Of a stretch of 36,149 nucleotides of DNA, positions 1-36,149 are shown one piece after another. Made by a program: the position numbers and the translations under genes. This DNA is from a virus, in IMG/VR virus record IMGVR_UViG_3300036791_000692, positions 1 to 36,149 of that record; one strand, given 5' to 3'. Position 1 is the stretch's first letter; every line of letters starts with the position of its first letter. The notes beneath the pieces are model-generated. The model did no database searches. It had not been told where the DNA came from and saw only the letters and a list, made by a program, of their open reading frames with translations.

Positions 1-80
1 TGCGCCTCTTGGCTGTCGAACGGCCGGGGGGTACCCCCCACCCTTCTGCGGCGCGCCAGCGCCGCCGCGCGGTGAGCTGA
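1..80. other. Noncoding left end with 14-bp palindrome, possible packaging site
   Basis: The first 80 bases carry no gene. A perfect palindrome of six G, TA and six C occupies 26-39. It is followed by GC-rich sequence up to the TerS start, with a GGTGAG ribosome binding site near 71. Cos or pac sites of many phages lie just upstream of TerS, so this stretch, joined to the A-rich right end of the window, is a reasonable place for the terminase recognition site. That function is inferred from position only; no overhang or terminal repeat can be proven here. Confidence 0.35.
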
Positions 81-563
81 ATGGGCGCGCGCGGCCCGGC
101 TCCGAAGCCGACGCGGCTGCGGGTGCTGCACGGTGACCACCCCGAGCGGGTGAACCGGCGCGAGCCGCAGCCTGCCCGCCTGCCGGTGGTGATGCCCGAG
201 TGGCTGTCGCCGGTGGCGGCTGGCAAGTGGGGTGACCTGGCGCCGCACCTTGAGGCGATGGGGGTGCTGTCTGCTGCGGACGTCGACGTGCTGGCTGCGT
301 ACTGCGAGTGTTATGCGCGGTGGCGGCGGCTGGTGGAGCTGGTGGTGCAGTCGCCGCCGGTGTTCCGTCGTCGTGCGGGCGGGGATGACCCTGATGCGAC
401 GGTGCTGGTGCGTAACCCGTTGTGGTCGCAGGTGCGGGACGCGGAGGCTGCGCTGCGGGTGCTGGCGCGGGAGTACGGGTTCACGCCGAGCGCGCGGTCT
501 GGGATGCGCGCTGAGGCCGGCCTGGCGGGTGCTGCGGAGCGGCTGCTGAATGGCGACCGGTAG
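81..563 (+). CDS. terS: Terminase small subunit, P27 family
   Basis: 160 aa. TerS recognises the phage packaging site and delivers DNA to the large subunit. The N-terminus has the P27-family opening (MGARGPAPKPTRLRVL, then a HPERVN-type stretch and an EPQPARLP proline-rich segment). It is followed by a helical region with the family's PEWLSPVA-W-L-PHLEAMG pattern and a C-terminal helical part. The length is typical for actinophage P27 proteins. It starts at the ATG at 81 with GGTGAG upstream and overlaps the large terminase start by 14 bases, so the two are translationally linked. In a circular view the HNH endonuclease gene lies directly upstream, a common partner of P27 terminases in HK97-like packaging. 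Confidence 0.9.
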   Translation: MGARGPAPKPTRLRVLHGDHPERVNRREPQPARLPVVMPEWLSPVAAGKWGDLAPHLEAMGVLSAADVDVLAAYCECYARWRRLVELVVQSPPVFRRRAGGDDPDATVLVRNPLWSQVRDAEAALRVLAREYGFTPSARSGMRAEAGLAGAAERLLNGDR

Positions 564-2196
564 GGCTGGTGCCGCTGCTGCGCTGCCGGTGTGCGGGCAC
601 GTGTTCGACGGGGTGCGGTGCAGGCGCCGGGGGGATCACTTGTGCGCGGGGCGGGCGCGGCATGCTGTGGCGTTTTTCAGTGAGCTGCTGACGCACACCA
701 AGGGTGACTATGCGCGGGTGCCGTTCGTGCCGTCGGCGTGGCAGCGCGATGAGGTGCTGGTGCCGTTGTTCGGGCGGGTGGTGTTCGATGACGTGCGGGG
801 CCGGTACGTGCGCAGGTACCGCATCCTGTACCTCTGCGTGGCGCGGAAGAACGGCAAGACTGAGCTGCTGGCGGGCATCGTGCTGTACCTGCTGTGCGCT
901 GACGGCGAGGCGGGCGCGGAGGTGTACGGGCTGGCGCTGGACACCGAGCAGGCGGGCCTCGTGTACCAGGTGGCGGCGCGGATGGTGGCGCAGTCGGCGG
1001 TGCTGCGGTCGCGGCTGGTGGTGGTGCGCGGCGCGAAGCGGATCGTGGAGGAGGGCAGCGGCTCGTTCTACCAGGTGCTCGCGGGCGACGCCCAGGGCAA
1101 CCTCGGCCAGAACCCGAGCGGCGCGTACATCGACGAGCTGCTGACGCAGAAGGACCGGGAACTGTTCGACGCGGTGAAAACCGGCATGGGCACCCGCGCG
1201 CAGCCGCTCCTGTTGCTGGCCACGACGGCGGAATCGGACCCGAGCTCGTTCGCAGCGAGCGAGCGCGAATGGTCGGAGCGGGTGGCTGCAGACCCGGAGC
1301 TGGAACCTGACCGGCTGGTGGTGATCCACGCGGCTGACGGTGACGCCGACTGGACCAAGCCGGCGACGTGGCGGCAGGCGAACCCGGCGCTCGGGGATTT
1401 CCTCGAGATGCGGACGCTGGCGAGTGAGTGCCGCACGGCGGTGAACAACCCCGCCGCGGAGCGCTCCTTCCGGCAGTACCGGCTGAACCAGCCGCAGTCG
1501 AAGGTGGGGCGCGCGATCGCGATGAAGGTGTGGGACGGCGGCGCTGGCCCGGTGGCGTCGGCAGGGCTGCCCGAGGCGCTGGCGGGGGCTGAGTGCTACG
1601 CCGGGCTCGACCTGGCCACCACGCAAGACCTGGCTGCCTACGCGCTGGTGTTCCCGCGCCCGGACGGGGCGTACGCGGTGCTGTGGCGGCACTTCGCCCC
1701 GGCGGGCAGGCTGAAGGAGCTGGACCGCCGCACGGCTGGCCAGGCGGCGCTGTGGGTGGCGCGGGGCGAGCTGACGCTGACCGACAGCGTGGTCACCGAC
1801 TACGACGCGGTCCGCGCGGCGCTGGACGCCGACCGGCTGGCGTTCGACCTGCGGGAGGTCGCGTTCGACCCGTGGAACGCGGTGCAGCTCGCCACCAGCC
1901 TGGCCGACGAGGGGTGGACGATGATCCCGTTCCCGCAGCAGGCGCGCGCGATGAGCGCCAGCACGGTGGAGCTGCTGCGGCTGGTCGCGGCGGGGCTGCT
2001 GCACCACGGCGGGCACGGGCTGGCGCGCTGGCAGGCGAGCAACGTCGTGACCCGCACCGACAGCACCGGCAACGTCAAGGTCGACAAGCAGCGCTCAGCC
2101 GACAAGGTCGACGGGGTCGTCGCTGCGGTGATGGGGCTGGACCGTGCGCTGCGCCGCTCGGCACCAGCTCCCGACTACGCGGCGGCAGGGTTCTAA
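550..2196 (+). CDS. terL: Terminase large subunit (ATPase and nuclease)
   Basis: 548 aa, the packaging motor and DNA-cutting enzyme. A Walker A-like ATPase motif VARKNGKTEL sits at about residues 97-106 and a Walker B-like GAYIDEL at about 191-197, where the final acidic residue is the likely catalytic glutamate. The RNase H-like nuclease begins near residue 350 (GLDLATTQDLAAYAL, first acidic ligand). It includes VAFDPWNA and ends with the conserved DKVDGVVA-like stretch at about 518. This matches the Terminase_1 (HK97/phiC31-like) family in order and length. An N-terminal HxCxG-type segment with several Cys (CGHVFDGVRC) precedes the ATPase. Unusually, the portal is not next in line: it is on the opposite strand about 16 kb away. 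Confidence 0.95.
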   Translation: MATGRAGAAAALPVCGHVFDGVRCRRRGDHLCAGRARHAVAFFSELLTHTKGDYARVPFVPSAWQRDEVLVPLFGRVVFDDVRGRYVRRYRILYLCVARKNGKTELLAGIVLYLLCADGEAGAEVYGLALDTEQAGLVYQVAARMVAQSAVLRSRLVVVRGAKRIVEEGSGSFYQVLAGDAQGNLGQNPSGAYIDELLTQKDRELFDAVKTGMGTRAQPLLLLATTAESDPSSFAASEREWSERVAADPELEPDRLVVIHAADGDADWTKPATWRQANPALGDFLEMRTLASECRTAVNNPAAERSFRQYRLNQPQSKVGRAIAMKVWDGGAGPVASAGLPEALAGAECYAGLDLATTQDLAAYALVFPRPDGAYAVLWRHFAPAGRLKELDRRTAGQAALWVARGELTLTDSVVTDYDAVRAALDADRLAFDLREVAFDPWNAVQLATSLADEGWTMIPFPQQARAMSASTVELLRLVAAGLLHHGGHGLARWQASNVVTRTDSTGNVKVDKQRSADKVDGVVAAVMGLDRALRRSAPAPDYAAAGF

Positions 2197-2233
2197 GCTG
2201 GCAGGTGCGGACGGTCCGCGTACTGGGAGGCTG

Positions 2234-2344
2234 ATGACGGTGCAGTGGTGGCAGACGGCGCTAATGCTGGTCGGCGCGGTAACGATCATCCTCGTTGTCC
2301 TGCTCCGGGCGATCAACCGCAACAAGGGTCAGACGCCGCTGTAG
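2234..2344 (+). CDS. Small single-helix membrane protein
   Basis: 36 aa. After a short start (MTVQWWQ) comes one hydrophobic segment of about 20 residues (ALMLVGAVTIILVVLL), then a basic tail RAINRNKGQTPL, which predicts N-out/C-in topology. The ribosome binding site GGGAGG at 2225-2230 sits three bases before the ATG. It follows terL by 37 bases and its end overlaps the end of the convergent minus-strand gene by 16 bases. Function is unknown. A holin-like or membrane-anchoring role is possible but not shown. Confidence 0.65.
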   Translation: MTVQWWQTALMLVGAVTIILVVLLRAINRNKGQTPL

Positions 2345-2595
2345 GGCGGCAGCGCGTCGACGCGCGCCTGCATCTGGTCGAGCCAGCGGTCTTTGTCGGG
2401 CGGTGCCATCGCGACGGTCATGACGGCGAGCGCGCTGGTCAGGCAGCGGGTGCAGATCGTGTGCTCAACGACGACCGCGATGCCCTCGCTGTCCCCGGCG
2501 GCAGCCGCGCGCAGCAGCCCGATCATGTCGCGTGCCAGCTCGGCGATGACCTCGGGCTCGTAGTGGCGGCGGCCGTGATCCGGCGCGCCGCTCAC
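2329..2595 (-). CDS. Hypothetical protein, last gene of the morphogenesis operon
   Basis: 88 aa starting at the GTG at 2595, which overlaps the stop of the preceding gene as GTGA. I chose this over a longer upstream start because of that coupling. It opens with SGAPDHGRRHYEPEVIAELARDM and contains a CTRC pair in the middle (HTICTRCLTSAL), then a helix DKDRWLDQMQARVDAL. I do not recognise a family. Its place at the very end of the tail operon is typical of small accessory genes in actinophages. Confidence 0.7.
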   Translation of the reverse strand: MSGAPDHGRRHYEPEVIAELARDMIGLLRAAAAGDSEGIAVVVEHTICTRCLTSALAVMTVAMAPPDKDRWLDQMQARVDALPPYSGV

Positions 2596-2927
2596 CGGTC
2601 CTCGCTCAGCTCGCGGAACGTTGCGCGCCCCTCGGGTGAGCGCGCCCATTCCTCGCCTTCGGCGCGGCTGGCGTCGTGCATGCCTTCCATCACGTCGGCG
2701 CGTACCTGCAGCAGCCCGGCGCGGACGGCGGGGTCGGTCGCCTCGTTGGCCTCGGCGTGCAGCTCGGTGACGAGCGCGACGGCCGGCAGGGCGAGCGGGC
2801 TGAGGTAGTCGTGGTAGTAGCCGCGCTCGGCACGGCGGATCATCGCGGCGGGTGCGCCTGCTGCGGTGAGCGCGTCGGCGAGGGCGCGGGCGGTGTGCCC
2901 GTCGGGAAGCGGGTCGCGTCTGGTCAT
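2592..2927 (-). CDS. Hypothetical helical protein downstream of the minor tail genes
   Basis: 111 aa, ATG at 2927 preceded by a GAAAGGGTGA ribosome binding site. The sequence is mostly alpha-helical and charged (HTARALADALTAAG, LVTELHAEANEATD, LLQVRADVMEGMHDASRAEGEEWARS). No signal peptide or membrane segment is seen. It overlaps the next gene by four bases (GTGA), so both are probably translated together. No family is recognised. Confidence 0.7.
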   Translation of the reverse strand: MTRRDPLPDGHTARALADALTAAGAPAAMIRRAERGYYHDYLSPLALPAVALVTELHAEANEATDPAVRAGLLQVRADVMEGMHDASRAEGEEWARSPEGRATFRELSEDR

Positions 2928-2992
2928 CGGGTCACCCTTTCACGGGGCGGGCTGCTCTGACCTGCCGAAGCGTACCGCGCGGCGCCTGCTGT

Positions 2993-4060
2993 TCAGGGTG
3001 TGATCTGACCGGTCGGGTCTTGCCCGCCGAACCGCTGGAACACCGACGACCACGAGTCGCAGGTGGCCCCGGCCTGCTGCCCTAGGTTCGTGCGGATCGC
3101 CATCCATGACGCGACGCCGGGCACCGGGTTGTTCGGCTGCGTCGCGACCCCGGTGAAGGTGCTGCCGGTCGCGGCGGTGATGTCGGCCTTGATGGACAGG
3201 TACACGTTCCCCGCGCCGAGGTCGATCTGGGCGTGCGCGTCGATCCAGTAGTTGAACGCGGTGCCGACGGGCAGCACACCCGACGCGAACGTGACCCGCG
3301 CGTACGCGGACCCCTGGAAGTTCACGTCGAACCAGATGACCGCCGCCGGGTTGGGTGACTTCGCCTGCCCGCTGACGTGCAGCTTGTAATGCGACCAGGC
3401 CACCATGTCGCCGGGCGGAATGGTGAAGTGCGGGGTGATGGAGAGCTGGTCGCTGGAGCCCGCTGCGGTGCGGTGCGCGCCGTCCTGCAGCGACTCGACC
3501 AGCGTCCCGGCGGACAGCGCGTTCGGGGTGTTGGACGAGACGTACAGCGCGCCGGCCTTCGTCGCGGTGACGTACGCGGTGCCGCCGGTCGCGGCGGTGC
3601 TGACCATCAGGCCGTCGAACGTGCCGAAGCTCGGCGCGGCCGGGCTCAGCGTCATCTGCGACGCCGCGTTGTTCCCGGCGGTCGCGGTGACGGCGCCGAC
3701 CTGGACGCCGCTTCGCCCGGCGGCCTGCGCGGGCGTGATCACGTTGATGGTGAAGGTGCCGCCGTCGGGGTTGACGTCCGCCCATATGTAGCTGGTCAGG
3801 GAGCCCGACGACGGGCCGGCCGGGACGGTGACGGCAAGGGTGACGCGGCTGCCGATCACCGCGACGGTGCCGTCCCCGCAGTTCGCGACGGCGAGCCAGC
3901 CGCCCGCGATGTTCACGGTCAGCCCCGCGCCGGCTGACAGCACCGCAGCCTTGACGATCCCGTTGCGGGTGTTGGCGAGCGCGGTGATGACGGTGCGGTC
4001 ATCGACGGCGTTGTACTGGCCTGCCTGCCCCCACGCGAGCAGGCCGGATGGGGTTGTCAC
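2993..4060 (-). CDS. Minor tail protein, possible host-recognition tip or fibre
   Basis: 355 aa beginning at GTG 4060 with GGAGG seven bases upstream, and overlapping the preceding stop (GTGA). The N-terminal third (LAWGQAGQYNAVDDRTVITAL, then GGWLAVANCGDGTVAVIGS and YIWADVNPDGGTF) resembles the baseplate-attachment region of actinophage minor tail proteins. The rest is Gly/Thr/Ser-rich beta-type sequence ending in a jelly-roll-like portion (FTIPPGDMVAWSHYKLHVSGQA, YWIDAHAQIDLGAGNVYLSI), compatible with carbohydrate or receptor binding. Its place after Dit and the tail hub supports a tail tip role. The receptor-binding assignment is inference. Confidence 0.75.
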   Translation of the reverse strand: MTTPSGLLAWGQAGQYNAVDDRTVITALANTRNGIVKAAVLSAGAGLTVNIAGGWLAVANCGDGTVAVIGSRVTLAVTVPAGPSSGSLTSYIWADVNPDGGTFTINVITPAQAAGRSGVQVGAVTATAGNNAASQMTLSPAAPSFGTFDGLMVSTAATGGTAYVTATKAGALYVSSNTPNALSAGTLVESLQDGAHRTAAGSSDQLSITPHFTIPPGDMVAWSHYKLHVSGQAKSPNPAAVIWFDVNFQGSAYARVTFASGVLPVGTAFNYWIDAHAQIDLGAGNVYLSIKADITAATGSTFTGVATQPNNPVPGVASWMAIRTNLGQQAGATCDSWSSVFQRFGGQDPTGQITP

Positions 4061-5253
4061 GGGTTGCCTCCAGGGTCGTCGGCCTGCGCGCCGAGCGGCG
4101 CCAGGTTGCGGTGCGACAGCATCGCCAGTTCCACGCGGGTATACCGCAGCCGGTCGATCAGCGTGTCGCGGGGCTTCGGCGGGGGCAGCACCGTCGAGCA
4201 GGTGAGCGCGACCGTGCCGGCGACTGCGTCGATGTCCATCTGGGTCAGCCGCGCGACGGTGACCAGGCCGCCGGGCAGCAGCGGGTCGGTGATGGAGATC
4301 GCGACGTCGTCGCCGGGCCCGTAGCTGCCGAGCGCGGGCAGGCTGGCGTGCACCGACCCGGTCAGCGTCTCGACCGGCGCGGCGTACTGCATGGCGGCGG
4401 TGCTGGCCCGGTCGGTCAGCACCGACGCCAGCGTGACGTCCTGCCAGTCGTCCACCGCGTCGAGGCGCGGTAGGTCGGCCTGCGGCGCGTCGACGACGAC
4501 GACGGGCGCGCTGGTGCCCGCCGGGGCGTTGTCGGGCAGCGCCCCGGTCGCGAAGGTGCGGGTCCGCAGCCGGTCGCTGTCCCATGCGCCCTGATAGGCG
4601 GCGGCGGTCCCCGGCACGACCAGCCCGAGCCCGGTGTCGGTGCCGACGCGCGGGTAGGCGATGCGGAGCACGCACTGCGGCCGGCCGCCGCTGTCGAGCT
4701 GGTAGTCGGCGCGGAACTCCGGCGCGTTCACCTGCTGCGCGAACGAGGTGAGGAGCTGCGCCCGGTCGGTGCTGCCGAGGTAGTCGAACGACGCGTCGCG
4801 CAGGTAGCCGGGGCCGGGCGAGGTGATCACCGGGACGCCGATGTCGGCGAGCGGCGCAGCCAGGTCAGCGGCGATCGCGGTCTGCTCGGCCTGCGAGTAG
4901 GAGATCCCCCCGGCGGTGTCGATGACCCGCTTGGCCAGGTAGCCGGGCAGCTCGGTCAGGGTGAGGCTGACCGTGCCGCCGGCGTCGTCGGTGATGCCGG
5001 TCGGGACACCGCCCCACACCAGCACCCCGGCGTAGTACACCCACAGCCGCCACGACCAGAGCCGCAGCAGCCGGTCGGGCGGCAGCGCCGTCGAGCCGCT
5101 CGGCACCGTCACCGATCCCGTGCCGTACCCCGACAGGATGCGCTGCGCGGTGAACGAGGTGCAGGTGACCGGCCCGAGCGGGACAGCGCCGACAAGGGTG
5201 TCGGCCCAGAACTGCCACGCCCCGGGCAGCGGCATCGGCTTCGCTACTGCCAC
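4057..5253 (-). CDS. Tail hub / Gp37-like minor tail protein
   Basis: 398 aa from GTG 5253, overlapping the Dit stop by ten bases; an in-frame ATG at 5235 is an alternative start. The protein resembles the ReqiPepy6 Gp37-like or Tal-type hub proteins of siphoviruses. It has an early beta-rich part (CTSFTAQRILSGYGTGSVTV, RLWSWRLWVYYAGVLVWGG), a central helical part (VIDTAGGISYSQAEQTAIAADLAAPL, LLTSFAQQVNAPEFRADYQLD) and a late VARLTQMDIDAVAGTVALTC strand pair like the hub barrels. The C-terminus ends in PPPKPRDTLIDRLRYTRVELAML. It should form the ring closing the tail tube below Dit. Confidence 0.75.
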   Translation of the reverse strand: MAVAKPMPLPGAWQFWADTLVGAVPLGPVTCTSFTAQRILSGYGTGSVTVPSGSTALPPDRLLRLWSWRLWVYYAGVLVWGGVPTGITDDAGGTVSLTLTELPGYLAKRVIDTAGGISYSQAEQTAIAADLAAPLADIGVPVITSPGPGYLRDASFDYLGSTDRAQLLTSFAQQVNAPEFRADYQLDSGGRPQCVLRIAYPRVGTDTGLGLVVPGTAAAYQGAWDSDRLRTRTFATGALPDNAPAGTSAPVVVVDAPQADLPRLDAVDDWQDVTLASVLTDRASTAAMQYAAPVETLTGSVHASLPALGSYGPGDDVAISITDPLLPGGLVTVARLTQMDIDAVAGTVALTCSTVLPPPKPRDTLIDRLRYTRVELAMLSHRNLAPLGAQADDPGGNP

Positions 5254-7367
5254 GCCGACCGCCAGGTCAGGGTCACCGAACCGGACCCGGTCGCGTACAG
5301 CGACCACGACGCCGACCCGAGCGGCGGGACGAGCAGCGGCACCGAGCCGGGCAGCACATAGCTCGCGCGGCTGGTGCCCGCGCCCGCCCACGCGCTCAGC
5401 GTCGAGGTGTCCAGCGAGATGGACGTCCCGGCCGGGACCGCCGCGAGGTAGATCGTGTTGCCGGTCGCGTTGTCGACCAGCCGTGACGCTGACAGGTCAC
5501 CGCTGTACGTCGCGATCACCGGGGCCGGCACCGCGCCCGCGTTCGCGAGCGTGGCGTTGTTCGGCAGCGACGTGACCGCGTAGAGGCGCTTGTAGGCGCG
5601 CACGTTGGAGCCCGTCGGGTACGCGCTGAGCGCGGCGATCACCGTGTTCCACGACAGCCTGCTCCACTGCGTGTTGCCGCTGTTGCCGCCGAACGTGGTC
5701 CACCCGGCCGGGTTGCTGACGTCGTTCTGGCCGCTGGAGACGATGCACACGATGTTCGCGGAAGGGATCGGCAGCGCGATCGTCGCGGACGGCGCGGTGC
5801 TGTTCGCGATCGCGGTCGCCGCGGCGCTGTAGGCGCCCGAGCCCTTGAACCCGTACGCGGCGGTCATGAACAGCGCCGGGGTGTCCGCCGTGACCGTGAT
5901 CGCGGAGCCCGCGCCGAGTGCCCGCGCGTTCGGCGCGACGAACGTGTGCTGGTCGGTGGTCGCGGACCTGGCCCGCGCGGCCTCCTGCCAGAGGTTGCCC
6001 GCGCTGTCGGTCACCGTCAGGCGCACCGCCCGGTCGGCGTTGATCGCGAGCATCCCGCAGTCGCCGGCGTCGATGGCCGCGTGGCCGAAGTTCGGCGGGA
6101 TGGTGAACGACAAGCGCGTGCCGCCGGGCACCGCGTACCCGTACTGGTAGCCGCTGACCGTGCCCCCGGTCGCGAAGCCGAGCAGGGTCATCGCCGAGTC
6201 GTACGCGCTGCCCTGGGCGGCCGAGGTGACGGTCGTCTTCCACGTGCTGTAGGGGCGCCCGACCATGCCGCCCGACACGCTGCCGCGCGTGGTCAGGTCG
6301 CTGGTGACGTGGTAGCTGGTCAGGCCGGGCGGCGTGCCTGGCTGCTGCCCGCCTCCCCCGGCCATGACGCACAGCAGGGCTGTTTGCGGGGTCTGGAGCG
6401 CGACCGCGCAGGACGGCTGCGCGGAGTTCCCGGTCGCCGCCGCGGCGCGGACGAACAGCCCGTAGCCCTTCAGCCCCATGCACGACGCGCTGACGACCGC
6501 CTGCCCGCCGGTCGTCAGCGTCACCGTCACCGTGTCGGCCGCGCCGAGCGCCTTGATGTTCGGGCAGTAGAACACGTGCGTGTCGAGGCCCGCGACGGTC
6601 GCGCGCGGCAGCTCAAGCCACGCATTGCCCTGCGAGTCGGTCACGGTGACCGCCGACGCCACGTCGAGGAAGACGTGCACCTCGCCGGTGTCCCCGGCGG
6701 TGATCGTCTGCGACGTCCAGTTCGGGGTGATCGTGACGACCTTCGAGACGGCGGTGGACCAGCCCCACCCGTACGCGGACGGGGGCGTGGCGGTTGCCGC
6801 GAACACGCCGAGCTGCTCAGTCCACGCGGCTGCTGCGCCGAGGGGCGGCGGCGCGATCGCGGTGCTGGGCGCCGTGCCGTAGGTCCAGCCGGTTGACCCA
6901 GTGGCGAAGTTCGACAGCGTGACGCTGCTCTGCGCCCCGTACAGGCGCGGGTCCACGGCGGTCAGGGTGACCTGGAACGAGAACATGAACGGGCCGGCGA
7001 AGGTGTGCTTCAGCCCGTCGCTGTCGCAGCGCACCCGCGCCGTCATCGAGCGGCCGGCGGCGTCTGGGATGACCAGGTCGGCCGGGTACAGCGACGCGGC
7101 GCGCATGACGAGCTGGTCGCGGAACAGCGCCAGCGCGCCGGGCGGGCCGGCCGCCGCCCCGGTGAGCACCACCGTCCGCGCCGCTGCGGTCTTCGGCCCG
7201 CGCACCGCCCCGTCGGCGAGCACCAGCGCCACGTCGTTGCCGGTGTAGTCGGGGCTGTCGTACCAGCCGGCCACGTCCTCGATCAGGCAGAGCACCCCGT
7301 CGCTGCGCTCGGTCAGCGGGTTGAGCGCCAGGCCGTCCCAGGTGACCGGCGGGCTTGTCGTCGTCAT
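5244..7367 (-). CDS. Distal tail protein (Dit-like) with duplicated insertion domains
   Basis: 707 aa, more than twice the size of a simple Dit. Residues 1-160 look like the Dit N-domain (TWDGLALNPLTERSDGVLCLIEDVAGWYDSPDYTG, RTVVLTG, FSFQVTLTAVDPRLYG). Residues from about 610 onward look like the usual Dit C-domain (ATGNTIYLAAVPAGTSISLD, LLVPPLGSASWSLYATGSGSVTLTWRSAW). Between them lie two related modules of about 210 residues. They share VTDSQGNAWLE/VTDSAGNLWQE (near residues 240 and 450), ALGAADTVTVT/ALGAGSAITVT and MGLKGYGLF/YGFKGSGAY. Such insertions in Dit proteins often bind host surface glycans. ATG at 7367, overlapping the tape measure stop. Confidence 0.8.
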   Translation of the reverse strand: MTTTSPPVTWDGLALNPLTERSDGVLCLIEDVAGWYDSPDYTGNDVALVLADGAVRGPKTAAARTVVLTGAAAGPPGALALFRDQLVMRAASLYPADLVIPDAAGRSMTARVRCDSDGLKHTFAGPFMFSFQVTLTAVDPRLYGAQSSVTLSNFATGSTGWTYGTAPSTAIAPPPLGAAAAWTEQLGVFAATATPPSAYGWGWSTAVSKVVTITPNWTSQTITAGDTGEVHVFLDVASAVTVTDSQGNAWLELPRATVAGLDTHVFYCPNIKALGAADTVTVTLTTGGQAVVSASCMGLKGYGLFVRAAAATGNSAQPSCAVALQTPQTALLCVMAGGGGQQPGTPPGLTSYHVTSDLTTRGSVSGGMVGRPYSTWKTTVTSAAQGSAYDSAMTLLGFATGGTVSGYQYGYAVPGGTRLSFTIPPNFGHAAIDAGDCGMLAINADRAVRLTVTDSAGNLWQEAARARSATTDQHTFVAPNARALGAGSAITVTADTPALFMTAAYGFKGSGAYSAAATAIANSTAPSATIALPIPSANIVCIVSSGQNDVSNPAGWTTFGGNSGNTQWSRLSWNTVIAALSAYPTGSNVRAYKRLYAVTSLPNNATLANAGAVPAPVIATYSGDLSASRLVDNATGNTIYLAAVPAGTSISLDTSTLSAWAGAGTSRASYVLPGSVPLLVPPLGSASWSLYATGSGSVTLTWRSAWQ

Positions 7368-10300
7368 CGCATGCCGCCCTGCGCCGCCCAGTTCATCGTC
7401 CGCGAGACGGCGGCGGCGATCTCGGTCTCCGACTGGCTTTCACGCGGGTGCACGTTGATGGTGACGGTGCCGTACCGGGCCATCCGCTGCCCGAGCTGCT
7501 GCTCCTGCAGCGAGCGGGCGCTGGCTGCGCCCCGCGCGCTGGTGTGGGTGACGGTGGAGTACCCGCTGCCCGTCGCGTACGTGCGGGTCGTCACCGTCGA
7601 GGGGTGCGCCAGGTGCTGCAGGTGGGCCAGGTGCGCGAGGTGCGCCAGGTGGGCCAGGTGCAGCGCGTGCGCGTCGAGGCGGACCGGCGGGCGCGCGGCG
7701 CGCGGCACCGCTGCGCCGGGGCGCTGCCCCACCACGACGCTGCCGAGCGGGTGCGCGGTGAGCCCGGCGGCGTGCGCCATCGCCCCGACCACGACGGACC
7801 CGAGCGGGTGGCTCAGCAGCCGGTACAGCCTGCGGAGCTGCTCGGCGTTGAGCACCATCTCGGGGCCGGCCTCGCCGAGGCTGTAACGGTCGCCGCTGAG
7901 CTGGCCGACGCCGAGGACCGGCTCCCCGATGACCCCCCCGGCCGCGTACCCGTGCCCGTGCCCGAGCACGTTGCCGATGTTGCGGCCGTAGCGCGCCAGG
8001 GCATACGCCACGGCAGCGTACGTGTTGGCGAGCGGGTCAAGTATGCCCCTGCTGCGCAGCGGCCCGGCGTACGCGGCGAATGTCGACGGGATCACCTGCA
8101 TGAGCCCCTGCGACGGGTGGCCTGCCGCGGCGTTGGAGTCCCAGAGGTTGATCGCGTTCGGGTTGCCGCCCGACTCGGTTTGCATCTGCGCGAGGATCAG
8201 CCCCTGCAGCTCGGGGTGCCCGAGCATGGCCAGCGCGGTGGCGACGGTCCCGGCCCACTGCTGCACGCCCGCGCCGGCCTTGACGGTGGAACTGGTCACG
8301 CCGGTGATCTTGCCGATCAGGCCGCCGAGCCAGCCGGTTGCCTTCGAGGCCAGGCTGCCGAGCGCGGACAGCGCCTTGCCGGGTAGCTTCGCCAGGTCCA
8401 GCAGCCCCTTGCCGAGCGCGCTGGCCAGCGCCTGCGGCATCCCGCCGAAAATCTTCGTGACCAGGCCGCCGAGATCCTTCGCGCCCGCCCACATCCCGCC
8501 GAACAAGCTCTTGATCAGGTTCAGGCCGATGCCCGCGAACACCGTCGACGGGCTCTTGATGCCGAAGAACTTCTTCACGTTGCTGACGATCGGGTCGATG
8601 ATCTGCGCCTTGACCCACTTGTCAACGCCCTTCCACGCGGCGGCGACCCCGGCCTTGAGGCCGCGCAGCAGGTCGCCGCCGACCTTCCCCGCTGCGGTGA
8701 CGATGTCCTGCCAGCCCTTGCTGAACAGGCCGGAAATCCAGGTCCAGATGTCGGTGAGCGGCTGCTTGATCGCGTCCCACACGGTGGACAGGACTTTCTT
8801 CCATACGTTGAGCTCGTCGGTGGTGAACCTGACGACCCACTTCCACACGGTCGAGAACACCGATTTGATCCAGCCGAGCGCCGCGCTGAGCGGCTGCTTG
8901 GCCGCGTTCCAGACCGCTGTCAGGATCCGCGCCCACACGTTCAGCACGGCGCGGGTGTACGACACGAGCCAGTTCCAGGTCACCGTGAACACGCGCTTGA
9001 TCCAGCCGAGCGCCGCGCTGAGCGGCCCCTTGATCACGTTCCAGACCGCCGTCAGGACGCGCGCCCACACGTTCAGCACGGCGCGGGTGTACGACACGAG
9101 CCAGTTCCACACGGCGGTGAACACCGACTTAAGCCAGCCGAGCACGGCCGTCAGCGCGGTGCGCACGCCCTTCCAAACGCCCGTGATCGCGCCGCTGATC
9201 GCGTTCCAGGTGACCCGCGCGACGGTGGCGAGCAGCTTCCACACGGCGGTGATGTACGGGCCGAACCAGTCCCACAGCAGCTTCGTCGCGGCCTTGATCA
9301 CGATCCACGCGAGCAGGATCACCGCGCGGATCAGGATGAACTCCACGAACACGATCGTCTTGATGACGGCGACCGCGATGCGGATGGTCTCCGCGATCAC
9401 CTTCCACGCGACTTTCGCGGCGACGACGATCGCGTCCCACACGACGCTGATCACGTGCCCGATCGCCCCGAAAACCTCCTGCGCGACGGCTGCGATCCTG
9501 CGCCACACCGGGATGGTGTACTGACTGAGGTGGTCGGAGAACTTGCTCACCGCGGCGGCGGCGACGGCGAACATGGGCACCAGCCAGTTCAGTGCCTTCG
9601 CGAGCCACAGCAGCGGGGTGGTGAGCCACAGCAGCACCTTGCCGAGCAGGTTAAGCGCCCAGCCGAGGATCGGCATCAGCAGCTTCAGCTCGACGCCGAC
9701 CATCTTGAACCAGACCACGATGACGGCGCCCAGTATCTTCCCGAACGGCACCAGCAGCGCGGCGATCCGCGTCACGATCGGGGCGAGGTTGTCGCCGATC
9801 ACCTTCGCCAGCATCATGACCAGCGGCACGATCGTCTTGAACCCGACGACCAGCCCGAGGAACACCGGCTTGAGCGCGCCGATCACGTCTTTGGCCAGCC
9901 CCATCACGGCGGTGCGGAACTTGGGTGAGGCAACCATGAACAGCCCCATCGCGGCGACGGCGGCGAGCACGACGGGGTTAAGCGACGCGGCTGCCACCTC
10001 CCCGCCCTCGGCCTCAGCGCCGCCCGACAGCGCCCCGGGCAGCACCCGCCCGAGGCTGGCCTTGCCGACTTCCCCGATTTTCTCGACCACCTTGTCGAGC
10101 GGCTTGGTGATGCCCTCCAGCAGCCCGCCGACGATCGGCAGCTCCTCGAACAGCTTCAGCCCGCCCAGCGTGGTGCCGACCGCGCCGAGCGCCAGCCCTG
10201 CCGCCCCGTACTTCTGCACGGCTGCGGTCGCGGCGGGCAGGTGCTTGGGATCGGCGAGCTTCTCGGCGTAGCCGATCATCTTGTCGAAGCCCTTGTTGAC

Positions 10301-11236
10301 CGCGTCCAGGGCGGGCGCGAGCGACTTCATCAGCGCGTTAGTCAGGGGCGTGACCAGCGGCGCGAGCTTCTCCATCAGCTCGGCGAACTTGTTCGCCCAC
10401 GTGATCGCCAGCCCGCCGCCGTCCTTGCCGACGAACGGCTCCACGATCGCGGAGCCGACGCTGGTCATCGCTTCCTCGATGTGGTTTTTCGCGCCCTCCC
10501 ACGTGTTGCCGACTGCTGCGGCCTGCCCCTTGTAGGTGATCTCCATCTGCTGCGTGATGATGGCGAGCGCCTTCTGGCTGTCGAACGTCTTCGACTTGAT
10601 GTCCTTCTGCACCTGCGCGACCGACTCGCCCATGCCCTTCGCCAGCAGCCCCATCGCGTCGATGCCGTTCTGCGACAGCAGCGTCAGGGTCTTCGTGCTG
10701 AACTTGCCGGTCTCGTTCACCCGGCCTAGCCCGGCGACGATGGCGGTGATGCTGTCCTTGCCCTTGCCGGTCGCGGCGACGGCGTCCTGCACCGCCTGCA
10801 GGGTGGGCACCACCTGCTCGGCCTTGAACCCGAACGCGAGCATCTGCTTGCCCGCCTCGATGAACGCTTCCTTCGGGAACGGGCTGACCTCGGCGAGCGC
10901 GGTAATGTGCTCCATCATGTCGGCGGCGGCCTTGTCGGTGCCGAGGACCGCCTTCATCGCGCGCATGCCCTGGTCGTAGACCTTGTTGTACGCGAGGCCG
11001 GCCTTCACCGACTCCACCGCGAGCCCGGCCACGCCCGCGCCAGCCAGCGCGACCACGCTGCCGATCGCCTGCCCGCCCATCTTCACGCCCGAGCTGATGC
11101 CGCGCCCGATGTGCCGTGACAGGGTGTTGCCGGCTTCTGCGCCGGCGTGCTCTGCGCTGTCCTTGACCTCCTTCTCCAGTGACTTCGTGTCGGCCGAAAC
11201 CTTCACCGACAGCCCGGCGTACGAGTTTTCAGGCAT
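7364..11236 (-). CDS. Tape measure protein with lytic transglycosylase domain
   Basis: 1290 aa, setting tail length and acting in DNA entry. The N-terminal third is helical with the usual TMP region (VSADTKSLEKEVKDSAEHAG, GISSGVKMGGQAIGSVVALAG). The middle has long hydrophobic helices (residues 400-650), then tryptophan-rich repeats with a 44-residue period (WNWLVSYTRAVLNVWARVLTAVW). Residues about 985-1070 form a transglycosylase SLT domain: QTESGGNPNAIN carries the likely catalytic Glu near 1019, followed by SQGLMQVIPSTFAAYA, so the tail can probably open peptidoglycan locally. The C-terminus has His-Leu-Ala tripeptide repeats (about 1185-1208) and two HPLGSVVVG copies. Confidence 0.93.
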   Translation of the reverse strand: MPENSYAGLSVKVSADTKSLEKEVKDSAEHAGAEAGNTLSRHIGRGISSGVKMGGQAIGSVVALAGAGVAGLAVESVKAGLAYNKVYDQGMRAMKAVLGTDKAAADMMEHITALAEVSPFPKEAFIEAGKQMLAFGFKAEQVVPTLQAVQDAVAATGKGKDSITAIVAGLGRVNETGKFSTKTLTLLSQNGIDAMGLLAKGMGESVAQVQKDIKSKTFDSQKALAIITQQMEITYKGQAAAVGNTWEGAKNHIEEAMTSVGSAIVEPFVGKDGGGLAITWANKFAELMEKLAPLVTPLTNALMKSLAPALDAVNKGFDKMIGYAEKLADPKHLPAATAAVQKYGAAGLALGAVGTTLGGLKLFEELPIVGGLLEGITKPLDKVVEKIGEVGKASLGRVLPGALSGGAEAEGGEVAAASLNPVVLAAVAAMGLFMVASPKFRTAVMGLAKDVIGALKPVFLGLVVGFKTIVPLVMMLAKVIGDNLAPIVTRIAALLVPFGKILGAVIVVWFKMVGVELKLLMPILGWALNLLGKVLLWLTTPLLWLAKALNWLVPMFAVAAAAVSKFSDHLSQYTIPVWRRIAAVAQEVFGAIGHVISVVWDAIVVAAKVAWKVIAETIRIAVAVIKTIVFVEFILIRAVILLAWIVIKAATKLLWDWFGPYITAVWKLLATVARVTWNAISGAITGVWKGVRTALTAVLGWLKSVFTAVWNWLVSYTRAVLNVWARVLTAVWNVIKGPLSAALGWIKRVFTVTWNWLVSYTRAVLNVWARILTAVWNAAKQPLSAALGWIKSVFSTVWKWVVRFTTDELNVWKKVLSTVWDAIKQPLTDIWTWISGLFSKGWQDIVTAAGKVGGDLLRGLKAGVAAAWKGVDKWVKAQIIDPIVSNVKKFFGIKSPSTVFAGIGLNLIKSLFGGMWAGAKDLGGLVTKIFGGMPQALASALGKGLLDLAKLPGKALSALGSLASKATGWLGGLIGKITGVTSSTVKAGAGVQQWAGTVATALAMLGHPELQGLILAQMQTESGGNPNAINLWDSNAAAGHPSQGLMQVIPSTFAAYAGPLRSRGILDPLANTYAAVAYALARYGRNIGNVLGHGHGYAAGGVIGEPVLGVGQLSGDRYSLGEAGPEMVLNAEQLRRLYRLLSHPLGSVVVGAMAHAAGLTAHPLGSVVVGQRPGAAVPRAARPPVRLDAHALHLAHLAHLAHLAHLQHLAHPSTVTTRTYATGSGYSTVTHTSARGAASARSLQEQQLGQRMARYGTVTINVHPRESQSETEIAAAVSRTMNWAAQGGMR
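8931..9110 (-). repeat. 132-bp-period direct repeat inside the tape measure gene
   Basis: A block of about 47 bases starting at 8931 recurs essentially unchanged at 9063 (GCCCACACGTTCAGCACGGC and onward), 132 bases or 44 codons apart. It encodes the NWLVSYTRAVLNVWAR element. A third, more diverged protein-level copy lies at about 8760-8850. This is internal duplication of the tape measure, which changes tail length by fixed steps. Confidence 0.85.
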
Positions 11237-11962
11237 GGACGCGCACCCCCGGCAGCCCTGCGATCAGTGCCCCCGCCTCAGCCCACGAGCCGGCCTTGAC
11301 CGGCCCGCCGTCCGGTACGGGCGGCAGCGCCGCGGCGGGGCGCGCGGCAGGCCGCCCGCGCTCGCGCAGGGGCGGGCGCTTGAGCGGCTGCGGGCGCTGC
11401 GCGTTCGACCCGTAGGCGCGCGCGGTGACCCACGTCAGGTCTTGGACCGCGTCGACCAGGTGGCCGAGCAGCTCGGCCTCGGTCGACCAGTGCTCGCCCT
11501 GGACGCGCGCATGCGGCGGCAGCCGCTCCAGCAGCACGTGAACGCGGCGCACTGATACGGCGGGGTCGAGCACGTCGACCCCGAACGCGGCGAGCATCGC
11601 CGCTTCTACCTCCGGGTCGAACCGCGCCGCGCAGGCGGTGGCGAGTTTTTTAGGTTGCCGACCCCGGCGTCCGTGGACGCTTGCTCGATCAGCACGTTCA
11701 GCTCGCCGATGCACAGCCCTGCGTCGACCAGCCGCTCATAGACGCCGTCCTTCGCGCCGATCGCCGACATGAACGCCACGATGTCGCCGTTCTCCGCGAT
11801 GCCTGCCATCGCGCCCAGCGGCCACGTCTTCTGGTTGGGCAGCTCGTACAGCTCCCCCTTGTACGCGAAGCGGAACGGGCGCGCCATGGCCTCGCTGATC
11901 GCGGCCGCCGCCGCGGCGCTGAGGTCAAAGTGCCCGTTGAGCTCCGCTGCCGCGCCGCTCAC
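11229..11962 (-). CDS. Tail assembly chaperone, long form by -1 frameshift (G-T)
   Basis: This is the 244-aa fusion product expected if ribosomes slip back one base at 11645-11651. The first 106 residues come from the upstream frame and the last 138 from the -1 frame (LATACAARFDPEVEAAMLAAFG through PGVRVHA). The downstream frame has no convincing start of its own. The long form normally binds the tape measure while the short form decorates it, and both are absent from virions. The gene sits exactly between the major tail protein and the tape measure, as in lambda G/GT and most siphoviruses. The slippage rate is not visible from the sequence. Confidence 0.85.
11606..11962 (-). CDS. Tail assembly chaperone, short form (G)
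   Basis: 118 aa, read without frameshift. It starts at GTG 11962, which overlaps the major tail protein stop as GTGA. The sequence FRFAYKGELYELPNQKTWPLGAMAGIAENGDIVAFMSAIG resembles the conserved core of actinophage chaperone N-domains. The short-form tail after the slip site is NSPPPARRGSTRR, basic and proline-rich, a typical throwaway end. It acts as a cytoplasmic chaperone on the tape measure during tail building. Confidence 0.85.
   Translation of the reverse strand: MSGAAAELNGHFDLSAAAAAAISEAMARPFRFAYKGELYELPNQKTWPLGAMAGIAENGDIVAFMSAIGAKDGVYERLVDAGLCIGELNVLIEQASTDAGVGNLKNSPPPARRGSTRR
11645..11651 (-). other. Programmed -1 ribosomal frameshift site, A AAA AAC
   Basis: On the minus strand the zero-frame codons read CTA AAA AAC, giving the canonical X XXY YYZ heptamer A AAA AAC. 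Slipping back one base continues as CTC GCC ACC in the frame of the 138-residue extension. Position, heptamer and frame relation all agree with siphovirus tail chaperone genes. A downstream stimulatory structure is likely in this GC-rich RNA but was not folded. Confidence 0.9.
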
Positions 11963-12591
11963 TTGCCCGCGCCAGCGCCGGCGGGAACCTTCGGTACGGC
12001 GGGCGCAGCGGTGACGAGGCCGCCTGCGGTGATCGGGCCGAGCAGCACGTCGGCGAGCACGCCGGCGTCGTCAAGCGCCGACAGCGTGACGTCGAGGGGC
12101 ACCGCCTGACCGCGCTGGAGCTGTATGTTGCCCGCTGCGGTCAGGTTGGCCCGGTGGAACACCATCCGCATCGCGCGGTCCCCGTCGGCGGTGTCGACGC
12201 CGAGCGCGTACAGCGGCTGCGGGGTGTCGGTGCGCACTTCCATCGACAGTGAGCCGTCTGCGGCCGGGGTGGGCGGTGCCTGGTCGAAGTACAGGCCGAG
12301 GGTCAGCTCGTTGAGCTGCCACATGACGAACTGCAGGGTCAGGTCGCGGCCGGTGATGACGGTGCGGATCGGCGCGATCGACTGCCACGGGGTGAGGCTG
12401 TTCGTGGTGGTGGCGCTCGCGATGGTGGGGCCGGCATCGGACAGGTACCCGAGCACCAGCCACGGCGCCGGCCAGTCGACCACGGTGTCGGCCGGGCCGG
12501 GGGTCTTCGCCGGGGCGATGTACAGGCCGGGTCCGTTGGCGCTGCCGACCTGCACTTCATCCGGGTCGAGCGTGTACACGGGTGTGGTCAT
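11959..12591 (-). CDS. Major tail tube protein
   Basis: 210 aa starting at ATG 12591 with an AGGAAGG ribosome binding site upstream. The sequence fits a tail tube subunit. It has an early LDPDEVQVGSANGPGLYIAP, a middle NSLTPWQSIAPIRTVITGRDLTLQFVMWQLNELTLGLYF strand-helix segment typical of tube proteins, and MRMVFHRANLTAAGNIQLQRGQAVPLDVTLSALD near the end. The C-terminus is Ala/Pro/Gly-rich. It precedes the tail assembly chaperone with a four-base overlap, the invariant siphovirus order. No C-terminal Ig-like domain is seen. Confidence 0.85.
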   Translation of the reverse strand: MTTPVYTLDPDEVQVGSANGPGLYIAPAKTPGPADTVVDWPAPWLVLGYLSDAGPTIASATTTNSLTPWQSIAPIRTVITGRDLTLQFVMWQLNELTLGLYFDQAPPTPAADGSLSMEVRTDTPQPLYALGVDTADGDRAMRMVFHRANLTAAGNIQLQRGQAVPLDVTLSALDDAGVLADVLLGPITAGGLVTAAPAVPKVPAGAGAGK

Positions 12592-12608
12592 GGTGCTTGC
12601 CTTCCTGA

Positions 12609-13058
12609 TCAGTCCGGGCGGCGGTGCTGCCGCGCCGGGGTCTGTGGTTGCAGCCGCGCCGGGTGGCCGGGCGCACGGTGGGGCGCGCCGGTGGCGGGCT
12701 GCCAGGTCTTGCGGGCGGGGTGCACGCGGAAGTCCCACCGGGTGCAGTAGCGGGGTCCGCCGTCGAGGTCGGGCATCCAGAACGGTCCCTCGGTGGCCTC
12801 GGCGTAGCTGATGACCCCGGCGGTCCAGGCGGCGGCGGGCAGCGCGATGATGCGTTGCCGGGCGGTCTCGGCGAGCTGCCGCGCCGCGCTCTTGCGGGCT
12901 GCGCGGCAGTCGACCTGCAGGCTGTACTCCCAGATCCAGCCGATCGTGTCGGCTTGCGCGGCGCTGTAGCAGAACGAGGTGACGCCGGGCAGGTCGGACA
13001 GGTTCGACCACACCCACGCCTCAAGGTCGGGCTGCGCGATGACGGGCTGGCTGGTCAC
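12609..13058 (-). CDS. Probable tail terminator protein
   Basis: 149 aa from GTG 13058, overlapping the previous stop (GTGA). The start QPDLEAWVWSNLSDLPGVTSFCYSAAQAD, then IWEYSLQVDCRAARKSAARQLAETARQRIIALP, resembles the alpha-beta core of small tail terminator/completion proteins. The part after WDFRVHPARKTWQP is low-complexity Pro/Arg/His. The assignment rests mostly on its position between the gp10-like protein and the major tail protein, where terminators are found. It would cap the tail tube and join it to the head. Confidence 0.6.
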   Translation of the reverse strand: MTSQPVIAQPDLEAWVWSNLSDLPGVTSFCYSAAQADTIGWIWEYSLQVDCRAARKSAARQLAETARQRIIALPAAAWTAGVISYAEATEGPFWMPDLDGGPRYCTRWDFRVHPARKTWQPATGAPHRAPGHPARLQPQTPARQHRRPD

Positions 13059-13375
13059 TTGCGGCTCGCCCGGAACGCGCGCCGCGCTGCGGTGATCGCC
13101 TGCCCGAACGCGGGCTGCGCGGGCATGTCCTTCGTGCCGAATTCCACGAACCGCGCGTAGTACACCTCGTTGTAAACCCGGTACACCGCGTCGGCGAGCT
13201 TCTCCACCTTGTACCCGTCGGACAGGGTGCCGCTGTCGTAGGGGCTGCGGTTCTGCGCTTCGAGCAGCAGCCGGTTAGCGACGTCGGCGATGTCCGCGTC
13301 GCAGACCTGGCGCGGCGCGTCGGGGTTGAGGATGCGGAAGGTGGTGCCGGTGATCTTCGCAGCGCCGGTGGCCAT
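13055..13375 (-). CDS. HK97 gp10-like head-tail / tail completion protein
   Basis: 106 aa, ATG at 13375. It has the hallmarks of the HK97 gp10 family: a helix (VCDADIADVANRLLLEAQNRSPYDSGTLSDGYKVE), a strand pair around VYRVYNEVYYARFVEFGTKDMPAQPAF, and a terminal helix ITAARRAFRASRK. The YARFVEFGTKxMPAQPAF motif is the best marker of the family. It follows the head closure gene after three bases and overlaps the tail terminator gene. It works at the head-tail interface. Confidence 0.8.
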   Translation of the reverse strand: MATGAAKITGTTFRILNPDAPRQVCDADIADVANRLLLEAQNRSPYDSGTLSDGYKVEKLADAVYRVYNEVYYARFVEFGTKDMPAQPAFGQAITAARRAFRASRK

Positions 13376-13378
13376 GGC

Positions 13379-13765
13379 TTATGCCTCCGCCCACTGCGCG
13401 ACACCGGTCGCGGTAGCCGTCCAGCAGGTGATCCCGCCGCCCGCCGGCTGCGTCGGGTCCGCGACGACGCGTACCTGCGACAGCACCCACCAGCGGCCCC
13501 GTATCAGCGCCGCTGAGCCCTCTAGGGGCTGCGCCCCGGGCGGCAGGTACAGCCGCGAGGTGTCGGCGTGGTGGGGCGCGTACGGGCCCTGCCCGCCGCC
13601 GCCGTTCATCCGGGGGTCGCTGTAGGCGGGCTGCTCCTGCAGGTTGCCGGTGCCCGACCAGTACGGGTCGCTGCCGGGCTGCTCCCACCCGTGCGCGTCG
13701 GGGCCGGCGGCGGGCGGGTAGAGCTCCACCTGGTCGGTCGCCAGCAGCAGCGCCGGGGTGGTCAC
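13379..13765 (-). CDS. Probable head closure (stopper) protein
   Basis: 128 aa from GTG 13765 (GTGA overlap with the preceding gene). It reads as beta-rich: LLLATDQVELYPPAAGPDAHGWEQPG, SRLYLPPGAQPLEGSAALIRGRWWVLSQVRVVADPTQPAGGGITCWTATATGV. A short beta-barrel with RGRxWxVxxVRxVxDP is common in actinophage head-to-tail connectors. Identity is inferred from fold impression and order (adaptor, stopper, gp10-like, terminator). It would seal the portal after packaging. Confidence 0.6.
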   Translation of the reverse strand: MTTPALLLATDQVELYPPAAGPDAHGWEQPGSDPYWSGTGNLQEQPAYSDPRMNGGGGQGPYAPHHADTSRLYLPPGAQPLEGSAALIRGRWWVLSQVRVVADPTQPAGGGITCWTATATGVAQWAEA

Positions 13766-14175
13766 TGCGGCCCCCCGACTTCCCACCAGTTCCACCAGCC
13801 CGGCCCGCCGGCGCCGCTGTGCGGCGAGGGGCGCGCGAGGCACATCGGGATGGTGGTGACCTCGCCGGCGACGAACGAGCGGTGCCACGCGGCGCGCGCC
13901 AGCGCCGCGCCCAGGTCGCCGCCGGGGCTGGCCGGGGAGTAGCTGACGTTCTGCGCGCCGGTCGACACCGACGCGACCGCCGTGGCTGGCGGCAGCATCG
14001 CCGCGTATGCCTCCCACATCATCGCCGCCGCCAGGTGGGGCGAGTAGTCCCAGTAGGCATCAGCGATGCACTGCGCCTGATCCTCGGGCAGCCCGCCAGC
14101 CGTGGGCGGGTCCAGCGGGGGCGCCCACGTCTGCCACGGGATGCACGGCGGCGACGGTTCCGGCCAGGTGGTCAT
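13762..14175 (-). CDS. Probable head-tail adaptor protein
   Basis: 137 aa, ATG at 14175, six bases after the capsid gene. Its helical middle (EDQAQCIADAYWDYSPHLAAAMMWEAYAAMLPPAT) would pack on the portal as adaptor proteins do. The C-terminal part is Trp/Gly/Pro-rich (PGWWNWWEVGG). The assignment follows from position directly downstream of the major capsid protein, where gp6/gp15-like adaptors occur. No strong sequence motif proves it. Confidence 0.55.
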   Translation of the reverse strand: MTTWPEPSPPCIPWQTWAPPLDPPTAGGLPEDQAQCIADAYWDYSPHLAAAMMWEAYAAMLPPATAVASVSTGAQNVSYSPASPGGDLGAALARAAWHRSFVAGEVTTIPMCLARPSPHSGAGGPGWWNWWEVGGPQ

Positions 14176-14181
14176 CGGCTG

Positions 14182-15180
14182 CTACTTGCGCGCGCCCTGC
14201 TGCTGCGCGGCGTGCTGCGGCGCGGGCGCGCTGCCCTGCCCGGCGGGTGCCTCGCGCACCGCAGCCGGCGCCCACGGCGCGACCGCAGTCGACGCGAACG
14301 GGATGGCGCCGTTCGGTGCCTTGCGGGTGACCGGGTTGATGATCTGGCACGCGAACCGCGCCCACACCTTCAGCGGCGTCGTGTTGTCCTGGAACCCGCT
14401 GATGACGACCTTGCCGGTGTCGTCGGCGATGACCGCGCTCGGGTCCATGAGGTAGCGGATGTCCTGCCGCACGCCCACGATCACGGTGTCCCAGTCACCG
14501 GTGATCAGGTTCGGGCTGGCGGTGAGGAACGGGGTGTAGGTGATCGGCGAGCCCCACAGCGTCTGCACGTCCTGGCCGTCGATCTGGTCGTAGCCGAGCA
14601 GCAGCGAGCCGACGCTGTCGCGCAGCCCGCGCAGCATGCCCCGCACCGTCAGGTCGGCGCAGTGCCCGGTGGCGAGGAGCCCCTGCGCCTCGACCGCGCT
14701 CATGGCCTGGTTAACGCTGTCTGCCGCGTCGTAGCCGGGCGCGATCGGCTGGCACTTGGTCGGGTCCAGCACGCCGCCGCCGGGGAACGTGACCGGGTTG
14801 TTGTGCCCGAACAGGATCGCCTCGTCGATGGCGATCGCGATGGCCTCGGCGAGGCGCGGGCGCACCCATCCCCAGATGTTGATCGATATGTCTTCGAGGT
14901 ACACGTCGGGGATCGCGGTGACGGCGGCGACTTCCTCGGCGTGCAGCGTCTTCGTGCCGAGCCCGAACGAGGTGTAGGGCTTGCGGCCGCCGGCGACGCT
15001 GACCCACGACGCGGTCGGCAGGCTGGTCGGCACGGGCATCTCCGCGATGCCGGTGCCCATCGGCACGAGCTGCGCGAGCTGCAGCACGGCCGACTTCTGG
15101 ATTGCTTCCTCGATGATCTGCGTCGAGAACTCGATCGGCACGAGGCCGGACAGGTCGATAGGTGCAATGGGCGTGGTCAT
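14182..15180 (-). CDS. Major capsid protein, HK97 fold
   Basis: 332 aa from ATG 15180. The sequence follows phage HK97-type capsid proteins. An N-arm FSTQIIEEAIQKSAVLQLAQLVPMGTGIAEMPVPTSLPTASWV is followed by KTLHAEEVAAVTAIPDVYLEDISINIWGWVRPRLAEAIAIAIDEAILFG (spine helix region). Near the end come YDQIDGQDVQTLWGSPITYTPFL, WDTVIVGVRQDIRYLMDPSAVI and the VWARFACQIINPVTRKAPNGAIPFAST strand. The C-terminal 25 residues are Ala/Gln/Pro-rich. There is no protease gene nearby, so the scaffold is separate and maturation protease is not evident. It has its own 193-base upstream region, suggesting extra control for high expression. Confidence 0.93.
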   Translation of the reverse strand: MTTPIAPIDLSGLVPIEFSTQIIEEAIQKSAVLQLAQLVPMGTGIAEMPVPTSLPTASWVSVAGGRKPYTSFGLGTKTLHAEEVAAVTAIPDVYLEDISINIWGWVRPRLAEAIAIAIDEAILFGHNNPVTFPGGGVLDPTKCQPIAPGYDAADSVNQAMSAVEAQGLLATGHCADLTVRGMLRGLRDSVGSLLLGYDQIDGQDVQTLWGSPITYTPFLTASPNLITGDWDTVIVGVRQDIRYLMDPSAVIADDTGKVVISGFQDNTTPLKVWARFACQIINPVTRKAPNGAIPFASTAVAPWAPAAVREAPAGQGSAPAPQHAAQQQGARK

Positions 15181-15373
15181 GTGTGTGCGCTCTTTCGCTG
15201 GCGTGACGGATCACGCCGCTTTGCGCGCCACTGCCGGGCGGCCGGCATCGCGCCTGGCTGCCCGGCGGCCTCGGCATCGCGCCTCGTTAAGCGCCCGGGT
15301 TCGGCTACCGGCTGCCGGGGGCATCGCGCCGCACGGCATCGCAGCTAGTATGCGCGCGCTGGTGCGCGCCCTG
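15181..15373 (-). promoter_or_regulatory. Noncoding region before the capsid gene with GGCATCGCGCC repeats and a hairpin
   Basis: 193 bases without a gene inside an otherwise tightly packed operon. Plus-strand GGCATCGCGCC occurs at 15244-15254, 15273-15283 and 15320-15330, with a shorter GGCATCGC at 15335-15342. A perfect seven-base inverted repeat with a four-base loop (GGCGTGA cgga TCACGCC) occupies 15200-15217, just before the capsid ribosome binding site (GAAAGAG on the minus strand). Repeats may bind a protein and the hairpin may stabilise capsid mRNA. Both roles are inferred. Confidence 0.5.
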
Positions 15374-16693
15374 TCAAATGACGCGCTGCGGCGCGGTGCC
15401 TGCGTACGCTTCGAACCGCTCGCAGATCACGTCGCAGTACGCGGGGCTGATCTCGCACCCGTACGCTGCCCGCCCCTCGCGGTGCGCCGCGATCAGCGTC
15501 GACCCTGACCCCATGAACGGGTCGAGCACCGCGTCGCCGGGGTCGCAGTACGCGCGGATGAACCAGGCGGGCAGCGCGACGGGGAACGCTGCGGTGTGGC
15601 TGCCGTCACCGCCCGAGCTGACCCGGATCACGTTGGACGGCAGCGCGAGCCCTGCGCCGCGGCGCGGCGCGGCTTCCTCGACGTACCCCGCGCGCTTGTC
15701 GAGGCGGATGTCGCGGCTGGCGTCGTACCGGAACGCGCTGCCGCTGGCGTGCGCGACCGCCCACGGGTGGTGCTTGACCTTGCCCTTGCCGGGCGCGAAG
15801 TGAAACACCGGCTCGAAGCCGTTCTTGAACCGTTCCTCGAACTTGCCGGGGAACCCGCCGGTGTCCCAGCAGAGCTCGTCGACGAACCGCCAGCCCCACC
15901 GGCGCACGTGCGCGATGGTGAGGTCTTTGACGTACAGGTGCCGCTGCCTGCCCTCGCTGTGCTCCTTGATGTTGACGAACCATGACCCGTCGGCGGCGAG
16001 GACCGCCCGCACGCCGGCCTGCACCGGCTCGAACCAGTCGGCGTAGTCGCCGGGCTTGACCGGCTCGAACCCGGACGGCTGGTCGTAGGTGCGCTGCGCC
16101 GCATATGGGGGGCTGGTGAACGCCAGGTTGGCCGGCGTGCCGCCGAGCAGCCGCGCGACGACGGCGGGGTCGCGGCAGTCACCGCAGATGACGCGGTGCC
16201 CGCCGAGCTGCCAGATGTCCCCCGGCCGGGTGACCGGCACGGCAGGCGGCTCGGGTACCTGGTCGGGGTCGGGGCCGTCACCTGGACCCGCGCCGGGGGC
16301 CAGCAGCGCGTCGAGGTCGCACTGGCCCCACCCGGTCGCGTCGAAGTCGCCGTCCAGCTCGCCGAGGAGCGCCGCGAGGTCCGCGTCGTCGTACCAGCCG
16401 AGGTCGGCGGTGCGGTTGTCAGCCAGGTTGATCCGGCGTGCCTCGTCGTCTGTGCAGGTGACTACCTCGCAGCGTGCCGTCTGGTGGCCTTCGGCCTGCA
16501 GCGCCGCGATGGTGTGGTTGCCGGCGAGCACCACCAGCGCGTCGCCGGTGTCGCGTACCACCACGGCGCGGTACTGCCCGAAGCGCCGGATGCTGGCCCG
16601 GATCGTCTCGACGTTGCCGCGCCGGGCGTTGCCGGGGTAGGGCTGCAGGGCGGCGACGGGCTCGTCGCGGGTGCCCGTCCAGGTCACCGCCAC
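15374..16693 (-). CDS. ParB-domain DNA methyltransferase (SPPY type, likely N4-cytosine)
   Basis: 439 aa. Residues about 10-115 form a ParB/sulfiredoxin-like domain (NARRGNVETIRASIRRFGQYR, VVLAGNHTIAALQAEGH, DDEARRINLADNR). A linker ends with VPVTRPGDIWQLG. The rest is a beta-class amino-methyltransferase: motif IV TSPPY at 193-197, a long target-recognition region, and SAM-binding motif I DPFMGSGST near 391-399. SPPY usually points to N4-cytosine, while DPPY points to N6-adenine. No restriction enzyme partner is seen. The gene lies between scaffold and capsid, six bases after the scaffold stop, an unusual place. A paralogue lies at 33026-34189. The start is GTG 16693, or GTG 16687. Confidence 0.88.
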   Translation of the reverse strand: MAVTWTGTRDEPVAALQPYPGNARRGNVETIRASIRRFGQYRAVVVRDTGDALVVLAGNHTIAALQAEGHQTARCEVVTCTDDEARRINLADNRTADLGWYDDADLAALLGELDGDFDATGWGQCDLDALLAPGAGPGDGPDPDQVPEPPAVPVTRPGDIWQLGGHRVICGDCRDPAVVARLLGGTPANLAFTSPPYAAQRTYDQPSGFEPVKPGDYADWFEPVQAGVRAVLAADGSWFVNIKEHSEGRQRHLYVKDLTIAHVRRWGWRFVDELCWDTGGFPGKFEERFKNGFEPVFHFAPGKGKVKHHPWAVAHASGSAFRYDASRDIRLDKRAGYVEEAAPRRGAGLALPSNVIRVSSGGDGSHTAAFPVALPAWFIRAYCDPGDAVLDPFMGSGSTLIAAHREGRAAYGCEISPAYCDVICERFEAYAGTAPQRVI

Positions 16694-16699
16694 CAGTAG

Positions 16700-17305
16700 T
16701 TACCTGCGCCGGCCCGGCCGCTGTATCGACCTGATCCAGTCGCTGTTGCCCGGCCCGCCCTGCACCGGGGCGCGCGGCCCGGCCGGGATCACGTGGCCGT
16801 TGCCCGCCGGCGGGGCGGCGGCGGCGGCTGGCACCGCGAGCTGCTCCACGAGCGCCGCGATGGCGGCGCGGTCGGGGTGGCCTGCCTTCGTGAGCAGCTT
16901 GCTCATGTCGAGCGCGGCGAGCGCGGCCTCGGGGTTGGCGAGCCGCCCGGCTGCCGCGACCCGGAATTCGGCGGCTGCCAGCGCGGCGGCTGCGGCGCGC
17001 TCCCCTTCGGCCTTGCCCTCGGCGCGGGCGCTGGCTACCGCCTTCTCGTGGTCGGTCATGCTGGCCTGCTGCGCGACGACGAGGGCGGCCTCGGCGTCCT
17101 TGCGGGCGCGGCGTTCCTCGGCGAGCACCGCTTCCAGCCTGGCCACGCTCTCGGCGCTGGCTGGCGCTGGCGCTGTCGCTGGCGCTGCTGGTGCTGTCGC
17201 TGGCGCTGCGGGGGATGCTGGCGCTGGTGCTGCGGGGGGCGCTGCGGGCGCTGACGGTGGCGCTGCGGGCGCTGCGGGCGCGGTGGGTACGGCTGGCATG
17301 TTCAT
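16700..17305 (-). CDS. Capsid scaffolding protein
   Basis: 201 aa from ATG 17305, with GAGAGGAAG upstream. The first 50 residues are an Ala/Pro repeat. Then comes a long charged coiled-coil stretch (VARLEAVLAEERRARKDAEAALVVAQQAS and onward) and a helical C-domain (AALAALDMSKLLTKAGHPDRAAIAALVEQL) ending in a very basic tail IRSIQRPGRRR. This layout is standard for actinophage scaffolds, in which the basic C-terminus binds the capsid protein. It lies between portal and capsid genes as expected. No protease motif is visible. Confidence 0.85.
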   Translation of the reverse strand: MNMPAVPTAPAAPAAPPSAPAAPPAAPAPASPAAPATAPAAPATAPAPASAESVARLEAVLAEERRARKDAEAALVVAQQASMTDHEKAVASARAEGKAEGERAAAAALAAAEFRVAAAGRLANPEAALAALDMSKLLTKAGHPDRAAIAALVEQLAVPAAAAAPPAGNGHVIPAGPRAPVQGGPGNSDWIRSIQRPGRRR

Positions 17306-17324
17306 TTAGGGTTGCTTCCTCTCG

Positions 17325-18791
17325 TTACGGGGTGGTGCTGGCGCTGGTGTCGGGCTGGCCCGGCTGCGCGCTGGCTGCGTCGATCGGCACCTCGGCCGGC
17401 TTCGCGCCCTTCGGCGGGGCGGGCACGAGCTGCACCGTCTCGGCCGGGCTGGCCTGCAGCATCGCGTTCCACTGGTCGATCTCCTGCGGGGTGGCGCCCC
17501 ACTTCTGCCACAGCACCTCGCGCGGCACCCCGAGGGTCGCCATCTTGACCAGCGCGTCGACGCGCTGCCCTTCGCTGCGGGTCTCCATGTCCGCCCAGAT
17601 GACCTCGGCGCTGGTGTCGGTCGCGGCGGGGCTGCCGGTCAGGGTGAACGCGCACCGCATCACGTCTTCGTATGCCTCGCCGATGTGGCGGCTGCGGCGG
17701 CGGCACTTCGCGACCAGCCCGGTCTCCGCTGCCTTGATCGCGTCGGCGCTGATGTTGACCATCTGCCCGAGCAGGTAGTGCGGCGGCGTCTGCGTGATCG
17801 CGGCGAGCTGCTGGATGTCCTGCTCGACGCTGGCCAGGTACCCGCCCAGCGTCGACTCGGCGAACGAGCCGAACTTGCCGTCTGGTGCCTCGTTGGCGAG
17901 GAGCCGGTTCGCGCCGACGTCGAACGGGCGCGCGACGCGGTAGGTCTCGGTGCCGTCGTCGCTCTTGAACACCTCGCGGGCGATCTTGATCCCGGTGGCC
18001 CAGATCTGCCGGAAGGCACCGTAGTCGGTGGCGACCAGCCGGTTGAAGATCGTCGTGTGGAGCCGGTCCTGGATGCTGACCGCGCTGTGCAGCTCCGACC
18101 GGGGCAGCCACAGCGTGCGGGGCTGCGGCACCACCTCGACCAGCCCGACGAACCCGGCCGGGTTCGGCGCTATCTGCGCGGGGCTGCCCGGCTCCCACGT
18201 GACCACGGCGTCGGGGGTGATCAGCACCTCGATCTCGCCGCCTGCGTCACCGAAGAGGCTGCTGCCGTAGTAGCCGTCCATGGTGACCCACGGCTGCGCG
18301 GGATAGCGCTTGTAACCGGCGATCCGCTTGCGGCGGCTGCCCGGCTCGTACAGCACCGTTGCCTGCATCGCCGACTCGGGGGTTATGCAGACGCCGGTCG
18401 GGTTGTCGTCGTCGGCCTGCACCAGCATGTACGCGGCGCCCTGCACCAGCGCGTCGGTCTGCACCAGCTCGGCGTCAGCGTCGAGGCTGTTCGCCTGCCA
18501 GATCTCCCATGCGAGGTCGGAGTCGGTTTCCGTGCCGAACCGGAACCCGACGACCTGCAGGCGCTCGGCGACGGCGTTGACGACCAGCTCGCACCAGTTC
18601 GCGCCTGACTCCTGCAGGAACGTGCGGAACGTCTGCCGCTCGGCGGTGTCAAGCAGCGCGATGACCCCCGCCTCAAGGTCGTAGTACCGCTGGTAGACCA
18701 GCGCGCGCTGCATCTGGTAGTTGAGCTTCGCAGCGGCCATCGAGCGCAGCTCGTCATAGGGCTGCCCGGCCTGCGCGTCAGCAGGTGCCAT
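17325..18791 (-). CDS. Portal protein, SPP1 gp6-like
   Basis: 488 aa, ATG at 18791. The portal forms the ring at the capsid vertex through which DNA enters. Typical parts are the N-terminal RYYDLEAGVIAL and LQVVGFRFG segment, the wing region with TWEPGSPA and GFVGLVEVVPQPRTLWLPRSELHSAVSIQDRLHTTIFNRLVATDYGAFRQIWATG, and the stem-to-clip part with QLAAITQTPPHYLLGQMVNISADAIKAAETGLVAKC. PPHYLLG followed by SADAIKAAE is a strong portal signature. The end is a Pro/Ala tail. It is the first gene of the long minus-strand morphogenesis operon and diverges from the lysis genes. Confidence 0.95.
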   Translation of the reverse strand: MAPADAQAGQPYDELRSMAAAKLNYQMQRALVYQRYYDLEAGVIALLDTAERQTFRTFLQESGANWCELVVNAVAERLQVVGFRFGTETDSDLAWEIWQANSLDADAELVQTDALVQGAAYMLVQADDDNPTGVCITPESAMQATVLYEPGSRRKRIAGYKRYPAQPWVTMDGYYGSSLFGDAGGEIEVLITPDAVVTWEPGSPAQIAPNPAGFVGLVEVVPQPRTLWLPRSELHSAVSIQDRLHTTIFNRLVATDYGAFRQIWATGIKIAREVFKSDDGTETYRVARPFDVGANRLLANEAPDGKFGSFAESTLGGYLASVEQDIQQLAAITQTPPHYLLGQMVNISADAIKAAETGLVAKCRRRSRHIGEAYEDVMRCAFTLTGSPAATDTSAEVIWADMETRSEGQRVDALVKMATLGVPREVLWQKWGATPQEIDQWNAMLQASPAETVQLVPAPPKGAKPAEVPIDAASAQPGQPDTSASTTP

Positions 18792-18814
18792 GACTGCAGG
18801 GTACGCCGCGGAGA

Positions 18815-18843
18815 GTGACGGCTCGGCTACGGTGAGCTATCGT
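18815..18843 (+). promoter_or_regulatory. Promoter for the lysis genes, GTGACG-17-TATCGT
   Basis: A -35-like GTGACG at 18815-18820 and a -10-like TATCGT at 18838-18843 are 17 bases apart. Transcription would start about 18850, which is the GTG of the next ORF, so the message may be leaderless, as is common in actinobacteria. The same -35 hexamer and spacing occur at 19854-19882. Confidence 0.5.
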
Positions 18844-18849
18844 GCAGCC

Positions 18850-19002
18850 GTGGACAGTGAAGCAGCGGCGCCCCGCGACGACGGCGACGACCCGGCGCAG
18901 TACCCCGAGCCGCCAGCAGGACGGCAGCACGAGCGGTGGGCGCTGCACGCCGACTTCGCGCGGGACCGGGAACGCGCCATAGCCGACGGGGAATTCCGGT
19001 GA
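18850..19002 (+). CDS. Small charged protein coupled to the endolysin
   Basis: 50 aa from GTG 18850; an in-frame ATG at 18790 is the alternative, but it lies upstream of the predicted promoter and overlaps the portal start. The sequence is hydrophilic (VDSEAAAPRDDGDDPAQYPEP then RQHERWALHADFARDRERAIADGEFR), with no membrane segment, so it is not a holin. Its stop overlaps the endolysin GTG (GTGA), which couples the two. Function unknown. It may only serve to set up translation of the lysin. Confidence 0.55.
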   Translation: MDSEAAAPRDDGDDPAQYPEPPAGRQHERWALHADFARDRERAIADGEFR

Positions 19003-19793
19003 CGCTGGCGCGCGCGTGGATCGGCAGCCCGAACTACAGCAGCAGGGGCGACGCAGCGGTGCGGCTGATCGTGCTGCACACCAGCGAGGGCGCGACCACC
19101 TACCAGTCGCTCGGCGGCTATTTCCAGGGGCCGGTCGACGCGAGCTCCCACGTCGGCATCGACAACGCCGTGCGCGGCACCATCGGCGAGTACGTGCGGC
19201 GCGGCGACAAAGCATGGACGCAGGCGAACGCGAACCCGGTGTGCGTGTCCGCTGAGCTGTGCGCGCCTGCGGGCGCGGCGGCCGGGTGGAGCCGCGACTA
19301 CTGGCTGAACAGCCAGCGCACGCTACTGGACAACACAGCCGACTGGATCGCGGAGGAAGCGGCTGCGCTCGGCATCCCGCTGGTGCGGCTGTCCGCGTCG
19401 CAGGCGCAGGGCTCCGGGCGCGGCGTCTGCGACCACGGCGACCTCGGGTCGTGGGGCGGCGGTCATTACGACTGCGGCGACGGCTTCCCGCTTGACTACG
19501 TTCTCGAGCAAGCGGGCGGGTCCGGCGGCAGCAGCCCCGACACCGAACCGGGCGGCGGCGCGCCGCCGCTGCACGTCGACTACTTCGGTCAGGCGCACAA
19601 CGCGCAGTGCCCGGACGTGCGGACCTGGCAGGCGCAGATGCAGGCGCGCGGCTGGTCGATCGCGGCAGACGGCATCTACGGGCCGGCTTCCGCGCAGGCA
19701 TGCCAGCAGTTCCAGTCGGAGAAGGGGCTCGGCGTCGACGGGCTGGTCGGCCCGCAGACGTGGGGCGCGACCTGGACGGCACCGGTCACCTGA
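18999..19793 (+). CDS. Endolysin: amidase-type peptidoglycan hydrolase with peptidoglycan-binding domain
   Basis: 264 aa from GTG 18999, preceded by a GGGGA ribosome binding site. Residues about 20-175 form an N-acetylmuramoyl-L-alanine amidase (Amidase_2) domain. VRLIVLHTSEG holds the first zinc histidine (H27), SSHVGID follows, and CDHGDLG plus GGHYDCGDGFPLDYV are the late active-site block. A Gly/Ser/Pro linker leads to a PG_binding_1 domain at about 190-262 (CPDVRTWQAQMQARGWSIAADGIYGPASAQACQQFQSEKGLGVDGLVGPQTW). No signal peptide is visible, so release probably needs a holin. The two-helix protein at 21799 is the closest candidate. Confidence 0.92.
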   Translation: MTLARAWIGSPNYSSRGDAAVRLIVLHTSEGATTYQSLGGYFQGPVDASSHVGIDNAVRGTIGEYVRRGDKAWTQANANPVCVSAELCAPAGAAAGWSRDYWLNSQRTLLDNTADWIAEEAAALGIPLVRLSASQAQGSGRGVCDHGDLGSWGGGHYDCGDGFPLDYVLEQAGGSGGSSPDTEPGGGAPPLHVDYFGQAHNAQCPDVRTWQAQMQARGWSIAADGIYGPASAQACQQFQSEKGLGVDGLVGPQTWGATWTAPVT

Positions 19794-19853
19794 CGCAGCG
19801 TGCCCGCCTGCCAGCCCGCAGCGCCCTGCAATCGGATCGCGGCGCTGATAATC

Positions 19854-19882
19854 GTGACGGGGCGGTTACGTTCCGCTATGGT
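19854..19882 (+). promoter_or_regulatory. Promoter of the XRE-regulator operon, GTGACG-17-TATGGT
   Basis: GTGACG at 19854-19859, a 17-base spacer, and TATGGT at 19877-19882 make a convincing sigma70-type promoter in a 220-base noncoding stretch after the endolysin. The expected transcript start is about 19889, leaving a 125-base leader that contains a short ORF before the regulator gene. Confidence 0.6.
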
Positions 19883-19942
19883 GGGCGCAGCCAACCACGG
19901 AACCCGGCACCAGCCGGCCCCGCGACAAGGAACACGAGCCCT

Positions 19943-20017
19943 ATGCGCACCGCCCTGCGCTGCCTTTGCTGTCGCGTGCTGCCGCCCTCGCGGACCACGA
20001 CAGGAGAGCGCACATGA
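19943..20017 (+). CDS. Possible 24-codon leader peptide before the XRE regulator
   Basis: ATG 19943 follows AAGGAAC by about ten bases and reads MRTALRCLCCRVLPPSRTTT plus GERT, ending in a TGA that overlaps the next ATG (ATGA at 20014-20017). The clustered Cys codons (CLCC) in a short upstream ORF could make translation sensitive to cysteine supply. That idea is speculative, and the ORF may have no product function. Confidence 0.35.
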   Translation: MRTALRCLCCRVLPPSRTTTGERT

Positions 20018-20376
20018 ACACCCCGGCCACCCACACGATGCGGTTCGACGGCCACCGGCTGCGCGCCGAGCGCATCGCCGTCGGGCTTAACCGCAGGCAC
20101 GTCGCCACCGGGGCGAACCTGACCAGCGCGATGATCAAGGCGATGGAGGGCAACCGCGTGCGGCCGAGCGACGCGGCGTTCGCGCGGCTGTGCAACGTGC
20201 TCGGGCTGACCATCGCAGCAGGCCGCGCGAAGATGATGGTGCCCGGCCCCGCTGACCACCGCCCCGATGAGTACGCGGTAGCCGCGCGCGTGTCCACGCG
20301 GCCGCGCCGCAGCCTGACCGGGCTGGCAGGCCAGCAGCACGGCCGGCAGTTCGGCAAGCGGGACGACGCGCCGTGA
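20014..20376 (+). CDS. XRE-family helix-turn-helix regulator
   Basis: 120 aa, ATG 20014 with AGGAGAG six to twelve bases upstream. Residues about 10-65 form a Cro/CI-type HTH (RLRAERIAVGLNRRHVATGANLTSAMIKAMEGNRVRPSDAAFARLCNVLGL). The rest is a basic, probably flexible tail ending in GRQFGKRDDAP. There is no peptidase (LexA-type) or Zn-peptidase domain. It heads a four-gene unit and overlaps its follower by GTGA. It could control that unit or lysogeny. With its own promoter outside the early operon it is a plausible lysogenically expressed gene. Confidence 0.8.
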   Translation: MNTPATHTMRFDGHRLRAERIAVGLNRRHVATGANLTSAMIKAMEGNRVRPSDAAFARLCNVLGLTIAAGRAKMMVPGPADHRPDEYAVAARVSTRPRRSLTGLAGQQHGRQFGKRDDAP

Positions 20377-20990
20377 ACGGCCTGCCCTGCGAGGCGGTCC
20401 CGCTGCAGGGGCGGCGCATACTGGCGGCGCTGACCCGCGAGCTGCACCCCGGCAGGCGCAATTGGGGCGAGCCCCCCGACCTGATGTTCGTGTACACCGG
20501 CAACGGCGGCCGGGTACACCTGCGCAGCGTCGGCATCCCCTGGCAGGTATGGGCATCGGGGGAGTGCTCCGACGTGCTCGGCATGATCGCGTACGCGGCA
20601 GAAGAGCTAGCGCCGCTGTGGGCGGTGATCGCGCCGCCGGGACTGATCGGCGTCGGCGTGCGGTGCGACGCGTGGGCGCTGCATGGGCTGCCCGCCGAGG
20701 AAGTGCAGGCGCTCGGCAAGGGGCAGGTGCGCGCCCACCCGGCGGCCGCGCGGGAGCGGTTCATCTGCGCCGTTGACCGCGGCGGCACCACCTACGCCAT
20801 CGAGGTGAACAGCGACGGCGAGGTGCTGGCCACCCGCGTCTTCCCGCCGGGCCACCCCCAATCCACCGCGACCGGCATGCTGCCCGACGCGCTGGACCGC
20901 ATACTGCGCGCGTTGCTGAACGTGAACCTGCCAGCCCGCCCGGACGACTGCCCCGACAACCCTGAAACCGAGAGGAACGGAACAGCATGA
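20373..20990 (+). CDS. Hypothetical protein in the regulator-linked unit
   Basis: 205 aa from GTG 20373. No family recognised with certainty. The first half (GRRILAALTRELHPGRRNWGEPPDLMFVY, HLRSVGIPWQVWASGECSDVLGMIAYAAEELAPLWAVIAPPGLIGVGVRCDAWAL) looks like a compact alpha-beta domain. The second half has RERFICAVDRGGTTYAIEVNSDGEVLATRV, then DALDRILRALLNVNLPARPDD. No membrane segment or signal is seen. Stop-start overlaps at both ends (GTGA before, ATGA after) show tight coupling with the XRE regulator and the following protein, so they likely act together. Confidence 0.7.
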   Translation: MNGLPCEAVPLQGRRILAALTRELHPGRRNWGEPPDLMFVYTGNGGRVHLRSVGIPWQVWASGECSDVLGMIAYAAEELAPLWAVIAPPGLIGVGVRCDAWALHGLPAEEVQALGKGQVRAHPAAARERFICAVDRGGTTYAIEVNSDGEVLATRVFPPGHPQSTATGMLPDALDRILRALLNVNLPARPDDCPDNPETERNGTA

Positions 20991-21802
20991 CCAAAGCAAC
21001 GGCACTAGCTATCAGCGGGGCAGCCAGCCCGATCGCCGTGCTCGTATGGCGCGGCGGGTACGGCAAGGTGACCCGGCTGAACTTCGAAGACCCGCTCGAC
21101 GCGCTGCTTGCCGCGATCGGGTACGTGCGCCAGAAGTACAACGTCCGCATCACCGACGCCGGGTGCGAAGCGCTTGAGGCGATGGCACCAGAACTGGAGC
21201 GGCTGCTGCCGGCCGAGGGCGGGCTGCCCGGGGCTGCGAAGCGCGAGCTCAAGCGCCACGCGCCGCGGGTGCCGAAGGTGCCGCAGGTGCCGCCGGTGCC
21301 GCCAGCCGACCCCGAGGGCACCTCGTTCGCCCGCCGGCTGAAGAAGCCAGCGGCGGCGGTGTTCGCAGCGCCGCCGGTGCCTGCGGAGTTAGCAGTGCTG
21401 CCTTCGCACGACGAGCAGCGGCTCATCGCCGCCGTGGACCTGGTCGGCCGCACCGGCGCGAAGCACTTCGAGGTCGGCTACCTGCATGACGACGTGCCGA
21501 TGGAGGAGGCTGCGTGGTACGCGCATGCCCGCTACCGGGGCACCCGCATCAGCGTGGAGAACCAGCTCGGCCCGGCCGAGGCCGCCGAGGCGCTCGCGCT
21601 GCGGCTGCTGACCGGCGCGAAGTGCGCTTGCGGGAAGCTGGTGGCGCTGTCGGGCGACGGCGCGCTGGCGTTCCGGAACCCGGTGATGTCCGACGGGTCG
21701 CGCTTCCCGCTGGACGAGGCGGTGCGCGCTGGCCAGTGCCGGTGGAAGCGAGACGGGGAGCGGTGGGTGTCGGGCTGCGGGCTGCGGGGCCGGCCCCGGT
21801 GA
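20987..21802 (+). CDS. Conserved actinophage hypothetical protein with Cys cluster
   Basis: 271 aa from ATG 20987 with GAGAGGAACGG upstream. The N-terminal 90 residues are alpha-beta. A Pro/Val-rich linker (VPKVPQVPPVPPADP) connects to a C-domain from about 145: DLVGRTGAKHFEVGYLHDDVPMEEAAWYAHARYRGTRISVE, then LLTGAKCACGKLVAL, and GQCRWKRDGERWVSGC. From memory, this C-domain recurs in actinophage and actinobacterial hypothetical proteins. The CxCG and later C residues suggest zinc binding. Function unknown. The stop overlaps the GTG of the membrane protein (GTGA). Confidence 0.7.
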   Translation: MTKATALAISGAASPIAVLVWRGGYGKVTRLNFEDPLDALLAAIGYVRQKYNVRITDAGCEALEAMAPELERLLPAEGGLPGAAKRELKRHAPRVPKVPQVPPVPPADPEGTSFARRLKKPAAAVFAAPPVPAELAVLPSHDEQRLIAAVDLVGRTGAKHFEVGYLHDDVPMEEAAWYAHARYRGTRISVENQLGPAEAAEALALRLLTGAKCACGKLVALSGDGALAFRNPVMSDGSRFPLDEAVRAGQCRWKRDGERWVSGCGLRGRPR

Positions 21803-21939
21803 CTAGGTACGTGGTACTTGCGGCTGTGGTGGCGACGCTGGTGGTCGATACCTACACCGTCAGCCTCATGCACGCGCTCTCCTGGCTGTTCGGCGTGATC
21901 ACCGGCGTCGTGCTGTGCTGCATATGGCGCGACCAGTGA
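21799..21939 (+). CDS. Small two-helix membrane protein, holin candidate
   Basis: 46 aa from GTG 21799, overlapping the previous stop. Two hydrophobic segments are separated by a short polar turn: YVVLAAVVATLVV, then TYTVSLMHALSWLFGVITGVVLCCIW, ending in RDQ. Size and topology fit a small holin, and no other clear holin exists near the endolysin 2 kb upstream. Being last in a regulator-led unit, it could instead be a superinfection-exclusion or signalling membrane protein. Both are inference. Confidence 0.6.
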   Translation: MTRYVVLAAVVATLVVDTYTVSLMHALSWLFGVITGVVLCCIWRDQ

Positions 21940-22026
21940 GGTGAGGGCACCCCGCCGTCAACGGGCCGGCGGCGGGGTAGGGGTGCCGCCGCAGCGCCCG
22001 TTACAACGGCGGCGCCCCGGCCAGCC

Positions 22027-22067
22027 GGCACCCGCTAGCCGCCCCCATGCAGCGGCTAGCGGGTGCC
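22027..22067. terminator. Bidirectional terminator between convergent genes
   Basis: A perfect 16-base inverted repeat (GGCACCCGCTAGCCGC at 22027-22042 and its complement at 22052-22067) encloses a nine-base loop. It lies between the plus-strand gene ending at 21939 and the minus-strand gene ending at 22075. A second smaller hairpin (CCCCGCCG at 21950-21957, CGGCGGGG at 21970-21977) precedes it. There is no U tract, as is usual for actinobacterial hairpin terminators. Confidence 0.7.
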
Positions 22068-22074
22068 TCGGCGT

Positions 22075-22245
22075 TCAGCGGGGCTTGTCGTCCTTCTGGC
22101 CCGGCTGCTGGCCCGGCTTCTGGCCCGGCTGCTGCTCGGGCTGCTCGGGCACCAGCGGCTCGGCCGGCTGGCTGCCGGGCTGGCCGGGGGCCGGCGGCTG
22201 TGCGGGCTGGCCGGGGTGCGTCGGCCAATCAGGCGTGCTGCTCAT
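22075..22245 (-). CDS. Small Pro/Gln-rich protein
   Basis: 56 aa, ATG at 22245 with a strong GGAGGGA ribosome binding site seven bases upstream on the minus strand. The sequence starts MSSTPDWPTHPGQPAQPP, is built of PGQ repeats, and ends GQQPGQKDDKPR. It is probably disordered. It is the only minus-strand gene between 18.8 kb and the right end for which start, ribosome binding site and terminator all agree. Function unknown. A short hydrophobic reading frame just upstream ends in an overlapping ATGA. Confidence 0.65.
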   Translation of the reverse strand: MSSTPDWPTHPGQPAQPPAPGQPGSQPAEPLVPEQPEQQPGQKPGQQPGQKDDKPR

Positions 22246-22390
22246 GGCGGTGTCCCTCCGTGGGTTACCTTGCGGGCCACGCGGCCCGCAAGCACCAGAA
22301 CGCTACCCACCAGCGCGCCGGTTACCGCAGCAGGTGCTTGCCTGCGGCACGGCCTGGCGCAGCCCCCACGGGGCTGTTAGGTTTGTCCAT
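22242..22390 (-). pseudogene. Possible frameshifted small membrane protein gene
   Basis: From ATG 22390 one frame reads MDKPNSPVGAAPGRAAGKHL and soon stops. One base back, a frame without a start reads APAAVTGALVGSVLVLAGRV, continues ARKVTHGGTPP, and ends in a TGA overlapping the next ATG (ATGA). Joined, they would give a convincing protein of about 49 residues with one transmembrane segment coupled to the next gene. No slippery site is visible near the junction (about 22338-22345), so an indel mutation or assembly error is the simplest explanation. Chance is also possible. Confidence 0.3.
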
Positions 22391-22404
22391 GGTGGTGCCG
22401 TTAC

Positions 22405-22458
22405 ACACCCCGCTTAATGCGTCCATGGGCAAGCCCACCAGCGCATTAAGCGGGGTGT
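22405..22458. other. attP: Probable attP site of the serine integrase
   Basis: Two perfect 17-base arms (ACACCCCGCTTAATGCG at 22405-22421 and its complement at 22442-22458) flank a 20-base centre. The centre itself is TGGGC-AA-GCCCA at its core, so the axis falls on AA at 22431-22432. attP sites of large serine integrases are about 50 bp with inverted arms around a non-palindromic dinucleotide, and phiC31 attP has the same 20-base arm spacing. The site ends 48 bases before the integrase start codon. A hairpin terminator is the alternative. Confidence 0.75.
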
Positions 22459-22506
22459 ATGGTTGCCACCGCGGGTAACCAACCATGCACAGAGAGGCAC
22501 CCCGTA

Positions 22507-24147
22507 ATGCCCCACCCCACAGCAGCAGCAGCCACCCCGTTTCACCGCCTGCCACCTGGACCCCGCCCTGCCCTTGCCCCCGACGAGCTGGTGCCCGGCT
22601 GGGCGTACCTGCGGCTGTCCGACCCTGACAACGAGCTCGACCTCGAAGGGCGCGCCGAGCGCCTGATGGAGATGGCGCTGTGGCACGGGGTGCTGATCAC
22701 CCCCGACCGCGTGATCGTGGAAAACGACTACAGCCCCGGCGCGACACCGGGCGGGCCGATCAAGCCCGCCAGCGCGCATAAGCGCAAGAAGATCCGCCTC
22801 CCTAACGGCAGGTACGCGCTGCGCACCGTGCGGCCCGGCTTCCGCAAGCTGCTGGACCTGATCGAGACCGGGGTCGCGGCATGGGTGTTCTGCGAAGACC
22901 TTGACCGGCTGCTGCGCCAGCAGCGCGACAACGAGGATCTCCTTGACGCGGTCGAGCTGTCGGGCGCAACCATGATCAGCCTCAGCGGCACATCGCGGCT
23001 GACGAACGGCGGCGATGCGACCGAGCGGTTCAATACGCGGATGCTGGCCAACTTCGCCAATAAGGCGAGCGAGGACACGGCGCGGCGGGTGCGCGAGGCG
23101 CGGGTGCGTTCCATCGGGTTGTCGTACTACGGGGGCCCGCGCCCGTTCGGGTTCGAGCACGACCCGGCGGCGGCGAAGCACCGCAAGCGGCTGCTGCACG
23201 TGCCGCACGAGGTGACAGCGCTGCGCGCGGCTGCGGTGGGGCTGCTGCCCCCTAAAGCGCCCGGTGTGGCACCGCAGGGCGCGACGCTGCGGGGGCTGGC
23301 GCGGCAGTGGAACGCTGACGGGCTGGAGAGCGTAAGCAAGCACCCGTGGACGGGCAGCATGGTGCGCTCGGTGCTGCTGAAGCCGGCGATCGCGGCGCTG
23401 ATGCCGGGGCTGGCTGACGAGCACGGGGAGCGCCCGCTGGTGGCTGCCCCGTGGGAACCGATCCTTGACCGCGCGGTATGGGAGGAGCTGCGCGCGTACC
23501 TGGCGCAGCCGGGGAGGAAGAAGATGGCGGGCAACCGGCCTAAGTGGCTCGTGTCGGTGTGGGGGCTGTGCGGTAAGTGCGGCGGCATGGTGCGGGTGTC
23601 GCGTGCGAAGCCCTACCCGATCTACACGTGCAGCGCCCGGTCCTGCACCAGCCGCAAGGTCGGCGACATGACGAACCTGACCGGTGCGCCCGGCGGGGTG
23701 GACGACATGGTGGCGCAGCTCGTGGTCGCGAGGCTGTGCCAGCCCGACGCGGCAGGGCTGGCCCGTCCCGCGCCGACGCTGCCGCAGGAGGAAGCGGCGC
23801 GGCTGCGGACCGAGCGGGCTGCGCTGGTGGCGCGCAGGGCCACGCAGGCGCGGCTCCACGCCGAGGGCGTGCTGGCCGACGACGCGCTGGCTGCGGGCGC
23901 GCGCCAGATCGCCGGGGCGCTCGGCGCGATCGAGGCGAAGCTGGCGCTCGCGGTCGCCAGCGACCCGCTCGCGGAATTCCGCGACGGCCGGCCGCCCGCC
24001 GAGGTGTGGCTGCAGCTCCCCGTCGAGCGCCGCCGCGCGGTGGTGCAGGTGCTCGTGGAATCGGTGACGATCGTGCCGGTGAGCCGGCATGGTGCGCGCG
24101 CCTTCAACCCGGCGTCGGTCGTGGTGGTGCCGCGCTCGTTCGGTTAG
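22507..24147 (+). CDS. int: Large serine integrase
   Basis: 546 aa from ATG 22507, chosen because AGAGAGG lies nine bases upstream; an ATG at 22459 is in frame but falls at the edge of attP. The catalytic domain has YLRLSDPD with nucleophile Ser38, ENDYSPG, and CEDLDRLLRQQRDNEDLLD, then the long helix ERFNTRMLANFANKASEDTARRVREARVRS. The recombinase domain follows (YYGGPRPFGFEHDP and LRGLARQWNADGLESVSKHPWTGSMVRSVLLKPAIAAL). A zinc ribbon CGKCGG to CSARSC comes next, then a coiled-coil region EEAARLRTERAALVARRATQARLHAEG. It integrates the phage genome at attB by recombination at attP. A TATGGT at 22458-22463 may be its -10 box. Confidence 0.96.
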   Translation: MPHPTAAAATPFHRLPPGPRPALAPDELVPGWAYLRLSDPDNELDLEGRAERLMEMALWHGVLITPDRVIVENDYSPGATPGGPIKPASAHKRKKIRLPNGRYALRTVRPGFRKLLDLIETGVAAWVFCEDLDRLLRQQRDNEDLLDAVELSGATMISLSGTSRLTNGGDATERFNTRMLANFANKASEDTARRVREARVRSIGLSYYGGPRPFGFEHDPAAAKHRKRLLHVPHEVTALRAAAVGLLPPKAPGVAPQGATLRGLARQWNADGLESVSKHPWTGSMVRSVLLKPAIAALMPGLADEHGERPLVAAPWEPILDRAVWEELRAYLAQPGRKKMAGNRPKWLVSVWGLCGKCGGMVRVSRAKPYPIYTCSARSCTSRKVGDMTNLTGAPGGVDDMVAQLVVARLCQPDAAGLARPAPTLPQEEAARLRTERAALVARRATQARLHAEGVLADDALAAGARQIAGALGAIEAKLALAVASDPLAEFRDGRPPAEVWLQLPVERRRAVVQVLVESVTIVPVSRHGARAFNPASVVVVPRSFG

Positions 24148-24237
24148 CTTGAACCCTGCGGCGCACCGCCTGCCGCTGTGCCCTCGTTCAGGGGCGGCGG
24201 TGCGTTCGCGCCCGGCGCGCGCAGTCGCTGACCTCTC

Positions 24238-24266
24238 GCGGGGGCTGCGCCCGCCGGGTCTTTTTT
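24238..24266 (+). terminator. Probable integrase terminator
   Basis: GCGGG at 24238-24242 can pair with CCCGC at 24250-24254 over a seven-base loop, followed shortly by six T at 24261-24266. An additional longer inverted repeat (GCACCGCC and GGCGGTGC, about 24170-24212) precedes it. Together they probably end the integrase transcript before the early control region. Confidence 0.4.
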
Positions 24267-24277
24267 CTTCGCAGTAC

Positions 24278-24307
24278 TTGACCAGCGTAACGCTGTAGTC
24301 GTACTGT
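24278..24307 (+). promoter_or_regulatory. Candidate early promoter, TTGACC-18-TACTGT
   Basis: TTGACC at 24278-24283 matches the -35 consensus in five of six positions. TACTGT at 24302-24307 lies 18 bases further. It sits in the 470-base noncoding stretch between integrase and the early operon, which is visibly less GC-rich than its surroundings. It would give a leader of about 300 bases containing the tandem repeats at 24426-24483. Confidence 0.5.
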
Positions 24308-24425
24308 GCCGGTAACACGCAGTACTCAGCCGGTGACGCCCCACAGCGCCCCTGTAACGAGGGGGGTCCACGCCGCAGGGGCGCCACTTCTCACCCGAGA
24401 GAGGCGTCGCCGGCTGGCTGCGTGG

Positions 24426-24483
24426 CCCGGATGCAGCTACCGGCAAATAGCTGCCCCGGATGCGGCTACCGGCAACTAGCTGC
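24426..24483. repeat. Two tandem 29-bp repeats with inverted symmetry (operator-like)
   Basis: Copies at 24426-24454 and 24455-24483 differ at only two or three positions. Each holds an inverted repeat of seven bases around eight (GCAGCTA ccggcaaa TAGCTGC in the first, GCGGCTA ccggcaac TAGCTGC in the second). Helical phasing of about 29 bp and the internal dyads fit two binding sites for a dimeric regulator. They could also form two RNA hairpins in the leader of the early operon. Confidence 0.65.
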
Positions 24484-24601
24484 CTTCTGTACCGCCCGAG
24501 CGTGAACGTTCCGCCGGGTGAAGGGCTCAATTCCTGGCGGCTGCCTTATGCCATTCCAGGGCGTTCGAAATCACCCGCACCACGCACCCGTGACACACCG
24601 G

Positions 24602-24616
24602 GAAAGGTGACCTTTC
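24602..24616. promoter_or_regulatory. Perfect 15-bp palindrome over the ribosome binding site
   Basis: GAAAGGT-G-ACCTTTC at 24602-24616 ends directly before the GTG/ATG start of the XRE gene at 24617, and its left half contains the ribosome binding site. It could be an autoregulatory operator for the XRE protein, or an RNA fold that hides the ribosome binding site. Confidence 0.55.
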
Positions 24617-24856
24617 GTGATGCCTGCGACAGCGCCCGAAAGCAGCTTTGACCACGCGCGCCTTCGTCAGTGGCGCGACGATTCCGGCCTGCGGCTGGAG
24701 GAGGTAGCAGCGCGCTCCGGCGTGTCGTTCAGCTACCTGCGCGCCCTCGAAGACCGGGGCGGCAACCCTTCCGCGCGCAAGCTCGCCCGGATCGCCGCCG
24801 TTTACGGCAGGCCGCTGGACGAGCTGTTCAGCCCCGCCGCGCGGGGCACCGAGTGA
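24617..24856 (+). CDS. Small XRE-family regulator heading the early operon
   Basis: 79 aa, GTG 24617 (or ATG 24620, one codon later). Nearly the whole protein is a helix-turn-helix: RLRQWRDDSGLRLEEVAARSGVSFSYLRALEDRGGNPSARKLARIAAVYGRPLDELFS. The size resembles Cro-like or phage early regulators. It directly follows the palindrome and the two tandem operator-like repeats, so autoregulation is likely. It is the first gene of the long early operon and overlaps the next gene by GTGA. Whether it is the lysogeny repressor or a Cro equivalent cannot be told. Confidence 0.8.
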   Translation: MMPATAPESSFDHARLRQWRDDSGLRLEEVAARSGVSFSYLRALEDRGGNPSARKLARIAAVYGRPLDELFSPAARGTE

Positions 24857-25116
24857 GCGCCGCAGCAGGTGCCGACACCGCGTGGGCGGCGTGGGTGCAG
24901 GCCGAGGTATCCACCTGGCCCCGCCTCGGCGAGCAGCAGCGCGCGGCGCTGCGCGTCCTGCTGGACCTGCGAGCGGCCCCGCAGGACGTGCTCGCCGTGC
25001 GGGTGCCCTCACCTGCGGCCTTGTCAGAGGGTGACCGTTCAGTTACCGTCAGTATCCGAGCAGCCACCTCACCAGCACCACCCATCACATCCCACAGCGA
25101 GGCGATCCAGCCATGA
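24853..25116 (+). CDS. Hypothetical early protein
   Basis: 87 aa from GTG 24853. The first 60 residues are helical (TAWAAWVQAEVSTWPRLGEQQRAALRVLLDLRAAPQDVLAVRVPSP). The rest is Ser/Ala/Pro-rich and probably disordered. It overlaps the XRE stop (GTGA) and the start of the exonuclease gene (ATGA), which supports it being translated. Family not recognised. Its position suggests a small early or host-takeover factor. Confidence 0.6.
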   Translation: MSAAAGADTAWAAWVQAEVSTWPRLGEQQRAALRVLLDLRAAPQDVLAVRVPSPAALSEGDRSVTVSIRAATSPAPPITSHSEAIQP

Positions 25117-25934
25117 CACTTACCCGTCGCAATTGCGGGCGCGGTCATACGTACACGCTCGACGGCGAGAAAGCACCCGGTGTCACGCGGATTCTTGAAA
25201 TGCGCGCGCACCCCGCCTTCGTGAACGCCGCCGTCAAGGTCACCGCGAATTACGCAGTCGACAACTGGGACACCCTGGCCAGCCTGCCGGTAACCGCGCG
25301 GCTGGACCAGATCAGGCACGCGAAGCAAGCGACGTGGAGTACCGCAGCGATGCGCGGCACCCGCCTGCACGGGTACGCCGAGCGCCTGCACCACGACCAC
25401 GAGATCCCCGGCGACGAGCTGTCGGACGAGCAGGCCGCGCTAGTCGACAGCTACGTCGCGTTCCTCGACCGCACCGACCTGCACGTCGTCGCGACGGAGC
25501 TGGTGCTCGGCTGCCGCTCGCCGATGCGGTACTGCGGGACGGCGGACCTGGTCGCGGACCTGCCCGCGTTCACGTGCGGGATGGAGGTGCTGCCCGCCGC
25601 CCGGTGGCTGCTGGAGATCAAGGCGGGCGCGTCGGGCCCCTGGCCCGACGCGGCGCTGCAGACCTGCGCGTACAGCCGCGCCGAGGTGTGCCTGCGCGCC
25701 GGGGAGCTGGTCCAGGTCGCCGACCTCGGGATCGAGCGGTGCGGCGCGGTCCACGTGCGTACCGACGGGTGGGACCTGTACCCGCTGGAGACCGGCCCCG
25801 AGGTGTGGGAGACGTTCCTGCGCCTGGCCTGGCTGCACGAGCACGCCGACGCGTTCGACACGTGGGTCGGCGCGGCGCTCGACCCGCCGCCGATGCCGCT
25901 GCTGATGCCGCTGGCAGACGCGCAGCGGTTCTGA
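25113..25934 (+). CDS. PD-(D/E)XK exonuclease, RecB/Cas4-like
   Basis: 273 aa from ATG 25113. The nuclease motifs are in order: RLHGYAE with H86, YCGTADLV with D145, LLEIKAG with E168 and K170, and ALQTCAYSRAE with Q183 and Y187. The N-terminal part (GHTYTLDGEKAPGVTRIL) is the usual YTLDGxxVPGVTxIL entry of phage RecB-like exonucleases. It probably resects double-stranded ends to supply single strands to the annealing protein encoded directly downstream. This is the classical exonuclease and annealase pair of phage recombination systems (lambda Exo/Beta type). Confidence 0.85.
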   Translation: MTLTRRNCGRGHTYTLDGEKAPGVTRILEMRAHPAFVNAAVKVTANYAVDNWDTLASLPVTARLDQIRHAKQATWSTAAMRGTRLHGYAERLHHDHEIPGDELSDEQAALVDSYVAFLDRTDLHVVATELVLGCRSPMRYCGTADLVADLPAFTCGMEVLPAARWLLEIKAGASGPWPDAALQTCAYSRAEVCLRAGELVQVADLGIERCGAVHVRTDGWDLYPLETGPEVWETFLRLAWLHEHADAFDTWVGAALDPPPMPLLMPLADAQRF

Positions 25935-26065
25935 CGCCGGGGCCGGCGGGTTGCGCCGGGCACCGCAGGCGGCACTTCCCTGCGCCTGCGGTGCCCGCAA
26001 CGGGGTGCGCCCGCCTCCCCATCCCCACGAGGCAGCCAACCATCACGGAAAGAGGCGAACGTTCG

Positions 26066-26128
26066 ATGACCCTACTGCACATCATGCCCGCCGCGAGGGC
26101 TACGCGCCGAATCGGCGCGCGGACATGA
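26066..26128 (+). CDS. Possible 20-codon leader ORF before the annealing protein
   Basis: ATG 26066 has a good AGAGG at 26051-26055 and reads MTLLHIMPAARATRRIGART before a TGA that overlaps the annealing protein ATG (ATGA at 26125-26128). The downstream gene itself lacks a ribosome binding site, so its translation probably depends on this ORF. A 17-bp palindrome (CGCGCCGA-A-TCGGCGCG, 26103-26119) lies at its end and could modulate the coupling. Confidence 0.45.
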   Translation: MTLLHIMPAARATRRIGART

Positions 26129-27138
26129 GCCCCGCCCGCGCGCCCGCAGCAGACCCCGGCGGGGCGCTGTCGCTGCGTACCTGGTTCGCCGAAGCGGAGG
26201 CCGCCGCGTCGATCGCGCGGCAGGTTTACGACACCCCGTTCGTGCCCGACAGCCTCAAGCGGTGGAGCGTCGAGCCCAATCCCAAGCAGGGCATCGTCGG
26301 CGTGGTCGACATGGACGGGACGGTCGCGGTTGTGTCCGCGGCGCTGCTGGCGGGGCAGGAGCTCGGGTTCTCGCCGATGGCAAGCCTGCGGTCGATGGAC
26401 GTCATCAAGGGCACCCCGGCGCTGCGCGCGCTGGCGCTGCGCGCGCTGGTGCAGGCGCACGGCCATGACATCGTCGTGGTCGAGTCGACGCAGACGAGGG
26501 CGCGGGTGCGCGGCTGCCGCGCCGGCGGCGACGTTCAGGAATCGATCTGGACCACTGACCGGGCGAAGCTGCTCGGGCTGTGGCCGGGCACCGAGTTCTC
26601 GAACTGGCGCAAGCAGCCGCAGGCGCAGCTCGTGGCCCGCGCGACCGCCGAGGTGGCCCGGTGGATCGCGGCTGACAGCATCCTCGGGCTGCCCTACATC
26701 GCCGAGGAGCTGGCCGACCGGGAGGTCGAGGAGGCAGCGCTGCCCGGTGACGAGGGCGCACCTGGCACCGAGCCCCGCGCTGCGCGCAAGCGCGGCCGCG
26801 CGCTGCTGCCCGCCCCTACCTCGCCGATGCCGCCGCCGGCCAACGAGCCGCCGCCAGCGCCGAAGGTCACCCGCGACCAGATCAAGGCGCTGAACGCGGC
26901 GCTCGCCGAGGCCGGGGTGCGCAACCGGGCCGAGGCCGCCGCAGCGGTGGGACGGCACGTCGACCGGGACATCCGCAGCGCCGCGGACCTCACCTACGAC
27001 GAGGCGGTGCGGGTGCTCGACGCGCTGCAGGCCGAGGCCGCAGACCGGGCGCGCGCCGCGCAGGACACCGAGCCGGGGCCGGATGACCCCGGCGACGACC
27101 AGGAAGGGGCGCAGGGCGATGACGCTGCCGATGTCTGA
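26125..27138 (+). CDS. recT: RecT-like single-strand annealing protein
   Basis: 337 aa from ATG 26125. The central part follows actinophage RecT-like recombinases: SIARQVYDTPFVPDSL, VAVVSAALLAGQELGFSPMASLRSMDVIKGTPALRALALRALVQAHGHDI, WTTDRAKLLGL and NWRKQPQAQLVARATAEVARWIAADSILGLPYIAEEL. The last motif (MLxARAxxxVxRxxAxDVLxGLxYxxEEL in the family) is diagnostic. The C-terminal third is Pro/Ala-rich, then a small helical domain (DQIKALNAALAEAGVRNRAEA) and an acidic end. It anneals homologous strands after resection by the exonuclease upstream and may aid genome circularisation or repair. Confidence 0.88.
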   Translation: MSPARAPAADPGGALSLRTWFAEAEAAASIARQVYDTPFVPDSLKRWSVEPNPKQGIVGVVDMDGTVAVVSAALLAGQELGFSPMASLRSMDVIKGTPALRALALRALVQAHGHDIVVVESTQTRARVRGCRAGGDVQESIWTTDRAKLLGLWPGTEFSNWRKQPQAQLVARATAEVARWIAADSILGLPYIAEELADREVEEAALPGDEGAPGTEPRAARKRGRALLPAPTSPMPPPANEPPPAPKVTRDQIKALNAALAEAGVRNRAEAAAAVGRHVDRDIRSAADLTYDEAVRVLDALQAEAADRARAAQDTEPGPDDPGDDQEGAQGDDAADV

Positions 27139-27343
27139 CGAGCGGATGGCTGTGCTGTGCGAGCGCGCCGAGCTCTTCGCGGTGTACGGCGACAAGGACG
27201 CGCTCAGCCCCGACGATGTGTGCGAGCTGGTCGCCGACGTGCGCGCCTGCCACGTGCACATCGCGCACCTGGTCGCGCTGCACCGCCGTGACCTGGAGCA
27301 GCTCGGCCGGATCGCGCACGTGGGCGGGACGGTGCCGCTGTGA
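27119..27343 (+). CDS. Small hypothetical early protein
   Basis: 74 aa from ATG 27119, preceded by AGGAAGG and overlapping the end of the recT-like gene by 20 bases. Helical and charged: SDERMAVLCERAELFAVYGDKDALSPDDVCELVADVRACHVHIAHLVALHRRDLEQLG. Possibly a coiled-coil dimer. No membrane segment and no recognised family. It overlaps the next start (GTGA). Confidence 0.7.
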   Translation: MTLPMSDERMAVLCERAELFAVYGDKDALSPDDVCELVADVRACHVHIAHLVALHRRDLEQLGRIAHVGGTVPL

Positions 27344-27792
27344 GCGGCGAGCCCGCCCCGCCCGTGGTGTGGTACCGGGGCTACTACCGCACGGGGTGCG
27401 CCGGGGTGATCGAGGCGCTGGCAGCCGACGGCACGACGGTCGGCGTGGTCGCGCACCTGCGCAAGCACAGCCCGACGGGCATGTCGTGGGGCTACATGGG
27501 CGCTGGGCCGGCCGACGCCGCCCGGTCGCTGCTGGTCGCGGTGATAGGGCAGGCGGCGGTGTGCCCGCTGTGTCGTGGCGCTGCGCCCCTCGGCTGCCTC
27601 TGCGACCTCGGTTACCGCTACCTGCCCTACCACCAGTTCAAGGCCGAGGTGATCGCGGACCTGCCCGACGAGTGGACGCTGGCGCGGGCGGACCTGGTCT
27701 GGTGGCTGCTGAAGAACATGCCGGGGTGCGCCGACTGGCTGACCGGCGGCGAGCCGTCGGTGCCGCGCCAGCAGGTCGAGGGCGCGCCGTGA
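27340..27792 (+). CDS. DUF6166-like protein
   Basis: 150 aa from GTG 27340. The pattern WYRGYYRTG, HLRKHSPTGMSWGYMGAGPADAARSLL, then YHQFKAEVIADLP and DEWTLARADLVWWL resembles what I remember of the DUF6166 family (HSPxGFxWGYxGSGPAxLA then YQxFKxxV and W). Between them is a Cys cluster (CPLCRGAAPLGCLCDLG), which suggests an inserted zinc site. The family's function is unknown. It sits in the recombination/replication operon with stop-start overlaps on both sides. Confidence 0.6.
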   Translation: MSGEPAPPVVWYRGYYRTGCAGVIEALAADGTTVGVVAHLRKHSPTGMSWGYMGAGPADAARSLLVAVIGQAAVCPLCRGAAPLGCLCDLGYRYLPYHQFKAEVIADLPDEWTLARADLVWWLLKNMPGCADWLTGGEPSVPRQQVEGAP

Positions 27793-27935
27793 GCCGGGGC
27801 TGCCTCGCGCGGTGCGAGCGATTCGCGGTGCGGCTGGCGGTGTGGCGTCATAGGTGCCGCTGCGGGTGCCGCTGGCGTCCGCTGGCCGGCCACCGTGCCC
27901 GGCACGGGCGCGGGTGCCGCTGGTGCGCGCCATGA
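27789..27935 (+). CDS. Tiny Cys/Arg-rich protein
   Basis: 48 aa from GTG 27789. Reads SRGCLARCERFAVRLAVWRH, then RCRCGCRWRPLAGHRARHGR and GCRWCAP: seven Cys, many Arg and four His, so zinc or nucleic acid binding is possible. Translation is supported by four-base overlaps with both neighbours (GTGA before, ATGA after). Composition this biased can also arise from GC-rich DNA, so a functional product is not certain. Confidence 0.5.
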   Translation: MSRGCLARCERFAVRLAVWRHRCRCGCRWRPLAGHRARHGRGCRWCAP

Positions 27936-28285
27936 GCCGGGGCAAGGGGCTCGCCGCGCCCGCATGGGTGGCGCAGTGGCTTCGCCCGTGGTGGCCCGCT
28001 GCGGAGAAGACGCCGAATAGCCGCCCGGGCCGCGACCTGCTCGGCACGCCGGGGGTCGCCATCGAGGTCAAGACGAGCAGCGAGTGGCGCCCGCTTGCGT
28101 GGATGAAGCAGGCAGCCAGGTACCCGCAGCCGGGCGAGGTCGCGCTGCTGGTGTACCTGCCGCGCGGGTTCGGCGCGATGGCTGTGGGCGATGCGATGGC
28201 GATCATGCGCCTGCGCGAGCTGATGCCGCTGCTGGTGGCTGCTGGCTACGCGCCAGCACCGACAAACGACCAGGAGGTGACCTGA
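27932..28285 (+). CDS. PD-(D/E)XK nuclease, probable Holliday junction resolvase-like
   Basis: 117 aa from ATG 27932. SRPGRDLLGTPGVAIEVKTSSEWRPLAWMKQAAR contains the D-(x)n-ExK nuclease core: D in GRDLLG and E/K in AIEVKT. Then come ALLVYLPRGFG and a C-terminal helix (AIMRLRELMPLLVAAGYAP). Small proteins of this pattern in actinophages are annotated as endonucleases or resolvases. With the exonuclease and annealing protein upstream, a junction-cleaving role fits. Its stop shares TGATG with the initiator start. Confidence 0.65.
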   Translation: MSRGKGLAAPAWVAQWLRPWWPAAEKTPNSRPGRDLLGTPGVAIEVKTSSEWRPLAWMKQAARYPQPGEVALLVYLPRGFGAMAVGDAMAIMRLRELMPLLVAAGYAPAPTNDQEVT

Positions 28286-29490
28286 TGTGGTTCCGGATCG
28301 ATGACACGTTCCTGTTCCACCCGAAGGCGGCCGGGCTGTCGAATGACAGCCTCGCCACGTGGGCGCGGGCGGGCGACTGGTGCGGCTGGCAGCTCACCGA
28401 CGGGGTGGTGCCGCGCGAGCTGCTGACGATGCTGGCGGGCGACGCAGCCGACCCGGCGTGGGTCGCCGCGGACCTGGTTCGGCGGAATCTGTGGGAGGGT
28501 GCGCCCGGCGGATGGCTGTTCCACGACTGGTCGGACTGGAACCCGACGCGTGCGCAGGTATTGGCCCGGCGGGCGGCGGTCGCGGAGCGGAAGCGGCGGC
28601 ACATGGCGCAGCACCGGGACGCCGTTACAGGACGCGTTACCCACGGCGTTCCGGGTGGCGTTCCGGGACGGCGTTCCGCACACCGTTCCGGAACGCGTCC
28701 CATCGCGGGCGGTCAAACGGTCAACGCCGTTCCAGCTAGCGTTCCGGGACGCGATAGTAACGCGTCCGGGAACGCGTCCGGGAACGGCGTTCCGGATGGC
28801 GTTACCGCAGCGACCTGCGACGACGGGGCGGGTAACGCGTCCGGGAACGGCGTTCCGGAACGCGATGGTAACGCGTCCGGGAACGCAGGCTGGAACACCG
28901 GCCCGACCCTGTCTTCTAGTGGTACTACTTCTCTCTCAGGTGCAGGTGCGTCAGGCGCGCACGCGGACGGGGGCGCGGGCGGGCGCGCGGGCGCACGCGA
29001 GGCGTCACCCGCCGAGGGAGAGACCGACTTGCCCTCGGTGGTGATCCACGAGGTCAGGTCGCAGACCGGCGGGCTGGTCATCGGGCGCGAGCGCGCCGCG
29101 CAGATCGCAGCCGAGATCATCGGCGACCGGCGGCTGACCGCCCCGTCGGCGTACGTGCGGAAGGCGATCCGCTCGCACCCCGACGTCTTCGCGCTGGCGG
29201 GTGCGCCGCCGGCCCCGGACCTGCCGAGCACCCCGCCGGGCAAGCGGCGGGGCGTCGCGGACGTGCCCGCCCCGGACGCGCACCACGCGGCGCTGACGGT
29301 GGACGGGCGGGCGCGGGGGTCGGTGGCGACCGACGAGCAGCGCACGGCGCACGCGGCGGCGGCGCGGGCGGCGCTGGCTGCGAAGGCCGCCGGGGCAGCG
29401 GGCGCGCAGCAGGTGCCGCCTGCCGTGTTCGCGCCCGGCGGGATCGTCGACGTGCCGCTGCCCGGCGACCTGGACCAAGACCCGTTCTGA
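28285..29490 (+). CDS. Replication initiator-like protein containing iterons
   Basis: 401 aa from ATG 28285 with CAGGAGGTGA upstream. The N-terminal 110 residues (MWFRIDDTFLFHPKAAGLS, ATWARAGDWCGWQLTDGVVPRELL, WLFHDWSDWNPTRAQVLARRAAVAERKRRH) match the winged-helix N-domain of actinophage replication initiators. Residues about 115-205 are a Gly/Asn/Ser linker with NASGN repeats, coded by exact DNA repeats. The C-domain (VIHEVRSQTGGLVIGRERAAQIAAEIIGDRRLTAPSAYVRKAIRSHPDVFA) may recruit host replication proteins. The layout of N-domain, iteron-bearing linker and C-domain parallels lambda O. No helicase or loader is visible nearby. Confidence 0.75.
   Translation: MWFRIDDTFLFHPKAAGLSNDSLATWARAGDWCGWQLTDGVVPRELLTMLAGDAADPAWVAADLVRRNLWEGAPGGWLFHDWSDWNPTRAQVLARRAAVAERKRRHMAQHRDAVTGRVTHGVPGGVPGRRSAHRSGTRPIAGGQTVNAVPASVPGRDSNASGNASGNGVPDGVTAATCDDGAGNASGNGVPERDGNASGNAGWNTGPTLSSSGTTSLSGAGASGAHADGGAGGRAGAREASPAEGETDLPSVVIHEVRSQTGGLVIGRERAAQIAAEIIGDRRLTAPSAYVRKAIRSHPDVFALAGAPPAPDLPSTPPGKRRGVADVPAPDAHHAALTVDGRARGSVATDEQRTAHAAAARAALAAKAAGAAGAQQVPPAVFAPGGIVDVPLPGDLDQDPF
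28759..28940 (+). other. ori: Probable replication origin: four identical 16-bp iterons plus AT-richer flank
   Basis: AACGCGTCCGGGAACG occurs exactly at 28759-28774, 28771-28786, 28834-28849 and 28870-28885. Related GCGTTCCGG elements lie at 28646, 28658 and 28671, with a CGTTCCGGAACG palindrome at 28684-28695. Directly after the last iteron, 28911-28940 is about half A+T in a very GC-rich region. Four iterons beside an AT-richer stretch inside the initiator gene is the lambda origin design. Function is inferred. Confidence 0.65.
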
Positions 29491-29516
29491 ACCCGATCAC
29501 CCCGATGGAGGAACCG

Positions 29517-29963
29517 ATGCACCCTGACGCTGAGCCCCGCTGGATGTCGATCGCGCTGGCGGCCGAGGAGACCGGCGTGACCGAGCGGTCGATGCGCGCC
29601 TGGCAGCGCGCCGGGCTGATCCCGGTGCGGCACGTGGGGCACCGCGTGCTGGTCGACGCGACGGAGGTCGCGCGGCTGCTGCCGGGGCTGCCGAGGCACC
29701 GCCACCAGCCGCTGATGCGGGGGCTGGCTGGACCGCCGCCGCCGGCGGGGCTGGTGGTGAGCTGGCCCGAGGTCGAGCTGCTGCTCGGGGCGCTGCGCGA
29801 CGCTGCGGAGATGCGGGCGGCGCTGTGGGCTGCGCTCGGCGGCGAGCTGTCGGCGGACGCGAACATGGACCGGGCGGCGCGGTACGCGCTGCTGTGCGCG
29901 CGGCTGAGCATCGCGCGGGACCGGTGGGCGCTGGCGGCGGCGTCCGCGGCGGTGACCTCGTGA
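29517..29963 (+). CDS. MerR/excisionase-type HTH protein
   Basis: 148 aa from ATG 29517, with GGAGG at 29507-29511; an in-frame ATG at 29505 overlaps that site. The N-terminus holds a HTH_17-type winged helix (SIALAAEETGVTERSMRAWQRAGLIPVRHVGHRVLVDATEVARLL). A Pro-rich linker leads to a helical C-domain (WPEVELLLGALRDAAEMRAALWAALG, DRAARYALLCARLSIARDRWALAAAS). Such proteins act as excisionases or regulators. If it is the recombination directionality factor, it lies far from int, as in many serine-integrase phages. Confidence 0.7.
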   Translation: MHPDAEPRWMSIALAAEETGVTERSMRAWQRAGLIPVRHVGHRVLVDATEVARLLPGLPRHRHQPLMRGLAGPPPPAGLVVSWPEVELLLGALRDAAEMRAALWAALGGELSADANMDRAARYALLCARLSIARDRWALAAASAAVTS

Positions 29964-30334
29964 ACGGGTTCACCTGCCCGCGCTGCGGGCGCACGAGCTG
30001 GCTCCCCGACGACGTGCTGTCGGGGTACTGCGGGGCGTGCCATGACTGGACCGGGACCGCTGACCTGCGGCGGCTGCGGTTCCGGATCTACATCGAGCAG
30101 GTGCTCAAGGACGAGCGGTGGGTCAGCCTGGACGGCGACTTCCCGCAGCGGGCGGCGTGGGTCGGCGTGCGGCACAACGCGCTCGCGGCGGCGGCTGATG
30201 GTGCGGGGCTGCGGTGGCACGTCGAGGTCTACGACCCCGGCAGGCACCCGGCGTTCGCGTACGCGCGTTTCGGGACGGACCCCGACGCGATGCAGTGTCC
30301 GATTCAGATCGATACACGGGAGGACCAACCATGA
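29960..30334 (+). CDS. Small zinc-ribbon-like hypothetical protein
   Basis: 124 aa from GTG 29960 (GTGA overlap). The start FTCPRCGRTSWLPDDVLSGYCGACHDWTG has CxxC and CxxC spaced as in a zinc ribbon. The rest is alpha-beta (RFRIYIEQVLKDERWVSLDG, WVGVRHNALAAAADGAGLRWHVEVYDP). The zinc-ribbon start is common in small actinophage early proteins. No defined function. Ends four bases into the next gene (ATGA). Confidence 0.7.
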   Translation: MNGFTCPRCGRTSWLPDDVLSGYCGACHDWTGTADLRRLRFRIYIEQVLKDERWVSLDGDFPQRAAWVGVRHNALAAAADGAGLRWHVEVYDPGRHPAFAYARFGTDPDAMQCPIQIDTREDQP

Positions 30335-30690
30335 TCACCTGCGAAGTCGTGTTCGGGCGCCTCGGCCCCGACGAGATCGCGACGGTCAACGTGTGCGCCG
30401 GGTGCGGGGGCACCGGGCAGCGCGGCGGCGGCGACGCCGCAGACACCCCGGTGGCGTGCGCGCCGTGCAACCAGAGCGGGCGGGTGCAGCAGGCGGGGTA
30501 CGCGTACGCCAGCGCGGACGAGGTCCAGGTCGGCGACGTCGTCGGCACCCCGGCGTCGGAGTGGCGCGGCGCGGGCGAGGGCACGGTGGTGCGGGTCGGC
30601 AGCACGTACACCGGGCAGATGAAGTACCTGACCGGGGTGGTGCTGCCCGCAGCGCAGCGCCCCGAGATGTCGGGGGAGGTTCCGTCGTGA
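30331..30690 (+). CDS. DnaJ-type zinc-finger-like hypothetical protein
   Basis: 119 aa from ATG 30331 with a GGGAGG site upstream. The middle has VCAGCGGTGQRG and CAPCNQSGRV, a CxxCxGxG pair like the DnaJ central zinc finger. It is followed by a beta-type segment (DEVQVGDVVGTPASEWRGAGEGTVVRVGSTYTGQMKYLTGVVL). It may bind nucleic acid or a protein partner. Tightly coupled to both neighbours (ATGA, GTGA). Function unknown. Confidence 0.65.
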   Translation: MITCEVVFGRLGPDEIATVNVCAGCGGTGQRGGGDAADTPVACAPCNQSGRVQQAGYAYASADEVQVGDVVGTPASEWRGAGEGTVVRVGSTYTGQMKYLTGVVLPAAQRPEMSGEVPS

Positions 30691-31136
30691 CCACGGTGAA
30701 GCTGATGGGGGCGCTGCCCGGCGGCGACAACAACGGCGCATCGGCGATCGGCGCGGACCTGGTCCGCGACCCGAAGCGGCTGCACCCGATGATCGTGATC
30801 GTTGACTGCAGGCGCGTGGCGACCGACAACGACACCGGCGAGCAGACCGCGACCGTGCGGGTTCGGCGTATCGAGGCGCTGCTGCGCGAAGACCTGCCCG
30901 CTGCGGAGCGCCTGCTGCGGCGCGCCCTGGAATTCCGCACCGGCAAGGCGGTGCTGCCGCTGGAGCTCGAAGACGAGATCAACGCTGCGTTTCAGCAGCT
31001 CGACTTCGATTCGCTAGCCGAGGTAGACGAGGCCGGCGGCGGCGCTGATCAGCCAAGCGAAGACGATCGCGGCGACAGCGACGACGACGGCGAGGGCGGC
31101 TGCGAACAGGACCCACCGGATAGCGATGACGATTGA
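30687..31136 (+). CDS. Hypothetical early protein with acidic tail
   Basis: 149 aa from GTG 30687. The first 110 residues look structured (KLMGALPGGDNNGASAIGADLV, HPMIVIVDCRRVATDNDTGEQTATVRVRRIEALL, LLRRALEFRTGKAVLPLELEDEINAAFQQLDFDS) and resemble a hypothetical protein common in actinophage early regions, from memory. The last 37 residues are almost all Asp/Glu/Gly. That tail is complementary to a hydrophobic minus-strand frame (31014-31196), so its reality, or that of the antisense frame, is uncertain. It is the last gene of the early operon. Confidence 0.65.
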   Translation: MTTVKLMGALPGGDNNGASAIGADLVRDPKRLHPMIVIVDCRRVATDNDTGEQTATVRVRRIEALLREDLPAAERLLRRALEFRTGKAVLPLELEDEINAAFQQLDFDSLAEVDEAGGGADQPSEDDRGDSDDDGEGGCEQDPPDSDDD

Positions 31137-31154
31137 TCTCACGGGGCGTACGCT
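31126..31154 (+). promoter_or_regulatory. Candidate promoter ATGACG-17-TACGCT
   Basis: ATGACG at 31126-31131 and TACGCT at 31149-31154 are 17 bases apart at the end of the early operon. They share the TGACG core and spacing with the promoters at 18815 and 19854. The unit would drive the small gene at 31248 and perhaps the methyltransferases. A similar TACGCT occurs at 31743-31748 without a good -35 (GTGTCC at 31720-31725). Confidence 0.4.
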
Positions 31155-31247
31155 AGCAAGCGCCACCAGCAGGCACCCGAGGCCGGGCGCGGTCACCCGC
31201 TATGTGTCCCGGCCTGGCCTCGGGTTCGATCGGACGGGGGTCCGCGC

Positions 31248-31640
31248 ATGGCTAGGCGCTCGGGGACGGTCAGCCGCAGCGAGCTGTCGCGGCGGGGCAG
31301 GCGCGAGCCCGGCCTGCCTGCGGCGGGCACGTGGGGGAACGCGAATTACGCGTACCCGCGCGGCGCTGGCGCTGACCGGGGCCAGCGCCCCTCGTACCCG
31401 ATCAGCCCGTCGCACGTGCACGGGTCACGTTCCCGCGCGGCCCGCAGGGACACCGCCGGGTCGCTGTCGACGGTTGACCGGGCGCTGCGGGCGCGTTACG
31501 GGTCGGTGCCTGCCGCGCTCGCTGCGGCTAGCCGCGTCGGTGCCGGGCCAGGCGGCCGGGCCGGCGCGGGTGCAGGACGCCGGGCGGCGGCCCCCGCCCG
31601 GCACGGCGGGATCGTGCCGCAGCGGGCAGCAGCCCGCTAA
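31248..31640 (+). CDS. Hypothetical basic protein
   Basis: 130 aa from ATG 31248, preceded by a G-rich site. Very basic, with ARRSGTVSRSELSRRGRREPG at the N-terminus. The middle SYPISPSHVHGSRSRAARRDTAGSLSTVDRALRARYGSVPAAL resembles the YPI-x-HA-x-ALxR motif of small actinophage proteins of unknown function. The C-terminus is Ala/Gly/Arg low complexity. It could bind nucleic acid. Stands alone between the early operon and the methyltransferase genes. Confidence 0.55.
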   Translation: MARRSGTVSRSELSRRGRREPGLPAAGTWGNANYAYPRGAGADRGQRPSYPISPSHVHGSRSRAARRDTAGSLSTVDRALRARYGSVPAALAAASRVGAGPGGRAGAGAGRRAAAPARHGGIVPQRAAAR

Positions 31641-31826
31641 GGCGCGGCCCGCACGCCGTCACCGGTCACGGCGACTCGCGCGCCGGCCCGATCTGGCCGG
31701 TGACGGCACCGCAGGCCGCGTGTCCGCGTCACCGTGGCGGGGTACGCTGCTGTGCGGGGTACATCGGGGGGAAGAGCCCGGCCTGCCGTCCGCCGGGGGC
31801 CGGGCTTCACCGTGCCGGGGGCCGGC

Positions 31827-33035
31827 GTGGGCGCGCTGACGGGGTGCTCGCTGTTCGCCGGGATCGGGGGCTTCGACCTGGCGATGGGGCGCGCGGGCAT
31901 CAGCGTCCGCGCCGCCGTGGAGATCGACACGGCGTGCCGGGGGGTGCTGGCCCGGCGGTTCCCCGGGACGGCGCTGCTCGGTGACGTCGGGGAGGTGAGC
32001 GCCGGTGACCTACGAGCAGCCGGGTTTGTTCCCGGCCGAGGAATTGTCTGCGCTGGCTGGCCGTGCCAGGGCAACTCGGTTGCCGGGCGTCGCGGCGGCC
32101 TGGCTGACGCACGAACGGGACTGTGGGGGCACGTCGTGCGACTCCTGGCTGCGACACGTGCCCGCTGGTTCGTTGGCGAGAATGTGCCGGGGCTCTTTGA
32201 GGTCAACGACGGCGCTGACTTCGGGCGGGTGCTCGCCGACCTGGATGCGCTCGGGTATGGCGTGGCGTGGCGCGTTCTGGATGCTCAATGGTTCGGAGTC
32301 CCGCAGCGGCGGCGGCGGGTGTTCCTTGTCGGATGTCTTGGAGACGGGACCGCACCTGTCGCGGTACTGCTTGAGCCCGAGGGCGGCGTCGGGCATTCTG
32401 CGCCGGGCCGCACGCCGGGGGCGCGTCCTGCCGGCGGACCTGACGGCGGCGCTGACGGGGCTGGCGGGCAGCGGGACATCGCCTACCCGGTGACCGCGCA
32501 CGACGCGAAGGGCAGCGACGGGACCGCGTCGAGCGGGGTGATCCTGGCGCCTGCGCCGGTGTCGACGCTGCAGGGCGGCGGGCGGCGCGGGTACCGCGTC
32601 GACGCGGAGGGCGCGGCGGGCGGGCAGCTCGTGGTGCAGCCGCTGGCGCTGCGCGGCCGCGAGGGCGGCACCATGCTTGAGGCCGGGGCACCGGGCGATC
32701 CGATGTTCACGGTGCGGGCGCGGTCGGGGTCGTGCTCGTACCCGATGATCGCGGCGGCCCGTCGGCTGGCGCACACGCTGACCGCCGAGGGCGCGGACGC
32801 GAGCGAGGACGGGTCGGGGCGAGGTACCCCGCTGGCGGTTAGCGGGCAGGTGGTGCGGCGGCTGACGCCGCTTGAGTGCGAGCGGCTGCAGGGCTTCCCC
32901 GACGGGTGGACGGCGGGCCAGTCGGACACCGCCCGGTACCGGCAGCTCGGCAACGCGGTGGCGGTGCCGGTCGCTGAGTGGGTGCTGGCGCGGCTGGCTG
33001 CGTACGAGCAGGGCGGCGGCGCGCCGTGGCGGTGA
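31827..33035 (+). CDS. DNA cytosine-5 methyltransferase
   Basis: 402 aa counted from GTG 31827; earlier in-frame GTGs at 31734, 31752 and 31812 are possible. All key C5 motifs are present: I, SLFAGIGGFDLAM; IV, CAGWPCQGNS with catalytic Cys80; VI, VGENVPGLF; VIII, QRRRRVFLVG; a long Gly-rich target recognition region; IX, LECERLQGFPDGWT; X, RYRQLGNAVAVPV. It methylates C at carbon 5 in a target that cannot be read from the sequence. No cognate restriction enzyme is nearby, so it is probably an orphan protecting phage DNA. A second ORF overlaps it (32005-32493). Its stop overlaps the next methyltransferase. Confidence 0.95.
   Translation: MGALTGCSLFAGIGGFDLAMGRAGISVRAAVEIDTACRGVLARRFPGTALLGDVGEVSAGDLRAAGFVPGRGIVCAGWPCQGNSVAGRRGGLADARTGLWGHVVRLLAATRARWFVGENVPGLFEVNDGADFGRVLADLDALGYGVAWRVLDAQWFGVPQRRRRVFLVGCLGDGTAPVAVLLEPEGGVGHSAPGRTPGARPAGGPDGGADGAGGQRDIAYPVTAHDAKGSDGTASSGVILAPAPVSTLQGGGRRGYRVDAEGAAGGQLVVQPLALRGREGGTMLEAGAPGDPMFTVRARSGSCSYPMIAAARRLAHTLTAEGADASEDGSGRGTPLAVSGQVVRRLTPLECERLQGFPDGWTAGQSDTARYRQLGNAVAVPVAEWVLARLAAYEQGGGAPWR
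32005..32493 (+). CDS. Overprinted ORF inside the C5 methyltransferase gene
   Basis: 162 aa in the +1 frame relative to the methyltransferase. GTG 32005 is preceded by a near-perfect Shine-Dalgarno GGAGGTGA at 31991-31998, six bases away. The protein has CSLSDVLETG, then RYCLSPRAASGILRRAARRGRVLPADLTAAL. From memory this resembles a recurring group of phage hypothetical proteins (C-SLS-x-LET, LSPxACxGILRRAxxRGxxLP). The DNA is the same as motif VIII and the following methyltransferase region. It may be a real second product or a by-product of conserved codons. Confidence 0.45.
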   Translation: MTYEQPGLFPAEELSALAGRARATRLPGVAAAWLTHERDCGGTSCDSWLRHVPAGSLARMCRGSLRSTTALTSGGCSPTWMRSGMAWRGAFWMLNGSESRSGGGGCSLSDVLETGPHLSRYCLSPRAASGILRRAARRGRVLPADLTAALTGLAGSGTSPTR

Positions 33036-34189
33036 CCTGGACGGGCACCCGCGAGGAGCCGCTGTCGTCGCTGCAGCCGTTTCCCGGCAACGCGCGCCGC
33101 GGCGACGTGACCGCGATACGCGCGAGCATCCGCCGGTTCGGGCAGTACCGGGCGGTGGTGGTGCGCGACGCTGGCGATGGCGGGCTGGTGGTGCTGGCGG
33201 GCAACCACACGGTCGCGGCGCTGGCCGCCGAGGGGCACAGCGCCGCGCGGTGCGAGGTGATCGTGTGCAGCGACGACGAGGCACGGCGCATCAACCTGGC
33301 TGATAACCGGCTGGCTGAGCTGGGCACCTACGACGACGGCGACCTGGCTGTGCTGCTGCAGGGGCTTGACGGGGACTTCGCCGGCACGGGGTGGGGGCAG
33401 TGCGACCTCGACGCGCTGCTCGGCGGTGGTGGCCCAGGTGGGCGCGGTGACCCCGACGAGGTGCCCGAGCCGCCGCCGGTGCCGGTGACGCGGCCTGGCG
33501 ATCTGTGGCAGCTCGGCCCGCACCTGCTGCTGTGCGGCGACGGCACCAGCGCGGCCGACGTCGCGCGGGTAACCGGCGCGCTGCCCGGCGTCGGCATGGT
33601 GTACACCGACCCGCCGTACGGGATCAGCATCGTGCGCGGCGACGGGAAGCTCGGCAAGGGGCACGGGTACCGGCCGGTGGCCGGCGACGACAGCACCGAC
33701 GCGGCGCGCGACGCGTTCCGGCTGCTGTCTGCGGCGTACCCGGCGGCGCGGCACGTGTGGTGGGGCGGCAACCACTACGCGGGGGCTGCTGCGCTGCCCG
33801 ATGCGTCCTGCTGGCTGGTGTGGGACAAGGAGAACGGGGACCGTACGTTCGCTGACTGCGAGCTGGCGTGGACGTCCCATCCCGGCGCGGTGCGGATGTT
33901 CCGGCACATGTGGCACGGGGCGCGCGCGTCGGAGCAGGGCAGGCGGCTGCACCCGAACCAGAAGCCGGTCGCGCTCCACGAGTGGGCATTCGGCGTGATC
34001 GACCCGCAGGGCCAGCGCTCGCAGGTGCTCGACGTGTTCGGCGGGTCGGGGTCGACCCTGATCGCGGCGCAGCGCACCGGGCGAACGGCTGCGCTGGTCG
34101 AGCTGGACCCGGCGTACTGCGACGTCATCTGCGCGCGCTTCGAGGCGTACGCAGGTACCACGCGCGTTCTGGCAAGCACGCGCGGATAG
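33026..34189 (+). CDS. ParB-domain DNA methyltransferase (DPPY type, likely N6-adenine)
   Basis: 387 aa from GTG 33026 (or GTG 33032), overlapping the C5 enzyme by ten bases. The first 170 residues are a close relative of the 15374-16693 protein: NARRGDVTAIRASIRRFGQYR, VVLAGNHTVAALAAEGH, DDEARRINLADNR and VPVTRPGDLWQLG. The catalytic half differs: motif IV TDPPYGIS at about 194-201, a shorter recognition region (HVWWGGNHYAG, CWLVWDKENGDRTFADCELAWTS, HPNQKPVALHEW) and motif I DVFGGSGST. IV-before-I order is beta class, and DPPY usually means N6-adenine. The first 29 bases of the two genes are identical. Confidence 0.92.
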   Translation: MAVTWTGTREEPLSSLQPFPGNARRGDVTAIRASIRRFGQYRAVVVRDAGDGGLVVLAGNHTVAALAAEGHSAARCEVIVCSDDEARRINLADNRLAELGTYDDGDLAVLLQGLDGDFAGTGWGQCDLDALLGGGGPGGRGDPDEVPEPPPVPVTRPGDLWQLGPHLLLCGDGTSAADVARVTGALPGVGMVYTDPPYGISIVRGDGKLGKGHGYRPVAGDDSTDAARDAFRLLSAAYPAARHVWWGGNHYAGAAALPDASCWLVWDKENGDRTFADCELAWTSHPGAVRMFRHMWHGARASEQGRRLHPNQKPVALHEWAFGVIDPQGQRSQVLDVFGGSGSTLIAAQRTGRTAALVELDPAYCDVICARFEAYAGTTRVLASTRG

Positions 34190-34313
34190 TGACCGCCGCG
34201 CACCCGAAAGTTGTTCTAAAAACTGTCGTGATCTGGCTATATCCACGCAGATGGTCGAGCTAATGTCTGTGCATGGCCGCAAACGAGGCCAGCCCCGATG
34301 AAAGGACACACCC
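34190..34313 (+). promoter_or_regulatory. AT-richer intergenic region with promoter-like sequence
   Basis: 124 bases between the methyltransferase and the next gene, clearly lower in GC at 34205-34245. TTGTTC at 34211-34216 and TATATC at 34238-34243 are promoter-like, but the 21-base spacing is long; alternatives with better spacing have poorer hexamers. It ends with AAAGGA seven bases before the next ATG. Probably an independent promoter for the following gene. Confidence 0.35.
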
Positions 34314-34748
34314 ATGGCACCCCGCGCGAAGACCCCCGCCACGCCCGCCGCCGACGCCGCAGCCGCGACCGACGCAGCAGCCACCACCACCACCACCGAT
34401 GGCGCTGCGCCCACCGAGGGCGCTGCCACCGAGGCGGCAGGCGCGACCATCCCGGTGCGCCTGACCATCGTGGTGCAGGTGGACCCCGCCAAGTGGACGA
34501 TGCCCGAGGCACCTGCCGCGCTCGACACCGCCAAGCTGCTGGCGGCGCTGACCGAGCAGGGCATCGCTGCCGAGCTGGCGCAGACGATGGTGGACGCCGC
34601 TGCGAAGGCGGCGCAGCCTAAGACCGACGGCAACACCGCAGTGCGCGCCGCCATGCGCGCTCACATGCTGGCCACCCTGCGCGCCGACGCGACGATGGTG
34701 GCGGCGGGCGCGACCATCACCGAGACGCAGCGCGCCGGCAAGGAGTAG
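34314..34748 (+). CDS. Hypothetical protein with Ala/Thr-rich N-terminus
   Basis: 144 aa, ATG 34314 with AAAGGA at 34301-34306. About 45 residues of Ala/Thr/Pro low complexity precede a small domain: IPVRLTIVVQVDPAKWTMPEAP, LLAALTEQGIAAELAQTMVDAAAKAAQPKTDGNTAVRAAMRAHMLATLRADATMVAAG. No membrane segment. It is bounded by an AT-rich promoter region and a strong hairpin terminator, so it is an autonomous unit. Function unknown. Confidence 0.65.
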   Translation: MAPRAKTPATPAADAAAATDAAATTTTTDGAAPTEGAATEAAGATIPVRLTIVVQVDPAKWTMPEAPAALDTAKLLAALTEQGIAAELAQTMVDAAAKAAQPKTDGNTAVRAAMRAHMLATLRADATMVAAGATITETQRAGKE

Positions 34749-34758
34749 CACCAGCGCG

Positions 34759-34789
34759 CAGGGGCCGGGCGCACAGCCCGGCCCCTGCT
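34759..34789. terminator. Strong hairpin terminator
   Basis: A perfect 13-base stem (GCAGGGGCCGGGC at 34759-34771 with its complement at 34777-34789) and five-base loop, ten bases after the stop at 34748. There is no U tract. The stem shares GCAGGGGCCGG with the next terminator at 35424. Confidence 0.8.
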
Positions 34790-34829
34790 GCTTCGCACAC
34801 GCACACCCCACCCCCGTAAGGAGCCCCCC

Positions 34830-35402
34830 ATGAACCGCAACATCCCCGATTGGGCAGCCGACGAGGTCGCCGCGATCCTCGACACCCTGCTCGCCGACGA
34901 GCACAACGACATGGGCGTGATCGACACCACTAGCGGCGGCGGGGCCAGCCCCGCCGGGGTCGCCGAGATACACGCGCGCTGGCGGGTGCTGCACGACCTG
35001 CTGCGCGGCAAGCGCGTGCCGCTGTGGCAGACCAACGCCACCTACGCCGACATCACCATGAACGGCAGGCTCGAACTGGACCCGCCAGCCGACCCCGACG
35101 GCGAGCACGAGGATTACCTCGCCGCAGCGCAGGCCGCATCGCGCGCGATTTTCCACGCGTGGCGGGCAGGCACCATCACGACCGAGGAGCTGGCGGGCGA
35201 GGTGATGCGCCTGATCGCCGACGACCAGGCCAGCGGGCAAGTGCCGCAGCGGATCACCGGGTGGGCGGACCTGCACACCCACGTCGACGCGAACACCTAC
35301 GGGCTTGAGGTGCTCGGCATGCACAGCCCTAGCGGCGCCGACCCGCTGTGGAAGGTCGAGGAGCTGTGCGACAGGTGGCTGCGCGAGGCAGCGCAGGGCT
35401 AG
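34830..35402 (+). CDS. Hypothetical protein between two hairpins
   Basis: 190 aa, ATG 34830 with AAGGAG at 34818-34823. Acidic and helical: PDWAADEVAAILDTLLADEHNDMGVID, GVAEIHARWRVLHDLLRG, DYLAAAQAASRAIFHAWRAGTITTEELAGEVMRLIADDQ, DPLWKVEELCDRWLREAAQG. No recognised domain, signal or membrane segment. It is insulated by terminators on both sides, so it resembles a cargo gene expressed on its own. Confidence 0.7.
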   Translation: MNRNIPDWAADEVAAILDTLLADEHNDMGVIDTTSGGGASPAGVAEIHARWRVLHDLLRGKRVPLWQTNATYADITMNGRLELDPPADPDGEHEDYLAAAQAASRAIFHAWRAGTITTEELAGEVMRLIADDQASGQVPQRITGWADLHTHVDANTYGLEVLGMHSPSGADPLWKVEELCDRWLREAAQG

Positions 35403-35423
35403 CCAGCAGCGCGACACAGCCAC

Positions 35424-35462
35424 CAGCAGGGGCCGGCGGGACATACCCGCCGGCCCCTGCTG
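35424..35462. terminator. Strong 17-bp hairpin terminator
   Basis: A perfect 17-base stem (CAGCAGGGGCCGGCGGG at 35424-35440 and its complement at 35446-35462) with loop ACATA, 21 bases after the preceding stop codon. Its core sequence matches the terminator at 34759-34789. Confidence 0.85.
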
Positions 35463-35476
35463 CGTTCTGCCTGCCA

Positions 35477-35558
35477 GCGCCGCGCAGGGGGCAGCGCGGC
35501 GCGTAACGCGAATCGCTACACGGCGCAGCCCGCCCGGTGTTGGAACCGGGCGGGCTGC
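35477..35558. terminator. Two further hairpins in the noncoding stretch before HNH
   Basis: A nine-base stem (GCGCCGCGC at 35477-35485, complement at 35494-35502) and a 14-base stem (GCAGCCCGCCCGGT at 35525-35538, complement at 35545-35558, loop GTTGGA). They lie in the 267-base gap between the cargo-like gene and the HNH gene. They may act as terminators or as DNA structures near the packaging end. The second is not a tRNA. Confidence 0.55.
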
Positions 35559-35669
35559 AGTGGCCACACGTCAGAGCGACCAGCCCCCATGCTAGGCCGC
35601 TGCCCCGACGTACCATGCGGGCATGACACAACGTCACTACCCGGCGACGCATCGTGGGCGCGGCTGACC

Positions 35670-35987
35670 GTGCCGCTGGTGCGCGCCTGCAGCCGCCCGT
35701 GGTGCCCCGAGTACGCCGGGCACGGCGGCTACTGCGCGCAGCACCAGCCCCCGCCGCGCCCCGGCGGGCAGCCGATGCCGCCCGGCTGGACATCGGCGCG
35801 CGCCGCAGCGCTGCGCCGCGACGGGCACCGCTGCACCCGCTGCGCAGCCCCGGCGGCCGAGGTGCACCACCTGCAGTCCCGCGCCGACGGCGGCGGCAAC
35901 GAGCTGGCCAACCTGACCTCGCTGTGCACCCCCTGCCACCAGGCCGCCACCCTGCAGGCAGCGCGCGCCCGGCGGCGGCTCCCCTAG
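35670..35987 (+). CDS. HNH endonuclease
   Basis: 105 aa from GTG 35670; ATG 35589 in the same frame would add 27 residues, and no start has a good ribosome binding site. The N-terminus has Cys pairs (RACSRPWCPEYAGHGGYCAQH). Then HNH: RRDGHRCTRCAAPAAEVHHLQSRADGGGNELANLTSLCTPCHQAAT, with the HH pair, the N of NLTSLC, and CTPCH. HNH proteins beside P27 terminases help cleave DNA at cos sites during packaging in HK97-like phages. If the window is circular, this gene precedes terS directly, which fits. Confidence 0.88.
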   Translation: MPLVRACSRPWCPEYAGHGGYCAQHQPPPRPGGQPMPPGWTSARAAALRRDGHRCTRCAAPAAEVHHLQSRADGGGNELANLTSLCTPCHQAATLQAARARRRLP

Positions 35988-36149
35988 CCGCGCGAGGCGC
36001 ACAGCGCCCCGCAGCACCACCAGGCCGCCGCGCCCACCTGGCCACACCAGTACCAGCCTGCAGGGCGCGCAGCGTGGCCCTGCGCGCCGCGCAGCCTGGC
36101 TGCGGCCCCCGAACGGAAATGCTGAAACGTGGGAAATCGAAAATGTGCC
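35988..36149. other. Noncoding right end with A-rich terminus
   Basis: No gene is visible in these 162 bases. The first 120 are GC-rich. The last 40 switch abruptly to A-rich sequence with repeated GAAAT/GGAAAT words (near 36114-36141), unlike anything else in the window. Placed next to base 1 in a circular genome, this lies about 120-160 bases upstream of terS, a likely place for terminase binding. The role is inferred from position and composition. Confidence 0.4.

Follow-up and report, generated by a model that had tools for sequence, protein, structure and literature searches.

A putative replication origin written through the linker-coding region of an actinophage initiator gene

The window analysed here is the whole stretch of 36,149 bases that constitutes a single IMG/VR virus record, and the virus appears to have a host among the Actinobacteria, bacteria of soil type. 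On the 5' side of the replication initiator gene with which this analysis is concerned, PHROG profiles identify genes for a RusA-like resolvase, a RecT-like protein, an exonuclease, and a serine integrase. Shortly downstream of the integrase gene lie two copies of a 29-bp repeat (24426-24484, 93% matches), which may belong to an operator or an attachment site. The genes for the terminase large subunit (550-2196, plus strand) and the portal protein (17325-18791, minus strand) are located on opposite strands and about 15 kb apart, an order that is unusual for a tailed phage. A 132-bp tandem repeat (8832-9143) is found within a long open reading frame on the minus strand (7364-11236), which is probably the tape measure gene, and amid the structural genes one protein with both ParB-like and DNA methyltransferase profiles is encoded (15374-16693, minus strand).

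A helicase loader resembling P was not found among the genes from 29505 to 31839, for which Pfam and PHROG searches of a subset of the ORFs returned a helix-turn-helix (HTH) match or none, and no loader or helicase of the SPP1 type was recognised among the window genes tested. Sites matching the DnaA box TTRTCCACA with at most one mismatch are absent from the whole contig, compared with about 4 expected by chance, and a DnaA-dependent origin is therefore not indicated. Cumulative GC skew reaches its minimum at base 66 and its maximum at base 34191, with no switch at 28.6-28.9 kb; this measure is uninformative for the origin, as the contig is linear and the skew tracks gene direction. Scans returned no promoter-like sites near the array described below, no terminator-like site, and no Rfam family.

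The features of the initiator locus are compiled in Table 1. That the gene encodes a replication initiator, as proposed in a preliminary description of this DNA, is borne out by a match of residues 1-152 to PHROG 2447 ('replication initiation protein', E=7e-32) and by further matches to PHROGs 3926 and 9474, which bear the same designation. Searches with tblastn returned 80 actinophage records, mostly aligned over residues 1-88, and several of these are annotated as RepA-like replication initiators. In an alignment of the N-terminal domain with 102 rows, the residues W2, D6, D7, K14, G30, G40, and L64 are invariant, and the AlphaFold2 model obtained with the 102-sequence alignment is a winged helix with a mean pLDDT of 95.8. 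Among the PDB entries that name a replication protein, the best Foldseek matches of this model are the RepA_N-type initiators 5kbj, 4pql, 4pt7, and 4pta, all of them weak (E 0.07-0.2, TM ~0.5), followed at lower rank by the N-terminal domain of DnaD. The entries 4PTA and 4PT7 are staphylococcal RepA_N-type replication proteins (PMC7145576). In the BFVD, the fold matches annotated phage replisome organisers and their relatives, with an E value of 2e-6 and a TM score of 0.83 for a replisome organiser. At the level of sequence, the initiator protein matches no Pfam family at E<=0.01, RepA_N in Pfam is matched neither by the window protein nor by the members of the family alignment, and a profile search of the PDB yielded no relative. 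Weak matches to PF09681 (Phage_rep_org_N) were obtained for 7 of the 102 family members (best E 0.0027), the window protein not being one of them.

The C-terminal domain was delimited by an iterated search as a region common to 10 homologues. The C-terminal modules vary among the homologues, and the domain of the window protein is one of several interchangeable types. It is modelled as a three-helix bundle (pLDDT 75) for which the fold search found no PDB match, and it would serve in the recruitment of replication proteins. The intervening linker peptide (NASGN, GVPG etc.) would mostly be a by-product of the DNA that encodes it.

Table 1. Features of the initiator locus, with positions in the window.
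Feature	Position	Strand	Basis or remark
Replication initiator gene, 401 aa	28285..29490	+	Winged helix at the N-terminus, linker encoded by the array, helical domain at the C-terminus
Winged helix-turn-helix domain of the N-terminus, presumed array binder	28285..28632	+	AlphaFold2, Foldseek
Array of 20 [GC]CGTT[AC]C elements, presumed initiator-binding sites	28622..28886	11 on +, 9 on -	Element count
First 16-mer pair	28759..28786 (28759-28774, 28771-28786)	-	Minus-strand elements 12 bp apart
Third exact 16-mer	28834..28849	-	Exact match
Fourth exact 16-mer	28870..28885	-	Exact match
CCCGACCC, abbreviated equivalent of the (CCCGA)n tract of homologues	28902..28909	+	Sequence
AT-richer segment TGTCTTCTAGTGGTACTACTTCTCTCTCAGG, presumed unwinding element	28910..28940	+	AT content
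C-terminal helical domain, aa 248-310	29026..29214	+	Iterated search, AlphaFold2

In the preliminary description, a 16-bp sequence in the linker-coding region, AACGCGTCCGGGAACG, had been regarded as the iteron of an origin. An exact search confirmed its four copies, which read on the plus strand from positions 28759, 28771, 28834, and 28870, and found no other exact copy in the contig; with up to three mismatches there are 11 matches, compared with 0.84 expected. Two of the copies, those at 28759 and 28771, overlap, and the reading frame is the same for all four; the 16-mer is therefore to be understood as two adjoining minus-strand elements and not as a unit. The repeating unit is instead a 7-bp element, [G/C]CGTT[A/C]C, which occurs in both orientations. 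The related GCGTTCCGG elements that had been noticed just upstream are real, but they are part of the same array and not a separate group. Within 265 bp the element is present 20 times, in runs at a spacing of 11-13 bp and in mixed frames relative to the ORF, whereas the remaining ~35.8 kb of the contig contain only 27 copies (0.75 per kb). The array is thus about 100 times denser than the rest and is the densest cluster of its own element within the contig. Likewise, the arrays of phages B22, Gudmit, and BritBrat (49.5 of 55.5 kb) are the rank 1 clusters in these genomes.

The coding requirements of the linker do not account for this density. Among 5000 synonymous codon permutations the mean number of elements was 3.6 and the maximum 9, and among 5000 synonymous codon drawings the corresponding values were 2.6 and 8; 20 elements were reached in none of the 5000 sequences of either set. 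Four identical 16-mers also occurred in 0 of 5000 in either synonymous null. The identical codons of the 16-mers had previously been taken as a sign of selection on the DNA. This conclusion is supported by the synonymous nulls and by the homologues, but the codons by themselves make a weak argument, given that all four 16-mers are read in one frame.

The window protein has a long branch in the N-domain tree without near relatives. As a search of IMG/VR with this protein alone found no relatives, alignments of its homologues were used, and the family then comprised 440 matching stretches in IMG/VR and 56 loci in GTDB genomes. For comparative analysis, 148 ORFs were collected and reduced to 118 non-redundant genes including that of the window. 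In the 117 other genes, related elements, most of them GCGTGAC, occupy the same segment, where they follow a 12-bp lattice and are used in both orientations at about equal frequency. Counted on both strands, CGT[GT]AC reaches 13.2/kb at ORF positions +300 to +400 compared with ~1.1/kb in the flanks, a roughly tenfold rise in a profile that is otherwise flat within 2.5 kb. Same-strand spacings peak at 12, 24, 36, and 48, and opposite-strand offsets peak at -32/-31, -20/-19, -8/-7, +16, and +28; the opposite-strand offsets in the window include -32, -20, -8, +16, and +28 and thus reproduce the lattice of the homologues. Same-strand spacings of 12, 24, and 36 were counted 149 times, compared with a mean of 32 and a maximum of 44 in synonymous shuffles, and the lattice offsets between strands 159 times, compared with a mean of 13 and a maximum of 27. 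Since single homologues have only 3-7 elements each, comparing 7-mers with synonymous shuffles gene by gene is a weak test for most of them (16 of 136 at P<=0.01), and a pooled test is needed.

The lattice is kept while element sequences, frames, and peptides differ among the homologues. CGTGAC is used in all five stop-free combinations of frame and orientation, resulting in RD, VT, SH, or SR peptides. The class of element is clustered on the N-domain tree, with 17 changes compared with 29.5 after shuffling and none of 200 shuffles as low, although part of this clustering may be due to near relatives and 54 of the 118 genes are without an assigned class at the thresholds used. Such clustering is expected if the N-terminal domain reads the elements. 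Both the classes of element and the 12-bp statistic were selected with the data already in view, which is a minor worry in view of the effect sizes and of the truncated genes described below. Many homologues carry few elements, and when IMG/VR was scanned for CGTTMC three times in tandem, 12 bp apart, most matches fell in unrelated contigs, with a strong match to the initiator domain at only three loci.

The strongest evidence comes from homologues that end after the DNA-binding domain (108-125 aa), namely those of Propionibacterium phage B22 (L006) and of loci L016, L058, L071, L074, L080, L081, and L095. The stop codon precedes all of the elements in L016, L074, L080, L081, and L095, the array extends across it in B22, L058, and L071, and the C-tract, where found, is located after the stop. 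B22 is the cleanest case, in that its C-tract and AT-rich segment, together with part of the array, are not covered by the coding sequence. In B22, L058, L071, L074, L080, and L081, no ORF of at least 60 aa starts for ~150 bp or more past the stop codon, and in L016 an overlapping open frame begins 12 bp past it. Because the array lies partly or wholly outside the coding sequence in these genes, it is, as judged from sequence comparison, cis-acting DNA and not a peptide repeat.

In the homologues the array is followed by a C-rich tract and then by an AT-richer or hairpin segment, and this order is kept. With a simple pattern, the C-rich repeat tract was detected in 87 of the 118 genes. It is typically (CCCGA)n and specific for the plus strand, with 175 occurrences of ACCCGA compared with 52 expected. 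In these 87 genes, the 25 bases after the tract are 47% AT, compared with 35% for the gene and 38% in synonymous shuffles, and the AT peak after the tract exceeds the ORF mean (Wilcoxon P=2e-10). A perfect stem of at least 7 bp within 45 bases is present in 49% of the 65 genes with a long tract, but only in 4% of shuffles and 5% of random windows. Small conserved loops, in most cases TAC, TAAC, TAAA, or TGAC, close a variable stem, and in L010, L014, L027, L038, L041, L061, L075, L076, L101, L104, and others the hairpin directly follows the C-tract. Compensating changes were found at 7 of 8 stem pairs in 11 hairpins, with 37 double changes compared with 8.7 after shuffling; these 11 were picked for perfect stems, so that their complete pairing arises partly by construction and the fair test is the stem frequency in the 65 genes. 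The hairpin is possibly a single-strand site for priming or loading. DnaA-trios were also considered for the AT-rich strand, but this candidate was dropped, as the enriched triplets CTA, TAG, and TAC are equally explained by the hairpin arms.

In the window this part is reduced to CCCGACCC followed by TGTCTTCTAGTGGTACTACT, and the strong hairpin that is present in about half of the tract-bearing homologues was not found after the C-tract. The AT-richer stretch directly downstream of the array that had been described earlier (28911-28940) is confirmed by its AT content of 53%, which only 0.25% of the 30-bp windows of the contig reach. Gordonia phage BritBrat has the 12-mer TCTTCTAGTGGT of this segment at the corresponding position. 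The earlier proposal that an origin-like array of sites inside the initiator gene is selected as DNA is thus strongly supported by frame independence, the common lattice, the kept order of the segments, and the continuation past stop codons.

With its dense two-strand array of sites of 12-bp pitch that ends beside an AT-richer stretch, the region 28622-28940 is origin-like in anatomy. It is very probably the replication origin of the phage, or the initiator-binding core of that origin, inside the coding sequence of its own initiator. In the proposed mechanism, the winged-helix N-terminal domain would bind the elements cooperatively with one protomer per 12-bp step and thereby build a nucleoprotein complex. 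This complex would strain open the adjoining C-tract and AT-rich segment, after which the C-terminal domain would recruit the host helicase or primase.

The main alternative, to which a low probability is assigned, is that the array is an operator or a partition-type site bound by the initiator or by another phage protein and that replication starts elsewhere. Arrays of short sites are also known from parS loci, one example being that of mycobacteriophage RedRock with its eight 8-bp direct repeats (PMC7157519). The contig encodes the ParB-like/methyltransferase protein mentioned above, and autoregulation by binding within the initiator's own gene is compatible with the sequence data. However, the array accompanies a single initiator family in many different hosts, and the C-tract and the AT-rich or hairpin segment beside it would be superfluous for an operator. 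In addition, no stronger cluster exists in any of four phage genomes, whereas operators are usually repeated in front of several genes, and no promoter-like sites accompany the array. Considerably less probable is an element acting on the transcript, in which the C-rich tract and hairpin would serve in Rho loading, stability, or translation control. The plus-strand specificity of the C-tract and the covarying stems in half of the tract-bearing homologues are in line with such a function, but the nearly equal use of both orientations by the array elements points to sites in double-stranded DNA rather than RNA, and the window has neither a strong hairpin nor an Rfam match or terminator-like site. 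Least probable is a low-complexity NASGN/GVPG linker peptide expanded by replication slippage in GC-rich DNA, which is compatible with four 16-mers in one frame, two of them overlapping, but is at odds with the synonymous shuffles, with the occurrence of elements on either strand and in every frame that is free of stops, and with a constant lattice underlying differing peptides, and is strongly contradicted by the arrays past the stop codons of truncated genes.

Origins inside initiator genes are textbook knowledge for lambda, SPP1, and RepA_N plasmids, and the origin proposed here can be compared with each of these. In lambda and Stx phages, the origin is located in the middle of the initiator gene O and consists of repeats followed by an AT-rich segment (PMC7466680). 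The parallel to lambda O that was drawn in the preliminary description is a fair functional analogy with regard to this anatomy. It is an analogy only, as the fold of the window protein matches RepA_N initiators and replisome organisers, and homology to O was not found for the window protein in Pfam, nor was an O-type family among the members of the family alignment. Furthermore, lambda has 4 iterons and Stx phages have 6, in contrast to the 7-bp element here, which is arranged on a 12-bp lattice in either orientation, and the relatives of the window, unlike lambda, have a C-tract and often a hairpin. In SPP1, oriL consists of direct repeats within gene 38 (gp38) and an AT-rich unwinding element (PMC6316719), but this phage also has oriR, its own loader gp39, and the helicase gp40, none of which was recognised among the window genes tested. 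Phage replisome organisers (Phage_rep_org_N, PF09681) have a similar predicted N-domain fold but differ in hosts and GC content.

In structural terms, the RepA_N system of pSK41 is closer to that of the window than lambda O and, on the basis of this comparison, can be regarded as the closest worked-out parallel. The N-terminal domain of pSK41 Rep binds boxes in the middle of its gene, the linker is dispensable as protein, and the C-terminal domain contacts DnaG (PMC5703833). For staphylococcal RepA_N initiators such as pSK41 Rep and pTZ2162 RepA, an ori-encoded linker and a C-terminal domain varying by host group have been described (PMC5703833). The window initiator would share with them a winged-helix N-terminal domain, for which the fold matches to RepA_N structures are weak, sites in the middle of the gene, a linker encoded by the presumed origin, and a variable C-terminal domain. 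In contrast to the four Rep boxes with an A+T-rich centre in pSK41, the window has ~20 short GC-rich elements in both orientations on a 12-bp lattice, and it differs from RepA_N plasmids in being a phage with relatives in high-GC actinobacterial hosts and in the lack of a Pfam RepA_N match. The nearest report on actinophages is that of Wetzel et al. (2020) on mycobacteriophage RepA, in which it was suggested that the origin is located in repA or upstream of it, by analogy with lambda (PMC7157519). They reported no repeated motifs in their region, and the HTH of RepA is located at residues 95-132 (PMC7157519). This protein shares the annotation label 'RepA-like' with the actinophage genes. It probably belongs to another family, given the position of its HTH and the absence of cluster A mycobacteriophages among the tblastn matches listed for the window initiator.

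The arrangement is thus of a known kind, whereas the actinophage variant appears to be undescribed and is widespread among actinophages; a description of this array was not found in the open-access literature that was searched. It is conceivable, although rather doubtful, that the variant represents a distinct origin design. In such a design, the initiator would assemble on a two-orientation array of 12-bp pitch written through the linker in any frame, and a strand-specific C-tract and hairpin (conserved loop C-T[A/G]A[C/A]-G or C-TAC-G) would then serve the host helicase or primase as a single-strand site for loading or priming, with the sites drifting together with the DNA-binding domain. 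As the anatomy is visible, family-wide, and recognisable, origins become predictable, and testable, in hundreds of actinophages and prophages of this large, understudied group, and small replicons for high-GC bacteria would be a practical use. The array also illustrates cleanly how selection at the DNA level writes the linker of a protein, one DNA word being translated as RD, VT, SR, or SH according to its frame.
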